Positions 1 to 64,000 of a stretch of DNA of 64,000 nt are shown in pieces. Below the pieces are notes generated by a model, which saw only the letters and a list, made by a program, of their open reading frames with translations, did not search any database and was not told the DNA's origin. The stretch lies in the NCBI RefSeq assembly GCF_002003665.1, contig NZ_JATM01000001.1:372001-436000 (forward strand). The letters run 5' to 3'. Numbering within the stretch: the first letter of the stretch is position 1; each line of letters starts with the position of its first letter. The position numbers and the translations under genes were made by a program. This stretch comes from Bombella intestini (GTDB taxonomy: Bacteria; Pseudomonadota; Alphaproteobacteria; Acetobacterales; Acetobacteraceae).

Positions 1-1063
1 GGAGATACTCTCCTGCAATAAGGAAAAGAGGCCCTGCTGTAGCAATTGCACTTCCGATGATGATCTTCATCATGTCACGAACTGCACCATATCGGTAATC
101 ATACCAACGCCAGAACCATAGCACTAGAAACCCTGTAATCATGCTTATTATGCTATCTAGCGATACCAGCGTGCTCACAGGGCATGTAATTCCGAGTACT
201 GTTAATTGATAATGCTCTTCTCCCCAAAGAAGATAACCATCCATAATTTCTTGGTTAGGAAGAATACCAAGCGCAAACAACCCGACCAGCCAAAGTAAAA
301 AAAAGATACGTTGTTTTTCTATCTTTGAACAGCTTCTGACTTGGATTGTTTGTTTTGTATTTGAATGACTTCTTTCTATTGGAAGATAAGTTCGCCCCAT
401 AAGATAGCCGACCAACCCCATAATCATACCGCAGGTTGTCGCCATAAATGCCCAACGCCAAGCAATTGTTCCTAGAAAAGCGCAGAGTAGGGGAGAGATA
501 ATAGCCATGATCTGTATGCTCTGGCTGTAAAGTTGATAAGCATCAGAGCGACGGCGATCCTCAAGATCATATAAGGCTCCAACCTGTGCCTTCAAACTTC
601 CTGAAAAACCAACCCCAGCAAGGAACAACCATAGTGCTAGAACAAAACAGGTTTCTTCCTCCATAAGAGCGAAACTAACTGTCAGTAGGCTGATACCTAT
701 GATAGCGGAACGTGTTCTACCAAGGCCACGATCGGTTATAAAGCTTCCAATAAATGGAGCAGCAAAAATGACAGCCATTATAAGACCTGAAAGGCTACCA
801 GCCGTGGCATCTAATCCTTTAGGTGCATAAAAACTATGATTAATAGCTAAGAGGGAGGGGAGCCCTATGATTTTTTTAGCTCGTTCAGGATGTTGGAAAA
901 TGTCTTTTAAATATAGCACTAATATGGAAAGCATTCCGTATTGTGCAAAAGAGAGCCAACCTTCCGTCCAGAATAGGACCCATAAACCTTTTGGGTGTCC
1001 CAGTACGTTAGAAGTAGGCTGATGTTCGCTGCTGGACAATATGTTAGCCGAATCTTCGTTCAT
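1..1063 (-). CDS. POT/MFS-family peptide-type transporter (3' end outside window)
   Basis: An open frame runs from an ATG at 1063 to the left edge without a stop (about 354 residues visible). The N-terminus (HPKGLWVLFWTEGW..., then SFAQYGMLSILVLYL) resembles the start of proton-dependent oligopeptide (POT/PTR2) transporters, although the usual ExxERFxYY motif is only partly kept. The loop FITDRGLGRTRSAIIG matches the POT loop GG.xADRxLG. Many hydrophobic segments of about 20 residues follow, as expected of a 12-14 helix inner-membrane symporter. The region is visibly more AT-rich than the rest of the window. It could also be a more distant MFS member; the substrate is not predictable. The short frame at 255-461 is a shadow of this gene. 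Confidence 0.7.
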   Translation of the reverse strand, partial: MNEDSANILSSSEHQPTSNVLGHPKGLWVLFWTEGWLSFAQYGMLSILVLYLKDIFQHPERAKKIIGLPSLLAINHSFYAPKGLDATAGSLSGLIMAVIFAAPFIGSFITDRGLGRTRSAIIGISLLTVSFALMEEETCFVLALWLFLAGVGFSGSLKAQVGALYDLEDRRRSDAYQLYSQSIQIMAIISPLLCAFLGTIAWRWAFMATTCGMIMGLVGYLMGRTYLPIERSHSNTKQTIQVRSCSKIEKQRIFFLLWLVGLFALGILPNQEIMDGYLLWGEEHYQLTVLGITCPVSTLVSLDSIISMITGFLVLWFWRWYDYRYGAVRDMMKIIIGSAIATAGPLFLIAGEYL

Positions 1064-1170
1064 GAAGGTTTTATAGCATTATAATCATTTATACGGGAGG
1101 ATTGTTCGTCCATACAAAAGTCGTATAATATATATTATGCCAACTTATAGATGCAAAACCACCCATAACA
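1064..1170 (-). promoter_or_regulatory. AT-rich upstream region of the transporter with a 14-bp palindrome
   Basis: This gap lies between the end of thiD and the start of the transporter, both on the minus strand. It is strongly AT-rich and holds a perfect 14-bp palindrome at 1125-1138 (ATAATATATATTAT). It probably contains the transporter promoter, but I cannot assign -35/-10 boxes with confidence. No convincing intrinsic terminator for the thiamine operon is visible here. Confidence 0.35.
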
Positions 1171-1992
1171 TTATGATACCTTCGAATAATTAAAATGATT
1201 CAAAGGGCCACGTGTCACAACAAGCTGCAACTCATTAGCTGTCCGCAATGTCTGGGTTACATAATTCTTTGCCAACCCGACAGCATCCTGCATTGTATGA
1301 TCTATCAAGAAAAATGCCAAAGCTGATGCCAACGTACAACCTGTTCCTCGGTCATGAGATGTAACAATTCGTTCTACCTCATACCAGCGCCTGGTATCAT
1401 CTTCAGTTACTAATAAATCAGAGCTTACGTTTTCAGTAGAAAGATGCCCCCCTTTTAATAAAACATTGGCTATCCCCAGCTTCCGTAAAGCCTCTGCCTG
1501 CAAAATCATTTCATTTCGTGTCTGGGCTACATCTCTCTCTAACAACCGAGCAGATTCAGATAAATTGGGAGTTACCAAGCTAACATACGGAAAAATATGT
1601 TCTCTCATTATGCAAGAAACAACATCATCTGCGAGACACTGTTGCGTACTAGCCTGTAAAACAGGGTCTAGTACAACAATAGGGCCTGACTGTTTCATTT
1701 GCATTAGAAATGACGATACAGCCTGTACGCTCTCTACTGAAGGTAATAATCCTATTTTAATCGCATCAATAGGCATAGCCTCTCGAACGGCTTCCAGCTG
1801 CGCAAAAATCATCTCTGCCGCTACCGGCAACCGCCTTAATACCCGGTAACTATTTTGGGCAATGACAGCTGTCACAACGGGCAGTGCATATCCGCCGAGA
1901 GCTGAGATGGTTTTTACATCTGCTAGAATACCCGCACTGCCTGTCGGATCTGTTCCGGCTATAGTAAGAACAGTAGGACTACGATCCGTCAT
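1171..1992 (-). CDS. thiD: hydroxymethylpyrimidine (phosphate) kinase ThiD
   Basis: Phosphorylates HMP and HMP-P to HMP-PP, the pyrimidine substrate of ThiE, in the cytoplasm. It has 273 residues, the family length, and a ribokinase-like fold: the N-terminal GTDPTGSAGILADVKT matches the GSDPSGGAGIQADLKT substrate loop, and RGTGCTLASA near the C-terminus is the anion-hole/catalytic motif. The usual QNT after the second strand reads QNS. It is the last gene of the thiamine operon, 19 nt after thiF. Bifunctional HMP/HMP-P kinase activity is known for the family; single-function HMP kinases look similar, so the exact range is inferred. Confidence 0.93.
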   Translation of the reverse strand: MTDRSPTVLTIAGTDPTGSAGILADVKTISALGGYALPVVTAVIAQNSYRVLRRLPVAAEMIFAQLEAVREAMPIDAIKIGLLPSVESVQAVSSFLMQMKQSGPIVVLDPVLQASTQQCLADDVVSCIMREHIFPYVSLVTPNLSESARLLERDVAQTRNEMILQAEALRKLGIANVLLKGGHLSTENVSSDLLVTEDDTRRWYEVERIVTSHDRGTGCTLASALAFFLIDHTMQDAVGLAKNYVTQTLRTANELQLVVTRGPLNHFNYSKVS

Positions 1993-2011
1993 ATATTTGC
2001 CCCCTCCCCTA

Positions 2012-3013
2012 CTACTGATGCTTAACAGCTAAAAGAGCTAGGCTTTTATACCCCTGTTGATATAGAAGCACCGCCGCTCGTGCAGCACGAAGGCCACTCT
2101 GGCAGCAAAGAACCACTCTCTTATCCTTCGGCACATCCACGTTCTTTAATCTAATCAGATGATCTAATGGTACGGGGTATAGATTCTTATGCGATATGGT
2201 CGGCTCTTCTCCGACAGAACGAACGTCTATAACAACATCATCATCCCGCAACTGCTTAAGCGATAAGAAAGGCCAAACTTTATCCGGTTCCTGCGCATTG
2301 CGGAAAGAAAACGAACTCATCCGCATTGTTTTTGCGTCCCAACGATACAGCTGTCCGGCTGGAGAGGGTATCACTCCAAGAATATGCGATAGGCATAGCT
2401 GAGCCTGCAACATCCCGATTAATCCAACGACAGGCCCTAAGACACCCGCTGTTCGACAGTCCTGCACATTCTGACCTATATCAGGGAAAACTGCCCGGTA
2501 ACTAGGCACTTCAGCACAGAAGATCGCCGCATACCCCATCCAATGTATGGCTGATGCACTAATGAAGGGATACGTCATACATTGGCAAAAGTCGCTCAGC
2601 ATATAAGTGGTGGCAAAATTATCAGCCGCATCCAATACGGCCAGATACCCCTCACCTCCACTTGTTGCATACAATTCTTCCATGACTGATGCCACCGTAT
2701 CAGCTTGTGCACTAACTGGATGGGCTTTAAGGGAGACATCAGGATTCAAGTTCTTCAAACGGGATACGGCCACAATCGCTTTATTGCGACCTATATCCTC
2801 CATGCTATAGAGCGTCTGCCGATGCAAATTGTCTTCTTCGATCACATCATCATCCATGATATGAATGTGACCAACACCAGCTCCAACCAGCATGGGTAAA
2901 AGAGTCGAGCCAAGCCCCCCTGCTCCAATTACTAGAAGTCGTGCTCGCTTTAATCTGGCTTGCCCTGTTTCGCCGATTTCCGGCAAAATCATTTGACTGT
3001 CATAACGGGACAT
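2012..3013 (-). CDS. thiF: ThiF/MoeB-type adenylyltransferase fused to a rhodanese domain
   Basis: An E1-like enzyme expected to adenylate the C-terminal glycine of ThiS and help load sulfur for thiazole synthesis. Residues 1-245 form the ThiF/MoeB domain: nucleotide-binding GAGGLG at 30-35, DNLHRQ at 61-66 and the CRTAGVLGP loop. The C-terminus is a rhodanese domain whose active-site loop CQSGLRAA begins at Cys304. The ATG at 3013 is chosen because it overlaps the thiE stop by one base (TGATG); an upstream in-frame ATG would reach into thiE. Oddity: the CxxC zinc ligand pair of ThiF/MoeB (PCYRCLFP-like) reads PSYRAVFP, so structural zinc is probably absent. A role in molybdopterin synthesis is possible, but context favours ThiS. 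Confidence 0.88.
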   Translation of the reverse strand: MSRYDSQMILPEIGETGQARLKRARLLVIGAGGLGSTLLPMLVGAGVGHIHIMDDDVIEEDNLHRQTLYSMEDIGRNKAIVAVSRLKNLNPDVSLKAHPVSAQADTVASVMEELYATSGGEGYLAVLDAADNFATTYMLSDFCQCMTYPFISASAIHWMGYAAIFCAEVPSYRAVFPDIGQNVQDCRTAGVLGPVVGLIGMLQAQLCLSHILGVIPSPAGQLYRWDAKTMRMSSFSFRNAQEPDKVWPFLSLKQLRDDDVVIDVRSVGEEPTISHKNLYPVPLDHLIRLKNVDVPKDKRVVLCCQSGLRAARAAVLLYQQGYKSLALLAVKHQ

Positions 3014-3627
3014 CAGGCCCCTCCGCTTTTCAGACATTCCCGCCAATGCTGAATCTGGGATACTGGATCACCATTACGGAAAATATCACTAACAGCGGAT
3101 ACCGCTGCAGCTCCCGCCATACGACAAGTCGGAGCTCGTTCTGCTGTAATGCCACCAATTGCCACAAGGGGCATAGGGTTCAACAAATCAGACCATAGCT
3201 TCACACGATTTATCCCTTGTGGACGCCACGGCATTACTTTCAGCGTGGTTTCCCAGATGGGACCTAGTGCAATATAGGCTGGCTGAAGAGCACGGGCTTT
3301 TCCCAACTCCATATGATCATGAGTGCTAACCCCCAACTTCACACCAGCTCGATGAATACGGGCTATATCTGCTGTTTTCAGGTCTTCCTGACCAAGATGG
3401 ATGTAAGGAGCCCCCTCCTCCAGAGCTATTTCCCAATGATCATTAACTACTAGCATCGCACCAAAAGATGTGCAGCTTTGCAATGCGGTTCGAATCTCTG
3501 ACCTTAAATATGCCTGATCTTCACTTTTGTTGCGCAGCTGAATAAAACGCACGCCAGACCTTACCGCTACGGTAACTTCAACGGCAGTACTGGCAATCGG
3601 GTAGAGCTCATCAGGAAGAATATTCAT
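3013..3627 (-). CDS. thiE: thiamine phosphate synthase ThiE
   Basis: Joins HMP-PP and thiazole phosphate to make thiamine phosphate. It has 204 residues and a TIM-barrel pattern: the strand [10 protein letters not shown] (pyrophosphate/HMP side), [24 protein letters not shown] (the family's NDxxxxAxxxxAdGvHlGQ.DL region), [20 protein letters not shown] and VAIGGIT. It overlaps thiG by 4 nt upstream and thiF by 1 nt downstream, so it is translationally coupled. The TKT loop of the family is read as TLK here, a minor variation. A TenI paralog is the alternative, but the operon has no other ThiE. Confidence 0.9.
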
Positions 3628-4412
3628 GATAAATAGGCCCTCCCGATCATGGGACTGGAAGGCATAGCCCCTTCGTAAGGCTCAATCGGGCCAGCTAGAT
3701 AAGCGTCCCGCCCTGCCCTCACGGATTGTCTAAAAGCTTGCGCCATTAGAACAGGGTTTCCAGATTTTGCCACTGCAGAGTTTAAAAGCAGAGCATCATA
3801 CCCTAACTCCATTGCCTCAGTGGCTTGAGATGGACGGCCTATGCCAGCATCAATGATAAGTGGAACAGTTTCAAAATGCCGCCGATAAGCTTTTAAGGCA
3901 TTACGGTCAGAAAGGCCCTGTCCACTTCCTATAGGCGCAGCCCACGGCATGAGTAGATGACAACCCGCCTGCATAAGACGCTCACCGACACCCAAATCTG
4001 TTGTCGTATATGGGAATACTTTGAAACCATCCTCATTCAGAATACGTGCAGCTTCCACCAAGCCAAATACGTCCGGATTCAGAGCCATATCATCGGCAAT
4101 TACTTCCAACTTGATCCAGTTCGTCCCCATGATTTCACGAGCCATATGAGCTGTTTTCACCGCTTCACGAACTGAATGACAGCCAGCTGTATTAGGCAAT
4201 ACCCGTGCCCCGCTCTGCTGAATAAGCGACCAGAAGGACTGCCCTGCCCTCTGCTCGTTTTGTAACCCCAAACTTTCCCGCCGTAGAGAAACTGTTACAA
4301 TTTCTACTTTCGCTGCCTGAATAGCCTCTTTCAACATGGCAGGAGAAGGATAACGGGCCGTACCAAGAAGAAGACGTGATGAGATGTCACATCCATATAA
4401 TTTCAAAGACAT
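3624..4412 (-). CDS. thiG: thiazole synthase ThiG
   Basis: Condenses deoxyxylulose 5-phosphate, dehydroglycine and ThiS-thiocarboxylate sulfur into the thiazole phosphate moiety. At 262 residues it has the family length. The Schiff-base lysine is recognised in WIKLEV at Lys101, followed by DPVF-like and [10 protein letters not shown] segments, and by [30 protein letters not shown], shown here only as landmarks of the phosphate-binding end of the barrel. It follows thiS with a 4-nt gap and overlaps thiE by 4 nt. Glycine oxidase ThiO in the same operon supplies dehydroglycine, which fits an aerobe. Confidence 0.95.
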
Positions 4413-4416
4413 CGCA

Positions 4417-4610
4417 TCACCCTCCCTGCATTGGGGCTAGAATTTCAACCTGATCCCCTGCTTTTAATACGATCTGCTCTCGTTGCCCGGCGGGGATAAA
4501 ATCTCCATTGAGTGCCGTGGCTACAACAGCCTGTTCCAGCCCAAGTTCTGTTAGAAGGATACTGAGAGATGGTACCAGCGCATGGACCTGCCCATTGACC
4601 TGAATCAGAC

Positions 4611-4614
<4 letters not shown>
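4417..4614 (-). CDS. thiS: sulfur carrier protein ThiS
   Basis: A 65-residue ubiquitin-fold protein that ends in Gly-Gly (residues 64-65). The terminal glycine is adenylated by ThiF, converted to a thiocarboxylate and used as sulfur donor by ThiG. The sequence keeps the usual ThiS elements: an N-terminal strand with [19 protein letters not shown] in the middle, and [13 protein letters not shown] at the end. It overlaps the end of thiO by 4 nt and is followed by thiG. Confidence 0.95.
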
Positions 4615-7392
<2,778 letters not shown>

Positions 7393-7471
7393 CTAAACGT
7401 GAGAAAAGATCCGGGAATGGATGACGATCTATAAGGAGTTCAGACAGAGGGCATACACGCCCCCGTCTACA

Positions 7472-7565
7472 TTTTCCCGTTCCTTCGCCGGCATGACCCG
7501 GATCAGGTTCAAAGGGTTCGGCATTTGCCGTCTCAGCCCTGCTTGAAGACAGGACACCCCCCGGA
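7472..7565 (-). promoter_or_regulatory. TPP riboswitch (THI box)
   Basis: On the minus strand the conserved TPP aptamer parts appear in order: a GGGGGGTGTCC-type P1/P2 start, the CTGAGA pyrimidine-binding loop (around 7530-7535), an ACCCTTTGAACCTGAT segment, and CCGGGTCATGCCGGCG followed by GGAACGGGAA. The aptamer ends about 100 nt before the thiC start, leaving room for an expression platform near the ribosome-binding site. No clear terminator hairpin with a U-tract follows, so control of translation initiation is the more likely mechanism (inference). Confidence 0.95.
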
Positions 7566-7624
7566 ACATCCTTCTGCGTATCTGGCCTAAGCCACTTCGT
7601 CAAGATGGAAAGGAGGCGGCTTTC

Positions 7625-8701
7625 TTAATCTTGATAGCAACGATCAAACCGATAACCAAGGGATGTCAGCACCTCATAACCGATCGTACCAACATGATCA
7701 GCCACCTCGGCAATATCTTGCTGCGGCCCGATAACGGTCAGCCACTCCCCTTCCCGCGTGGCGTCATCAGGCAAATGTGTGACATCGACTGAAAGGCTGT
7801 CCATAGAAATCCGCCCCAGTACAGGCAAGCGTATATCTCCCTTCCAAAGGGCTCCATTTCGAGCAAAAGAACGAAAGATACCATCAGCATATCCAATACC
7901 TACGGTCGCCACACGCATGGGCTTTACGGCACGATAGGTCAGGCCATATCCAATACGATCTCCTGCTTCAATGGTACGAACCTGCAGTATCTGGGCTTCA
8001 AGCCTTACGGCTGGAGCAAGCGGCTTGCTCTCTTCGTGAAGCGGAAGACCATAAAGCGCAATACCAGGGCGGACCATTTCAAAATGATAATCGGGGCCTA
8101 GAAAAATACCCGACGAAGCTGCCAATGAACGTGGTACACCGGGAAAAGCGACACTCATAGCCAAAAAACGCTGGCGTTGCTCTTCATTGGAAGGATCATC
8201 AGATTGATCTGCGCAGGCTAGATGACTCATGACAAGAACGGGTTTCAGCCCCCTCACCACCTCATCACCCAAATCGTCTTCCGAAATACCGAACCTGGAC
8301 ATACCCGTATCCAGCTGTAAGGCCGCAGGATGGTCCGCACCCTCCCGCTGGCAGAAGGCTCGCCACTGCCGCACCTGATCCAAACTATTCAGCACCGGCA
8401 CCAGTCCATATTCCGCCATCATTTCCGGCCGCCCTGGTACGAAACCGTGCAATACAAAAATCTTTTTCTCCGGCAACAGTCGGCGGAGCTGGCATCCTTC
8501 TTCTGGCTGAGCAACAAAAAAAGTCTGAACGTTGTCAGCCAGACAGGACGCAATCTCCTGCATACCAAGACCATAAGCATCTGCCTTCACAACAGCAGCA
8601 CATTCCGCTCCCCCTACACGCTTGGCCAACCAAGCATGATTCTTCCTGATGGCGGCAAGGTCTACCGTCAGGCGAGCGCTTGTCTGCTTGCAGAAATGCA
8701 T
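7625..8701 (-). CDS. alr: alanine racemase
   Basis: A PLP enzyme that interconverts L- and D-alanine, supplying D-Ala for peptidoglycan. It has 358 residues. The PLP lysine is Lys39 in VVKADAYGLG, preceded by the AR-TVDLAAI N-terminal strand typical of the family. Later landmarks are QLDTGMSRFG, MVRPGIALYG, RIGYGLTY, GIGYADG and RISMDSLSVDV, the last containing the carboxylate-loop region of the second domain. It is convergent with nothing and stands alone upstream of the thiamine riboswitch. A broad-specificity amino acid racemase is unlikely because no signal peptide is present. Confidence 0.95.
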   Translation of the reverse strand: MHFCKQTSARLTVDLAAIRKNHAWLAKRVGGAECAAVVKADAYGLGMQEIASCLADNVQTFFVAQPEEGCQLRRLLPEKKIFVLHGFVPGRPEMMAEYGLVPVLNSLDQVRQWRAFCQREGADHPAALQLDTGMSRFGISEDDLGDEVVRGLKPVLVMSHLACADQSDDPSNEEQRQRFLAMSVAFPGVPRSLAASSGIFLGPDYHFEMVRPGIALYGLPLHEESKPLAPAVRLEAQILQVRTIEAGDRIGYGLTYRAVKPMRVATVGIGYADGIFRSFARNGALWKGDIRLPVLGRISMDSLSVDVTHLPDDATREGEWLTVIGPQQDIAEVADHVGTIGYEVLTSLGYRFDRCYQD

Positions 8702-9005
8702 CTTCTCTGGCCTCTCATCCTTATGCTGCCCTAAGATTAGGAGGGCTGATCTTACAGGAAATACCTTCCTTGGAAATTATTATTTAATGATAAAATCTTC
8801 CGCACTTTTTTCCCGGTTTTCCGGCCTTTTCGCCTAGGTTTTAAGGCTGTTCATGGAGTTACTTTCTTAATATCTACAATTTTGTCAGCGAAAATCATGA
8901 CATATGCTTGAGGCAGAGGGGTATTCTGTATTAGAGACAGGGCACAGCAATGCTGCTTTGCCCGTGCAGAGCGGCCTTTACCCTATGAACAGGGGTTAAG
9001 TTTTT
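8702..9005. other. 304-bp divergent intergenic region between alr and the sphingolipid genes
   Basis: No coding frame is convincing here. It must hold the promoters of alr (minus) and of the acyl-ACP ligase gene (plus). An AT-rich core lies around 8770-8800, and the ligase gene has a good Shine-Dalgarno sequence AGGGG at 8991-8995. Candidate -35/-10 pairs (for example TTGAGG at 8908 with TATTAG at 8929) have a short 15-bp spacer and are weak. I see no strong inverted repeat or terminator. Confidence 0.5.
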
Positions 9006-10814
9006 TTGATTTCGCAGGGGCCTCAGGATGTTCAATCCGATGGTCCAAACGGAGCTAGTCCAGGTTTGACCGAGGCCAATCAGAAACCCAATCCCACTCT
9101 CTCCATCACACCCAGTCGCTCTGGTATAGAGCGCCGCTATGGAGATTTCCCAAGCTTTCCCGCTGCCCTTGATTACGCAGCACAGGGAGCCAGTGGCTTC
9201 AATATCTATTCTGGACGGGGAGACCTACTTGAAGTCCTTCCCTACAGCAAGCTACGGCAACAAGCCCACGCCACAGCCCGCCGCCTTCTCGGAATAGGGC
9301 TGCAACCAGGTGATCGGGTCGCCATTGTTGCGGAAAGTGATGGCGATTTCGCTCGGATCTTCTTTGGTTGCCAGTATGCAGGCCTCGTTCCTGCACCATT
9401 GCCTTTGCCAGTCGCTTTTGGCGGTAAAGACGGTTACATCAAGACGCTTCGTGGAATGATCACAAGTGCCGATGCTCGGGCTGTTGTCGTTCCAGAGGTC
9501 ATTGGTGGCTGGACGCCCGATATCATTGCCGATTTCCCTCTACTGTTCGGCGGATCACCTGCCGAACTAATGGCCCACGAGGAAAAGGACATCCCTCTTC
9601 CAGAAATCAAGGAAGATGCCCTCTCCTACCTCCAGTTTTCTTCTGGCAGCACACGTTTCCCTATGGGTATCAGTGTGACGCAGAAAGCGGGCATGGCCAA
9701 TGCTCATGCCATCGCTCAGTACGGCCTTCAGGTTTATCCTAGCTCCGATAAGCGTGATGACCGTTGTGTATCGTGGTTGCCTCTTTATCACGATATGGGA
9801 TTGGTCGGTTTCTTCCTGACGCCAATGACCTGTCAGCTATCTGTCGACCTCCTGCCTACGCGGGAATTTGCACGTCGTCCACACATCTGGCTGGAATTGA
9901 TCGCCCGGAACAAGGCTACTATGTCTTATAGCCCCTCTTTCGGCTATGAGCTCTGTGCTCGACGTGGCGCACGAGAGGATATCGACCTATCCTCATGGCG
10001 TGTTGCCGGCATCGGTGGCGACATGATCCGTCCGCACATCATCCATAACTTTGCCGAAACCTTCGCTAAACGAGACTTCAACAAAAAAGCCTTCGTTGCC
10101 AGCTACGGTATGGCTGAAACCACACTGGCCATCAGCTTTGCCCCTCTCAATACTGGACTGCGCACCGATACGGTCGATCTCTCGGTCATGGAACGAGAAG
10201 ATTATGCCCAGCCAGCTGAAGAAAGCACAGAAACGGCCCGTGATTTCGTTCTGTGCGGTGTCTGCCTCCCCAACCACCAGATTGAAGTCCGGGACAGCAC
10301 TGGAAGCGTACTGAAAGAACGTCAGGTTGGCACCGTTTATGTCCGCGGCCCCAGTCTGATGACAGGTTACTTCAGACGGCCGGAAGAAACGGCCAATGCA
10401 TTTTCTGGAGATGGCTGGTTGAACACCGGCGACATTGGCTACATGTTGGATGGTCAGATTGTCATCACCGGACGAGCCAAGGACCTCATCATCATTAACG
10501 CTCGGAACATCTGGCCGCAGGATCTGGAATGGGCGGCCGAGCATGAGGTAGCTTCTCTCCGTTCTCGCGATGTGGCAGTATTTTCTGTTGATGACAGTCA
10601 GGGAGAGCGTGTTGTGGCCCTAGTACAGTGTCGCTACACAGATGAAGAGCCTCGTAATAAGCTCAAAGAAGAATTGGTTGCCCTCTTCCGCCGTCTACAT
10701 GGTATTGATGTAGATGTGGTTCTGGTGCCACCACGGTCTCTACCCCAAACTTCCTCCGGAAAACTGACCCGGGCTCGTGCTAGGGCCATGTATCTTAACA
10801 GGGAATTCACCTGA
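9006..10814 (+). CDS. fatty acyl-AMP ligase / acyl-ACP synthetase of the sphingolipid locus
   Basis: An ANL-superfamily adenylate-forming enzyme, predicted to activate a fatty acid and load it onto the ACP encoded next door for serine palmitoyltransferase. Landmarks are LQFSSGSTRFP (phosphate loop), YGMAETTLA, TGDIGYMLDGQ, the hinge GRAKDLIIINARNIWPQD and the C-terminal SGKLTRARAR with the catalytic lysine. It has 602 residues. The start is TTG at 9006: a stop lies at 8997, AGGGG lies 10 nt upstream, and no ATG precedes the conserved N-terminus. The order ligase-ACP-SPT matches the ceramide genes of Caulobacter crescentus, where this ligase is required. A polyketide-type FAAL is the alternative. 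Confidence 0.85.
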   Translation: MISQGPQDVQSDGPNGASPGLTEANQKPNPTLSITPSRSGIERRYGDFPSFPAALDYAAQGASGFNIYSGRGDLLEVLPYSKLRQQAHATARRLLGIGLQPGDRVAIVAESDGDFARIFFGCQYAGLVPAPLPLPVAFGGKDGYIKTLRGMITSADARAVVVPEVIGGWTPDIIADFPLLFGGSPAELMAHEEKDIPLPEIKEDALSYLQFSSGSTRFPMGISVTQKAGMANAHAIAQYGLQVYPSSDKRDDRCVSWLPLYHDMGLVGFFLTPMTCQLSVDLLPTREFARRPHIWLELIARNKATMSYSPSFGYELCARRGAREDIDLSSWRVAGIGGDMIRPHIIHNFAETFAKRDFNKKAFVASYGMAETTLAISFAPLNTGLRTDTVDLSVMEREDYAQPAEESTETARDFVLCGVCLPNHQIEVRDSTGSVLKERQVGTVYVRGPSLMTGYFRRPEETANAFSGDGWLNTGDIGYMLDGQIVITGRAKDLIIINARNIWPQDLEWAAEHEVASLRSRDVAVFSVDDSQGERVVALVQCRYTDEEPRNKLKEELVALFRRLHGIDVDVVLVPPRSLPQTSSGKLTRARARAMYLNREFT

Positions 10815-10891
10815 AGGCTGAAGGGGCTATTCCCCATCAAGGGAGGATCATGTAGGTCTTCCCTCTTCGCTTGGTCGCAAAGGGACAAGAC

Positions 10892-11146
10892 ATGACAGAC
10901 AGTGTTGCTGATATCTCTCACATGATTCTCCAAAAACTTCTGGAGAACCCAAAAGTACCACGCGACATTTCCGAAGACAGCCGGATTGTTGAGGACTTGG
11001 CCTTCGACAGCCTTGCTGTCATGAATTTTGTAATGGAGATCGAAGATACGCTTGATGTCTCCGTACCTCTCGATAAACTTGCAGACATCCGCACCATTAA
11101 GGATCTGGCAGTCTGCCTGCATGCCATCAAGGCAGAACAAGCATGA
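10892..11146 (+). CDS. acyl carrier protein dedicated to sphingolipid synthesis
   Basis: An 84-residue ACP with the phosphopantetheine site at Ser40 in AFDSLAVMNF. It should carry the activated acyl chain from the upstream ligase to serine palmitoyltransferase. The ATG at 10892 is preferred over an in-frame TTG at 10871 because AAGGGA sits 6 nt upstream. Its stop overlaps the spt start (ATGA), so the two are translationally coupled. It is clearly different from the housekeeping AcpP at 24502-24744: the serine context is FDSLAV rather than ADSLDTVEL. Confidence 0.9.
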   Translation: MTDSVADISHMILQKLLENPKVPRDISEDSRIVEDLAFDSLAVMNFVMEIEDTLDVSVPLDKLADIRTIKDLAVCLHAIKAEQA

Positions 11147-12342
11147 GTGCCGGAATTTTTGACAAATATGCCACTCTGAAGGGAAACTATGACTCCCTGA
11201 TGGCTACAAGCCCGAGAAACCCTTTCGGTGTTGTGATAGAACGTCCCCTTTCAGCTACGGTAGGCATTATTGAAGGACGGGAGACGCTCCTCTTCGGGAC
11301 CAATAACTATCTGGGCCTCAGTCAGTCCACAACGGCGCAGGATGCAGCCATCCATACAGCAAAAACCATGGGGGTCGGGACAACAGGGTCCCGTATTGCC
11401 AATGGTACGTTTGGCCTGCATCAGAAACTAGAAAAAGCTCTAGCCACCGTCTTTAGAAAAAAACACGCCATGGTTTTTTCGACGGGCTACCAAGCTAATC
11501 TAGGGACGATTTCAGCCCTTGTGAACAAGGATGATATTCTCTTCCTTGACGCTGACAGTCATGCTTCCATTTATGATGGAGCTCGCCTTTCCGGTGCACA
11601 GGTCATCCGTTTCCGTCACAATGATCCAGCTGATCTGGAAAAACGTGTCGCTAGAACGGACAAAACGACCGGGGCTCGCCTGATCATCGCTGAAGGTATC
11701 TACTCCATGACGGGGAATATCGCTCCCCTCAAGGATTTTGTGGAAGTCAAGAAACGTCACAACATTCCTCTCATGGTTGATGAGGCTCATTCCTTTGGTG
11801 TACTGGGCGATCATGGTCGTGGCGTTGCAGAGATGCAGGGATGTGAGGATGACATTGACTTCATTGTCGGTACATTCTCTAAATCGCTTGGAACTGTTGG
11901 GGGCTATTGCGTAACAGATCATGATGAGATTGATCTCATGCGCCTTTGCTCCCGCCCTTATATGTTCACGGCCTCCCTACCGCCTGAAATCATTGCAGCA
12001 ACTTTAGCTGCGCTGGAGGAGGTTAAAAATCGCCCTGAGCTGCGTCAAAAACTTCAGGAGAATGCGGCTCGTCTACATCAAGGCTTTAAATCAGTCGGGC
12101 TGAATACGAGTAACTTCATTTCCCCTGTGATCGCCGTTACTCTGGAAGACATTCCACAGGCCATTACCTTTTGGAATGCCCTTCTAGATGCCGGGGTTTA
12201 TGTCAATCTTTCTCTACCCCCGGCAACTCCCGACAATAGACCGCTGCTGCGCTGTTCTGTTATGGCGGCACACTCCGCCACCGAAATTGATCGGGCAGTA
12301 GAAACCTTCGGCACAATTGCCAAAGAACTAAAAATCGTCTGA
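11143..12342 (+). CDS. spt: serine palmitoyltransferase (alpha-oxoamine synthase family)
   Basis: A PLP enzyme predicted to condense L-serine with an acyl thioester to give 3-ketosphinganine, the first sphingoid intermediate. It has 399 residues. The PLP lysine is Lys247 in GTFSKSLGTVGGY; other family landmarks are TNNYLGL, GTTGSRIANGT, DADSHASIYDG and VDEAHSFGVLG. Related alpha-oxoamine synthases (KBL, BioF, HemA) share these motifs. The SPT call rests on the overlapping ACP, the upstream acyl ligase and the downstream lipid genes. The predicted soluble homodimer fits bacterial SPTs. A terminator follows at 12357-12391. Confidence 0.9.
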   Translation: MSAGIFDKYATLKGNYDSLMATSPRNPFGVVIERPLSATVGIIEGRETLLFGTNNYLGLSQSTTAQDAAIHTAKTMGVGTTGSRIANGTFGLHQKLEKALATVFRKKHAMVFSTGYQANLGTISALVNKDDILFLDADSHASIYDGARLSGAQVIRFRHNDPADLEKRVARTDKTTGARLIIAEGIYSMTGNIAPLKDFVEVKKRHNIPLMVDEAHSFGVLGDHGRGVAEMQGCEDDIDFIVGTFSKSLGTVGGYCVTDHDEIDLMRLCSRPYMFTASLPPEIIAATLAALEEVKNRPELRQKLQENAARLHQGFKSVGLNTSNFISPVIAVTLEDIPQAITFWNALLDAGVYVNLSLPPATPDNRPLLRCSVMAAHSATEIDRAVETFGTIAKELKIV

Positions 12343-12356
12343 GTTTTTGGACAAAT

Positions 12357-12391
12357 AAAAGCCTCTGGAAAATAATCTTCCAGAGGCTTTT
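12357..12391. terminator. bidirectional intrinsic terminator between spt and the convergent nucleotidyltransferase-like gene
   Basis: A strong hairpin with GCCTCTGGAA and TTCCAGAGGC arms is flanked by an A-run on the left and TTTT on the right. It can end transcription from spt (plus) and from the convergent gene ending at 12415 (minus). Confidence 0.85.
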
Positions 12392-12414
12392 CTATTGCTC
12401 AATCGTCCAGAAGG

Positions 12415-13359
12415 TTAGTGTTGCATTTTCCTAGACCGCACATGCCGGGTTCTCCATAAGAAGAGCGGAAGGGTGAGGAGCGGATGCCTCTTCTCAAAAG
12501 CCGATACATGGATAGCTTTGCCAGTATGGCGCTGTATCTTCCATAAAAGATACGCCACACCATCTCTAAACGTAAACGCCGCCTTGATAAGACGGGCTAT
12601 GTTCAGAGGCTTTCCAAAAGTATGCACTTTTCTCCAGTTCCTTGAGGCCTTACTCCGAGCAGATTCAGTAAGCTGAGGGTATAACACCCCTCCTTCACTG
12701 CGATAACTCAGAGAGGCCCTGCGCCAAGCCGCTTTTAGAAGAGCTCCGTAACGCTCTTCTTTTCCAGCCAAAAGGTTGTGGCTGCGTCCCTTCTTTTCCA
12801 CACGCAACTCTGCGGCATAGGTATGGGCAAACAGATTGTGCCAATATTGTGCTGCCCCGCCTTCTTCAGGCCCTAGAAGGGCAGCCCAACAGGAAGCTGT
12901 AATCACACATTGACTAATCGCCTGCAAAAGATGATCGGCACTTGCTCCATCCCGTACCCAAACCATACGAACAGGCTGGCAGAAACGGGCCCATATAGTC
13001 GTATCCAATGTAAAAAGTGTGCTTCGCCCCAGGAATTGCTTAAGAGATAAAAAAGCTACCTTAGCCCGTAAGGTCGTCCCTCCCTCTGTTTTATGCTCCA
13101 TATAATAGACATTGGGAGGAAGCAGACGATTAGCCATGCGAGCCAGAACACTGCCTCCCAGACTCTCTGGTCGGTCGGTAATGACATAAAAATCAATTAT
13201 GCCCTCAGGATCTACATCACGAAGAACTGAGCCGTAAAACAGGATACCCAACGGCTGCCTATCTAACCTACCAGCAATAGACTCTGCGAACTGTGCGACT
13301 TCCTCAGGAATAGCCGTTGTCAGCTCATCGATCAGTGTCTCTCTAATGATGTCAGACAT
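12415..13359 (-). CDS. nucleotidyltransferase-like protein of the sphingolipid locus
   Basis: A 314-residue protein with a pol-beta-type nucleotidyltransferase start: Gly43-Ser44 in FYGSVLRD, then GIIDFYVI where a canonical enzyme has S-D-x-D. Only the second aspartate (Asp56) is kept and the first is isoleucine, so activity is uncertain. The rest has no motif I recognise and ends in a basic tail. The ATG at 13359 is used; the longer reading starts with TTG. It overlaps the kinase gene by 8 nt, so the pair is one unit. Its placement suggests a role in sphingolipid head-group chemistry (inference). Confidence 0.6.
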   Translation of the reverse strand: MSDIIRETLIDELTTAIPEEVAQFAESIAGRLDRQPLGILFYGSVLRDVDPEGIIDFYVITDRPESLGGSVLARMANRLLPPNVYYMEHKTEGGTTLRAKVAFLSLKQFLGRSTLFTLDTTIWARFCQPVRMVWVRDGASADHLLQAISQCVITASCWAALLGPEEGGAAQYWHNLFAHTYAAELRVEKKGRSHNLLAGKEERYGALLKAAWRRASLSYRSEGGVLYPQLTESARSKASRNWRKVHTFGKPLNIARLIKAAFTFRDGVAYLLWKIQRHTGKAIHVSAFEKRHPLLTLPLFLWRTRHVRSRKMQH

Positions 13360-14338
13360 GCACAAACCGGAAAGCCGGCCCCTCTTCCAACATCAGCCGT
13401 CCACTAGCAGATGCCGGGAAAACCTCACCATCCAAGACAAAATCGCTATCCGTCTCAAGCTGCATCTCCTGCACGGTTGCACTTACATAATCCTCATGCG
13501 ACCGCAGCCATTCTGGTGCCCGCCCCCTCAAAAGATTAAAGCAAGCCCTTGGCAGAGCTTTCGGAAATGCATGAGCATCAAGAAAATGGAACCCACTTCC
13601 GCCATTCCCTGTGCTCCAGAATGGCCAAATGCCGTGAGAAAGTTTTTCAAGCGCTGTTACCATGAACAGAAAACTGCGCCCGTCTCTACTCTCTCGAGGA
13701 AGATCTTTCCCCTGTGCCGACCAAGATAGTCTGTCCCCCTTCATCCATGAGTGACGACTTCGGCGAAAAAGAAGACTCGCCATGCTAGTAAAAAGCGTGA
13801 AAAAAACAGCGAGATCATGAGGGGCAAATTTCAAAACATTCGGCGAATGGGCAATACGCACCGCCCTAGCATACCCCGTACACCCTCCGAACATGCCCAA
13901 TACTGCAGGCCTTTCTTCATCGGGCCATGACAACCTAATTGGCGCACGGATACAGCTTTTCAAGCCTTCAGGTCGCAAAAGACGGTCAATTGCTGCATCA
14001 CCATGCAAGCCAAATCCAACATCCCCCGCTATGAGGTTGGTGTTACCTGAAGGGAGAATAGCCACAGCCGGCAGAGGGCAGTCGTGATAAATAGCTGCAA
14101 TTGTCGTCAAACAAGCACTAACCGTACCATCTCCGCCGCTAATGACAATCAGATCCACACCCTTGCTCTTCAGTTCAGTCAGATGAGCTGGCAGGTGACT
14201 GTCATTCAGGGAGGAAACACAATAATCTCCCAACTTCTGCCGTGCCATACGCAGGAAATGCCCTTTATCCTGAGCATTTTTGCGACTGTTGGGATTATGT
14301 ATCAGGGCTGGCTGTACAACGTTCTTCAATGTCTGCAT
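13352..14338 (-). CDS. diacylglycerol/sphingosine-kinase-family lipid kinase (candidate ceramide kinase)
   Basis: A 328-residue member of the DAGK catalytic-domain family. The ATP-site motifs are present: NPNSR at 15-19, SGGDGT ending at 72 and LPSGNTNLIAGD at 95-106 (canonical LPxGTxNDFA). These enzymes phosphorylate lipid hydroxyls at the inner membrane. In Caulobacter crescentus a kinase of this family (CpgB) makes ceramide 1-phosphate on the way to anionic ceramide phosphoglycerate. Here the gene sits back to back with spt and a lipid-export-like operon, so ceramide or a sphingoid base is the likely substrate (inference). A diacylglycerol kinase is the main alternative. Confidence 0.8.
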   Translation of the reverse strand: MQTLKNVVQPALIHNPNSRKNAQDKGHFLRMARQKLGDYCVSSLNDSHLPAHLTELKSKGVDLIVISGGDGTVSACLTTIAAIYHDCPLPAVAILPSGNTNLIAGDVGFGLHGDAAIDRLLRPEGLKSCIRAPIRLSWPDEERPAVLGMFGGCTGYARAVRIAHSPNVLKFAPHDLAVFFTLFTSMASLLFRRSRHSWMKGDRLSWSAQGKDLPRESRDGRSFLFMVTALEKLSHGIWPFWSTGNGGSGFHFLDAHAFPKALPRACFNLLRGRAPEWLRSHEDYVSATVQEMQLETDSDFVLDGEVFPASASGRLMLEEGPAFRFVHV

Positions 14339-14483
14339 CTATCTACCACACATCCGCCCAGAAACATAAAAATGCCAGACTGTTTCCCAAGCTGGCCGAA
14401 CTCCTTTAACATGGCTATGCTAAGGGGGCCAGCAAGGAGTTATCCTCCTGATAGATCGCCCCCGTCATGGATATGGTGCCATA
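14339..14483. promoter_or_regulatory. divergent promoter region with a 7-bp inverted repeat
   Basis: This gap separates the minus-strand lipid kinase from the plus-strand metallophosphoesterase operon and must carry both promoters. It contains the inverted repeat GCTGGCC (14391-14397) and GGCCAGC (14427-14433). A second complementary pair, CTCCTT (14401-14406) and AAGGAG (14434-14439), interleaves with the first, so alternative pairings are possible. Promoter boxes cannot be assigned with confidence. Confidence 0.4.
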
Positions 14484-15401
14484 ATGCTTTCCGACCCGTC
14501 CGCCACTTCAGCTCACCGGCGTGACTCTTCTGTCTGTCTAGCCCATATGTCAGACCCGCATCTGCCTCCTCCCAGCATCGCATGGTCTGCTTTTCTCAAC
14601 AAACGTCTGCTTAGCCGCATTCTCTGGCTCAGTAAAAGACGTCATGTTCTACGCCCCTCCATCACAGCTGAACTGCTTGCAAACGTCGCATCCCATAAGG
14701 AACTTTCTGGACTACTGATCAGTGGAGACATCACCAATTTCGGTACCAAGGAAGAATACGGTCAAGCAGCTGCATGGCTATCAACTTTACCTCTAACGCC
14801 CGTGGTCGTGCCGGGGAATCACGATTTCATGGCTCCAATCTCTTACGAAAACAGTCTATCCCAATGGGAAAAATGGGCGGACAGTTCTTTCCCATTTGTC
14901 CGTTTTTTCGGAAAAGTTGCCGTTATTGGGCTCAACTCCGCTTTACCAACGCCGCCTTTTACCGCCTATGGCCGTATTGATCGGAAACAACGCCAGAAAT
15001 TAGCAAGGCTCCTTGCGGAATTGGGTGAAGAAGGATACTGCCGGGTTGTCATGATTCATCACCCCCCCCGTAAAGAACTGTTGCCCTATAGAAAATCCCT
15101 TATCAATACACCTGCCGTATCCGATATCTTACGGACGTATGGGGCAGAGCTTGTTCTTCATGGGCACTCCCACGATGCCACTCTGACCACTGTTGAAGGA
15201 ACAGACATTCCTCTTTTAGGGGTCGGAGCCGCAGGCATGGACAGTCAAAACCCTCAGCGTAAAGCATCATGGAATCATCTGACTTTCACCCCTCATCATG
15301 AGGGCTGGCAAATCAAGCTGATGCGCAGGGACCATAAAGGCCATCTTTTTTCTCGCATGGAATGGCTTTCCACCACTCCTGTAAGGCAGATAGTATGTTA
15401 A
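14484..15401 (+). CDS. calcineurin-like metallophosphoesterase of the sphingolipid operon
   Basis: A 305-residue cytoplasmic metallophosphoesterase. The metal-binding motifs appear in order: LAHMSDPHL (DxH), SGDIT (GD), VPGNHDF (GNHD), MIHHPP and LVLHGHSHD (GHxH). It is the first gene of an operon that continues into LptF-like and LptG-like genes; its stop overlaps the LptF-like ATG. Related small enzymes include cyclic phosphodiesterases and LpxH-type UDP-sugar pyrophosphatases. The context suggests it cleaves a phosphate or pyrophosphate bond in lipid head-group assembly, but the substrate is unknown. ATG 14484 leaves about 20 residues before the first motif, which is normal. Confidence 0.8.
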   Translation: MLSDPSATSAHRRDSSVCLAHMSDPHLPPPSIAWSAFLNKRLLSRILWLSKRRHVLRPSITAELLANVASHKELSGLLISGDITNFGTKEEYGQAAAWLSTLPLTPVVVPGNHDFMAPISYENSLSQWEKWADSSFPFVRFFGKVAVIGLNSALPTPPFTAYGRIDRKQRQKLARLLAELGEEGYCRVVMIHHPPRKELLPYRKSLINTPAVSDILRTYGAELVLHGHSHDATLTTVEGTDIPLLGVGAAGMDSQNPQRKASWNHLTFTPHHEGWQIKLMRRDHKGHLFSRMEWLSTTPVRQIVC

Positions 15402-16564
15402 TACGAAGCAACCTGCCAACACTGGACCGTTATTTGCTCCGGCAGATGGTCCCGCCTTTTGCAGTTGCGCTAGGGACCATGCTGGTTACTCTCTTGTTGG
15501 AACGACTACTAACACTGTTCAACCATTTGGCGAGCAGTGGCAGTTCGATTGCAACCCTGATTACACTCCTTAGTGATCTCCTGCCGCATTATATGGGGCT
15601 AGCCCTCCCAGCAGCGCTCTGCATTGCGATCTTCATGACCGTCAATCGGATGAGCGAGCATAATGAAATTGATGTGCTGTGCGCCGCTCACATTTCCCTG
15701 CTGCGTATCAGTCAGCCCTACATCAAAGTTGGCGCCATTCTAGCCGTTCTCAGCTTACTTCTTTATGGCTACATTCAGCCAATCGCTCGCTATGACTACC
15801 GAGAGGGGTTCTACTTCGCCAAACATACAGGCTGGGCTCCCCACCTGCAGTCCGGCATGTTTGCTTCAACATCATCCAGTACGATGCTGACAGCAGATCG
15901 TGTTGATCATGGCGGCTCCCACCTGAAGAACATTTTTATCCGTAACCTAAAAGAGAATGGCAACATCGAGCTGATAACGGCTCCTAGAGGGTTGCTGACC
16001 CTTTCCGAACGAGATCAGGCAACACAACTTGATCTCTGGGATGGGCAAGTCGTCCATCTGAACAAACCGGCCATACCTGACAATCACGCCACCATCATCC
16101 ATTTCGAACATATCGCCCGTGTGATCGAACGCAGTAAAAATCGGCGGAGTTTTCGTTCCAGAGGGGATGATGAACGAGAAATGACCACACCTGAATTGTT
16201 TCAGGCCCTCCGTCATGGATCTCCACGCCTGCCCTATATCGTTCTTCGTTCAGAGATGGATTTCCGCCTAGCACGGGCTATCGGCATCATGTTCATTCCC
16301 CTACTAGCCATCGCCTTTGCTATTGGGAGAAAACGGCGGAAATCTGTAATTGGACAGATTACGCTCGCCCTCATTCTGGTTGGTTTTAATGAGGTACTTC
16401 TGTTCGGACACAGTATGGCATCTAGCGGAAAAATGTCTGTCTGGCTGGCAATCTGGGTACCCGAAACCCTTTTTTGCCTTGGGTGCACAGCCGCCCTGCT
16501 CGCACGCTCCCAAGTTTCTTGGCGTAACAGAAAGCCGACCTTACTGAACAAGGCATCTTCATGA
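15395..16564 (+). CDS. LptF-family permease (paralog in sphingolipid operon)
   Basis: A 389-residue inner-membrane protein of the LptF/LptG (YjgP/YjgQ) family. It starts with LDRYLLRQMV, has three N-terminal helices with a cytoplasmic coupling region (RMSEHNEIDVLCAAHISLLRI), then a periplasmic beta-jellyroll domain, then three C-terminal helices. In the LPS system such permeases form the channel that hands lipid from LptB2FG to LptC. Here it is embedded between a phosphoesterase and a fatty acid hydroxylase, which suggests a sphingolipid cargo (inference). ATG 15395 overlaps the upstream stop; an in-frame ATG at 15362 is less likely. Confidence 0.85.
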   Translation: MLIRSNLPTLDRYLLRQMVPPFAVALGTMLVTLLLERLLTLFNHLASSGSSIATLITLLSDLLPHYMGLALPAALCIAIFMTVNRMSEHNEIDVLCAAHISLLRISQPYIKVGAILAVLSLLLYGYIQPIARYDYREGFYFAKHTGWAPHLQSGMFASTSSSTMLTADRVDHGGSHLKNIFIRNLKENGNIELITAPRGLLTLSERDQATQLDLWDGQVVHLNKPAIPDNHATIIHFEHIARVIERSKNRRSFRSRGDDEREMTTPELFQALRHGSPRLPYIVLRSEMDFRLARAIGIMFIPLLAIAFAIGRKRRKSVIGQITLALILVGFNEVLLFGHSMASSGKMSVWLAIWVPETLFCLGCTAALLARSQVSWRNRKPTLLNKASS

Positions 16565-17661
16565 GTTCTCCACTGGCAACACCAACCCTCCTGAAGATCT
16601 TTCTTAAACCGCTTCTTAGTAAAATTTTGCTCTGCTGCGGTGTTCTAACGGCCCTTCTTGAAATTCTGGCCCTGCTAGATGATGCCTCTACTATTCTGGA
16701 CCGACATTTAGGGATCAACGGGCTATTCAAATATATAGGCCTGCACCTGCCAACACTTATGGTAGAAATCATGCCTCTGTCTGTCATGATCGGTGGCTTG
16801 TTTACTCTTCTACAGATGGCTCTTTCCAGCGAGATTGCCGTATTAAGGGCTGCTGGCCTTTCTACCCTCAACATGTTCCGGTACCTTCTACCCATTCCTC
16901 TACTACTCGGTCTTATGTGCATGGTAGTGCAGTTATGGGCCGTCCCCCCCTGTGAACAGGAACTAAACCGTTGGTGGAATGAAGGGGCAACTCAAGCTAA
17001 TGCAACAGATGATCTACACAGTCTATGGTTCCGTCTCGGGCAGGACATCATTCACGTCGGCACCATCAGCCATGGTGGACGCTCCCTTACCGAAGTCATT
17101 TTTTACCACCGTCAGTTAGAGACCGGAAACCTGATTGGCAGCCAATACTTTAAGCACCTAACCTATGAAAATGGACAATGGGTCAATCATGGCGAGGCCA
17201 GACAGCTTGTCATTCTCAAAGAACAAACCCAGGCGCAACTCAACAGTGAGGCAGCCCCCCCCATCCTAAAAGCCACTCCGCAGGAAATCATCAATATGAC
17301 ACTGCAGGGTGTCTATTATACGCCACATCAATTCTGGAAAATTTTCTCGGGGAAAGCGCCTTCCAATTTACCTAGGTCAAATTATTTGATGGCACTATGT
17401 GCCATACTTATGCTGCCGGTACAGATGGCTGTGATGCTTCTCATCACTCTACCCATCACCTATATTCCGCCCCGTGCGGGATTGCGGAACCCACTGCCGG
17501 TGTATGTCATGGCGGCTGGTCTGGGAGTGGTCATTCTCCAGGGGATGATTTCAGCTCTGGGAAATTCAGGTTCCCTTCCCATATTAATCGCTATAAGTTC
17601 AGGCCAGATCGTGGCAGCCCTGTTTGGTCTGGCATGGATACTGCGGATGGAGGAAAAATGA
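16561..17661 (+). CDS. LptG-family permease (paralog in sphingolipid operon)
   Basis: A 366-residue partner of the preceding gene, coupled through an ATGA overlap. It shows the same architecture: N-terminal helices with LPTLMVEIMPLSVMIGGLFTL, a coupling segment (SSEIAVLRAAGLSTLNMFRYL, given only to locate it), a periplasmic domain from about residue 105 to 265, and three C-terminal helices. A heterodimer with the LptF-like protein is expected. No LptB-like ATPase, LptA or LptC gene is nearby, so if it acts in export it must borrow LptB or have a distant partner. Whether these are the cell's only LptFG cannot be told from this window. Confidence 0.85.
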   Translation: MSSPLATPTLLKIFLKPLLSKILLCCGVLTALLEILALLDDASTILDRHLGINGLFKYIGLHLPTLMVEIMPLSVMIGGLFTLLQMALSSEIAVLRAAGLSTLNMFRYLLPIPLLLGLMCMVVQLWAVPPCEQELNRWWNEGATQANATDDLHSLWFRLGQDIIHVGTISHGGRSLTEVIFYHRQLETGNLIGSQYFKHLTYENGQWVNHGEARQLVILKEQTQAQLNSEAAPPILKATPQEIINMTLQGVYYTPHQFWKIFSGKAPSNLPRSNYLMALCAILMLPVQMAVMLLITLPITYIPPRAGLRNPLPVYVMAAGLGVVILQGMISALGNSGSLPILIAISSGQIVAALFGLAWILRMEEK

Positions 17662-18464
17662 GTACGTTCAAACAATTTTTCCAAGGCACAACTCTGATGC
17701 AAAAAGGCAGGAGTTATGACTTGGGAAAAATGAATCTTTCGCAGTTATGGGCGGCTTACCTCACTTACCCGACGATCCTGCTGTATTTTGCTCTGATCAT
17801 TGGTACAGCCGTGCTCAGCCTGTACCTGCATCATAGCTGGTGGGGGGTCATCATCCCCATCCCTGTCATCATCGCTGTGTATCCAACAGCTTGGTACATC
17901 ATTCACCGTTACATCTTGCATGGGCGTTGGTTCTATCGGAACCCGATCACAGCCTCCATGTGGAAACGCATCCATTTTGATCATCATCAAGATCCCCATC
18001 TTCTAGAAGTGCTATTCGGGTCACCGTTGAACACTGTTCCAACCATGATGGTCATCACCATGCCCATAGGCTGGCTGATCGGTGGCTGGGGTGGTGCCTT
18101 TTCTGCACTCTCCACGGCTCTGGTCATGACCTGCATCTATGAGTTCTTCCATTGTATCCAGCATTTGGCATACAAACCTCGCTGGCAGTGGGTTGTGTAT
18201 ATCAAGCAGCTTCATGTCCTACATCATTTCCACGATGAAGATGGCAATTACGGTATTACCAACTATCTGCCGGACCGGCTAATGGGCACCTTCTATCGTT
18301 CCGCCAAGGAACGTCCCCGTAGCCCGTATGTCTTCAATTTGGGCTATACGGTAGAAGAAGCAGAACGTTATCCCTGGGTTATGCGGCGGACTGGTGCTCC
18401 GCCTCGTGATCGGCCCGATCCTGCCCGTGCACCTAAAAACGAAGAGCTTTCCAAGAGCGCATGA
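17658..18464 (+). CDS. fatty acid hydroxylase / sterol desaturase superfamily enzyme
   Basis: A 268-residue integral membrane di-iron enzyme with the eight-histidine pattern: His83 and His88 (HRYILH), His106/109/110 (HFDHH), His165 and His169 (HCIQH), His186/189/190 (HVLHH). Two hydrophobic hairpins lie at about 37-80 and 122-165. The superfamily includes sphingolipid C4-hydroxylases and ceramide fatty-acid 2-hydroxylases, so hydroxylation of a sphingoid base or ceramide acyl chain is the natural guess here. The start is the ATG at 17658, which overlaps the LptG-like stop (ATGA); a longer upstream reading lies inside lptG and is rejected. Confidence 0.85.
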   Translation: MSTFKQFFQGTTLMQKGRSYDLGKMNLSQLWAAYLTYPTILLYFALIIGTAVLSLYLHHSWWGVIIPIPVIIAVYPTAWYIIHRYILHGRWFYRNPITASMWKRIHFDHHQDPHLLEVLFGSPLNTVPTMMVITMPIGWLIGGWGGAFSALSTALVMTCIYEFFHCIQHLAYKPRWQWVVYIKQLHVLHHFHDEDGNYGITNYLPDRLMGTFYRSAKERPRSPYVFNLGYTVEEAERYPWVMRRTGAPPRDRPDPARAPKNEELSKSA

Positions 18465-19216
18465 GTATTTCGGTACTGATCCTCGCTGGGTCACGGGATG
18501 GTGAACGTGACCCGCTAGCACGTATGGGCAATGTATCTCATAAAGCACTTTTGCCCATTCAGAATATCCCCATGATCGAACGTGTTCTCCATACGCTGGA
18601 ACAAGTTCCCGAAATTGGGCGAATATGGGTGAGTATCGAGCAGCCTGACCTGCTGGCGTATTTAAAGGATCGCATCACCCTCTTACAGGCTGCCCGCTCT
18701 CCGAGTGAGAGTGTCGCTCAAGCGCTCGACCTTATCGGTACCCCCTGCCTCGTCACTACAGCAGACCATGCCCTACTCCGCCCTGAGTGGGTTACGGAGT
18801 TTCTCACAAAAAGTCAGAAAGCTGATGTCGATCTGACCGCAGCTATCGCCCTGAAAAGCACCATTTTACGAGACATACCCCAAACAAAACGAACCTATAT
18901 TCGTCTTTCAGACATGCATTTCTCGGGATGTAACCTTTTCTGGATGGCATCTCCCCGATCCAAAGCGGTTGTCACGCTTTGGCAGCATCTTCAGCGTTAT
19001 CGGAAGAAACCTCTCCGTATGGCTATGATATTGGGCCTGCCCATTATTCTGCGCACTCTTACCCGCACACTCAGTTCCAAACGACTTGAGCGGCGTATCC
19101 ATACCCTCACGGGTGCTAAGATACAGCTCATTCCTCTTTCCGATGGTCGGGCTGCCGTTGATGTCGATAAACCTGCAGATGCTATCCTCGTAGAGCAACT
19201 ACTTAGTCAAAGTTAA
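18461..19216 (+). CDS. MobA-like NTP transferase
   Basis: A 251-residue protein of the MobA/IspD-type nucleotidyltransferase fold. The N-terminal LILAGSRDGERDPLA carries the NTP-binding loop and Lys28 sits in VSHKALLP; PCLVTTADHALLRP holds the metal-binding aspartate. Relatives transfer CMP, GMP or other nucleotides to sugars, alcohols or inositol phosphate. It is the last gene of the operon (ATGA overlap with the hydroxylase). It may make an activated head group such as a CDP-alcohol for the sphingolipid, but the substrate is unknown. MobA itself is unlikely given the context and a divergent C-terminus. Confidence 0.8.
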   Translation: MSISVLILAGSRDGERDPLARMGNVSHKALLPIQNIPMIERVLHTLEQVPEIGRIWVSIEQPDLLAYLKDRITLLQAARSPSESVAQALDLIGTPCLVTTADHALLRPEWVTEFLTKSQKADVDLTAAIALKSTILRDIPQTKRTYIRLSDMHFSGCNLFWMASPRSKAVVTLWQHLQRYRKKPLRMAMILGLPIILRTLTRTLSSKRLERRIHTLTGAKIQLIPLSDGRAAVDVDKPADAILVEQLLSQS

Positions 19217-19220
19217 AGTA

Positions 19221-19250
19221 CCCATGCTGCCTGTGAACGGACAGCATGGG
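19221..19250. terminator. hairpin between convergent genes
   Basis: Perfect 9-bp arms CCCATGCTG (19221-19229) and CAGCATGGG (19242-19250) stand between the convergent MobA-like gene and the propeller gene. There is no strong U-tract on either side, so it may be a weak terminator or an mRNA 3'-end stabiliser. Confidence 0.5.
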
Positions 19251-19265
19251 GAAAAAGCATATATC

Positions 19266-20153
19266 TTATTTAAAAACTTGCTGTTTTAGATTGAAGAGAA
19301 CTGGCCCCAGGCCGCGCCGTATTTTCTTGAAGTCAACCAAAGTGACATCCCCCGCAGCAGAGAGCGTGTGCATACCATCCGGATAATCCTTAATTTCCGG
19401 GACATGCAAAGGAATGGAATCACCTCCGCATATTGAAGGACGTCCTTTTTTAAAGCCGCTGATCCGGAGCAAGCGGATACCACCGCCATAAGTCTCTGAA
19501 CAATCCTGAACAGGCAGAACAACCTCACCATCTTCTATGAAAGGCGTCCCCCCCGGGCGAGCACCGCTACGATCAATCAAAAAGTGGCCCATATCACACC
19601 ACGGACCTGTCAGTTCCTCTGCCAACGCAATATGCAATGTGCTTTGACGAGCCAATTTCGGGGTGGGTGGCGTCCAAAATAGCCACCAACGCCCCGCATG
19701 ATGAAGCGGCGTTGCATCAATCGCCCCGATGGGAAAATCAAACGTAGGGACACGTTCCCACTCATAAGGAAAGGACGTGGCTTTGTAGAGGGTCAGGCGT
19801 CCCGACTTGTAGGCCTCGGGCAGCATGTAAACGCATCCCTCATGCTGAAACACGTAGGGGTAAGACAGATGCCACTCCTCACTCAGTACACAGCGCCGTT
19901 CCTGTAAAGCAAAATGCTCATCATAAATGAGTACCTCAATGATACCCTTCCCCTGAGCATAATCATAATATTCCGCAAAAACATGCAAATGCCCTGCATG
20001 CCACAGGCCAAAAGGATCTGCCAAAAATCCTTCTTTTCCGCAGGATGGCAGGAAGGTCATGTCGATGTCATCCAGACTATTTTGTCGGATAATCTGCTCA
20101 AAAGGCGCATGCAGAATGGCTGAACGCCAGTAATCCATTTTAAACAGTTTCAT
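19266..20153 (-). CDS. GINT1 N-terminal-type five-bladed beta-propeller protein
   Basis: A 295-residue soluble protein without a signal peptide. Its landmarks match the family annotated after the N-terminal domain of plant glucosamine inositolphosphorylceramide transferase 1, a GH43/GH117-like propeller: ADPFG at 45-49, VFAEYYDY at 58-65, HLSYPYVF at 95-102, MLPEAYKSG at 110-118, AIDATPL at 144-150, ARPGGTPF at 198-205 and LPVQDC at 213-218. Conserved acidic residues (Asp46, Glu61, Glu113, Asp146) sit where propeller glycosidases hold theirs. No GT64 transferase domain is present. Beside sphingolipid genes it may act on or bind a glycosylated lipid (inference). Confidence 0.7.
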   Translation of the reverse strand: MKLFKMDYWRSAILHAPFEQIIRQNSLDDIDMTFLPSCGKEGFLADPFGLWHAGHLHVFAEYYDYAQGKGIIEVLIYDEHFALQERRCVLSEEWHLSYPYVFQHEGCVYMLPEAYKSGRLTLYKATSFPYEWERVPTFDFPIGAIDATPLHHAGRWWLFWTPPTPKLARQSTLHIALAEELTGPWCDMGHFLIDRSGARPGGTPFIEDGEVVLPVQDCSETYGGGIRLLRISGFKKGRPSICGGDSIPLHVPEIKDYPDGMHTLSAAGDVTLVDFKKIRRGLGPVLFNLKQQVFK

Positions 20154-20322
20154 CTCTTATCATCCTAGGGATACATGTTCATAAAATCACTACGTAGCAT
20201 ATAGAGCCATCTTCTCCAGTGGAAGAGCTCGCTTTTTCTCTACCTACAGCTGACAGTTAGACCGTCTTTCTGTAATTTCCTACTTTGATACCTCATCTCA
20301 CCACGGCCTAAGGATTTCATGA

Positions 20323-21129
20323 ATGTCCATCTCATACAACGTTGATACCGCTATCAATATTCGCTTTCATGCAGCCCTTAGCCTGGTCAAGGAAGCCTCA
20401 GCCCTTGCCTTAAAAATGCAACCTGAACCCGGAAAACCTGTAGCTGACCTTAAAGGCCATCAGGATTACGTCACGGAAGCAGACAAAACGGTGGAACAAT
20501 TTATCACCACTCGCCTGAACTCCCTTTTCCCTGAAGATGCCTTTCTAGGGGAAGAGCATGGCGGCACTTCGACAGGGCTTTTCCGATGGGTAATCGACCC
20601 CATTGATGGAACATCCAACTACGCCAGAGGGCGTAATCGCTGGTGCATCTCCCTTGGTCTTATGTATCAGGATATCCCCGTCGCTGGCATCATAGAGGCT
20701 CCTGCCATTGGGGAGACTTTTACAGCCAGAAAAGGAAAAGGGGCTTTCCTTAATGGACGTCCCATCAAGGCCTCCGCTACCGAAAACATGAGGGAAGCCA
20801 TGGTAGAAATCGGCTGGTCACCTTATGTTCCCGAAGGATGGTACCCTGAAAAAATGCAGGCACTGCTCCATAAAGGCGTCATGCCTCGTTCACTGGGCTC
20901 CGGAGCTCTAGCTCTAGCTGACGTTGCCTGTGGCCGCTCCGATGGATATCACGAATATGTCATTTTCCTATGGGATGTTGCTGCAGCTCTGGTCCTTCTT
21001 GAAGAAGCTGGAGCTCGTGTATCACCCTTCCTAAAAATGGGAGGCCTGACACAGCGCACGACCATTCTAGCGGGAGCCCCCATGATTGCCTCTACCCTTT
21101 CCGACATACTAGGCGTTACGCTGGATTAA
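20323..21129 (+). CDS. inositol-monophosphatase-family phosphatase
   Basis: A 268-residue Mg-dependent phosphatase of the IMPase/FBPase superfamily. Metal-site motifs are complete: DYVTEADKTVEQ at 48-59, Glu77-Glu78 (GEEHGG), DPIDGTSNY at 92-100 and WDVAAALVLLEEAG near 218. Candidate substrates are inositol phosphate, histidinol phosphate or other sugar phosphates. The start ATG 20323 has AGGA 8 nt upstream. It is divergent from the GINT1-type gene. A link to an inositol-bearing sphingolipid is tempting, but the family is broad and no inositol phosphate synthase is visible. Confidence 0.85.
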   Translation: MSISYNVDTAINIRFHAALSLVKEASALALKMQPEPGKPVADLKGHQDYVTEADKTVEQFITTRLNSLFPEDAFLGEEHGGTSTGLFRWVIDPIDGTSNYARGRNRWCISLGLMYQDIPVAGIIEAPAIGETFTARKGKGAFLNGRPIKASATENMREAMVEIGWSPYVPEGWYPEKMQALLHKGVMPRSLGSGALALADVACGRSDGYHEYVIFLWDVAAALVLLEEAGARVSPFLKMGGLTQRTTILAGAPMIASTLSDILGVTLD

Positions 21130-21178
21130 GTTTATAATCCTTGCGTGCGCATGTTTTCAGCTCACAGGAGATCCCCCA

Positions 21179-21880
21179 ATGTCCAAATCATTTTCCTCTA
21201 TATTGCGAACAGCTTCTATCACTGCAGGAGCAGGCCTACTCGCTCTAAGTGCCTACGCGAGTGATGCAGCAGCAGCCAAAGCCTCCAAGCAACAGGCTCT
21301 GGTAAACAAAGCTACTTTCGCTGTACAGTCCGCCCTTCTTGATTCCAAAATTAAGGAAAATACGGCCCATATTCTTCATGAAACAAAGGCCGTTGTAATC
21401 TGCCCTGATGTTACAAAGATGTCCCTCGTCTTTGGTGGAAGCGGCGGCCGATGCGTTCTGCTAGCCCGTGGTGCTAACAACTCTTGGTCTGATCCAGCTT
21501 TCTATCACCTGAGTGCTGGCTCCTTTGGTATTCAAGCTGGCTATCAGCATAGCCAGTTGTTCTTCTTCGTTACATCTCAAAAAGCTCTGTTGAACCTCAT
21601 GGATCATGAGTTTAGCTTTGATGCCAGTGCCGATGCTGCTTTCGGGAACAATAGCAGCAGCACGCAGAACACCCCCAAAGAGGTCTATGCTATGCAGAAG
21701 ACAAAAGGGGTTTCCGCTGGGGTATCTCTTGGCAGCAGCAAACTAAAACCAGATAGCGAAGCAAACCGCGCTTACTATCACCAGGTTGTTGGGCCGGAGG
21801 ACATTGTCGTCCGTATGCAGGTTAATAACAAAGCTGCCGATCCGTTGCGTCGGGTCGTAATGAAGGCTTTTAACCAGTAA
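21179..21880 (+). CDS. exported SYLF (Ysc84-type) lipid-binding domain protein
   Basis: A 233-residue protein with an N-terminal signal peptide (hydrophobic core TASITAGAGLLALSAYA, likely cleavage near AYASDA). The rest matches the SYLF domain: AVVICPDVTKMSLVFGGSGGRCVLL, cited only as the location of the core strand pattern, then AGSFGIQAGYQHSQLFFFV. SYLF domains of eukaryotes bind phosphoinositides; bacterial secreted members are poorly understood. It has its own ribosome-binding site (CAGGAG) and a terminator behind it. Proximity to the sphingolipid genes may be coincidental. Confidence 0.8.
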   Translation: MSKSFSSILRTASITAGAGLLALSAYASDAAAAKASKQQALVNKATFAVQSALLDSKIKENTAHILHETKAVVICPDVTKMSLVFGGSGGRCVLLARGANNSWSDPAFYHLSAGSFGIQAGYQHSQLFFFVTSQKALLNLMDHEFSFDASADAAFGNNSSSTQNTPKEVYAMQKTKGVSAGVSLGSSKLKPDSEANRAYYHQVVGPEDIVVRMQVNNKAADPLRRVVMKAFNQ

Positions 21881-21891
21881 CACTCGTCAGG

Positions 21892-21927
21892 AGAGCATCA
21901 TTCTACTTCAAATGATGCTCTTTCCTT
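21892..21927 (+). terminator. intrinsic terminator after the SYLF gene
   Basis: Perfect 11-bp arms AGAGCATCATT (21892-21902) and AATGATGCTCT (21911-21921) with an 8-nt loop, followed by TTCCTTC. It lies between the SYLF gene and the convergent mltG. Confidence 0.75.
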
Positions 21928-21957
21928 CGTGACCTATTACACTGAATCGAAATAGAA

Positions 21958-23046
21958 CTACGGGGAAAGAGCTTTTTTCACCCGCCGGTAGGCACGTACA
22001 TGATCAGTCTGCTCGGCAAGCGTCCGGGCGAAACTATGCCCTCCGTGTCCTGTTGCTACAAAATACAAAGCATCTCCCATAGCCGGATGAGCTGCCGCTT
22101 CGAGGGCTTCACGCCCCGGAGAACAAATAGGCCCAGGCGGCAGACCTGAATGAAGATAGCTATTATAGGGGCTATCAAACTGTAGGTCTTCATGAGTTAA
22201 GGGACGAGGCAAAGTACCCTCTCCATCACTCAACGCATAAATGACTGTGGGATCTGTCTGAAGCTTCATACCCTGTTTTAGCCGGTTCAGAAAAACCCGT
22301 GCAATCTGCGGGCGTTCCTCAGCAACGGAAGTTTCCCTTTCTATGAGGGACGCAAGAATTAATAACTCTTCTGGTGAAGTAATAATCCCCTGCAAAGCGA
22401 CCTGATCACGCCCCGCCCACACATCTTGAAGCGTCTTCGTCATCAGACTCGTCATATGTTGAAGAAGCACCTGACGTTCCATTCCCCAAACATAAAAAAA
22501 TGTCTGCGGCGCTACCTGCCCTTCTGCAAAAGCGGGTAGCTGCCCCTGTAAGGCCGGAGCTTGCATCAGTACTGTTGTTATATGTTTGGCTGTTAACCCC
22601 TCTGGGATCGTCAGGCTATGAGTAACCGGGCGGCCATGCCGGAGAATATCCAGGCTATGTGCCATGGAGACTTGCTCTGGGAATCTCAGTTCCGCTGCAT
22701 GAATACTTCCCTGCGAGCGGGTGACATACATGGCTATCTTAAAAAATAGGGACGACACCGCCCCACGTGCCACGACACCATTGTCCTGAAGCGCAGCGAC
22801 AACCCGATCCACCCCACCCTTAGGGATAATGACTATACGCTCAGATTGTAGAGGCCCCGGATCTGTGTAGTGACCATACCCTGCAAAGGCAGTTCCACCA
22901 ACTGCAACTAGAAACAGGGTAAAAAGTCGCCCCTTGGTCAGAAGGCGAAAGCGTTTCTTGACCCCGCCTTCCTTCTCTCCATCGGGAGCAGGAGTCTCCG
23001 ATGAAACGTTAGTGCCTTCGCATTCTGATACAGGTTCCTGCGCCAT
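21958..23046 (-). CDS. mltG: endolytic murein transglycosylase MltG
   Basis: An inner-membrane lytic transglycosylase that releases nascent glycan strands during peptidoglycan synthesis. It has 362 residues: a charged cytoplasmic N-terminus, one membrane helix at about 40-58, a LysM-like region and the YceG catalytic domain. The catalytic glutamate is Glu236 in LASLIERET; other landmarks are LQTDPTVIYAL, DSPYNSY, LPPGPICSPG and the C-terminal GGHSFA. It follows fabF by 43 nt, a common alphaproteobacterial arrangement. Confidence 0.93.
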   Translation of the reverse strand: MAQEPVSECEGTNVSSETPAPDGEKEGGVKKRFRLLTKGRLFTLFLVAVGGTAFAGYGHYTDPGPLQSERIVIIPKGGVDRVVAALQDNGVVARGAVSSLFFKIAMYVTRSQGSIHAAELRFPEQVSMAHSLDILRHGRPVTHSLTIPEGLTAKHITTVLMQAPALQGQLPAFAEGQVAPQTFFYVWGMERQVLLQHMTSLMTKTLQDVWAGRDQVALQGIITSPEELLILASLIERETSVAEERPQIARVFLNRLKQGMKLQTDPTVIYALSDGEGTLPRPLTHEDLQFDSPYNSYLHSGLPPGPICSPGREALEAAAHPAMGDALYFVATGHGGHSFARTLAEQTDHVRAYRRVKKALSP

Positions 23047-23089
23047 AGTCTTACCTCAAGCTAACAAAAATCTGCATCAGACGATCACA

Positions 23090-24373
23090 TCAGTCTTTAA
23101 ACCGTTTCAAGATAAGGCTGGCATTAGTCCCACCGAAGCCGAAGCTATTGGAAAGGGCGATATCCACCTGCTTCTCTTTCGCCTTATGGGGAATACGGTC
23201 CATGACACTCTCGCTGGATGGCTCATCCAAATTAAGCGTTGGTGGCAGAATACCATCACGCATAGCCTGAAGGCAGAAAATAGCCTCCACGGCACCAGCA
23301 GCTCCAAGCAAATGACCAATTGCGGACTTTGTAGAAGACATGCTCGTTCCAGCAGCAGCATCGCCGAACAAGCGTTCTACGGCACCAAGCTCCAAATCAT
23401 CAGCCATAGTAGATGTGCCGTGAGCATTGACATAGCCAATATCGGCAGGAGCAACCCGAGCATCCTTCAATGCGGCCTGCATAGCACGGTAGGCACCTTC
23501 ATGATTCTCAGCCGGAGCCGTAATATGGTAGGCATCGCCGGAGAGGCCATAACCACCAATCTCACCATAAATCTTGGCACCACGACGCTTTGCATGTTCG
23601 TACTCTTCCAGTACGACCACACCAGCCCCCTCACCCATGACGAACCCATCACGTTCCTTATCCCAAGGACGAGAAGCTTTTGTCGGGTCCTCATTAAAGC
23701 CTGTTGAAAGGGCACGGGCTGAACAGAATCCGGCAATCCCAAGCTCACAGATGGCAGATTCTGCACCGCCAGCAATCATAACCTTGGCATCGCCATGCTG
23801 GATCAAACGAGACGCATCACCGATTGCGTGCGTACCAGAGGCGCATGCTGTCACCACTGCATGATTCGGCCCTTTGAAGCCATAGCGAATGGACAGATGA
23901 CCTGCCGTAAGATTAATCAACGAGGATGGGATGAAAAATGGAGAAAGACGGCGAGCCTTACCGGCAGCCACAGCCAGAGAATTATCGTAAATCGTCTTCA
24001 GACCGCCAATACCAGAGCCGATCATAACGCCAGTAGCACAACGATCTTCCTCTGATTCTGGCTTCCAGCCAGAATCTTCTACAGCCTGAATACCTGCTGC
24101 CAAACCAAGATGGATGAAACGATCCATCTTTTTCTGTTCTTTGACAGGAACCCAATCAGAAAGGGTCAGCCCACCTTCTTCAGTCGAACCGGAAGGAACT
24201 TCCCCCGCAATCCGAGCTGGAAGGCCAGACGCATCAAACTGCGTAATCGGACCAATACCAGACTGCGAATTGATAAGGCGCTTCCATGTCAGTTCTGCAC
24301 CAACAGCCAACGGGCTTACTACGCCTATTCCCGTAACGACCACACGTTTTCTGTCCGTTCCAGAGCCGCTCAT
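23090..24373 (-). CDS. fabF: 3-oxoacyl-ACP synthase II FabF
   Basis: Condenses malonyl-ACP with acyl-ACP in fatty acid elongation. It has 427 residues. The Cys-His-His triad is visible: Cys177 in TACASGTHA, then the histidines in NAHGTST and IGHLLGAAGA. The C-terminal NSFGFGGTNASL is typical. It lies in a fabD-fabG-acpP-fabF-mltG series. KASII chain-length behaviour is assumed from the family rather than visible here. Confidence 0.95.
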   Translation of the reverse strand: MSGSGTDRKRVVVTGIGVVSPLAVGAELTWKRLINSQSGIGPITQFDASGLPARIAGEVPSGSTEEGGLTLSDWVPVKEQKKMDRFIHLGLAAGIQAVEDSGWKPESEEDRCATGVMIGSGIGGLKTIYDNSLAVAAGKARRLSPFFIPSSLINLTAGHLSIRYGFKGPNHAVVTACASGTHAIGDASRLIQHGDAKVMIAGGAESAICELGIAGFCSARALSTGFNEDPTKASRPWDKERDGFVMGEGAGVVVLEEYEHAKRRGAKIYGEIGGYGLSGDAYHITAPAENHEGAYRAMQAALKDARVAPADIGYVNAHGTSTMADDLELGAVERLFGDAAAGTSMSSTKSAIGHLLGAAGAVEAIFCLQAMRDGILPPTLNLDEPSSESVMDRIPHKAKEKQVDIALSNSFGFGGTNASLILKRFKD

Positions 24374-24501
24374 CGCCGCCTTACCTCACAATTCATAAAT
24401 ACGCATAAAGCGAAACGGGTATGTTCCGCTTCGCTCTTTCAGGACGGAAGCGAGCCGATACCCGATCAGCCCGTTCCATCATCCAATCCCTCTATAAGGA
24501 A

Positions 24502-24744
24502 TTAGGCAGCTTTCTGCTTGGTGATGTACTCGATAGCATCATTCACAGTAGCGATCTTCTCGGCAGCATCTTCCGGAATCTCAACAGAGAATGCTTCCTC
24601 AAAAGCCATGACCAGCTCAACCGTGTCCAAGCTGTCAGCACCCAGATCGTCAATGAAGGAAGCATCCGGCTTCACCTGATCCGCATCGACGCCCAAATGT
24701 TCTACGACGATCTTCTTCACCTTATCAGCGATTTCGTTGCTCAT
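24502..24744 (-). CDS. acpP: acyl carrier protein AcpP
   Basis: The housekeeping fatty-acid ACP, 80 residues, acidic, with phosphopantetheine serine Ser38 in [17 protein letters not shown]. It lies between fabG and fabF on the minus strand, separated by 164 and 128 nt, so it probably has its own promoter and high expression. Confidence 0.97.
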
Positions 24745-24908
24745 CTGCCTTAAATCCTTGCTACCCTTCCCGGGTGTTTCTAAGAAAAAACCTGCCTGCT
24801 TTTCAGCTTCTGGACATCAAAAAATGTCCGGCAATGAAGCCATACTCTGATCCTTGGTCAGGCCAAGCAGGCCGCGCTTAGCATGTTTTTCTGCAAACGC
24901 CAACTTTT

Positions 24909-25652
24909 TCAGACCATGGCCATCCCACCATTAACATGCAGCGTCGTGCCCGTCACCCATCCAGCCTCGTCTGAAGCCAGATAAACCACAGCAGCAGCCA
25001 CATCTTCCGGGCGGCCCATGCGGCCCAGCGGAATATTCCCCAACAGCTTCTCCCGCACGGCCTCTGGCAGCACGTCTGTCATGGCAGTTTCTACAAAGCC
25101 CGGTGCCACAACATTCACTGTGACGCCACGGCGACCGACTTCCTGAGCGAGAGATTTGCTCATTCCTACGATACCGGCTTTAGCCGCAGCGTAATTAGCC
25201 TGCCCCGGATTACCAGTCGTTCCCACAATGGACGAAATGGAAATAATGCGCCCACTACGCCGACGCTGCATACCCTTCAGAGCCGCACGGGCCAGACGAA
25301 ACGGGCTTTCCAGATCGACTTTGAGAACCTGCGCCCAATCATCATCCTTCATCCGCACAGCAAGCGTATCCCGTGTCAGGCCAGCGTTATTGACGAGAAT
25401 ATCCAGCGGCTGACCAGCTACCTCTTCTGCACGGCTGACCAGCTCATCTGCCTGTGCATCATCCGACAGATTAGCAGGAACGATATGTACACGCTCACTA
25501 CCCAGAGCTGCTGCCACATCCTGCAGGGCACCTTCCCGTGTCCCGCTCAGCACAACAATTGCACCACGCTCATGCAACTGACGAGCAATAGCGGCACCAA
25601 TACCACCGGAGGCCCCAGTTATCAGGGCCAATTTACCAGAAAGAGAAAACAT
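24909..25652 (-). CDS. fabG: 3-oxoacyl-ACP reductase FabG
   Basis: An NADPH-dependent short-chain reductase of the fatty acid cycle. It has 247 residues, with the TGASGGIG cofactor motif at 12-19, NNAG at 88-91, and the catalytic Ser140/141, Tyr154 and Lys158 (YAAAK). The ATG at 25652 is preferred with GGGAG upstream; the longer reading begins with TTG one codon earlier. It follows fabD by about a dozen bases. It could also serve as a general ketoreductase, but the fab context is clear. Confidence 0.95.
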   Translation of the reverse strand: MFSLSGKLALITGASGGIGAAIARQLHERGAIVVLSGTREGALQDVAAALGSERVHIVPANLSDDAQADELVSRAEEVAGQPLDILVNNAGLTRDTLAVRMKDDDWAQVLKVDLESPFRLARAALKGMQRRRSGRIISISSIVGTTGNPGQANYAAAKAGIVGMSKSLAQEVGRRGVTVNVVAPGFVETAMTDVLPEAVREKLLGNIPLGRMGRPEDVAAAVVYLASDEAGWVTGTTLHVNGGMAMV

Positions 25653-25665
25653 CAAGACTACTCCC

Positions 25666-26610
25666 TTAGAGGCTCTTCAACATTGTTTCGATTTCTGCCG
25701 GGGTTCCAGCATAGTCTGTTCCCAGATCTGGCACGATGCGGCGAGCCAACCCAGTCAGTACCTTCCCAGCTCCTAGCTCATGCTGGCATGTAATGTCCTT
25801 ACCCGGCATGGAAAGCACCGTTTCCCGCCAACGCACACGCCCGGTGATCTGCTTAACCAACAAGTCCCGAATTTCATCCGGCTGAGATACGCTCTCTGCC
25901 ATAACATTGGCAATAACAGGAATACTGGCCAGATGAAGTTCTGCACTGGCCAGAGCCTCTTGCATCTCTTCCGCAGCAGGTGCCATCAAAGAAGAATGAA
26001 AAGGTGCTGATACCGGCAATTTCACCACACGACGGATCCCTCTATCCTTCGCTGCGGCCATGGCACGGTCTATCGCATCCATGTGCCCGGAAATAACGAT
26101 CTGCCCGCCACCATTATCATTGGCAACTTCCAGAACCTCACTTTGTGCACATTCAGCACAAATCTCTTGCGCCACCTCAGGCTCCACGCCAAGAAGCGCG
26201 GCCATACCTCCCTGGCCAACCGGAACAGCCCGCTGCATCGCCTGACCACGCAACCGCAAAAGCCGAGCTCCTTCGGCAATACTCATGACGCCAGCCGCTG
26301 TTAGAGCGGCATATTCGCCAAGAGAATGTCCAGCCAGCAGTGAGGCCTTATCCTTCAGGGCAAAACCACCCTCATGCTCCAATGCCCGAACGGCTGCCAT
26401 AGATACAGCAAACAGAGCAGGCTGAGTATTTTCTGTTGCTTTCAGCTCGTCAGGGTCACCCTCAAAAATTAGATGAGAAAGCTTTACCTTGAGCGCTTCG
26501 TCTACTTCTTCAAACACAGCACGGGCGACAGGGAAAGCCTTGTACAGCTCCAACCCCATCCCGACAGACTGACTGCCCTGACCGGGAAACACAAATGCAT
26601 GACGAGCCAT
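25666..26610 (-). CDS. fabD: malonyl-CoA:ACP transacylase FabD
   Basis: Transfers malonyl from CoA to AcpP. It has 314 residues, starts FVFPGQGSQSVGMG, and has the catalytic serine Ser96 in GHSLGEYAA; the histidine follows in the PVSAPFHSSLM segment. It is the first gene of the fab series on the minus strand. Confidence 0.96.
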   Translation of the reverse strand: MARHAFVFPGQGSQSVGMGLELYKAFPVARAVFEEVDEALKVKLSHLIFEGDPDELKATENTQPALFAVSMAAVRALEHEGGFALKDKASLLAGHSLGEYAALTAAGVMSIAEGARLLRLRGQAMQRAVPVGQGGMAALLGVEPEVAQEICAECAQSEVLEVANDNGGGQIVISGHMDAIDRAMAAAKDRGIRRVVKLPVSAPFHSSLMAPAAEEMQEALASAELHLASIPVIANVMAESVSQPDEIRDLLVKQITGRVRWRETVLSMPGKDITCQHELGAGKVLTGLARRIVPDLGTDYAGTPAEIETMLKSL

Positions 26611-26658
26611 GCAGACACCTCCAACTTACAATTTATCAACGTTGATACTGAAACAGTT

Positions 26659-27384
26659 TCAGCGAGGAATCAGACGCCCGCGCTGCCATGATTCCGCAGC
26701 CTCTCCCGGACTCATTCCATCAATACTGACTGCATAATCAAGGGCACTCATGACCTTGTTGCTCAGCATCATGATGGAAAGCTCATCAAGCAGGTCTTCG
26801 TCCACCTCATCGCGGAGCCCTTTCCGAAGCACCAGTCTGGCTGTCTGCACTTCTCCAGCAAGCAAATCCCCATCTGGCAGTGTCTCCAACATATCACTAT
26901 GAAAGATCGCATGAGGCTGCCACACCGCAACAAGAGGGCAGTGCCCAGCATCCTCCGCCTGCTTCAGACGTGAAAAGACTTCCTCTGTCGCCACAACATC
27001 CAGCGGAAGTTCTTTAAGGTCTGGACGCTGTCCAAACATCTTCTCCACAAAAGGAAGAGCATTGGCTGTGGTCAGAAGAGATGTAAAATCCCCCGCACCC
27101 CAGCCAGCACCTTTACCAGCAGTTCTCAGAGCAGAAAATTGCAATTCAGGATGATAAAGACTGCCGATGACCTCATGCCCGTGAGAGCGGATCACCTCAT
27201 CTTGCGGGAACCATGCGGAAACCAGAATATCAACTTCACCATCATCTAAAGACGGAAGGCGTTCATCACGGCTCAAATCAGCATAGGCAACCTCTTCACC
27301 ATTCGCCTCGATGACACGGGCCACGCCGCTAGCACAAGCGGCATGCAACGCCGTGTAAAGATGACCAATCGTGAGATATGACAT
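26659..27384 (-). CDS. OpuAC-like (glycine betaine-type) substrate-binding domain protein without signal peptide
   Basis: A 241-residue protein resembling the ABC-transporter substrate-binding fold for glycine betaine (ProX/OpuAC). The pattern VARVIEANGEEVAYADL, then LDDGEVDILVSAWFPQDE, later FSRLKQAEDAGHCPLVAVWQPH and a C-terminal DGMSPGEAAESWQR fits that family. There is no signal peptide or lipobox, and no permease or ATPase gene is adjacent, so it may act in the cytoplasm or be an orphan. ATG 27384 is favoured by GAGG upstream over the ATG at 27399. It lies just upstream of fabD but 48 nt away. Confidence 0.55.
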   Translation of the reverse strand: MSYLTIGHLYTALHAACASGVARVIEANGEEVAYADLSRDERLPSLDDGEVDILVSAWFPQDEVIRSHGHEVIGSLYHPELQFSALRTAGKGAGWGAGDFTSLLTTANALPFVEKMFGQRPDLKELPLDVVATEEVFSRLKQAEDAGHCPLVAVWQPHAIFHSDMLETLPDGDLLAGEVQTARLVLRKGLRDEVDEDLLDELSIMMLSNKVMSALDYAVSIDGMSPGEAAESWQRGRLIPR

Positions 27385-27506
27385 GAGACAGCCTCGCATG
27401 ATGAAAAAACAAACCCGGGATAGCCACAGCCCGGCAGTTTGTGAAGCCCTGCTCCCACTTTTCCATCAGTGAAAACAGGCTTGCTCTGGGGGTATTTCCT
27501 CCCCCG

Positions 27507-29606
27507 TTACCAGATTTTGACCCGCTGCTCCGGCGGCAGATACAGCTTATCCCCTACCTTCACATCAAAGACCTGATACCAAAGGTCAATATTATGAACC
27601 GGCATATTAACTCGACTGGTTGCCGGAGCATGTTCATTAGACAGTACCTGACGCTTCAAAGCATCCGGTCTGTCTTTTTCACGCCAGACCTGTGCCCATC
27701 CCAAAAAGACCCGCTGATCTCCTGTCCAACCATGCAGGGGCGTATCTACCCTGCCATGTAGACTATCGTGATAAGCCTGTAGAGCCAGATTCAACCCACC
27801 AAGATCGGCAATATTCTCCCCCATAGTCATCCGGCCATTCACATGTAAACCGGGGAACACTTCCTCTGCGTCATACTGGGCACCGAGCTTTTTCGCTCTT
27901 GCTTCAAATGCCTGAGAAGATGCGTTGCTCCACCAGTCATGCAAGCGACCATACTCGTCATAATGACGCCCCTGATCATCAAAACCATGACTCATCTCAT
28001 GCCCAATGACGCCACCGATCCCACCATAATTGACGGCCATATCCCCCTTTGGATCAAAAAAAGGCGGTTGGAGAATGGCTGCCGGGAAGACGATTTCATT
28101 CTTTACTGGGTCGTTATAGGCATTCACGGTCTGAGGCGTCATATCCCATTCATCCCGATCCACGGGACGATCCAGCTGATCCAACCGATGATGCCAGTTA
28201 AAAGCAGTACTGCGAACTGCATTGCCGTAAACATCACCCGGACGGATATCCAATGCCGAATAATCCCACCACTTACAGGGATAACCGACCTGCATGGCAA
28301 AATGGTCCAACTTGATAAGCGCAGCCTGACGGGTGGGGGCGTCCATCCAATCATTATGCTCCAACCGCCAACGGAAGGCTTTTTTCAGCTCCTGAACCAG
28401 ACCGGTGATCCGCTCCTTGGCCTCTGGCGGGAAATAACGCTGCACATAAAAACGCCCCAGTGCCCACCCCATGGCCGCATTTGTAGCACGAATAGCTCGT
28501 TTCCAACGCACAGGTTGGGCCGCCACGCCTGTCAGCACCCGGCCATTAAAATCAAACGAGGCATCTGAGAACTCGTGCGACAAATAAGGAGCTGCATTAT
28601 CAGCCAAATGAAAAGCCAGCCATGCCTTGACCGTTTCCTTATCGGCTCCAGCGATGATCCGTGTCATGGCAGCGATGGACTTCGGTTCCCGAACATCCAC
28701 AACACGCTCCACCAAGCCAGCCTCTGGCAAGCCCATGGTCCGTAGATACGTCACCCAGTCCACATCAGGCGCTAGAGCAATGAGCTCCTTCACCTTCATT
28801 GGATTAAACATCTTTAGCGGATCTCGTGTCTGGTCACGGGGCGTTTCCACTTTAGCCAGAGCCGTCTCCAGAGCTACAACAGTCGAGGCCTCATTCACAG
28901 GATCGGGGCAATCCAACAAAGCCAGCATCTTAGCAACATAGCCACGATAGGCATTCTTCTGTGTGGCCAGAGCTGGATTACTATAATAGCTGATATCTGG
29001 CAGCCCAAGACCACCACTAATCCCGATACTCATGCCCTGATCCAGCATCAGCATGTAATGTGTCGGGTCCTGCTGGTTCTGTTCAATATCCAGAGCGAAG
29101 GGACTATACATTAAAGAACTAGCAGCGAGCCCGAACAGATGCGCTAGAGATGATCTATCATCCAGATTCCGTATCTGCTCCAGTTCTGCCTCTAAAGGAG
29201 TGCCGCCTTTGGCATCAACGGCGGCCTGATCCAGAAAACTACTATAGTAAGTCGCTAACTGACCCTTTTCATTCCCTACTTCAGCATAAGGTAGCAGATC
29301 TTCCAGAAGGGCTTTCTGCCTCGCCTGTGTCAGCTCGGCAAGAATATGAAATGGGCCATAACTGCTCATGTCATCAGGAATCTTCAGTTGCCTGATGTAA
29401 CGGCCATTCGCATAAGTGAAGAAATCCCGCCCCGGTGACACTGCCGGGTCCATACCGGGCTGATCGAACCCCCAACCATTTTCATAGGCATGTACTGTCT
29501 GGGCCTGAGAGTGTCCGATACTTTCTCCTCCCATGACAAGTCCTGCCCCCAGGGCCATGAGGACGCTGCACTGCTTCAATGCGGCACGGAATGATGGAAC
29601 TTTCAT
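27507..29606 (-). CDS. M13-family (neprilysin/PepO-type) metallopeptidase
   Basis: A 699-residue exported zinc endopeptidase. A signal peptide is visible (hydrophobic VLMALGAGLVMGG followed by SQAQT). The zinc site is HEMSH at 536-540 with the third ligand in ENIADLGGL, both diagnostic of M13. The C-terminus VKIW matches the family's CxxW ending except that Cys is replaced, a common bacterial variant. It likely degrades peptides in the periplasm or outside the cell. It stands alone between the OpuAC-like gene and the ferritin-like gene. Confidence 0.93.
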   Translation of the reverse strand: MKVPSFRAALKQCSVLMALGAGLVMGGESIGHSQAQTVHAYENGWGFDQPGMDPAVSPGRDFFTYANGRYIRQLKIPDDMSSYGPFHILAELTQARQKALLEDLLPYAEVGNEKGQLATYYSSFLDQAAVDAKGGTPLEAELEQIRNLDDRSSLAHLFGLAASSLMYSPFALDIEQNQQDPTHYMLMLDQGMSIGISGGLGLPDISYYSNPALATQKNAYRGYVAKMLALLDCPDPVNEASTVVALETALAKVETPRDQTRDPLKMFNPMKVKELIALAPDVDWVTYLRTMGLPEAGLVERVVDVREPKSIAAMTRIIAGADKETVKAWLAFHLADNAAPYLSHEFSDASFDFNGRVLTGVAAQPVRWKRAIRATNAAMGWALGRFYVQRYFPPEAKERITGLVQELKKAFRWRLEHNDWMDAPTRQAALIKLDHFAMQVGYPCKWWDYSALDIRPGDVYGNAVRSTAFNWHHRLDQLDRPVDRDEWDMTPQTVNAYNDPVKNEIVFPAAILQPPFFDPKGDMAVNYGGIGGVIGHEMSHGFDDQGRHYDEYGRLHDWWSNASSQAFEARAKKLGAQYDAEEVFPGLHVNGRMTMGENIADLGGLNLALQAYHDSLHGRVDTPLHGWTGDQRVFLGWAQVWREKDRPDALKRQVLSNEHAPATSRVNMPVHNIDLWYQVFDVKVGDKLYLPPEQRVKIW

Positions 29607-29650
29607 GAAAACATCCAGACTAGAATGAGGACAGGATAATGCAGATCAGT

Positions 29651-30475
29651 TCAGGCTTGCTGAAGCTGACGAGCGAATGATTTTTGTTTCCAGGCGATTA
29701 GACCATGCATTCCCTTAGCTAGCCATTGCTGCATACGGGAATGAGGCGTCAGACCGGATGTCTTCAGGATCATGGCGGTAACACGGTCAAGATGCCTCTG
29801 CTGATAAAAGGATAGAGCGCGGGCCATATATGCGGCAATACAGCTTTTATGATCGTAAGACTGAAACTGCTCAGAGTTAGTGATATAAAAAGCCGTAGCG
29901 AGCTCGTCATCCTCACTTTCCATCACACGACTCAATGCAATGCGTAGGCGGAACCAACGGCCTAATTTCTCTCGCTCCAGATAGCGATGCATATTATCAT
30001 AGAACAGTTTGAAATGCCGGTACTCATCCGCCGCAATCTGCTTACAAACGGCCTTCAGAACGGGTTCCTCCGTAGCATCTGCCAGTGCCGTATAAAAAGA
30101 GGATGTACCGGTCTCCACCATACAGCGGGCAATCAGCTCTCCTGTCCGAGAACCTCGGATGGATGAAGAAACATCTGTATCTATCTTATAGGCTTCCCGA
30201 TAACGCTCGAAAGCTGCGGCATAATCCCATCCCGGATCTGCCAGCATAGCCCATTTACCCAGCGCATCACCATGCTGAACCTCCTCTTCTGCCCAGTTCT
30301 GTGCGGCATCCCGAAAACCGGAATCATCATGGAAGACATTCTGAAGGTAGCAAGTGTAGTCGCGCGCATTTCTCTCCACCACGGAGGCTGCTTTTACAAG
30401 GGCTAGAATGTCAGGGTTCACTTTTGTCGCATCAAAAGCGGCCCAATCCATTTGATCAATCTGCCAATGTTTCAT
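29651..30475 (-). CDS. ferritin-like di-iron protein (acyl-ACP-desaturase-like carboxylate pattern)
   Basis: A 274-residue helical protein with the complete E-ExxH-E-ExxH di-iron set: Glu34 (VVERNARD), Glu65-V-Q-His68, Glu121 (MVETGTSSFY) and Glu151-Y-R-His154. The spacing (about 31, 56 and 30 residues) resembles stearoyl-ACP desaturases and the wider ferritin-like oxygenase group. There is no signal peptide or membrane helix. Oxidase or desaturase chemistry on an acyl chain is possible but unproven. The gene is divergent from bioB with 120 bp between them. Confidence 0.7.
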   Translation of the reverse strand: MKHWQIDQMDWAAFDATKVNPDILALVKAASVVERNARDYTCYLQNVFHDDSGFRDAAQNWAEEEVQHGDALGKWAMLADPGWDYAAAFERYREAYKIDTDVSSSIRGSRTGELIARCMVETGTSSFYTALADATEEPVLKAVCKQIAADEYRHFKLFYDNMHRYLEREKLGRWFRLRIALSRVMESEDDELATAFYITNSEQFQSYDHKSCIAAYMARALSFYQQRHLDRVTAMILKTSGLTPHSRMQQWLAKGMHGLIAWKQKSFARQLQQA

Positions 30476-30595
30476 AAAGACATCCCCATTTCCCGCGATG
30501 GCATTAACACTTCATGCATTTACCATACTTTTCAGATGGCATAGCGTCCATCTTTTGGGTAGGTGTAGGCGGCCAACTCTGGAGACAAAAGCTAG

Positions 30596-31591
30596 ATGAC
30601 TGAACAGACCTGCCCCTTGCCTCAGACGGCCACGCTCCGGCACGACTGGACACGCGAAGAAGCAGAAGCCCTGCTTGCGCTGCCCTTTCCGGAGCTGATC
30701 TTCCAAGCACAGCTGGCACACCGACAATTCTTTGACCCTACAAAGGTCCAAATTTCGACCTTGCTTTCCATCAAAAGCGGTGGCTGCCCGGAAGACTGCT
30801 CTTACTGTCCGCAAAGTGCCCATCATGACAAGCGCATGGCCGCCGAGAAACTCATGCCACTGGAGCGTGTCATCGCTGATGCGAAACGCTCCAAAGAAGC
30901 TGGTGCCGGGCGGTTCTGCATGGGGGCAGCATGGCGTGCTCCAAAAGATCGGGATCTGGACGCTGTCTGCCGCATGGTCGAAGAGGTCAAGGCTCTCGGA
31001 CTAGAAACCTGCCTGACCATCGGGATGCTGACGCCTAGTCAATCTGCCCGCCTAAGAGAGGCCGGACTGGATTATTACAACCATAATCTTGATACGTCAG
31101 AAGATTTCTACGGCAAAATCATCACAACACGCACCTATCAGGAACGCTTAGATACTCTGGCTAATGTGCGAGATGCTGGCATCAAGGTCTGTTGTGGTGG
31201 GATCATTGGCATGGGTGAAGACACGCAGGATCGTGCAGGACTACTGACGACTCTGGCCAATCTACCAACCCATCCAGAAAGTGTTCCCATCAATCTTCTC
31301 GTCCGTGTAGAGGGCACGCCGCTGGCTGATGAAGAAGCTGTGGACCCGATCACGTTTGCTCGTGTCATTGCTACAGCCCGCATCATGATGCCTGCTAGCC
31401 ATGTCCGCCTTGCCGCAGGACGTGAGAATATGTCTGAATCCACACATGCACTTTGCTTCCTTGCGGGTGCGAACTCTATTTTCTGGGGTGAGAAACTGCT
31501 CACAACTCCCAATCCAGCACAGAACAGAGATACGGAACTTCTCTCCCTGCTGGGTATGAGCCCTATGATGCAGAACACAGCAACGGCCTGA
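30596..31591 (+). CDS. bioB: biotin synthase BioB
   Basis: A radical-SAM enzyme that inserts sulfur into dethiobiotin. It has 331 residues, with the cluster cysteines Cys64, Cys68 and Cys71 in CPEDCSYC. Later landmarks are [19 protein letters not shown] and the conserved RVEGTPL and RLAAGREN regions. It stands alone, without other bio genes, and is followed by a strong terminator. No BirA- or BioR-type operator is obvious upstream. Confidence 0.97.
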
Positions 31592-31612
31592 CCTTCTTGC
31601 CATGCTATGACG

Positions 31613-31650
31613 AAAACGCCCCAGAACTTATTGCTCTGGGGCGTTTTTTT
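31613..31650. terminator. strong intrinsic terminator after bioB
   Basis: Perfect 10-bp arms ACGCCCCAGA and TCTGGGGCGT, with AAA before and a run of T after the stem. It serves bioB and, thanks to the A-run on the left, can also end the convergent operon that stops at 31661. Confidence 0.92.
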
Positions 31651-31660
31651 GAGGCTAGTC

Positions 31661-32446
31661 TTACTGCTTAGCCTGTTCCCGATTACTATCCCTGAGCCGC
31701 ATCAGGACATTCTCGGCAGCCTTTTCTCGTCCCATGCCGCGCAAGGCTCTAACTTCTAGACGCAATGCCCGCCGCATAGCCTCATAATCCGTCTCTTCTC
31801 TGCGAGCCTTAGCCAGTGATTCGGCACTATCAGCAGCGGACTGCCAGTTTTGATCCATGATCAGACGCCAGATAAGAAGCTCTTTGAGATCAGTCTGATC
31901 TTCCTCATCTCTACTGGAGGTAAGATAAGTAATAGCCTCTTCCAGACCAGCCCGATCAGACATTGCTGCAGCAACAAGACCGCCCAGCGCATAGGCTCTA
32001 AAGCGTGTCCTCTCATCTAGGCTGTTTCTGGCCAGTCGTGCCTCAGCTGCAGCGTCCTGCCACTGGCCCTGACCATAGAAAACAGAAGCACGCACAAGGT
32101 GCAAATCAGTCTGTTGCGCCTCAGTCCACCCTCTTACCGTCAATGCGTCCGATACTCTTCGAAGGGTTTCTAGGCTGGCTTTGTAATCCTTCAAGCGTAA
32201 ATCACTGGTGGCTAGGTTGAAACCAGCATCATGAATTCCCTGGGAATCATCAACTAGGAACGCCCGATCCAAAGCTTCAGCATAATGCTGCTGAGCCTGT
32301 TGGACATAACCAAGGTTAAACACACTGTCCGCAGCTTCCATTCTAACGGCGTAGCGCTGATCCTCCCACTCACCGGAGCCGCTTGAGCATCCCCCAAGAG
32401 ATCCTACGAACAGCGATAGAGGCACAATGATATGATGAAACCTCAT
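31661..32446 (-). CDS. TPR-type lipoprotein, last gene of the Mla-like operon
   Basis: A 261-residue lipoprotein: N-terminal hydrophobic stretch and lipobox LGGC, lipidated cysteine about residue 20. The mature part is all-helical with tetratricopeptide-like repeats (YVQQAQQHYAEALDRA, YKASLETLRRVSD, GQWQDAAAEARLA). It overlaps the MlaD-like gene by 4 nt. In standard Mla systems the periplasmic and outer-membrane partners are MlaC and MlaA, and in Pqi the lipoprotein PqiC; this one resembles none of them. A scaffold bridging MlaD to the outer membrane is a reasonable guess. Confidence 0.7.
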   Translation of the reverse strand: MRFHHIIVPLSLFVGSLGGCSSGSGEWEDQRYAVRMEAADSVFNLGYVQQAQQHYAEALDRAFLVDDSQGIHDAGFNLATSDLRLKDYKASLETLRRVSDALTVRGWTEAQQTDLHLVRASVFYGQGQWQDAAAEARLARNSLDERTRFRAYALGGLVAAAMSDRAGLEEAITYLTSSRDEEDQTDLKELLIWRLIMDQNWQSAADSAESLAKARREETDYEAMRRALRLEVRALRGMGREKAAENVLMRLRDSNREQAKQ

Positions 32447-33411
32447 GGTCGTACCTCATGAGCCGAGAGCCTACGATTAGGCCTGTGCTTCTTTCCTCCA
32501 CTGCCGCCCAGCAACCAGAGGCCTCGCAACTGATCACTCAATTTACGTAAACTGTCTGCCGTAGCTTCAGCTTCTGCCAGAACAGCAGGAAGTTGCTCGG
32601 TCGCATCGGCTACATTACGGATGCTACGTTTTACCTCCGGTCCAGAATCTTTCAGTCCGTTGGTCAGATGATGCACGTTCCGCATCACGCCATTGGCTTC
32701 ATTCAACGTAACCTGCAGCTGACGCTCCAACGGCTGTACGCTCTCAATCGCCTTGTTTAATGATGCCAGAATCGTGTTGATACGCTGGGCAGTCTCTTCC
32801 TTCGACAACAAGGCACCGGCTGTCCCCTTACCCGCGTGCAGATCCACCATAATATCTTTGGCCTGCTTCGTAATTTCTTCTACATTATCCATGGCCGGGA
32901 GCAGCCTAGCACGCAGGTCTAACAATGTCTGAACAATCATATCCGCCGGATTAGGCTCTACTCTGGTATTCAGCACGGCATAATCCCAATTCAGCGGCTC
33001 GCCCTGCCCGCGGGTAATTTCAATATACCCCGCACCTGCCACAACAAGACGACGCTTGATAGTCGCTATGCTATCACTACGGATATAGCGTTCAAAATGA
33101 GGTTCTATAGTCCCTTCCGCATACATACGGCCTGATTCATTAAGGTCTAGCCGACGGATCTCTCCGACACGAACCCCCATAACCTCAATATCATTATTAA
33201 CGGCCAGACCAGCTACACCGCTTTCCGGCAAAACAAAATGAAGACGCCCTGCTGGTGTCAGCCACTGCTTGAGAAACCCGGCTTCAACCAAAACGGCGGT
33301 AAGAATGACAAGAGCCAGCAAAACAAGCAGCCCTACCCACTCATCCACGAAAGAGCTCCTAAATAAAGGAGCCGCAAGACCGGAACGCCGACGTAAACGT
33401 AAAGGACGCAT
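32443..33411 (-). CDS. MlaD-family MCE-domain lipid transport protein
   Basis: A 322-residue membrane-anchored MCE protein. One N-terminal helix (WVGLLVLLALVILTAVLV) is followed by a single MCE domain (RLHFVLPESGVAGLAVNNDIEV, cited as its start, then GVRVGEIRRLDL) and a long C-terminal helical region of about 150 residues. MCE proteins form hexameric rings that pass phospholipids between membranes. It lies 10 nt after the ATPase-like gene. The ATG at 33411 is used; a GTG sits one codon upstream. Confidence 0.88.
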   Translation of the reverse strand: MRPLRLRRRSGLAAPLFRSSFVDEWVGLLVLLALVILTAVLVEAGFLKQWLTPAGRLHFVLPESGVAGLAVNNDIEVMGVRVGEIRRLDLNESGRMYAEGTIEPHFERYIRSDSIATIKRRLVVAGAGYIEITRGQGEPLNWDYAVLNTRVEPNPADMIVQTLLDLRARLLPAMDNVEEITKQAKDIMVDLHAGKGTAGALLSKEETAQRINTILASLNKAIESVQPLERQLQVTLNEANGVMRNVHHLTNGLKDSGPEVKRSIRNVADATEQLPAVLAEAEATADSLRKLSDQLRGLWLLGGSGGKKHRPNRRLSAHEVRP

Positions 33412-33421
33412 CACATATCTC

Positions 33422-34159
33422 TCACTTTACGAGACCATTACTACCAAGGCGAAAACGTTGCATCCCAGGTCTGGCATAACCAGCCCAAGCGGAACGTTCC
33501 GAACCGATCCATACGACGGCACACCCCCGCTCCCGTGCCGCGGTCAGTTCTGTCAAAAAGGCATTATACAGCTCTATCGGCCCACCAAGATTGATAGGAT
33601 TTTCCAACAGAAGCAAGGAGGGCCTGTTCATGAACGTCCTCACATACTCCGAACGCTTCCTGTCCAACAGGGAGAGTTTTTCCGGTAGCTGGGTAGGCAG
33701 GCCAGGCAGACCGAATGATTCGGCTAGATGAACGGCTTCCAACACAAGTTTATCGTAAGATGTGCGGCTATGATGCAGGCTAGGCCATAGGATGTTCATG
33801 TGCATTTCATAGAGGTCGATCCAACCACTATCATCCGTTATGCGGCCAATCCGTCCCCGTAATGCCTGCGCCCGTTTCTCATCCAGCTCTGCCCAATTCA
33901 AACCCATGCAACTGACCGTCCCCTGTCCTTTACCCGTACTAGGGTCCGGCTTGACCGGTAGAAGACCAACACAGAAATCCGTGAACTGAGCAGCGCGGAA
34001 ACTATCACGACACTCCACAAACACACATTCACCGGGTTCAAGGGACAGATTGTACTTTACCGAAGGCAGCCCCGTGGAATCAGAAAACGGAACGGCATCA
34101 TCCAACTTCAGGACAAAGCCATAATCCCCCCCCTCTGAAAGAGTCGCATTCTCTACCAT
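33422..34159 (-). CDS. degenerate MlaF-like ABC ATPase subunit (pseudo-ATPase)
   Basis: A 245-residue protein with the overall pattern of an ABC nucleotide-binding domain: LSLEPGECVFVE at 38-49, a helical insert, KLSLLDRKRSEYVRTFMNRPS around 161-181 (given only as the signature region), LLLLENP at 182-188 and VVWIGSE at 215-221. Every ATP-handling motif is altered: Walker A reads ECRDSFRA with no GxxGxGK[ST], the LSGGQ signature reads LSLLD, Walker B/catalytic DE reads EN, and the H-loop histidine is missing. It occupies the MlaF place between MlaE and MlaD. It is a full-length intact frame, so decay looks old and selected rather than recent. Confidence 0.72.
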   Translation of the reverse strand: MVENATLSEGGDYGFVLKLDDAVPFSDSTGLPSVKYNLSLEPGECVFVECRDSFRAAQFTDFCVGLLPVKPDPSTGKGQGTVSCMGLNWAELDEKRAQALRGRIGRITDDSGWIDLYEMHMNILWPSLHHSRTSYDKLVLEAVHLAESFGLPGLPTQLPEKLSLLDRKRSEYVRTFMNRPSLLLLENPINLGGPIELYNAFLTELTAARERGCAVVWIGSERSAWAGYARPGMQRFRLGSNGLVK

Positions 34160-34977
34160 CAGAGGCTCCCCAGAATGATATCAATCAGCACATTGATAAC
34201 CAGAATGGACATAATGCCACGTGAGAAACCACGTGGCATGAACGTGGTTAGATTATCCTCTGCTGTTACATCCATGCCAGACAAACAGCAGCACAAACCA
34301 ACACTTGCTCCACTGAGAAGGAATTTCAGAGGAATGCCGACATAGTCACCCGGTTCCATACTGTTGATCACATCAAAGATGAACGACCAGATTGAGGATG
34401 TGACAATCCCTTTCATCCAGCAGGCCACATATCCCATACCCAGGGCAATAACACTGAAAATCGTTCCCAATGTAATCCCGCTAACAGTCGTAGCGATGGT
34501 ACGCGGCACCACAAAAACTAGGAAAGGATCAATCCCCATACCATTCAGGGTATTGAGCCGTCCGCTAGTTGTCAGGGTGCCCATTTCTGTCAGCATCAAC
34601 ATACCAGAACGCCCCAGCAGAATGACACCGACTAGAATGGGGGCAATTTCCCGCAGCAGAACACTGGAAAGAAGGCTTCCTGTCATCTGGGCCATACCTG
34701 CAAAACCCAGCCAGTACACAGCCTGTGAGACAAGCCCCAACCCCGTGATGACGGCTACCACCACCACGCTAAAAAACCCGCTACCTACCAATTGCCGCAG
34801 ATTGCGCCGGAACTCGATGATAACCGTTCGCCGCCATGAGCTAGGACGAAGCGTTTCATATACAACCCCCCACGCCGCTCCGATCATGATGAGAAAGAAG
34901 CGTGGCTGAGAGCGAGCAAAGCGGCCCAGCATGGCCAGACCACTATTGATGACAGCAAAGCGTTCTGAGAAATTCAT
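34159..34977 (-). CDS. MlaE-family permease
   Basis: A 272-residue integral membrane protein of the MlaE/Ttg2B phospholipid ABC permease family. Diagnostic segments are LLREIAPILVGVILLGRSG and MGTLTTSGRLNTLNGMGIDPF, matching the REL.P.L...LLAGR.G...AAE.GTM pattern of the family, plus five or six predicted helices. It overlaps the cyclase-like gene (ATGA) and touches the ATPase-like gene (TGATG), so all are co-translated. Which ATPase powers it is uncertain because the adjacent one lacks catalytic motifs. Confidence 0.88.
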   Translation of the reverse strand: MNFSERFAVINSGLAMLGRFARSQPRFFLIMIGAAWGVVYETLRPSSWRRTVIIEFRRNLRQLVGSGFFSVVVVAVITGLGLVSQAVYWLGFAGMAQMTGSLLSSVLLREIAPILVGVILLGRSGMLMLTEMGTLTTSGRLNTLNGMGIDPFLVFVVPRTIATTVSGITLGTIFSVIALGMGYVACWMKGIVTSSIWSFIFDVINSMEPGDYVGIPLKFLLSGASVGLCCCLSGMDVTAEDNLTTFMPRGFSRGIMSILVINVLIDIILGSL

Positions 34978-37367
34978 GATCTCTCCGCCGCCGTGCTTTC
35001 ACTCCGGCCTGCCAAGATATAGCTATTGGAGATACCATTATTGGGCAGGAAGAACTCCCCTCTCAGACGGAACAGGAAAACACCCTGCAATGTCTGATAG
35101 GCTCGCTCCGAAACCTGAATCTGTCCACCATCAGGGGCATTGTGCGCCAAAGCTTCGGCCATCGTGAGCCCTTCACCCCACAGGTTGAAGATATCACGCC
35201 TTTCCCCGAAATAAGCAACAAGGACGGGACCGACATCAATACCAATGCGGAACATGAGCTGCGTATTCATCTGGGCAATAACCATCAGACAAGCTTCACG
35301 AATACCGATAGCTGCCTCTGCCAGATGCACAGCGCCTTCTGCATCAATGCTCTGAGAGCAACTGCCCAAGAAGATGAAACGGTTTCCCGCTACCTGTGCC
35401 GAGAACAGACCACGTTCTCTGGCAATACCCTCAATTTTCCCGCCAAGCTCTGCAACCAACTCCAACATGGCCTGTGCCGTATCACGGTTAGAAGAATAGG
35501 CCTCGGAAAATTCCAGCACCATAATCGGCACTGTCGGGTAAAGACCCGGCATGGGAGGAACCCCATTGCCCTCCTCCTCCGGATGGATGAGAAAGCCCTC
35601 GACAATGCGCATTGGGGATCTAGCTGATCGCCCCGTAGTGCCCACCGCCGTAGCTGCGGTTCCACCCTGAAGCTGCGCCGTCTTCTTTTCTTCCTCCTGC
35701 ACATGCCCAAAACGAACAGCCAAAACAGAAGCAAGCAGCGCTATAACCCGATCTGCCTCATCCAGCTGGTAGGGGTCCTCCAGCATGATAGCCCCTACGG
35801 GACGATGCTCCTCCACAACCGGCATGAAGAATAGGTGCTTAGCACCAATCATCCGCATGACCACACGCTGTAAACTCTGAAAACGCTGATCTTCCCCTGC
35901 ATCCGGCAAGTCAACGTCATGCCCGCTTTCAAGACACTCAAACACACCAGGATGGCCATTTCTAGTGAGCTCCATGCCTGACCCGTGGGCATCCCTGCCT
36001 CGGTCGAACATATCCTCACATAGCAGCCTGTCCCCATCCGCCAGCAAACGCCAGACACTGGCACGACGGGCTGCTGCACGTTCGGCCAAAGCCTCACAGA
36101 AATAGGGCTGTTCTTGTTCCGGGTTCAGTAACCCCTCGGTATTGGTGATCTTCAAAAGGACGGCATTATCCTCCTTCTTCTTATCATCAAGAACCGTCAA
36201 ATCCTTTTGGAGCCTTTCAACCCGCCTCCCCTGATAGATCAACCCCAAAGCAAGAACCAAAGCCAGTCCTACAATAACGATAGAAAAGTAGACCGCCTGT
36301 TTCTGTACAGCGTGTGTAAAGCTGGCGAAGTCACTTTCAGGCGCATTGAGCAACAACACCCACGACCGCTTAGCCAAAGGCATGGCTGAAGCAATAGTGA
36401 CATAATTCTGCCCCCTAGCCTGCACCATCCCCGTCCCATCCCCCATGACACGGAACACGTTAAGTGCCCTGACAAAAACGGGTTGTGTCTTGGGGTCCAG
36501 ATGCACATTTTCTGCATCAAAACCGGGCTTACCAACATCCATCATGTTGTGACCGGCAATCACATGGCCGCTAAGGTCCACGATCACAGCCTGCCCACTT
36601 TTGCCCACCTTAAGGCTGTTGACGAACTGTGTTAGCCGATTCAACGAAATGCTGATAGCGAACACAACATGCCGTCCATCCAGTGTCCTGAATGCCAGAG
36701 AAGCCGTCACAATAAACTGATGAGTCGAGAGGTAAGGATAAGGGTCTGTCCAAAACAGACGACGATCCGGCGCACGACTTTCAAAATGGAGTGCCCCTTT
36801 ATACCAAGGACGCAACCGGGGATCGTACCCTTCCGCCGATAGCCTATCCGTGGAAATAAAACGACCATCCTTGTCGGTCAGCCTGTGCCGATAATACGGA
36901 GCTCCATCCTCAATCTGAAGTGTTGTCTCCTCGTACTGCCCATCCCGCCGGGCAGACATCCAAAAATGTCCCTGATCATCTGCCAGATAGAAACTATCCA
37001 CATGAGGGATACCCCGCAGGACAGAACGCCCCAGCGTCATGAAGGCATTAGCATTTGCCTGCATGTCCGTGCTGGTGAGCATCCCACTAGCCATGAAAGA
37101 AATCCCCGTTGCCGGAGACAGATAATGGCTAACTTCCTCGGTAATATAACGCTGCTGGCTTTTAAGAAGATTTCGTGAGAGGGTAATCGCCCCTTCCCGC
37201 ATGGTCCGATATGTGTACAGCGTGACGACACCAATGGTCATAATGACCAAAATCACGCCCAAAATTGGCCCTATGAACTGAAAAAGCTGCCAGCGCCGTC
37301 CTGTGGTATCAATGGCAGGATCAATGATCTCATCTGTCGGCAAGGCTCTAGAATCCCCCTTAGTCAT
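34974..37367 (-). CDS. membrane sensor with dCache-like and GAF-like domains and a degenerate class III cyclase domain
   Basis: About 797 residues: helix at 31-53, a periplasmic sensor of roughly 280 residues (double-Cache-like, with DPRLRPWYKGA), a second helix near 370-390, a GAF-like region, and a C-terminal class III adenylate/guanylate cyclase fold (RIGIDVGPVLVAYFGERRDIFN marks its centre up to the 20-residue limit, followed by GGQIQVSE). Catalytic residues look lost: the second metal aspartate (usual GD) is Asn near 661 in VAGNRF, the first is not recognisable in VLEFSEAY, and VNLAARL is replaced by LTMAEAL. It is first in the Mla-like operon. The ATG at 37367 is preferred over a longer start that would reach into divergent ygfZ. 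Confidence 0.7.
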   Translation of the reverse strand: MTKGDSRALPTDEIIDPAIDTTGRRWQLFQFIGPILGVILVIMTIGVVTLYTYRTMREGAITLSRNLLKSQQRYITEEVSHYLSPATGISFMASGMLTSTDMQANANAFMTLGRSVLRGIPHVDSFYLADDQGHFWMSARRDGQYEETTLQIEDGAPYYRHRLTDKDGRFISTDRLSAEGYDPRLRPWYKGALHFESRAPDRRLFWTDPYPYLSTHQFIVTASLAFRTLDGRHVVFAISISLNRLTQFVNSLKVGKSGQAVIVDLSGHVIAGHNMMDVGKPGFDAENVHLDPKTQPVFVRALNVFRVMGDGTGMVQARGQNYVTIASAMPLAKRSWVLLLNAPESDFASFTHAVQKQAVYFSIVIVGLALVLALGLIYQGRRVERLQKDLTVLDDKKKEDNAVLLKITNTEGLLNPEQEQPYFCEALAERAAARRASVWRLLADGDRLLCEDMFDRGRDAHGSGMELTRNGHPGVFECLESGHDVDLPDAGEDQRFQSLQRVVMRMIGAKHLFFMPVVEEHRPVGAIMLEDPYQLDEADRVIALLASVLAVRFGHVQEEEKKTAQLQGGTAATAVGTTGRSARSPMRIVEGFLIHPEEEGNGVPPMPGLYPTVPIMVLEFSEAYSSNRDTAQAMLELVAELGGKIEGIARERGLFSAQVAGNRFIFLGSCSQSIDAEGAVHLAEAAIGIREACLMVIAQMNTQLMFRIGIDVGPVLVAYFGERRDIFNLWGEGLTMAEALAHNAPDGGQIQVSERAYQTLQGVFLFRLRGEFFLPNNGISNSYILAGRSESTAAERS

Positions 37368-37442
37368 CCGGTATCCCGAAATGATCCCTTGTATGCCATG
37401 CTGGAATAGGGTGAAGGTCCCTCTTCTGTAGCCACCACTATT

Positions 37443-38303
37443 ATGCGGACACTGATGAAGCGCAACCATCTTTCACGCCGTGCTGTCATTTCGTTCACAG
37501 GAAATGACAAAACCAGCTTTCTAAACGGCCTTATAACCAATGATTTACAGACCCTTTCTGGGCAAGATATCATCTGGGCGGCTATGCTCAATGCGCAAGG
37601 GCGCATACAAGCATTATTTTTTCTCTGGAAAACTGAAAATGCCCTCCTCTTGGACCTTCCAGAAGATCAAGCCGAATCTCTCTTAAAAACCCTACGTCGT
37701 TTCAGACTAAGAGCCGATGTTCAGATGGAGCGAATGGAAGCCACCGTTCTGACAGGCCCGCCAGATAGCCCACGGCCAGAGAATGCTTTGATCCATGCGT
37801 CAGACCCCCGCCATCCTGCGCTGGGATGGCGGGCCATCATCCCGACCTCCTCACTGCATGACGAAGCGGCCTGCCGCACTGAGGCCGAATCCCTACTTAC
37901 CCGGCGGCTGCGCCTCGGGGTTCTAGCCGACGAAGACATCACTCCCGGCCAGACACTGGCCCTAGAAGCCAACATGGATCACCTGCATGGTATTTCATGG
38001 ACCAAAGGGTGCTATTTAGGTCAGGAAGTCACGGCCCGAACCCACTACCGAGGACTCATTAAAAGGCGTATCCTGCCCATCAGTACCGCCAATGGAGACG
38101 CTCTGCCCGATAGTGGGGCTATAACCTTGGACGGACAGGATGTCGGCGAAATCAGGTCACATGCCGGGCGACATGGGCTAGCCCTACTCCACCGCCGAGC
38201 ATGGAACGCTACCGAACTACAGCTAAACGACCAAGCCATCACGCTGAACTGGCCTGACTGGCTGCCCAACGCCCCGGAATCATCAGAGAAACAGGACAGC
38301 TGA
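37443..38303 (+). CDS. ygfZ: YgfZ/IBA57-family folate-binding protein
   Basis: A 286-residue aminomethyltransferase-like protein that helps build or maintain Fe-S clusters in enzymes such as MiaB. The signature K-G-C-Y-x-G-Q-E is present (KGCYLGQEVTAR, Cys190). N-terminal SFTGNDKTSFLNGLITNDL fits the folate-binding fold. An alternative ATG lies at 37455. Only one base separates it from hisI. MiaB, ThiC and BioB in this window are likely Fe-S clients in general terms. Confidence 0.9.
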   Translation: MRTLMKRNHLSRRAVISFTGNDKTSFLNGLITNDLQTLSGQDIIWAAMLNAQGRIQALFFLWKTENALLLDLPEDQAESLLKTLRRFRLRADVQMERMEATVLTGPPDSPRPENALIHASDPRHPALGWRAIIPTSSLHDEAACRTEAESLLTRRLRLGVLADEDITPGQTLALEANMDHLHGISWTKGCYLGQEVTARTHYRGLIKRRILPISTANGDALPDSGAITLDGQDVGEIRSHAGRHGLALLHRRAWNATELQLNDQAITLNWPDWLPNAPESSEKQDS

Positions 38304-38304
38304 C

Positions 38305-38727
38305 ATGCAATGGAAACCTATTACCGAACCAACACTGACCAATCTGGTAGATCAGGTCTCATTCAATGAACAAGGGCTCATTAGTGCCATCGCACAAGAT
38401 GAAGCAGGAGAAGTTCTCATGCTTGCGTGGATGAACCGGGAAGCCTTATCCGAGACGCTCTCTACAGGACGGGTCTGTTATTACTCCCGCAGTCGGGGCA
38501 AGCTTTGGCGCAAAGGAGAAAGTTCCGGACAGGAGCAGCATCTTCTTGCTGCCTCCTTGGACTGTGATACTGACTGCCTGCTTCTGACTGTCCAACAAAA
38601 GGGTGTTGCCTGCCATACAGGGCGGCGCAGCTGCTTCTATCAGGCACTAACTCCCGCCGGCCTTACAAACCTGACCAGTCCAAACATTGACCCCACAAAT
38701 CTGTACGGAACAACCTCTTCTTCCTGA
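38305..38727 (+). CDS. hisI: phosphoribosyl-AMP cyclohydrolase HisI
   Basis: Catalyses the third step of histidine synthesis. It has 140 residues and all family motifs: MLAWMNREAL, YYSRSRGKLWRKGESSG, the metal-binding DCDTD and ACHTGRRSCF with zinc cysteines. It is the stand-alone cyclohydrolase without a HisE domain, as in other alphaproteobacteria. It is co-directional with ygfZ, and no other his gene is nearby. Confidence 0.96.
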   Translation: MQWKPITEPTLTNLVDQVSFNEQGLISAIAQDEAGEVLMLAWMNREALSETLSTGRVCYYSRSRGKLWRKGESSGQEQHLLAASLDCDTDCLLLTVQQKGVACHTGRRSCFYQALTPAGLTNLTSPNIDPTNLYGTTSSS

Positions 38728-38744
38728 AGACTGAAATAACTGAC

Positions 38745-38783
38745 AAAAAAAGCCCTTCCCACCACATAAAGGGTAGGAAGGGC
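38745..38783 (-). terminator. intrinsic terminator of the fghA-adh operon
   Basis: Arms GCCCTTCC (38752-38759) and GGAAGGGC (38776-38783). Read on the minus strand the stem is followed by seven T, so it terminates the formaldehyde operon that ends at 38809. It lies just past the convergent hisI. Confidence 0.88.
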
Positions 38784-38808
38784 ACCACCATCATTCTTCA
38801 CAGTATGG

Positions 38809-39660
38809 TCAGAGAAGACCTTCAGCATGATGTTTCAGGTGATCCTGTATGAAGCTCTGAACAAACCAATAAGAATGATCATACCCTTCATGTCGGCGCA
38901 ACTTCAGGGACTGGCCAGCAGCCTTGGCCGCCTGCTCCAAACGGTCCGGTCGCAGGCGATCCAGAAACTCATCATCGTTCCCCTGATCTACCAGCAGGGT
39001 TCCCGGGTGGATTCTGCCAGAGTCCAGAAGCAGGCAAGGATCATACTGCGTCCATTCCGCCTCATACCCCCCGAAATAGCTAGCTGCCACCTTGCGGCCC
39101 CAGTCCACCTGAGATGGCGATGAAATCGGCGCGAAAGCTGAAACAGTCCTCCATGCTCCAGCATCGCCCAGCGCAATGGACAGAGCGCCCATGCCTCCCA
39201 TCGAGTGTCCCATAATCCCACGATGTCCAACCTTGATGGGGAAATGTTCCTCTATCAAAGTTGGGAGTTCGTTGCGCACGTAGGACCCCATACGGTAATG
39301 CGCCGCCCACGGATCGGACGTGGCGTCCACATAATAGCCTGCGCCTGTGCCCAGATCATACGCCTCATCTTCACCAGCTACGTCAGCTCCCCGTGGGGAA
39401 GTATCTGGCGCTACCAAAGCAAGGCCATATTTTGCCGCATAACGAATGGCATTGCTTTTGATAAGAAACGTATCCTGCGTACAAGTCAGCCCCGCTAGAA
39501 CATGAACAACCGGTACCTGAGTGCCGGCAAGGGCCTGCGGCGGCAGGAATAAATTAACTCGTGCAGGCAGCCCAAGTTCTTGCGACTGATGGGAGAGGAA
39601 ATGAATTTCCCCTCCGCAACAGGCATGGCGTTCGATCAGCGTAAAAGGGTTATCTGTCAT
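38809..39660 (-). CDS. fghA: S-formylglutathione hydrolase
   Basis: An esterase-D type serine hydrolase that converts S-formylglutathione to glutathione and formate. It has 283 residues, with nucleophile Ser153 in [10 protein letters not shown], and typical segments YLAGLTCT-like ([12 protein letters not shown]), DTSPRGADV and [11 protein letters not shown] with the catalytic histidine. It overlaps the end of the upstream dehydrogenase by 4 nt, forming a two-gene detoxification operon. Confidence 0.96.
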
Positions 39661-40778
39661 AGCGTGTAATTCACGACGTTACGGATGCCCTCACCACGCT
39701 CCATCATCTCGAAGCCCTTGTTGATGTCATCCAGCTTCATCTCATGGGTAATCAGGTCATCAATATTGATGCGCCCTTCCATGTACCAATCTACGATCTT
39801 CGGAACGTCCGTACGTCCACGGGCACCGCCAAAGGCCGAACCGATCCAGCGGCGGCCTGTCACAAGCTGGAAGGGACGTGTGCTGATTTCCTGCCCTGCA
39901 CCGGCAACGCCGATCACACAAGAAACACCCCAGCCACGATGTGCACTTTCCAGAGCCTGACGCATCAAACCAACATTGCCAACGCACTCGAAGGTATAAT
40001 CAGCACCACCACCCGTCATCTCGATAAGATGGCCGACCAGATCGCCTTTTTCACCTAGATCTTTAGGATTAACGAAATCCGTCATGCCAAACTTACGGGC
40101 AATAGCTTCACGCTCTGGATTGATGTCGATACCAATAATCCGATTGGCCCCGACCATCTTCGCACCCTGAATGACGTTCAACCCGATACCACCGAGACCG
40201 AACACAGCCACAGTGGACCCAGCCTCTACCTTGGCGGTGAACAGCACAGCACCGATACCAGTCGTCACACCGCACCCGATGTAGCAGACCTTGTCAAACG
40301 GTGCATCGGGACGGATTTTGGCCAGCGCAATTTCTGGCATGACCGTGAAATTAGCAAATGTGGAACAGCCCATATAATGATGAACTGGCTTCCCCTTGTA
40401 GGAAAAGCGCGTCGTCCCATCCGGCATCAGACCCTTACCCTGTGTACCACGAATGGACGTGCACAGATTTGTCTTGCGAGAAAGGCAGGACGGACATTCA
40501 CGACATTCCGGCGTGTAAAGGGGAATAACATGGTCGCCCGGCTTTAAGTGCTTCACCCCGGCACCAACTTCGCGAACGATTCCAGCACCTTCATGGCCTA
40601 GAATGGATGGGAAAAGGCCTTCTGGATCATTACCAGAAAGTGTATATTTGTCTGTGTGGCACAGTCCCGTAGCCATGATTTCCACCAGAACTTCACCCTC
40701 ACGGGGGCCTGCCAACTGAACAGTATCAACGACCAGTGGCTTCCCTGCTTCAAGGGCAATTGCAGCGCGAACGTCCAT
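39657..40778 (-). CDS. frmA: S-(hydroxymethyl)glutathione dehydrogenase / class III alcohol dehydrogenase
   Basis: A zinc NAD-dependent dehydrogenase that oxidises the glutathione adduct of formaldehyde. It has 373 residues. Catalytic zinc region [11 protein letters not shown] and GHEGAG; structural zinc loop [16 protein letters not shown]; cofactor motif [10 protein letters not shown] and IGIDINPE. The length and [11 protein letters not shown] segment mark class III rather than other ADHs. It is the first gene of the operon with fghA. No FrmR-type regulator is visible next to it. Confidence 0.95.
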
Positions 40779-40888
40779 CTTTTAATAATCCTGTCTATCG
40801 CTGTTTCTTTGGTATGAATTGTGCCACAGAATGAGCGGGCTTCAAGCCCTGACATATTCACCACTCTCCATGTGAGGAATCTGCCACC

Positions 40889-41764
40889 TTGATCATCAAA
40901 CGCCGTTATGGCCTTTCCATACTGTTCCGGGAAATCCTTCCCCCTCTGATCATCCTGACAGGGTGGGACTGTGTGGTGGTCATACTGTTCCAGATATTCC
41001 ATCAAGAATGGATGGAACAGCCCGCCCTACCCTTTTCCCTCATGGGGTCGGCACTCGCCATCTTTTTGGGAATCCGCAACAATGCTGCCTATGCCCGCTG
41101 GTGGGAGGGGCGCACATTATGGGGGGCTATTACCAACAACTGCCGCTCCTTCGCACGAGAGGTAGAATCGCTCCTCGGTGGACAGCCTAGCCTTGTTCGC
41201 TCCATGGCAGCCTACCCGTATATTCTAAAATCCTCGCTAAGCGGTAATGAGCCCGATGCTGCCATTCAAGCACTGCTGGATGAAGACACTTACAGATTCG
41301 TCTTTTCCTGCGGCAATCCAGCCAATGCCCTACTCTACAGAATCGGACAAGAGGTCCACAGACTCGTCGAAGAACGACATATTGACGGGGCTGTCCACGG
41401 GACTGTGGACCGTATCCTCTCCGACCTAGCCAATGCACAGGGCGGGCTAGAGCGCATACGCAACACACCTCTTCCCGTACAATATTCACTCCTGCCGAAG
41501 GTCATCACGCATCTCTTCTGCATCCTACTTCCCTTGTCTGCCGTGCAAACATTGGGCTGGATCACCCCCTTGGGTTCCAGCATCATTGGCGTTCTCTTCC
41601 AAATGCTGGACCGCAGCGGACAAAATCTTCAGGAACCTTTCAAAGTCAGTCCTCATTCCCTGCCGATGCTGACAATGAGCCGCACAATTGAGCGGGATCT
41701 CCTCCAACCATTGGGGCAAGAGTCCCTCCCCTTACCGCAGCCCCGCTTTGGGCAGCTACCCTAA
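40889..41764 (+). CDS. bestrophin-like (YneE-type) membrane channel
   Basis: A 291-residue inner-membrane protein of the bacterial bestrophin family, known as anion- or cation-selective pentameric channels. Landmarks are the first helix after MIIKRRYG, FSLMGSALAIFLGIRNNAAYARWWEGRTLWG, cited only to locate the neck and helix-2 region up to family core FLxxRxxxAYxRWWEgR, and VITHLFCILLPLS for a later helix. The start is TTG at 40889, with GAGGA about 11 nt upstream; no suitable ATG lies before the conserved N-terminus. Confidence 0.85.
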   Translation: MIIKRRYGLSILFREILPPLIILTGWDCVVVILFQIFHQEWMEQPALPFSLMGSALAIFLGIRNNAAYARWWEGRTLWGAITNNCRSFAREVESLLGGQPSLVRSMAAYPYILKSSLSGNEPDAAIQALLDEDTYRFVFSCGNPANALLYRIGQEVHRLVEERHIDGAVHGTVDRILSDLANAQGGLERIRNTPLPVQYSLLPKVITHLFCILLPLSAVQTLGWITPLGSSIIGVLFQMLDRSGQNLQEPFKVSPHSLPMLTMSRTIERDLLQPLGQESLPLPQPRFGQLP

Positions 41765-41835
41765 TATGTCGTTATGGGAGGATAGCCCTTAGGTAATACA
41801 AGACATATTCCTGTTTTTCTGCTATCCTCCCGCCC

Positions 41836-42426
41836 ATGAACAACAGCTTCAGAATGTCCCATAAGGGTGGTGTTACTGACGAGATGGCCCGCGCCGCCGC
41901 CGAGCACACCGCCCGTCAGAAAGACCCAGAACAGGAAAAGAATCCTTTCCGTGAGGGTGACGCCATCGTTTATGCCGCCCATGGGGTTGGCCGTGTTGAC
42001 CGGATTGGTGAAGAAGAGATCGCCGATACAAAGATCGAAATGATCCAGATCTCCTTCCCCGGCAACCAGATGACACTCCGCATCCCGCTGGCCAAGGCCC
42101 GTAAATCTGGCCTGCGCAAAATCGCTACACGCGAGATTGTGGACAAAGCCATGTCGGTCATCAAAGGCAAGCCGCATGTCAGCCGTGGCATGTGGGCCCG
42201 CCGTGCGGTGGCATATCAGGAAAAGATCAACTCCGGTGATCTTGTCCAGATTGCTGAAGTTCTGCGTGATTTGCGCCGCAATGTCGACAGCCTTGACGGC
42301 AGCTTTTCCGAACGTAAACTTTTCGAGGCCGCTCAGGAACGTTTTGTTGCCGAGTTGGCCGTGCTTGAGAACAAAGATCCGGCCACGGTTCTGGAAGACC
42401 TAACCCAGACCATGAAGAACGCCTGA
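41836..42426 (+). CDS. carD: CarD-family transcription regulator
   Basis: A 196-residue protein that binds RNA polymerase and stabilises open promoter complexes. The N-terminal RNAP-interaction Tudor-like domain is seen in FREGDAIVYAAHGVGRVDRI, and the helical DNA-binding half contains WARRAVAYQEKINSGDLVQIAEV, cited as position marker around residue 120-142, then SFSERKLFEAA. About 35 residues precede the conserved start and look disordered. It stands alone, followed by a hairpin. Confidence 0.93.
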   Translation: MNNSFRMSHKGGVTDEMARAAAEHTARQKDPEQEKNPFREGDAIVYAAHGVGRVDRIGEEEIADTKIEMIQISFPGNQMTLRIPLAKARKSGLRKIATREIVDKAMSVIKGKPHVSRGMWARRAVAYQEKINSGDLVQIAEVLRDLRRNVDSLDGSFSERKLFEAAQERFVAELAVLENKDPATVLEDLTQTMKNA

Positions 42427-42434
42427 TCTACCAT

Positions 42435-42468
42435 CCCCTCCCTTACAGACCTATCTTTCCGGGAGGGG
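42435..42468 (+). terminator. GC-rich hairpin after carD
   Basis: Arms CCCCTCCC (42435-42442) and GGGAGGGG (42461-42468) with an 18-nt loop. It follows the carD stop closely but lacks a U-tract, so it is a probable but weak or factor-assisted terminator. Confidence 0.5.
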
Positions 42469-42506
42469 GTGCTTCCTCCAAAACCCTGATGGGAAAGGTA
42501 GAGGTT

Positions 42507-43307
42507 ATGTCCACAACGTCATCAAAGCGTTTTGAAGGCCAAAAAGTCCTGATCACTGGAGCTTCCCAGGGGATTGGTGAGGCTGCTGCGCAGTATTTTG
42601 CTCGACATGGCGCCCAGGTTGCCATCAACGGACGCAAGGAAGAGAAACTGCGGACGGTTCTGGAAACTCTGCCCAAAGTTTCTGGTGGAGAGCATGTCAT
42701 CGTCGCCGGTGATGTCTCACAGGAAGAGTCTATCGACAAAATCTTCCAGAAAAGTATCGAGACCATGGGCGGGCTGGATATATTGATCTGCAATGCAGGT
42801 TATCAGATTCCATCCCCCTCAGAAGATATCACACTTGCTGACTTTGAAGGCGTCATGGCTGTCAATGTTACAGGTGTCATGCTTTGTTGTCGTGCAGCCC
42901 TGCGCTATTGGCTAAAAGCTGGTGTAAAAGGTCGAGTGGTTGTCAATTCCTCCGTCCATCAGCTGATTCCTAAACCACATTATCTGGGTTATTCTGCCTC
43001 TAAGGGAGCAGTGGACAATATTGTTCGCACGCTGGCCTTAGAATATGCCTCCCGTGGAATCCGGTTCAATACAGTGGCACCCGGCGCCATTGTCACACCG
43101 ATCAATGATTCTTGGGTCAAAGACCCAGAACAGTATAAAGCTGTCGCCAGTCACATCCCCATGAAACGCCCTGGGGAAAGCAGCGAAATTGCTGATGCTA
43201 TGGGCTTTCTGGCCTCCGAAGAGAGCAGTTACGTTACGGGGCAGACACTTTATGTCGATGGCGGCCTAACGCTGTATGGTGACTTTGAGAAGAACTGGTC
43301 TTCATAA
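42507..43307 (+). CDS. short-chain dehydrogenase/reductase, glucose-1-dehydrogenase-like
   Basis: A 266-residue classical SDR. Cofactor motif TGASQGIG near residue 18, CNAGYQ, catalytic serine in VNSSVHQ, and Tyr/Lys in GYSASKGAV. The C-terminal VTGQTLYVDGGLTLYGDFEKNW resembles glucose 1-dehydrogenases of acetic acid bacteria and bacilli. The ATG at 42507 has AAGG 8 nt upstream; the ATG at 42489 has none. The substrate is not certain: sugar, polyol or another alcohol. Confidence 0.85.
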   Translation: MSTTSSKRFEGQKVLITGASQGIGEAAAQYFARHGAQVAINGRKEEKLRTVLETLPKVSGGEHVIVAGDVSQEESIDKIFQKSIETMGGLDILICNAGYQIPSPSEDITLADFEGVMAVNVTGVMLCCRAALRYWLKAGVKGRVVVNSSVHQLIPKPHYLGYSASKGAVDNIVRTLALEYASRGIRFNTVAPGAIVTPINDSWVKDPEQYKAVASHIPMKRPGESSEIADAMGFLASEESSYVTGQTLYVDGGLTLYGDFEKNWSS

Positions 43308-43351
43308 GACACCAAAGCTTCCTCCTCTCTAAAAGAGGTCACCGACTGAAT

Positions 43352-43392
43352 ACACAGGGCGGTAGGGGGACATCACCCCTGCCGCCCTGTGT
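43352..43392. terminator. long perfect hairpin between convergent genes, no U-tract
   Basis: An 11-bp perfect outer stem (ACACAGGGCGG at 43352-43362 with CCGCCCTGTGT at 43382-43392), one T-G wobble, then five more pairs around a 7-nt loop. It lies between the SDR (plus) and YceI (minus). The stem is unusually stable, but no T-run follows on either strand. Confidence 0.6.
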
Positions 43393-43477
43393 GCTATCCG
43401 GGGTGATTGTTCCAGGAATAAGGCAAGCTCCCCTTCCTTGACGGCTAGAACCGCACATTCTCCCCTGAAGCTATCTG

Positions 43478-44122
43478 TTACTTATTGTTCGAAGCTGCTG
43501 GAGCAGGAATATCCTGTTTCTCAAAAACACCAGCGATCCGCAGTTCTACATCATCGCTAACATATGGTACGAACATTTTGACACCAAAGTCACTACGCTT
43601 GATGGTTGTTGTCGCATCAAAGCCGACTGTATATTTCTTGTCGAGCATATTGACCCCTGCGCCGATAAAATGAACGCGCAGTGTCTCCGGGTAGGTAATA
43701 CCATGCAGAGTTAGATTACCCGATACAAGTGCATCATTCGGCCCTGTCTGCTTAACACTAACAGAAACAAACTCAGCCTTTGGGAACTGATCAGCTGCCA
43801 ACCACTGGCCACCTTTCAACTCTTCCATCAGCTTACTATTTGTCGTCAGCACAGATGAAACCGGGATGGAGACAGACAAGCTAGACGATTCAGGCTGACT
43901 AGGGTCCAAGCGAAGTACACCCGAGGCCCCAGAAAAAAGCCCCTCAAACACAGAAAAGCCAAAATGTAGCACCGAAAAACTAACCTGCGTATGCAGCGGT
44001 TCCACCTTGTAATACCCAGGCTGAATCTGGGAAGCATCCGTCACGACCTGTGCGGAAGCTACCATCGGAGCCGCACAAGAAAGAGTAATAGCTGCTAAAG
44101 CAGCTCGTAGTGAAAAATGCAT
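43478..44122 (-). CDS. YceI-family periplasmic lipid-binding-like protein
   Basis: A 214-residue exported protein with a signal peptide (hydrophobic core ALAAITLSCAAPMVASA, then QVV). The YceI lipocalin-like barrel is seen in YKVEPLHTQVSFSVLHFGFSVFEG (cited as a locator of the start), PKAEFVSVSV, LTLHGITYP and VGFDATTTIKRSDFGV. Family members bind polyisoprenoids or respond to alkaline or acid stress. The ATG at 44122 is chosen because AAGGA lies 7 nt upstream; a longer start adds ten residues before the signal peptide. Confidence 0.9.
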   Translation of the reverse strand: MHFSLRAALAAITLSCAAPMVASAQVVTDASQIQPGYYKVEPLHTQVSFSVLHFGFSVFEGLFSGASGVLRLDPSQPESSSLSVSIPVSSVLTTNSKLMEELKGGQWLAADQFPKAEFVSVSVKQTGPNDALVSGNLTLHGITYPETLRVHFIGAGVNMLDKKYTVGFDATTTIKRSDFGVKMFVPYVSDDVELRIAGVFEKQDIPAPAASNNK

Positions 44123-44195
44123 GACAAATCCTTCCCCTATAACAGACATCATGACAGCATGTTGTATCTGTACTTTCTGTCTACAGTAGAAAACA

Positions 44196-47100
44196 TTAAT
44201 AATCTATCCCATAGGACAGCCCAACACTGGAACCCGGGTCATTCTCAGGAGTTGTAAACCCCGTTACCTGCCCACCTGTACCTACAGTAGTATTAAGCTG
44301 TAAGCGTTTTGTCAGATCAACTTTTACCTGCGCCTGCGCTCCCTTACCGGACAATCCCTCTTTAGCGCCGACATAAACGCCCTTCATCACATATTTCCCG
44401 GCTTCCACGCTGGCAGCACCCCGCCCTACGCTGTTGCCTCCACCAATGGCCAAATGGTCCAGCCCTAACGTACTACGGACCTTCCCCATCGGGTCAAAAG
44501 TAGAACCGCCGCCAATCTGCACAATAGCCAGCCCAAGAGACGCCAACTGCGTTGAAGAGAGAGAGTTTCTATCCGTCCCAAAAAGCAGAATAGACAACAC
44601 CTCATCACGAGGGCGGCTTGGATTGGAGACAAAATCAATCTTCGGATCGCTGGCATAGCCTCGGACCAACAAGCTCGCCAAGGTACCATTAGCATTACGG
44701 TCCGCCCTGAAATCAATGGTCGGATCAAGCCGGTGGGCCGCACTACCACCATTGAAACCAACCTGCCCATTCGTGAAGTTGAGGTTGATCCCAGCCAGAT
44801 TAAAGTTACCTCTCTTCAGATTGATACCACCTGTCAAAAGGGGTGCCGTACTGATACCTCCTATGTGCATCTTCCCCTGCATCTCAGCAAATAGGCCGTG
44901 ACCTCTCACAAAAAGTCGTCCCGGAGATGTGAAGTCGATATTTAGCCCCACTATCAGTTTGGGTGCCGGTCGAACGACTTTCTTTGCCTCTTCCAACGTA
45001 ATGACCTCTAGCTGAGGCACCGATGCGGGCATAGAATCAGGCAGAGTGATGGAGGCCTCCGGCACTGTAATGTCGCCTTCAACATCAATCCGGGTCGTAG
45101 CCTGCCCATGAATATGTAGATGGCTATCAATCTCTTCCGTCAGCATATCACTCTGTATCGGTTGGGCCTTATCCATAAGGAACTGAAGGTCAACCGGCAC
45201 TCCCGGGCGCAGAATACCGACCTGCCCTGTCATGCCTAGCGTCCCTCGCCCGGCCCGAGCAGTAAAATGATCAAGAAGCAGATTATCACCATGAGCCGTC
45301 AGAACCGCATCAATAGCCTGCAGATGCACGCCCTGCGCATAATGGTCGAATGATCCATTATGCAGTTGCACCGTTCCGTTAACCTTCGGCTGCTGGATAG
45401 GCCCTTTAACCCCGAGATCAAGACTTAGCTGACCTCCCGTCCCCATACCGGCTGTTCCGAGAAAAGCATTGGCAACCGAGAGCATCAGACGGCCCTTTGC
45501 CGAAAGGTCCATCTCCCCTGTTGGGGAAAGTGGCACCTGTCCTGTTACCAACAGGCCCATAGGCTCACCGGCCCGCAACTCCGTGCGCAACTGGGCCTTC
45601 TTGCCATTCATATCCGCCTGTACATGCAGCTGTCCTGCAGGCAGTGACACCGTTGACTCACTCATAAGGCCCAGATTGGTCCCATCAAGAGTGATACGCC
45701 CCACAGGAGCCGTTATGCTGCCTTTCAGTTTCGCTGCGGCATTAAACTCGCCTTTAGCGTGAAGTGACGGAACAAATGGTTCTGCTAAAGCTGGTGTAAT
45801 ATGTTCAAATCGGGCATCCAGAGCCAAATCAGGCTTCAGTGTCCCATTCAAGGCCACCCATCCTATCGTCCCATGAGGGGGGCATAGCTCCAGTGATAGC
45901 TTTTCAACGGCAAGCTTCGACCCATATGTTACGCTAACAGGCGACAGAAGACGGAGCGTATCCCCTTTTACGCTAGCAGACAGTTTTTCCAGCTTCACAC
46001 TCTGCAGTGGTAGATTGGCCTGCGCAAGGAGAGCGAAATGGGCCGGGGCTTCCATAACATGCTCAAAAGCACCTTCAGTCTGCACAGACAACGCTGTCTG
46101 AGGGCCTTTTACACGCAGTTTTAGGTCACCCGTAATTGCATTAGCTCGCAAGCCGGAAAGCTGAAGTGCGAGATCCGCCGCAGGGTCCTGCTGAAGATGT
46201 TGGATCTCACCTTTTAACTTCAGCATATTCACGGCGTAATCACCCATGTGGAACTGACCATCAAGTGCCAGCGTCAAGCGATCAGGCTGAGCGGGTGGTT
46301 TATCTGCTATTTGTGTCCCCGGCAGCGTATGCATCGCCAACTGGAGATGACCCGCCATAGGCCGCCCCAAAAGACGGCTGAAGCTATCCAACCGGGCGAT
46401 CTTCAATTCAACATCCCCACGGGGAATACGCCGCCCTGCGAGTAGAGCCACATCTGCCTTGCCCTGCAGCTCTTTCCACTCCAGAGCATCAATGGATGCT
46501 GCCATTCCACCATCAACGTTGCGGGCGAAATTCATATGAAGCTTCAACGGGGAACGATCAAGCATACCACTCATCTGCACCGTTCCTTGAGGCTGGGACG
46601 GAAGATGGGCCACATCCAGCCGTAGATCCAACGGTGCAACAGGCAATGAAACACTAGGGTGTATGACTCCCAACATGCCACCCAGATGCGCCTGCATGGC
46701 CAAATCCGTCAGCGCACCCCCTACATTAGCTTCCAACGTGGCCTGACCGCGTAAGGCTGTGTGCAAAGCTTTCAGGTCAGATAAAGCTAATGTCAGAGAG
46801 GCAGATAGAACCTGCTTCGGGTCCAACTGACCTTTACCCTCTAACCGGAAAGAACGCCCTCCTAAAACGGCTTGATCCAGCTGCAACTGACCAGTTCCGT
46901 CCCGCTTTGCCTGAAGGTGCAGCGTTCCTTGATCCCCAATCAACGCAACAGCCTGCGCGGGGCCCTCCTTCAGGCCGAAACGCCCTTCCAAAGTAGCCAC
47001 CATATCGCCCGGTGCCTGCAAAGGAATACTAAAATCCCCACCAAGATGAGCTGATCCAGCCATCTTCTGACCGATCAGGTCGGCCAGATCCGGAAATTTC

Positions 47101-48419
47101 TCCACATCAAGCTGCATATGCCCTGCCAGAGTGGAGTCCAAGTTCCCTGCAACAGCTAGTTTTATCGCATCGTGCTCTAAGCGTATCTGATAAGGCCTAT
47201 CAGACAGATACGGCTGTATTGTGCCATCAAGAATCAGCGGGGCATCTGCCAAAATGGTTGGGACTTTCCCCGGTACCCTGACACCATCAAGACGGACAGA
47301 CAGGGATAGCTTACCTGCCTCATCCTTGCCCATACGGGCCTTCCGGAAAGCTACTGCATCACGAGCAAGAAGGGCCTGCACTCCACCCGCCTGTCCATCA
47401 AATTGAACATGCACATGTTCCGCTCCGGTTCCCGACGCCATAAAGTTCGTGCCGTCAAGCTGCATGCTACCCTGAGGGTCCAGCATTGCTCCGTGGAGGG
47501 CCGCCGTCATATCCAGCTTTTCCCATCCCACATCAGGCCGAAATGCCATGGGAGGCGCATGAACAGCGAGTGTTAGGTCGTCTTTCAGCCGCACACAATC
47601 CAGACTACCCTTTACCATGACCGTCAGAGGGCTTTCCTGATGGGTTGCGGCTCGAGCATCTAGCTTAATTGCCAACGCTCGATAAGGACCATCCGCAGAG
47701 AGATCAACAGCCAGAGGGTCCAATACGGTCACCCCTCCCGGAGAGGTCGCAAAACCATGCGCCTCCTCGTCATAATGCAGCTGAAACTTCCCTCTATGCC
47801 TCTGGGTTTTTAAGTCGACCAAAAGATGGGCTGGATCATCCAGTCGCTCCGCCTTCAACCAGAGCTGGGTTGCAGGCATCGCTTTGAAAGACGGTACGTG
47901 TGTCAAACTGCTAAGGCTGCCCAGATGGGCCTTCCCCTCAATCTTCAGGCGCGCCGCCTGTCCGAACACAGTCTGCCCCACCGTCAACAAGGACAGCTCC
48001 AGATGATCAACCTGTACGCCCCAATTTGGCAACTCGGTTGAGGATGTTTCCTTAGGTTTTGGGGTAGGCGGGAAAACGGGGTTACGATCATAGGCAAGCA
48101 GTCCTGCCGAAAGATGACGCACATGAACCTGCTTATGCAGAAGGGACAGCAGGCCAAGACGCAGGTCGGCATCACGCCCTTCCAGCCATATACCCTGAGG
48201 GTCCCGCAAGACCACATGAGAGAGCACGAGATGCCAGGGCAGAATCCCACTAATTCCCTCAACCTGGACCATACCGCCCGACCAGTCCGGCAGTTTCTGC
48301 TCTACAAACCGTTTCGTTGAAGGAAGATTAACCCCCACAAGCAGGAACATCACTAGCAGGACTAAGCCTGCCAAGAAGATGAAGCCATACCGGAGAAGTC
48401 TGCGTCCCAATGTTAACAT
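44196..48419 (-). CDS. tamB: translocation and assembly module protein TamB
   Basis: A 1407-residue AsmA-like bridging protein: one N-terminal membrane helix (YGFIFLAGLVLLVMFLLVG), long stretches of repeating beta-groove sequence, and the C-terminal TamB (DUF490) domain with RGNFNLAGINLNFTNGQVGF and DEVLSILLFGTDR. TamB proteins carry phospholipid from inner to outer membrane and assist outer-membrane protein assembly with TamA. The start ATG at 48419 overlaps the tamA stop (TGATG). Confidence 0.93.
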   Translation of the reverse strand: MLTLGRRLLRYGFIFLAGLVLLVMFLLVGVNLPSTKRFVEQKLPDWSGGMVQVEGISGILPWHLVLSHVVLRDPQGIWLEGRDADLRLGLLSLLHKQVHVRHLSAGLLAYDRNPVFPPTPKPKETSSTELPNWGVQVDHLELSLLTVGQTVFGQAARLKIEGKAHLGSLSSLTHVPSFKAMPATQLWLKAERLDDPAHLLVDLKTQRHRGKFQLHYDEEAHGFATSPGGVTVLDPLAVDLSADGPYRALAIKLDARAATHQESPLTVMVKGSLDCVRLKDDLTLAVHAPPMAFRPDVGWEKLDMTAALHGAMLDPQGSMQLDGTNFMASGTGAEHVHVQFDGQAGGVQALLARDAVAFRKARMGKDEAGKLSLSVRLDGVRVPGKVPTILADAPLILDGTIQPYLSDRPYQIRLEHDAIKLAVAGNLDSTLAGHMQLDVEKFPDLADLIGQKMAGSAHLGGDFSIPLQAPGDMVATLEGRFGLKEGPAQAVALIGDQGTLHLQAKRDGTGQLQLDQAVLGGRSFRLEGKGQLDPKQVLSASLTLALSDLKALHTALRGQATLEANVGGALTDLAMQAHLGGMLGVIHPSVSLPVAPLDLRLDVAHLPSQPQGTVQMSGMLDRSPLKLHMNFARNVDGGMAASIDALEWKELQGKADVALLAGRRIPRGDVELKIARLDSFSRLLGRPMAGHLQLAMHTLPGTQIADKPPAQPDRLTLALDGQFHMGDYAVNMLKLKGEIQHLQQDPAADLALQLSGLRANAITGDLKLRVKGPQTALSVQTEGAFEHVMEAPAHFALLAQANLPLQSVKLEKLSASVKGDTLRLLSPVSVTYGSKLAVEKLSLELCPPHGTIGWVALNGTLKPDLALDARFEHITPALAEPFVPSLHAKGEFNAAAKLKGSITAPVGRITLDGTNLGLMSESTVSLPAGQLHVQADMNGKKAQLRTELRAGEPMGLLVTGQVPLSPTGEMDLSAKGRLMLSVANAFLGTAGMGTGGQLSLDLGVKGPIQQPKVNGTVQLHNGSFDHYAQGVHLQAIDAVLTAHGDNLLLDHFTARAGRGTLGMTGQVGILRPGVPVDLQFLMDKAQPIQSDMLTEEIDSHLHIHGQATTRIDVEGDITVPEASITLPDSMPASVPQLEVITLEEAKKVVRPAPKLIVGLNIDFTSPGRLFVRGHGLFAEMQGKMHIGGISTAPLLTGGINLKRGNFNLAGINLNFTNGQVGFNGGSAAHRLDPTIDFRADRNANGTLASLLVRGYASDPKIDFVSNPSRPRDEVLSILLFGTDRNSLSSTQLASLGLAIVQIGGGSTFDPMGKVRSTLGLDHLAIGGGNSVGRGAASVEAGKYVMKGVYVGAKEGLSGKGAQAQVKVDLTKRLQLNTTVGTGGQVTGFTTPENDPGSSVGLSYGIDY

Positions 48420-50515
48420 CAGAAAGTCTCCCCTAGCCCCAAATAAAGCTCCCATTTATCCCCACGGTGCGGCCTATTGATCGGCACAGCCACATCCACA
48501 CGGACCGGCCCAATCGGCGTGAAATAGCGGATACCACCACCACAGCCGACACGCAGTTTCCCATGACCGGGTATCGAATTGTCACTAACCTGACCAGCAT
48601 CCGCAAAGGCTGCCAGCCCAAAATTCTTTGGCAAGCGTTGGCGGAACTCGACAGTCCCAGCATCCATACTCGTTCCACCAATGGCATATTTAGTCGTGCC
48701 GTATTGTGGACCGACCCCCTGATAACGAAAACCACGAATAGAACCCGGACCACCAGCATAGAGACGTTGATCCGGTGGCAGATTCCAGGTACTCGCCCCC
48801 TGAATAGACCCCACCATGACACGCACGGCAATGATACTATTGCCCGGTTTCGTTAGGCCCACATGTGTAAGGTCAAAATAAGTGGAGGCCTGCATATTCA
48901 TGGGAATGAAGAAGGATGTCTTATGTTCCATAGAAATGGAGGGCGTCACACCCAGCGACACACGAAAACCATGCGTTGCCGGTTCGATCGGACTGGAACG
49001 GTGAGTACCGTCATAATCTAGCTTCACTGGAATGGAAGCGATGAAATAATCAGCCCGTCTACCAAACTGGCGAATATGTTCCTGCTCCAACGTGACCCCG
49101 GCACTTCCAGAAAAATCTTTCCATAGTGGCCGCTCAACACGTCCCTGAACCAGAAGAGCTGTCTGCCGATATGAGTAGAGAAGCTGACGGATCGCCTCAA
49201 CTCGGAGATCAAGCGCTTGGCTACGCTGTAGAAAATCCGGCTTCATGAAATCCACATAACCATCATACCCAAGCCCCTGCTGCGCCGTTCCTCCCAGCCC
49301 CGTGGCCATAGCCGCAACACGCAGCTGCTCACCCCGCCCCAGCAAATTTCTATGCAGCCACGAAACACCGGCACGACCACCCAGATCGGTTGAATACCCA
49401 ACATCACCGGTCAAGCGATGACGCTTGCCCTCTGTGAAGTCAAAATCAATCGGCAATGCCCCATCAACCCCAGCAGGGGGGTGCTGCGTTACCACTTTTT
49501 TGTGGGGTGTCCGCTCCCCTTGGGGGGGTACCTTCTGTTCCGGCAGCGGCAGTACCTTATCGCCATTTTTCTGCACAACTGAGGCGAACAAACCAGTACT
49601 GCCCAGGTCAAGCCGTGCCTGTTCCAAAACAGAAGGCTGATACAACTGCCCTTCCCTCAACAGCATACGCCGCCGGATATAATCCGGCTTTACCCGTTGC
49701 AATCCGTTAAGTGCCATAGGGCCGATGACCAGCTTGGGCCCGCGCTTCATCCTGATCTGCACATCAATCTGCTTCCGTTCTGGATGCAGAATAGCTTGGG
49801 GAGCTTGCACACTGGACAGGCCATATCCTTCTTCCTGAAGGTGACCCAACAACCGGCCCTGTATGGCCAGCACGTCCGCAGCCACAGCGGGAGCCCCACT
49901 CTCCATCCCCAGACTGTCACGCTCCCCTTTCGAAAGGGTTAGAACCTTGCGGACAGCCGGCCCATGAATCTGCTGTTGCTCCCCAGCAGCCACCTCCTTG
50001 CCGTCCCCCTCATCATCCTCAACAACAATGATCTGCCCGACGGTAAACTGCTCTCCCAACACGGCACCAAGGCGAATGGTTACCGTTACACCGGAACGTA
50101 TGGAAGCTAGAAAGCCGGCAAGGTCTGGAGCATGGCCATCAATGGTCTTACCTTCAGCTTGCACCGTGACCGTCACGTGACCACCATAATAGCCACGAGA
50201 CTGCAACGCCCCCTGCAATCGTCCGTAATCTTCCCGTATGCGGCCCGCAAGCGCATATGGACCAACATTCTTGGTTGCTTGAAGGCTCACCAGCTGGGAT
50301 GCCGCCGCCATACCAGCTGTGACATCCTTATCCGCCGTTGGCACTACCACAGTGGTGTAAGGCAAAGGGTGCCGTACGAGCTCATGCACAACGGGCATGC
50401 TATCCTCGCCCCATACCGGCATGGTCTCCCATCCCACTATCCCCGCGCATAGTAGTAGCGTTACAACACGCTCTGCCTGTTTTCCCATCCTGCCTATCAA
50501 ACGATTACTCGCCAT
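48419..50515 (-). CDS. tamA: Omp85-family outer-membrane protein TamA
   Basis: About 698 residues: signal sequence (VVTLLLCAGIVGWETMPVWG), three POTRA-like domains in the first 330 residues, and a C-terminal 16-strand barrel. The Omp85 features are GPGSIRGFRYQG in loop L6 and a terminal phenylalanine (GLGETF). A short Pro-rich insert lies between POTRA and barrel (KVPPQGERTPHKK). The ATG at 50515 is used; a GTG at 50524 and an internal ATG are alternatives. It is coupled to tamB. Confidence 0.92.
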   Translation of the reverse strand: MASNRLIGRMGKQAERVVTLLLCAGIVGWETMPVWGEDSMPVVHELVRHPLPYTTVVVPTADKDVTAGMAAASQLVSLQATKNVGPYALAGRIREDYGRLQGALQSRGYYGGHVTVTVQAEGKTIDGHAPDLAGFLASIRSGVTVTIRLGAVLGEQFTVGQIIVVEDDEGDGKEVAAGEQQQIHGPAVRKVLTLSKGERDSLGMESGAPAVAADVLAIQGRLLGHLQEEGYGLSSVQAPQAILHPERKQIDVQIRMKRGPKLVIGPMALNGLQRVKPDYIRRRMLLREGQLYQPSVLEQARLDLGSTGLFASVVQKNGDKVLPLPEQKVPPQGERTPHKKVVTQHPPAGVDGALPIDFDFTEGKRHRLTGDVGYSTDLGGRAGVSWLHRNLLGRGEQLRVAAMATGLGGTAQQGLGYDGYVDFMKPDFLQRSQALDLRVEAIRQLLYSYRQTALLVQGRVERPLWKDFSGSAGVTLEQEHIRQFGRRADYFIASIPVKLDYDGTHRSSPIEPATHGFRVSLGVTPSISMEHKTSFFIPMNMQASTYFDLTHVGLTKPGNSIIAVRVMVGSIQGASTWNLPPDQRLYAGGPGSIRGFRYQGVGPQYGTTKYAIGGTSMDAGTVEFRQRLPKNFGLAAFADAGQVSDNSIPGHGKLRVGCGGGIRYFTPIGPVRVDVAVPINRPHRGDKWELYLGLGETF

Positions 50516-50692
50516 TTTCCCCACTGGTTCAGCCTAGCTCTGGCCATCCGGCCCCTTATGACAGACAGTTTTGTCTTTAAAAAGTTTCTGTTCTGTCATC
50601 TAAAGCTATTCTTCACTCTCCTAAATCAGGAAGATCATTCCATCCTGCTGATAAAGATTGTCTCTCCTCCATAAAATGCCTATCTAGACGAC

Positions 50693-51643
50693 ATGTCTGT
50701 TGCAGAGCCTCATTCAACCAGAAAACGAAACACCCAGCGGCCGGTTTTTGACCCGGACCGTCTCTTTGCGGAAGAAAGCCGTGCCTTGCAGGACACATTC
50801 CTGGACCGCCTGAGAGCTCGCTTGCGGGCCGGTGCCCTGCTGGGCTGGGCTGCGGCCGGATGTGTCGGGCAGGGCTCGTGCCTACTTATGCCGGGCAAGA
50901 TGTTCCGCCGTTTCCCGCTCTTTTTCTGGAGCGTAGCCTGCCGCATCCTCAATATAGAAGTCCGTACGCTCGGAGAACGAGCAGGCTCTCTTACCCCCCG
51001 TGCGGATAAACGACGGGTCATCTATGTCGCCAATCATAGCTCATGGCTGGACGTGCTGGTACTGGGCAAGGTGCTTCCGGCCTTCTTCATTGCTAAGCAA
51101 GAAGTCCGCCATTGGCCAGTCATCGGTTATCTGACCTTTCTGGGACGAACCATCTACATCAACCGCAACCGGCAGGAAGCGGGTCAAGATGTCGAAAACG
51201 TTATTAACCAGCTCCGTAAGGGATATGACATCGCCTTTTTCCCGGAAGGTACAACATCCAAAGGCAATGGTCTTCTTCCCTTCATGTCATCACTCTTTGC
51301 TATTGCAAAACCCGTTCGCCGTCCTGGTGAGCCAAAGGCTGATGATCACCCATCCTGCATTATCCAGCCCGTCACGGTTGCCTATGACCGGCTAGAGGGG
51401 TTGCCCGTTGGCCGACATCGGCGTTCTTTCGTCTTTTCATGGTTTGGGGACATGGATTTTGGCCCCCATCTAATGGGACTTGGTAAATGGCGCTCCATGC
51501 GGGCTACGGTTATGTTCCATCCGCCTATCAAACCAGAGGACTATCCATCCCGCAAAGCGCTATCCAATGCTGCCCGAGCCGCCATCGAACAAGGCAGCGA
51601 AGAGCTACGGCAGAACCGGTTGCAGGATACTACCCACTCATGA
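50693..51643 (+). CDS. plsC: 1-acyl-sn-glycerol-3-phosphate acyltransferase PlsC
   Basis: Acylates lysophosphatidic acid to phosphatidic acid at the inner membrane. It has 316 residues. The H(X)4D motif is His115-SSWL-Asp120 in NHSSWLD, and the FPEGTTS motif holds the glycerol-phosphate-binding glutamate (Glu185). A hydrophobic region precedes the motif. The N-terminal 60 residues are an Arg-rich extension. Lyso-ornithine-lipid acyltransferase OlsA is a related alternative. Confidence 0.88.
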
Positions 51644-51704
51644 CCTGCTCTTTCCTTTTATAAGCCCGCCGATTCACGACACGAACAGACAGCGACTATC
51701 ATTC

Positions 51705-53090
51705 ATGCCAGAACAGCTTTCCAACTCCCCATCACGAGGCCTGCACATCATCACATGGGGATGTCAGATGAATGTCTACGACAGTGCCCGTATGGCGGAT
51801 GTTCTGCGACCACTTGGGTACAGCCCGGTAGACCTCCCAGATAACGCAGACATGATCATCCTCAATACCTGCCACATTCGTGAGCGCGCTGCGGAAAAGG
51901 TCTTCTCCGAACTGGGGAGGCTGCGCCAGATCCGTGAGGCCCGAAAACTGGAAGGCAAGGAAACCCTTATCGCCGTGGCAGGCTGCGTAGCACAGGCGGA
52001 AGGTAAGGAGCTTCTGGCTCGTGCCCCTTATGTGGACCTCGTCCTAGGTCCGCAGACCTACCATCGCCTACCCGAAATGGTCGCCCGCATTGCCCGTGCT
52101 GGTGGCAGCGTCATTGACACGGATTTTCCTGTTGAATCCAAGTTCGACCTTCTTCCGGAAGAGGCCGCACCGCAGAATGAAGGCAACCTAACGGCCTTTC
52201 TCACCATTCAGGAAGGTTGTGACAAATTCTGCTCCTTCTGCGTAGTCCCCTACACACGCGGCGCTGAAACAAGCCGTCCCGTGGCTTCTATTCTAGCAGA
52301 AGCTGAACGGCTCGTTGCCAGTGGTGTCAAAGAAATCACCCTACTAGGGCAGAATGTGAATGCCTTTCATGGTGACTGGAACGGTGGAACAGCCTCCCTA
52401 CCGGAGCTGGCCGCTCTCCTTCATGAAAAGATTCCGGCTCTCAAACGCCTGCGTTACATCACATCACACCCACGAGACATGGAGCAGGCCCTGATTGATG
52501 CTCACCGGGACAATCCTATTTTCATGCCGTACCTTCATCTACCAGTCCAGAGCGGGTCTGACAAAGTACTGAAGGCCATGAACCGAGGTCATACGGCGGA
52601 TGAATACCGGGAAATTATCAGCCGCCTCCGGGAAGCCCGCCCAGATATTGCTCTGACATCCGACTTCATTGTCGGCCATCCCGGTGAGACAGACGAAGAT
52701 TTTGAAGCCACCATGCAGCTGGTGCGAGATGTACGATTCGCCAGTGCCTATAGCTTCAAATACTCCCAGCGCCCCGGCACCCCTGCGGCCGGACAGCCTT
52801 TTCAGGTTGCTGAGGATGTGAAAGAAAAACGGCTTGCAGCCCTGCAGGCTCTTCTGCGAGAACAGCAGGACGCATTCAATGCGTCTCTTGTTGGCACGGT
52901 TCAGGATGTTCTTGTCACTGGGCTCGGACGTAAACCGGGTCAGCTGAATGGGCGGTCCCCCTATCTCCAGCCCGTCCATTTTGAAGGTGATCCATCCCAA
53001 ATCGGGCAGATCGTCAAGGTTCGCATTACAGCTCCTTTCACCAATTCCCTTGGTGGTCACCTCCATGAACAGGAAGGCACAGCCATTTGA
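51705..53090 (+). CDS. miaB: tRNA-2-methylthio-N6-dimethylallyladenosine synthase MiaB
   Basis: A radical-SAM methylthiotransferase acting on tRNA A37. It has 461 residues. The auxiliary-cluster cysteines are Cys20 (TWGCQMN), Cys56 (NTCHIRE) and Cys94 (AGCVAQAEG); the radical-SAM cysteines are Cys172, Cys176 and Cys179 in [11 protein letters not shown]-terminal TRAM domain follows. The ATG at 51705 fits the family; the open frame upstream overlaps plsC and is not coding. It starts the miaB-phoH-ybeY-corC cluster common in alphaproteobacteria. Confidence 0.96.
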
Positions 53091-54190
53091 GCCGTTCTGC
53101 ATCAACTTCCTTCTCTTCCGGTCAGGAAGGACACCGCACGACAACCCTGCGCTTTGAGGATAATCAGCGTCTGCAGAAAGTCCTCGGCGATCACGACCGT
53201 CATCTTATCCGTCTGGAACAGGGAACCGGGGCGAGGTTGGTCTGCCGGGGCAACCGTGTGGCCATTTCCGGAGAGACGGAGGCCGTCAACCGGGCACAGG
53301 CTGTCCTCCATGCCCTCTACCAACAGGTTGGTCGGGGCGTAATTCTGGATGGCGATCAGGTTGATGGTGTCATACGGCTGACAGCCCTGCCATCCCACCG
53401 GCGCGCTGCACATCGCCCTTCCACAGAAGGAACAGCCCCACCTATGGATGCTTCCTCACTGGATAATCTTCCGCAGATACAAACCAAACGTGGCGTCATC
53501 GCTCCTCGTTCCCCTGGGCAGAGTGCTTATATGAGCGCACTAGCCAGAAAGGAGCTTGTCTTCGGTCTGGGCCCAGCGGGAACAGGTAAGACCTATCTAG
53601 CCGTTGCACAGGCTGTAGCCATGTTTCAGGCAGGGCAAGTAGACCGTATCATTCTCTCCCGCCCCGCTGTTGAAGCTGGGGAACGGCTAGGGTTCCTCCC
53701 CGGCGATATGAGGGAGAAAATCGACCCCTATCTACGGCCCCTCTATGATGCCCTCCACGACATGATGCCCGGCGATCAGGTCTCGCGCCGCATGGCCAGC
53801 GGAGAAATTGAAGTCGCCCCGCTTGCTTTCATGCGAGGGCGGACGTTGGCTCATGCCTATGTCATCCTTGATGAGGCTCAGAATACCACTCCCGCCCAGA
53901 TGAAAATGTTTCTGACCCGCATGGGGCCCGGTACACACATGGCCATTACGGGCGACCTCAGCCAAATTGACTTGCCCCGTGGGGTCACATCTGGTCTGCG
54001 GGATGCCGTAGCAACGCTGGAAGGTGTTAAAGGCATTGCTGTCTGCCCGCTCACGGCGGCTGACGTTGTCCGTCACCCTCTTGTCGCCCGCATCGTCGAA
54101 GCTTACGATCAGCAAAGTGCCGACACAGCACCCGATCCCTACCACTCTTACCGGACGCATGATGAAACGCCCCACCGCTCCCCACGCTGA
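53087..54190 (+). CDS. phoH: PhoH-family ATPase
   Basis: A 367-residue PhoH/YbeZ-type ATPase linked to RNA metabolism with YbeY. An N-terminal KH-like region precedes the P-loop (GPAGTGKT, Lys168), then Walker B in [10 protein letters not shown] and ITGDLSQID. The start is probably the TTG at 53087, which overlaps the miaB stop (TTGA), giving translational coupling; no ATG lies before conserved sequence. It overlaps ybeY by about 30 nt. Confidence 0.93.
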
Positions 54191-54650
54191 GGTCCTAGTC
54201 TCCGATCCACGCTGGCGTGCAGCATTGGGTAACGTAGAACAGCTCGTCCAGCGAGCCTGTCAGATGGCCCAACGTCATGGGAACATCTTCCCCGAAAACA
54301 GGCCAGGCCCCTCTTTCGTTTTCGCAGATGATCGCCATATCCGGCAGCTTAATGCTCAGTTTCGGGGCAAAAATAAACCGACCAATGTTTTAACATTCGA
54401 GCCGCCGGCCCCCATGCTGGGCGGGGACATCATCCTTGCCTATGAAACCATGTATCGAGAGGCCTTACAGGCCAGAAAGACCCTCCGGGCCCATACAGTC
54501 CATCTGACCGTGCACGGCCTCCTCCATCTGGCCGGGTATGACCATCACCACCCGGGTGAAGCCCGACAGATGGAAGGGCTGGAAACCTTCATCCTTAGAC
54601 GAATGGGCTTTGGCGACCCCTGGAAGCCACGTATCTATCCAAGCTGTTAA
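54159..54650 (+). CDS. ybeY: endoribonuclease / rRNA maturation factor YbeY
   Basis: A 163-residue metalloprotein involved in 16S rRNA maturation and ribosome quality control. The zinc motif HGLLHLAGYDH places ligands at His119, His123 and His129; RGKNKPTNVLTFE-like sequence precedes it. ATG 54159 (or the next codon, 54162) lies within the end of phoH; a longer upstream frame is not conserved. Confidence 0.94.
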   Translation: MMKRPTAPHAEVLVSDPRWRAALGNVEQLVQRACQMAQRHGNIFPENRPGPSFVFADDRHIRQLNAQFRGKNKPTNVLTFEPPAPMLGGDIILAYETMYREALQARKTLRAHTVHLTVHGLLHLAGYDHHHPGEARQMEGLETFILRRMGFGDPWKPRIYPSC

Positions 54651-54708
54651 GCCATCCGGTATTACCGCATTCTCTTTCCCGTCCGCAAACAGGAACATTC
54701 CGCACCCG

Positions 54709-55593
54709 ATGAAACTTTTCCACCGCAAGGCACGCACAAAGACCATAAGGCAGCATATTGCTGACCTCGTCCGGGAAGCCGCCAGTCTGGGGAAGACAAA
54801 TCCTGACGCTCCCGAGCTGGACAGGCAAGAGCGGGCACTTATCATGAACGTGCTGCGCTTACGCACCATCACGGCAGATGACGTCATGGTCCCTCGTGCC
54901 GATATCATCGCCATGCCGGATGATCTCTCCTTTGACGAGGCACTAGGCCTGATGCGGGAGGAAAATCACTCCCGTATGCCTGTCTATCATAAGGAGCTGG
55001 ACGACATCATCGGGATGATCCACGTCAAGGATCTTGTCGCCCATATCGGTACGGAAGAGCCCTTCAATCTACGCTCCCTCCTCCGCCAGCCTCTGCTCGT
55101 TGCCCCCAGCATTCCAGTACTGGACCTTCAGCTCCAGATGCGCCAACGCCGCACCCATATGGCACTCGTTATCGATGAATATGGTAGTATTGACGGTCTC
55201 GTCACCATCGAGGACCTCATCGAAACTATTGTCGGCGACATATCAGACGAACATGACGAACCGGTCACGACCCCGTGGTTCAATCGTCCTGATGGCACGA
55301 TTGACCTTGATGCCCGTCTGCCAGTTAAGGAACTAGAAGAACGTCTCGGTCCCGTCCTGACACGGGAAGAACGAGAAGCAGAGATCGAAACCGTTGGCGG
55401 CCTTGTCTTCCATCTCGCTGAACATGTCCCCGCCCGTGATGAAGTTTTGGTACATCCCAGCGGGTTAGAGTTCCGGGTTATTGATTCCGATGCCCGGCAC
55501 ATACTGACCTTGCGAATGCGGGTGCCTGCTCATCTTCGCCGTCAGCCAGAAACAACCGAAGGACAGACGATACCTTCTGATCCATCCTCTTGA
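54709..55593 (+). CDS. corC: CorC/HlyC-family CBS-domain protein
   Basis: A 294-residue cytoplasmic protein with two CBS domains (VMVPRADIIAMPDDLSFDEAL, cited as the start of the first; FNLRSLLRQPLLVAPSIPV leading to the second) and a C-terminal CorC_HlyC transporter-associated domain (IETVGGLVFHLAEHVP). No membrane domain is present, as in YbeX/CorC. Such proteins are linked to Mg/Co efflux and ribosome function. It belongs to the miaB-phoH-ybeY unit. Confidence 0.92.
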   Translation: MKLFHRKARTKTIRQHIADLVREAASLGKTNPDAPELDRQERALIMNVLRLRTITADDVMVPRADIIAMPDDLSFDEALGLMREENHSRMPVYHKELDDIIGMIHVKDLVAHIGTEEPFNLRSLLRQPLLVAPSIPVLDLQLQMRQRRTHMALVIDEYGSIDGLVTIEDLIETIVGDISDEHDEPVTTPWFNRPDGTIDLDARLPVKELEERLGPVLTREEREAEIETVGGLVFHLAEHVPARDEVLVHPSGLEFRVIDSDARHILTLRMRVPAHLRRQPETTEGQTIPSDPSS

Positions 55594-55679
55594 CGGTACG
55601 ACCTCTCTTGCCATTCATGGCAAAATAAACCGTTAATCGATCTCTTATCGTCCCCCTCTTCCAGAAGAAAGGAGCCGTC

Positions 55680-56336
55680 ATGACCGCTCGCCATTCACTT
55701 TCACGCCGTCATTTTCTGGCCAGTGGCCCCGCCTTGCTGGCAACCGGCCTAACAGCCGGCAACCTCATCGCACAGCGTCCCGCTCTGGCACAGGCCTCTA
55801 CCCCGGCACCAAAAGACCCCCGCCTTGCCCCCCGCATCATCGGCGATGCTAAGGCTCCCGTTTTAGTCCAAGAATGGTTTTCCCTGACCTGCACCCATTG
55901 CGCCCATTTTGCGACAGATGTCTTCCCCAAGGTTAAGGAACAGTTCATTGATACTGGAAAGATCCGCTATCAGTTCCATGACTTCCCGCTGGATCAGGTA
56001 GCCATGATTGCCGCTATGGTCGCACGCACCCTGCCGGAGGAACGTTATCTGCCCTTCATAAGCTCCCTCTTCTCCCGCCAGATGCAATGGGCCTTCTCCG
56101 GTGGGGACCCAGTTACGCACCTCAAGCAAGAAGCTGCCCTCGCAGGGATTGCCCCCGATGAGTTCGATAAGATTAGCAAGGACATGACATTCGGGCAGGA
56201 GCTTTATCAACTGACCCAGCAAGATGGACAGACCTACGACATCAAGGGCACACCGTATTTCCGCTTCAATAATACGCCCTTCGCTCAGGATCCCGAAACT
56301 GTAGAAAAATTCGCCGAGCTCGTCAGCAAGGCCTAA
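55680..56336 (+). CDS. DsbA-family thiol oxidoreductase with Tat-type signal
   Basis: A 218-residue exported thioredoxin-fold protein. The N-terminus SRRHFLASG followed by a hydrophobic stretch is Tat-like. The active site is Cys71-T-H-Cys74 in LTCTHCAHF, and the cis-proline loop is KGTPYF. It probably catalyses or shuffles disulfides in the periplasm. It sits just before smc, 46 nt away. Confidence 0.88.
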   Translation: MTARHSLSRRHFLASGPALLATGLTAGNLIAQRPALAQASTPAPKDPRLAPRIIGDAKAPVLVQEWFSLTCTHCAHFATDVFPKVKEQFIDTGKIRYQFHDFPLDQVAMIAAMVARTLPEERYLPFISSLFSRQMQWAFSGGDPVTHLKQEAALAGIAPDEFDKISKDMTFGQELYQLTQQDGQTYDIKGTPYFRFNNTPFAQDPETVEKFAELVSKA

Positions 56337-56381
56337 TCACCACACTCAACTCCTCCATCATTACAGTCCAAACGGGGTTCA

Positions 56382-59300
56382 ATGACACAGCATAAGGCGC
56401 TCACGACCCGCCTCGATATTATTGGCTTCAAAAGCTTCGCTGATGAGGTCCATCTGGACATCCTTCCCGGTCTTACCGGCATTGTCGGCCCTAACGGGTG
56501 TGGCAAGTCCAATATTGTCGAGGCCCTGCGCTGGACGATGGGGGAAAGCTCAGCCCGTGCTCTGCGTGGCGGCGAAAGTGACGACCTCATTTTCGCCGGA
56601 ACAGGAAGCCGGCCGGCTCGCAATCTAGCCCGCGTCACCCTCCATCTGGCGGCCGCTGCCGGTCTCGCCCCGCCACCTTTTCAACAGTCTGATGAACTGG
56701 AAGTCTCCCGACAGGCGGAACGTGGCGCCGGCAGTACCTACCGCATCAATAACCGTGTCATGCGGGCCAAAGATGTGCAGACCATCTTTGCGGACCTTTC
56801 CTCTGGGGCACGTAGCTCCTCTATCATCAGTCAGAACCGTGTCAGCCAGCTCATTGCAGCAAAGCCGGAAGAACGCCGCCTCCTACTGGAGGAAGCCGCC
56901 GGCATTACAGGTCTGCATGTCCGCCGCCGGGATGCTGAACTGAAACTCCGGCAGGCTGAAAGCAATCTGGAACGGGCCGAAGAGCATCGTCAGACGCTCG
57001 ATCAACAACTCAATAATCTCTCCACCCAGTCTGAGCAGGCCCGCCGCTACCGGCAAGCTTCTGAAACCATTCGTCAGCATGAACGAGCCCTGCTCATCCT
57101 CCAGCACGCCAGAGCGGAAGAGCTGGTCAGAAGTCGCCGGGCTGCGCTGGAGAAAGCCCGTGAGGCCCTGACTAAAAGCGAGAAAGCGTTTCAAGCGGCA
57201 CAGAACCTTGTCAACACCCAACGAGAAAAGCACCAGCAGGAAGGCGATGAACTAGCAACCCTCCGCCGTAAGCTGGAGCAAGTCCGCATCCATGTCGGCA
57301 TCACGGAATCCGCCCTTCAACACAGGCAGAAGGCTTCGGAAGATCACACCCGCCAGCGGACCCAGCTAGAAGACGATCTCGCCCGCCAGAAAGCTGAACT
57401 AACTCGGCTGGAAGAACAGCAGACCACGACCCAACAGGCCCTGAAGCAACTTGCCTTACACAGGCAAACAGCAACGGCCAAAATGCCGGAACTAGAACAA
57501 CAGCTTAATGAGCTGAAACAGCAAGAAGCAACCCAACAGGCTGACCATACAGCACTTTCTGCCCGTTATCAGGATGGCACACTCCAGCATGAACGGCTCC
57601 TAAGCCGCCAGCAGGAACTAGTTCGGCAGATCGCCGATGACCGCACAAACATTGAGCATCTGACAGCCGAACTACAAATTATTGAACAAGACTGTGCTCA
57701 GAACACGATCGCCGATCAGCGACGCCAGCAGGTGGCAAACAGTCTGGAACAGGCTGCAGCCTGCGAGCACACGGCCAAAGAGGCAGAAACACAGTTTCAA
57801 GAACAGAGGCTCATCAGCGAACGTACGCAACGTGATTTACAGGAAGCACAGGCACGACTTCGGCAACTGCACCAGCGTGAACAAGAACTGACGCAGGCTA
57901 TCGCCAAACAGCAAGACCGCCTGAAGGCAGATCAGACACAAAGTCAGGACGTCAGAAACAACCTGCTTAATGAAGCAGACAAGGAACAACTTGCACTTGC
58001 CCATCAGACCGCACAGGAAAAGGCAGAGCAGGCGTCTCACGCTGAAAAAGACCTGACCCAGAAACGGGAAAAAGCGGAAACACTCTGGTTGGAAGAACAA
58101 GCGGCATTAGAAAAGTGCCAGCAGCGTCACGAGTTCTTACAACAAGACATCACCCGACTCACCGAGCAGCTAAAAGAACAGCAAGAACGCCACGTTGCCG
58201 CACAGACTAATCTAAAAAATGCTCAGGCTACGGCTATCAGCGCAAAAAAGCTTGAAACAACCCAAGCGAGCCTCAACACGCTGAAAGAACGGATCACTTC
58301 ACGCCTCGAAGCCATAGCGCAGGTCGAAACGCAGCATGAACATCTTCTGAAGCAAGAAGAAGAAGCACGTCATGCTCTACAAAAAATCGAGGCAGACCTG
58401 CTGCGCCATAAGGGGGAATATGAAGGGCTGCATCGCAGCCTGCACAGCAGCCTCCTGACCATCCCTCACCCCATACTAGACCAGCTAGACATCCCGGACA
58501 CCCTCACCAAGGCGGTCGCCAGTGCTATAACGGACGGGCTGGAAGCATCCCTCCCTCCCAAAGGCGACATGCTGGCCGATACACCACGGCAGTGGCGTTC
58601 CCTCCCCTCTCTTGCGGAACAGGCATCAGCAAACAAAAAACTGGCAGCCTTGCCCAACCTCGCCTCACTGATAACAACACCTCCCCCCCTAGAACGAGCC
58701 TTTCGCTCTATTTTCCTTCTAGAAAAAGCTGAAGATGGCCCCGCTCTTCAGGTTCATCTCCACCCCGGGCAAGCACTGGTGACAAAAGACGGTGCTCTAT
58801 GGCGCTGGGATGGATTCATTCGCCAGCCCAACACGCCTACGGCTGAAATGGTTCGTCTCCAACAGGCGCAGCGTCTTAAAAAGACAGAAGCAGTCATCAA
58901 GACACTCACCCAGAACCATGATACCCAAAAGGACATCACCCATGATCTGCACCAGCAACGTGAAGAGTTAGAGCAGACACTAGCAGAGCAGCGTCAGACC
59001 TATCAGGAGGAGCGTGACGAACAAGCGCAACAGACAAACCTTCTGGATGGTCTAACCCAACGCTATGCCTTCCAGCAGGAACAGATCACCCTTCTCCAGA
59101 AGGAGGTTTCCAGCCGTGCGGCGCAGCAAGAGCACATAAAAAAGCAGCTTGATGCCGCCCAGACAGACCTAGCAGCCCTTTCCCTATCGGATAAACCTGT
59201 GTCTGATGCCGCCGCTGCTCTGCAGGCGATCCGGGCAGAAGAACAAGCGGCTCGAACCGCCTGTGAACTCGCCCTCTCCCAGCAGCAAAAAGCCGAGGCT

Positions 59301-60929
59301 GAACAACAGCAAGCCCTGTTCAGAGACAATGCCCTCAAGGAACGGCTGGAGGAGCTGACACACACCGTTACCCGCCTTGAACAGGACATCAAAGAACTAA
59401 CCAGGCAGAGACAAAACGTTCTGGACGCACGGGCACAGATCAACCTTTCTGCCCTTCAGTCGGATATGGAAAAAGCACAGAGTGCCCTTCAGCAGTCCAA
59501 GCAAGCAGCCACAGACGCTAGCCAGAAAGCCGACATAGCCCGCAGAGACGCCACGCTACAGGAACAGGGCCTGCAAGAGCAGAGCCGCCGACTCGCCGGT
59601 CTTCAGGCCAAGCAGGAGAGCCTTTCCCAACAACGCAAAGCCTTGCAGGCGGCTCTAGAGAAACGTCTGAGCGATGAGGAAAACTGCCAGAAAAATCAGA
59701 GTAAACTCCCAGATTTAGCCTCCCTGAAGGCACAGCTGGCTCAGATAGGAGACGAGCTGACCAAAACGAGGGACAGCCTCCAACGCTATCAGACAGACCA
59801 TAACGCCCTGATGCAGGAACTATCCCTGTTAAAGGAGCGGCATGACCACCTTCAGGCTGATAGCCAAAAACAGACCGAACGCCATACCCAGCTACAGGCC
59901 CTCATCACAGATATGACGAATCGTCATTCTGCTCTAATGGCCGCAGCACCAGACAAAGCTGAAGATAACAGCCTTACCCATCATAAAGAGCAGCTCCAGC
60001 AGGATATGGAAACGCTCAAAACACTGGAAGAGGCGGAACAACTGCTCACGACCCGTCTCACCCAGACTGCGGCTACCCTACAGGAGCAACAGGCCCTTCT
60101 GGACCACCATAAAGAGGGAGGCAGCCGCTACCGTGAGGATACTATCCGCCTTGGAGAACGCGTTGAGCAGGCTGAAGAAGCACTGGCACTTCTCCGCCAT
60201 GATACTCCGTTGCCAGAAAATCCCGAAGTGCCAGAAAATGTCTCAGCCGAGGCCGAGCAGACTCTACGACAGACCCTAAAACGTGCCACAAAACACCGTG
60301 ATGACTTGGGGCCAGTAAACCTCTGTGCCGAAGAAGAATTTCAGACGGCTCAGAAGGAGTCCGAACGAATCGCTAAGGAACATCAGGACCTTGCCAGTGC
60401 CATCGCACGCCTACGGGGCGGGGTCGGGGCAATCAACCGTGAAGGACGGCAACGCCTTATGGCCGTTTTTGCGGATATCAACGAACATTTTCAGAAGCTC
60501 TTCACCCGTATGTTCGGTGGCGGCAAGGCGCACCTCCAGATGGTCGGCAGCGACGATCCTCTAGAAGCTGGACTGGAAATATTCGCCCAGCCCCCCGGTA
60601 AGAAACTATCTACCCTGTCTCTTCTCTCAGGCGGAGAGCAAGCCCTTACGGCCCTTTCGCTGATTTTTGCGGCATTCCAATGTACGCCCGCCCCCATCTG
60701 CGTGCTGGATGAGGTGGATGCGCCTCTTGATGATGCGAACGTAGAACGCTTCTGCACACTCATCAGGGATATCACCCAAGAAACAGGCACTCGCTTTCTG
60801 GTCATCACCCATCACCAGTTGACCATGGCCCATATGGATCGTCTCTATGGGATCACCATGCAGGAACGAGGCGTGAGCCGTCTACTCTCCGTCAATCTGG
60901 ATGAAAGCATCCGTATGGTAAGTGGTTGA
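56382..60929 (+). CDS. smc: chromosome segregation protein SMC
   Basis: A 1515-residue condensin ATPase. Walker A is GPNGCGKSN (Lys42), the signature is LSGGEQ (Ser1416), and Walker B is VLDEVDAP (Asp1443-Glu1444). Two long Gln/Glu/Arg-rich coiled coils flank a hinge near 690-800. The coils are several hundred residues longer than in the roughly 1150-1190 residue SMC of Bacillus or Caulobacter. It organises the chromosome with ScpA and ScpB, which are not in this window. Confidence 0.96.
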   Translation: MTQHKALTTRLDIIGFKSFADEVHLDILPGLTGIVGPNGCGKSNIVEALRWTMGESSARALRGGESDDLIFAGTGSRPARNLARVTLHLAAAAGLAPPPFQQSDELEVSRQAERGAGSTYRINNRVMRAKDVQTIFADLSSGARSSSIISQNRVSQLIAAKPEERRLLLEEAAGITGLHVRRRDAELKLRQAESNLERAEEHRQTLDQQLNNLSTQSEQARRYRQASETIRQHERALLILQHARAEELVRSRRAALEKAREALTKSEKAFQAAQNLVNTQREKHQQEGDELATLRRKLEQVRIHVGITESALQHRQKASEDHTRQRTQLEDDLARQKAELTRLEEQQTTTQQALKQLALHRQTATAKMPELEQQLNELKQQEATQQADHTALSARYQDGTLQHERLLSRQQELVRQIADDRTNIEHLTAELQIIEQDCAQNTIADQRRQQVANSLEQAAACEHTAKEAETQFQEQRLISERTQRDLQEAQARLRQLHQREQELTQAIAKQQDRLKADQTQSQDVRNNLLNEADKEQLALAHQTAQEKAEQASHAEKDLTQKREKAETLWLEEQAALEKCQQRHEFLQQDITRLTEQLKEQQERHVAAQTNLKNAQATAISAKKLETTQASLNTLKERITSRLEAIAQVETQHEHLLKQEEEARHALQKIEADLLRHKGEYEGLHRSLHSSLLTIPHPILDQLDIPDTLTKAVASAITDGLEASLPPKGDMLADTPRQWRSLPSLAEQASANKKLAALPNLASLITTPPPLERAFRSIFLLEKAEDGPALQVHLHPGQALVTKDGALWRWDGFIRQPNTPTAEMVRLQQAQRLKKTEAVIKTLTQNHDTQKDITHDLHQQREELEQTLAEQRQTYQEERDEQAQQTNLLDGLTQRYAFQQEQITLLQKEVSSRAAQQEHIKKQLDAAQTDLAALSLSDKPVSDAAAALQAIRAEEQAARTACELALSQQQKAEAEQQQALFRDNALKERLEELTHTVTRLEQDIKELTRQRQNVLDARAQINLSALQSDMEKAQSALQQSKQAATDASQKADIARRDATLQEQGLQEQSRRLAGLQAKQESLSQQRKALQAALEKRLSDEENCQKNQSKLPDLASLKAQLAQIGDELTKTRDSLQRYQTDHNALMQELSLLKERHDHLQADSQKQTERHTQLQALITDMTNRHSALMAAAPDKAEDNSLTHHKEQLQQDMETLKTLEEAEQLLTTRLTQTAATLQEQQALLDHHKEGGSRYREDTIRLGERVEQAEEALALLRHDTPLPENPEVPENVSAEAEQTLRQTLKRATKHRDDLGPVNLCAEEEFQTAQKESERIAKEHQDLASAIARLRGGVGAINREGRQRLMAVFADINEHFQKLFTRMFGGGKAHLQMVGSDDPLEAGLEIFAQPPGKKLSTLSLLSGGEQALTALSLIFAAFQCTPAPICVLDEVDAPLDDANVERFCTLIRDITQETGTRFLVITHHQLTMAHMDRLYGITMQERGVSRLLSVNLDESIRMVSG

Positions 60930-60995
60930 CCTTCTGTCATTATCATCGGACAATTAGTGCCCTTTAAGGCAACTGGAGGCTGAGTTTCCAAAACC

Positions 60996-61733
60996 GTGAA
61001 CGATCGACCTATCTTTTCAGAACCACTGCTTGACGAATCGGTCTTATCCCGCATTCGTGAGCATGGTCTTCGCGTTGTGGGAGACGTGCACGGTGATCTC
61101 AATGCTTTCCGCCATGCCATAGCCACAAAACGCTTCATCATCCAACTTGGTGATCTGGTCGATCATGGGCCGGACAGTGCTGGCGTGCTGGAGACCATGT
61201 TAGACCTGCTGGAAACCCGCAGAGGCATGTTCGTTCTCGGCAATCACGATCGCAAGCTAGGTCGTGCGCTGGAAGGGCGACGGCTACGTCGGGATCTCCC
61301 GCTGGAAACTACCCTAAAGCAGATTCAAGCCTCTACGGCCGAGGACCTCGCCAATCGCTCCTACCAAGCTATTGCTCGGGCACCGGCATGGCAGAGGCTG
61401 GACAATATGCTCTTTGTTCATGGTGGGTTCCATACGGCCATGCTCTCCGGCCCGCCACCACAGACAGGGCTTGCCGACATGTCTGCCCCCCTCTCCCGAG
61501 CACTCTTCGGAGAGACCACCAGCCGCCTCCAGCCAGACGGCTACCCAGAAAGGCGACTGAGCTGGATTAACCGTATCCCCGAAGGCACAACCGTCTATGT
61601 CGGCCACGATAGACGATCTCTTGATGGCCGCCCTCTTCATCGCACTGGTCGATTAGGAGGCAAAGCCATCTTTATGGATCTTGGCGCTGGTAAAGGCGGC
61701 CATCTTGCATGGATTGATCTCAATGACTTCTGA
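60996..61733 (+). CDS. PrpE/ApaH-like metallophosphatase
   Basis: A 245-residue Ser/Thr-phosphatase-fold enzyme. Metal motifs are GDVHGDL at 29-35, GDLVDHGP at 52-59, GNHD at 82-85 and a C-terminal VGHD. It resembles bacterial PrpE and ApaH, which cleave bis-nucleotides or phosphoproteins. The start is GTG at 60996, the first possible start after an in-frame stop at 60981. It overlaps the chorismate mutase gene by 11 nt. Confidence 0.82.
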   Translation: MNDRPIFSEPLLDESVLSRIREHGLRVVGDVHGDLNAFRHAIATKRFIIQLGDLVDHGPDSAGVLETMLDLLETRRGMFVLGNHDRKLGRALEGRRLRRDLPLETTLKQIQASTAEDLANRSYQAIARAPAWQRLDNMLFVHGGFHTAMLSGPPPQTGLADMSAPLSRALFGETTSRLQPDGYPERRLSWINRIPEGTTVYVGHDRRSLDGRPLHRTGRLGGKAIFMDLGAGKGGHLAWIDLNDF

Positions 61734-62070
61734 GCATGACACACCTCTTGATCCAACACGGCAGCTAGCGGCTCTCCGCCAGCGCATTGATAATATTGAT
61801 GCAGCCCTTATCTATATGCTGGCAGAACGGTTCCGCTGCACCGCAGATGTAGGGGCACTAAAGGCATCTTTCCAACTACCTGCCTGCGATCCCGCCCGTG
61901 AGAAAGAGCAGCTCACTCGCTTGCGTACTCTGGCCAATGATGCAGGATTGGATGAAGACTTCACGAAAAAGTTTTTTACCTTCCTTGTCGGAGAAGTCAT
62001 TGCCAACCATAAGGTCATTGCCTCCAAAACTCGTCAAAAATCCTCTTCTTCTAAGATAGCGGGCGAATAA
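61723..62070 (+). CDS. chorismate mutase (AroQ type)
   Basis: A 115-residue all-helical chorismate mutase. LAALRQRIDNIDAALIYMLAER is the first helix with catalytic arginine; KASFQLPACDPAREKEQLTRL (located at about 45-65) and FTKKFFTFLVGEVIANHK continue the AroQ pattern. It converts chorismate to prephenate. It is fused to no other domain; ATG 61723 overlaps the phosphatase stop. Confidence 0.9.
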   Translation: MTSEHDTPLDPTRQLAALRQRIDNIDAALIYMLAERFRCTADVGALKASFQLPACDPAREKEQLTRLRTLANDAGLDEDFTKKFFTFLVGEVIANHKVIASKTRQKSSSSKIAGE

Positions 62071-62186
62071 GTTAATCTATTTTACCTATGGAAACCACAT
62101 AGACTTAATCCATTTATCTATTTTCCTATCTCCCAGAAATGCCTCCATAGTTACGGCATGGTTTCTGCTAAACTGGAGATAGTGCC
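62071..62186 (+). promoter_or_regulatory. AT-rich upstream region of sldBA with direct and inverted repeats
   Basis: It contains an imperfect direct repeat, ATCTATTTTACCTAT at 62075-62089 and ATCTATTTTCCTAT around 62116, and a small inverted repeat CTATG/CATAG at 62086-62090 and 62098-62102. GGAGA at 62175-62179 is the ribosome-binding site of sldB. The repeats may be operator sites; exact promoter boxes are unclear. Confidence 0.4.
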
Positions 62187-62564
62187 GTGTCACCATCATC
62201 TTCCAGGCCGAAGCTGGGAATTGCGAGCCTAATTACCTACGCTCTGGCTCTACTAATCCTACTCTTTGGTCTTTATTTCGTCATTTTTGGTTCATGGCTC
62301 ATTCTTTTGGGTGGGTCCTGGTATTACGCCCCATGCGGGATCCTTCTCTGCATTTCTGGTGTCTATCTCTTTCGCCAAAACCCTGTGGGAGCCTGGAGCT
62401 ATTTGCTCGCTTGGGCCCTGACTATACCTTGGACCATCTATGAAGTTGGCTTCCACTTCTGGGGATGGCTACCTCGCCTCTTCGGCCCCACCCTGCTGGC
62501 TATTGCCGTTGCTGCCTGCGTACCTCACCTTCTTCGTAACCAGAAGGAACACCACAATGCGTAA
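62187..62564 (+). CDS. sldB: membrane subunit of PQQ-dependent polyol dehydrogenase (SldB)
   Basis: A 125-residue protein with four predicted membrane helices, homologous to the N-terminal membrane domain of PQQ glucose dehydrogenase (ILLGGSWYYAPCGI and WTIYEVGFHFWGW are landmarks). In Gluconobacter SldB is a separate small hydrophobic subunit needed for activity of SldA. The start is GTG at 62187 with GGAGA 7 nt upstream. It overlaps sldA by 8 nt in another frame. Confidence 0.9.
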   Translation: MSPSSSRPKLGIASLITYALALLILLFGLYFVIFGSWLILLGGSWYYAPCGILLCISGVYLFRQNPVGAWSYLLAWALTIPWTIYEVGFHFWGWLPRLFGPTLLAIAVAACVPHLLRNQKEHHNA

Positions 62565-64000
62565 TCAGGCTTATCTCCTCGGGGTTCTTCTGGCAGGTAC
62601 CGTTCTGGGTGCCTCACTTCCCTTCCAGACGGCTCGAGCACAGATCCCGCCGTCCGTTGAGACGCCCGGCCCGGATAATGACACCCCGGTAGCGGAACAG
62701 GCAACGTCTAGCATTTTCCATGACCCGGCCCCTGGAACACCGCAACCGCCCAGCGTCAATCCAGCCAATCTGCCGGACATTGATGAACTGGCGATTGATC
62801 AGCTACCGCAGGCTGTTCCGCAGCAAAGTGCCAATCCCAAGCCGGAGGACTGGCCCGCTTACGGGCGTGACGATCAAGCCACACGCTTCTCTCCCCTGAC
62901 ACAAATCACACCGGAAAATGTCGGGAAATTGCAGCGGGCCTTTGTCTATCATACCGGCAGCCTCCCCCCTAAAGACAAACCCAATAAATGGGCTGCAGAA
63001 ACTACGCCAATCAAGGTTGGGGATTCCTTGTATCTCTGCTCAGCCACCAACGACATGATGCGTGTTGATGCGGCTACGGGGCAGGAAAAATGGCACTTCC
63101 ATGCCCATGAAAGCTATGACGCCATTCCCTACACCGCTGCGTGTAAGGCTGTCACCTACTACACCTCCTCCACCGCTGCGGAGGGACAACCCTGCCATAA
63201 CCGCATCATCGAATCGACATTAGACAATCGACTGATTGCCGTTGATGCTGATGACGGCAAGCTCTGCGAGAGCTTTGGCCATGGTGGGCAAGTCAATCTT
63301 ATGCAGGGCATGGGCTGGTCCGTCCCCGGCTTTGTAGCCATGACAACAGCACCTCCCATCATCAATGGCGTGATTGTCGTCAATCATGAAGTGCTGGACG
63401 GCCAACGCCGCTGGGCACCGTCCGGTGTCATCCGGGGGTATGATGCCGAAAGCGGTAAGTTCCTCTGGGCATGGGATGTCAATAATCCAAACGATCATCA
63501 CCAGCCAGACAAAGACCATTATTACAGCCGTGGTACGCCTAACTCTTGGGCTGCCATGACGGGCGATAATGCTTTGGGCTTGGTTTATGTTCCCACGGGT
63601 AACTCTGCCGCTGACTATTACAGCGCCATGCGGAGCGATGCAGAGAACAAGGTTTCATCCTCTGTAGTCGCACTGGATGTCCGCACCGGTGAGCCACGCT
63701 GGGTCTTCCAAACCGTCCATAAAGATGTCTGGGATTATGATATCGGCTCTCAAGCCACGCTGTTCGACTATCACGCTGATGATGGCAGTGTCATTCCCGC
63801 CCTCATTATGCCTACAAAACGGGGGCAGACCTTCATCCTCGACCGCCGGACAGGAAAACCCCTGCCAGATTTCCCTGTCGTGGAAAAACCTGCTCCTAGC
63901 CCCGGCTTTGTTAAAGATGACCCACGGGCTCCAACACAGCCTTGGTCTGTCGGTGTGCCCCGCCTTGGCTTCCCGCCACTGACAGAAGCAGCCACATGGG
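62557..64000 (+). CDS. sldA: PQQ-dependent polyol (glycerol/sorbitol/arabitol) dehydrogenase large subunit SldA, 5' part
   Basis: About 481 residues are visible before the window ends. A signal peptide (YLLGVLLAGTVLGASLPF, then TARAQ) is followed by a proline-rich linker and the eight-bladed PQQ propeller: DWPAYGRDDQATRFSPL, ETTPIKVGDSLYLCSA, GQPCHNRIIE, APSGVIRGYDAESGKFLWAWD (its central part), and GTPNSWAAMTGD. These match Gluconobacter SldA more closely than glucose dehydrogenase. The enzyme oxidises polyols in the periplasm and passes electrons to ubiquinone. AAGGA sits 8 nt before the ATG. Confidence 0.92.
   Translation, partial: MRNQAYLLGVLLAGTVLGASLPFQTARAQIPPSVETPGPDNDTPVAEQATSSIFHDPAPGTPQPPSVNPANLPDIDELAIDQLPQAVPQQSANPKPEDWPAYGRDDQATRFSPLTQITPENVGKLQRAFVYHTGSLPPKDKPNKWAAETTPIKVGDSLYLCSATNDMMRVDAATGQEKWHFHAHESYDAIPYTAACKAVTYYTSSTAAEGQPCHNRIIESTLDNRLIAVDADDGKLCESFGHGGQVNLMQGMGWSVPGFVAMTTAPPIINGVIVVNHEVLDGQRRWAPSGVIRGYDAESGKFLWAWDVNNPNDHHQPDKDHYYSRGTPNSWAAMTGDNALGLVYVPTGNSAADYYSAMRSDAENKVSSSVVALDVRTGEPRWVFQTVHKDVWDYDIGSQATLFDYHADDGSVIPALIMPTKRGQTFILDRRTGKPLPDFPVVEKPAPSPGFVKDDPRAPTQPWSVGVPRLGFPPLTEAATW

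Follow-up and report, generated by a model that had tools for sequence, protein, structure and literature searches.

The closest described system is the cluster CC_1152-CC_1168 of Caulobacter crescentus, for which head-group genes as well as LptF2/G2/C2 have been described (PMC11324152). In Caulobacter, the ceramide kinase is known, CpgC is required for CPG, and the roles of CC_1153 and CC_1158, essential or auxiliary, are in the formation of CPG2 rather than CPG. The conversion of ceramide-1-phosphate to ceramide phosphoglycerate is stated, in a preprint of May 2026 (PMC13228409), to proceed "via an unidentified mechanism". No paper on CDP-ceramide in bacteria was found in the literature searched, and the matches listed for sphingolipids of acetic-acid bacteria or Bombella included no relevant experimental report.

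The window analysed here, a 64,000-nucleotide stretch of the Bombella intestini genome, contains a compact version of this known bacterial sphingolipid cluster. As in Caulobacter, aasR, acpR, spt, a lipid kinase gene, a gene at the position of CC_1161, a phosphoesterase gene, LptF2/LptG2 and a MobA/CofC-like gene are present, and their order, going by gene number, is very similar. The Bombella locus differs in lacking cerR and bCerS, in having a hydroxylase gene inside the block and in having a propeller gene beside it. The first-pass annotation had regarded the head-group and export genes as an addition to a core ceramide pathway, a view that is not supported, because such genes are already described in Caulobacter (PMC11324152). 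In our preferred reading, to which we assign a probability of about 0.68, the genes encode the synthesis, via CDP-ceramide, and the export of an anionic phosphosphingolipid of the same type as the ceramide phosphoglycerate of Caulobacter.

Genes of the locus and the ceramide core

The features of the locus are as follows.

9006 to 10814, plus strand: aasR, fatty acyl-AMP/ACP ligase (NF006624, 877 bits, cut-off 600)
10871 to 11146, plus strand: acpR, dedicated acyl carrier protein (ACP; PF00550, 41 bits)
11143 to 12342, plus strand: serine palmitoyltransferase (SPT; NF047599, 600.6 bits, cut-off 500)
12357 to 12391, no strand: terminator-like palindrome between the convergent SPT and NTase genes (inverted repeat read by eye)
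12415 to 13359, minus strand: nucleotidyltransferase (NTase), Tam41-like, proposed CTP:ceramide-1-phosphate cytidylyltransferase (AF2 model and Foldseek; CpgC position)
13352 to 14338, minus strand: lipid kinase at the ceramide kinase (CpgB) position (DAGK_cat, 50.5 bits)
14484 to 15401, plus strand: calcineurin-like metallophosphoesterase (MPE) at the CC_1158 position (PF00149, 52.7 bits)
15395 to 16564, plus strand: LptF2, second LptF-type permease (PF03739, 181.7 bits)
16561 to 17661, plus strand: LptG2, second LptG-type permease (PF03739, 186.2 bits)
17658 to 18464, plus strand: fatty-acid-hydroxylase-superfamily enzyme (FAH; PF04116, 67.7 bits, His boxes intact)
18461 to 19216, plus strand: MobA/CofC-like NTP transferase at the CC_1153 position (NTP_transf_3, PF12804, 53.3 bits)
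19266 to 20153, minus strand: GINT1_N-type propeller, 295 aa (PF24793, 111 bits)
20323 to 21129, plus strand: IMPase-family phosphatase (Inositol_P, PF00459, 180.6 bits)

All genes named in the first-pass annotation are present at these coordinates, and all have Pfam or NCBIfam matches except the NTase ORF, which matched no Pfam family at E<=0.1 and no NCBIfam family at E<=0.01. The motifs that we take to be the kinase GGDGT, the MPE metal-binding motifs, the SPT lysine, the ACP DS and the hydroxylase His boxes are kept in no fewer than 97% of rows in every alignment of relatives (47 rows for the ACP, 34 for the MPE), in agreement with the earlier claim that they are intact.

Of the five ceramide genes, the locus lacks cerR and bCerS. 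A bCerS homologue forms a divergent pair with a gene for a classical dehydrogenase (SDR) about 42 kb away. This bCerS-SDR pair occurs in all six Acetobacteraceae genomes examined, and in G056 it lies inside the cluster. The gene aasR is found near acpR and the SPT gene in relatives too.

Conservation of the block in relatives

Because ORF calling is poor in high-GC loci, tblastn and profile HMMs were used to decide whether a gene was present. The block was defined as NTase-kinase-phosphoesterase-LptF2-LptG2-hydroxylase-MobA. The NTase occurs in 35 of 47 Acetobacteraceae spt loci, and these 35 contain the kinase in every case, MPE, LptF2, LptG2 and MobA in 33 each, and FAH in 31. In L039 and L040, the NTase, kinase, FAH and MobA are kept, and MPE, LptF2 and LptG2 are missing from the locus. 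The block holds together in four genomes with spt elsewhere (G131, G054, G117 and G066). Genome-wide, the NTase was detected in 41 of 48 SPT-positive genomes, the other seven having no NTase match, versus 1 of 102 others. At the class level it is present in 42 of 385 genomes; among the 30 short class-level loci listed, five of which are from Acetobacteraceae (window included), the kinase is present in 27 and SPT in 22. In most relatives' loci the NTase gene lies between those for SPT and the kinase, and the MobA-like gene is the final gene of the block. The position of FAH between lptG2 and bCerS/MobA is found outside Acetobacteraceae as well.

These results support that the seven genes behave as a block travelling with spt. 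In relatives, the block genes stay together rather than scatter, as the earlier proposal requires. The comparison separates the conserved unit from its bystanders and locates a bCerS homologue that the locus itself lacks. Of the earlier proposal that the whole set serves one sphingolipid, a real SPT and the block from the NTase to MobA are supported, whereas the IMPase does not belong to the conserved unit and the propeller is doubtful as a member.

The case for including them, namely that all twelve genes lead to one glycosylated inositol-type sphingolipid, comes from the propeller: 33 of the 48 SPT-positive genomes contain a strong homologue of it (E<=1e-60), and outside them only G056 does, where the block is present with an SPT-like enzyme; a relative's cluster (L017) also contains a GT4 glycosyltransferase. 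However, the propeller gene lies within only 13 of the 35 NTase-bearing loci, is often unlinked and variable in position, and is set apart in the window by strand switches and hairpins. The protein shares the N-terminal propeller domain (PF24793) with plant GINT1 and lacks the glycosyltransferase part of the latter, a GT64 domain; its Pfam matches are GINT1_N and a weak GH43 match, with no second, glycosyltransferase domain, and its model resembles GH43/GH117/GH130 propellers. The IMPase does not reach the threshold of any NCBIfam equivalog listed (101.8 of 332 bits for inositol monophosphatase). It was rejected as part of the unit, being missing from 12 of the 35 loci and, like the propeller, unseen in stretches from outside Acetobacteraceae. 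A twelve-gene pathway is therefore unlikely: the propeller is associated genome-wide and is doubtful as a member of the block, and the IMPase is probably an unrelated neighbour.

That the SPT is a KBL/BioF-type enzyme and the locus unrelated to sphingolipids is highly improbable. The families are closely related, and SPT scores 340 bits against bioF, but this lies under the cut-off, as do its scores against the KBL and ALAS models. The score of SPT above the curated NF047599 cut-off rules out a KBL/BioF assignment, and its best PDB matches are SPTs. Moreover, a bCerS homologue (E<=1e-15) is present in 48 of 48 SPT-positive genomes versus 14 of 102 others. The SPT call of the first-pass annotation is thereby confirmed.

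The nucleotidyltransferase and its relation to Tam41

The AF2 model of the NTase has a pLDDT of 90.7. In a Foldseek search with this model, the top four PDB matches were Tam41 (E 8.1e-9 to 8e-8, probability 1.0), and the next fold family followed at E 2.7e-5. TM-scores against Tam41 are only 0.47-0.54, with an rmsd of about 6-7 Å and 12-13% identity, so that the relationship, as judged from the model, is remote. Profile searches of PDB sequences did not retrieve Tam41. The Tam41 family PF09139 was matched by only 3 of 38 NTase family members even at E<=10, one of them over the cut-off. The NTase of an SPT-NTase-bCerS locus, L093 (G271), which has no kinase match within its 20 kb stretch, scores 28.8 bits (cut-off 24). 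Across the phylum (299 genomes), a single genome gave a PF09139 match at E<=0.001, and none passed the cut-off; the match, of 21.8 bits, is a member of the NTase family in L202, where it adjoins an ORF that, read by eye, resembles a DAGK-type kinase.

Like the Tam41/TAMM41 CDP-diacylglycerol synthases (6IG2, 6IG4), the NTase has a nucleotidyltransferase fold, a GS motif and one retained catalytic Asp. D56 is invariant and position 58 is Tyr in at least 90% of rows; Tam41, according to a passage of PMC11646218, retains one of three acidic residues. The NTase differs in its low identity, in a TM-score of about 0.5, in its kinase and SPT neighbours, and in its predicted lipid substrate, ceramide-1-phosphate. 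It may be the orthologue of CpgC, as suggested by its position and by the published CDP-DAG-synthase InterPro domain of Caulobacter CpgC; the kinase is a putative CpgB orthologue by position only. We give even odds to the proposal that the widespread proteobacterial family at the CpgC position, with 454 relatives in one genome scan, is a sphingolipid branch of mitochondrial-type Tam41 that makes CDP-ceramide from ceramide-1-phosphate.

Two other chemistries were weighed against this proposal. The NTase might attach phosphoglycerate or another group directly to ceramide-1-phosphate, or act on a head-group phosphate, without CDP-ceramide. Caulobacter genetics, in which CC_1160 and CC_1161 are required for CPG, is in line with this, and a CDP-ceramide route needs a further condensing enzyme: no CDP-ceramide-using enzyme was found in the genome, whose sole CDP-alcohol phosphotransferases are PgsA- and PssA-like. 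However, the closest solved fold is that of Tam41, which moves CMP onto a lipid phosphate, ahead of aminoglycoside nucleotidyltransferases, and we regard direct attachment as possible but distinctly the weaker candidate. Alternatively, the NTase could serve phospholipid synthesis as an ordinary Tam41-type CDP-diacylglycerol synthase, its place beside spt being incidental, as bacterial Tam41 proteins are able to make CDP-diacylglycerol according to the same passage (PMC11646218, citing Kimura 2022). The genome, however, encodes its own CdsA, which rules out the NTase as the cell's sole CDP-diacylglycerol synthase, and the NTase tracks SPT across genomes and the lipid kinase in all 35 NTase-bearing Acetobacteraceae loci, leaving little room for this explanation.

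Proposed pathway and export

In the pathway via CDP-ceramide, AcpR is expected to be loaded by AasR, and SPT would condense the acyl chain with serine. The distant bCerS and, presumably, the SDR would carry out acylation and reduction to ceramide, the chain of which would be hydroxylated by FAH, the probable ceramide chain hydroxylase. The kinase would then form ceramide-1-phosphate, from which we infer that the Tam41-like NTase makes CDP-ceramide with CTP, an activated lipid for the joining of a polar head. MobA, which has a weak CofC match (E 0.005), and the phosphoesterase may help in building or trimming the head. CpgA was not found in the genome, and no match to the CpgD-like protein of L048 was found at E<=1e-10, so a second phosphoglycerate is not expected. 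A published cpgD primer matched in 0 of 7 and 0 of 6 genomes of two genera. Since the genes at the CC_1153 and CC_1158 positions persist without CpgA and CpgD, the chemistry may differ from that in Caulobacter.

LptF2 and LptG2 would extract the product and pass it to the shared Lpt bridge and the outer membrane. They share Pfam family and gene pairing with the LPS-exporting LptF/LptG, but they are the genome's second such pair and stay under the cut-offs of both NCBIfam equivalogs, with 188 bits for a threshold of 230 and 166.6 bits for one of 240. LptF2 resembles the cluster LptF2 of six other loci and has no match to the genome's own canonical LptF/LptG at E<=1e-3; the pair is thus nearer to the cluster LptF2/G2 of other groups.

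Acetic-acid bacteria may accordingly produce a phosphosphingolipid that is simpler and has an exporter dedicated to it. If the CDP-ceramide proposal is true, CDP activation serves bacterial sphingolipids in parallel to the CDP-diacylglycerol route, and acetic-acid bacteria use this pathway with a reduced gene set for their own outer-membrane sphingolipid. As a hypothesis for how ceramide-1-phosphate becomes ceramide phosphoglycerate, a Tam41-type cytidylyltransferase is concrete and could be tested in a single assay, and it would tie the head groups of bacterial sphingolipids to the cardiolipin chemistry of mitochondria.

Gene organization

The ATGA coupling reported for the operons holds at acpR/SPT, lptF2/lptG2, lptG2/FAH and FAH/MobA. 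It does not hold at MPE/lptF2, where the overlap is ATGTTAA, placing the lptF2 start at 15395. As the kinase and NTase genes form a minus-strand pair, at least three transcription units are read, and the propeller gene lies on the strand opposite to its neighbours. The ORF call for FAH, at 17397, is overlong; its coupled ATG lies at 17658.

Gene content of the locus

According to the available excerpts of the relevant papers, on which all comparisons with Caulobacter here draw, the Caulobacter cluster CC_1152-CC_1168 comprises five ceramide genes and six head-group genes, and an export role has been proposed for LptC2/LptF2/LptG2 together with a potential flippase (PMC11324152); a 2024 report stated that the transporter was still to be identified (PMC11087976). 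CpgB is a ceramide kinase, CpgD is a CTP:phosphoglycerate cytidylyltransferase, CpgA is assigned to CPG2, and CpgC (ccna_01219) acts from ceramide-1-phosphate to CPG by a mechanism called unidentified there (PMC12275187) and again in May 2026 (PMC13228409). CC_1161 was suggested, from its InterPro domain, possibly to yield NDP-activated ceramide (PMC11324152). The CC_ and ccna_ gene numbers were equated in this analysis by their order. Because the Caulobacter cluster was described earlier, the presence of head-group and export genes next to spt, which the first-pass annotation regarded as an addition to the core genes, is not new (PMC11324152, PMC12275187).

All genes listed by the first-pass annotation were found in the window, including the CpgC-position nucleotidyltransferase (NTase, 12415-13359, minus strand), and the motifs that it described as intact are also kept across relatives. 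Its assignment of SPT, as opposed to a KBL/BioF-type enzyme, is borne out by a score of 600.6 bits against the NCBIfam serine palmitoyltransferase equivalog (cut-off 500), with the bioF, KBL and ALAS models below their own cut-offs; the top PDB matches are likewise SPT. Gene junctions and hairpins of the locus suggest the transcription units aasR-acpR-SPT (+), kinase-NTase (-) and MPE-lptF2-lptG2-FAH-MobA (+), where MPE is a metallophosphoesterase and FAH a fatty-acid-hydroxylase-superfamily enzyme, with the GINT1_N-type propeller gene (-) apart. Judged from its sequence, the locus is a genuine, compact form of the phosphosphingolipid cluster type known from Caulobacter. The genome (2.02 Mb, 12 contigs) has Bombella favorum as its nearest named relative by NTase protein (91% identity; best 80 of 454 relatives, own-genome records possibly excluded). 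Downstream of the cluster, Ysc84, MltG and FabF/FabG/FabD-type genes occupy 21179-26610; Ysc84 and the inositol-monophosphatase-family phosphatase (IMPase) frequently follow the block NTase-kinase-MPE-lptF2-lptG2-FAH-MobA in Acetobacteraceae.

Distribution of the cluster in Acetobacteraceae

SPT was searched in 150 Acetobacteraceae genomes, 50 of which gave a match at E ≤ 1e-60. After discarding G027 and G092, whose only matches were weak and 36% identical, together with the weak additional hit of G102, 48 SPT-positive (SPT+) genomes were retained, and locus counts were taken around 47 of them, the window's own excluded. The NTase is present in 35 of these 47 spt loci, accompanied by the kinase in 35, by MPE, LptF2, LptG2 and MobA in 33 each, and by FAH in 31. 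This partly supports the earlier proposal that the whole set serves one sphingolipid: the seven genes from NTase to MobA hold together, whereas the IMPase (23/35) and the propeller (13/35) are present less often. MPE, LptF2 and LptG2 are missing from two loci (L039 and L040, from G116 and G029) that otherwise have SPT, NTase, kinase, FAH and MobA. A GT4-type glycosyltransferase lies 3' of MobA at L017:14985-16055 (Pfam scan) and, as read by eye, after MobA in L018, L019, L024, L032 and L034; none was seen in the window.

Among the 12 spt loci without the NTase, five come from genomes carrying it on another stretch (G131, G117, G063, G054 and G066), with the block intact in all five. Since SPT and NTase in G063 each lie beside a contig end and are possibly true neighbours, this genome was set aside, and SPT and block are therefore really separated in four genomes, by about 22 kb in G066. 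The remaining seven SPT+ genomes gave no NTase match at E ≤ 1e-10; the ceramide that they make may carry some other head group. In a quickly built SPT tree, their rows imply at least three changes on well supported branches. Their loci are L041, L042, L044, L045, L047, L054 and L055, and in L042 and L044 other LptG-like genes adjoin acpR. Genome-wide, the NTase is found in 41/48 SPT+ genomes versus 1/102 others (p 2.5e-28 by Fisher's test, with no correction for kinship). In the sole exception, G056, the block adjoins an SPT-like enzyme (locus L110) scoring below every cut-off and nearest bioF, so that this head-group module perhaps serves another long-chain base there.

The window LptF2 matches its counterparts in six other clusters (E 1e-35 to 4e-59) and gave no match to the canonical pair of its own genome at E ≤ 1e-3; LptG2 matches its counterpart in four of these clusters (E 6e-17 to 1e-28) versus 1.7e-8 for its own canonical pair. 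This greater closeness to the copies of other loci supports LptF2/LptG2 as an old, dedicated predicted exporter. FAH keeps its His boxes and adjoins bCerS or MobA in other gene orders too. The propeller model resembles GH43/GH117/GH130 enzymes, and homologues at E ≤ 1e-60 occur in 34/150 genomes; the looser limit of E ≤ 1e-20 gave 45, of which the 11 with weaker matches were not counted. As all 34 carry the NTase and 33 are SPT+, including unlinked cases, the propeller possibly has a role in the same lipid.

Distribution beyond Acetobacteraceae

At class level, the NTase was found in 42/385 genomes, five of them Acetobacteraceae. In 30 of these loci, taken with about 1.5 kb on either side and counting the window and four more Acetobacteraceae among them, the kinase was present in 27 and SPT in 22. 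A frequent order in longer stretches is aasR-cerR-acpR-SPT-NTase-kinase-MPE-lptF2-lptG2-FAH-bCerS-MobA (20 genomes, two Acetobacteraceae), with MPE, kinase or other genes missing or rearranged, or contig ends cutting in, in several. The two stretches scanned (L100, L104) each have a CDP-alcohol phosphotransferase gene between those for the kinase and MPE; L100, from a relative outside Acetobacteraceae, has a second between lptG2 and FAH (16115-17320).

Among named genomes, 454 relatives of the NTase were found. The best 80 are mostly from Acetobacteraceae and also include some Burkholderiales and two Methylopila-like genomes; they have MPE and LptF2 in 78, LptG2 in 77, MobA in 76, kinase in 75, SPT in 69, FAH in 68 and propeller in 42. 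None of the Burkholderiales stretches gave an SPT match; L176, L178, L184 and L198 contain NTase, MPE, LptF2/G2, bCerS and MobA, with a kinase match weak and distant, or missing.

Ceramide and head-group genes outside the locus

The window's spt locus has neither bCerS nor cerR, and of the 35 NTase-bearing loci in other Acetobacteraceae, 30 matched neither profile. The window's genome has a bCerS homologue about 42 kb from SPT (G000:C6:341057-342226), divergently paired with a classical SDR, as in five other Acetobacteraceae genomes examined. Homologues at E ≤ 1e-15 occur in 48/48 SPT+ genomes, but also in 14/102 others. The pair lies inside the cluster of G056, beside the SPT-like enzyme and the block, which ties it, by gene neighbourhood, to this pathway; we infer that the SDR stands in for CerR. 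Of two CDP-alcohol phosphotransferases in the window's genome, one exceeds the PgsA cut-off and the other is nearest PssA (89 of 107 bits), and a CpgD-like protein query gave no match there at E ≤ 1e-10; a second phosphoglycerate would thus not be expected in this lipid.

A Tam41-like nucleotidyltransferase

Neither Pfam nor NCBIfam has a dedicated family for the NTase. Its predicted model, from a 31-sequence alignment (A1), has a mean pLDDT of 90.7. Tam41, the mitochondrial CDP-diacylglycerol synthase, takes the first four places among the PDB matches of this model (E 8.1e-9 to 7.8e-8, probability 1.0; TM 0.47-0.54, identity 12-13%), with aminoglycoside nucleotidyltransferases coming next, from E 2.7e-5 upwards. 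The Tam41 family PF09139 is matched at E ≤ 10 by 3/38 members of the wider NTase alignment, with single-scan scores of 28.8 bits for L093 (cut-off 24, E 9.8e-7), 21.8 for L202 and 11.6 for L096. The L093 stretch contains SPT, bCerS and MobA; the kinase gave no match there, which counts against the Tam41 relationship, as does the weak phmmer match of L202 to 6IG2 (E 1.6). Invariant residues include G43, D56, K100, W123, R125, Q128, P129, E184 and R186, and position 58, the site of the second acidic residue in the fold's signature, carries Tyr in 90% of rows or more.

With CTP as donor, Tam41 moves CMP onto a lipid phosphate. Because a predicted ceramide kinase adjoins the NTase, ceramide-1-phosphate would be its natural substrate, and we propose that the NTase transfers CMP from CTP to it, giving CDP-ceramide. 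The main use of the cluster comparison is this testable mechanism for CpgC. To the suggestion in PMC11324152 this analysis adds the predicted fold, the family-wide linkage and the link to Tam41 rather than CdsA. The genome has one copy of CdsA, and phospholipids therefore need not depend on the NTase.
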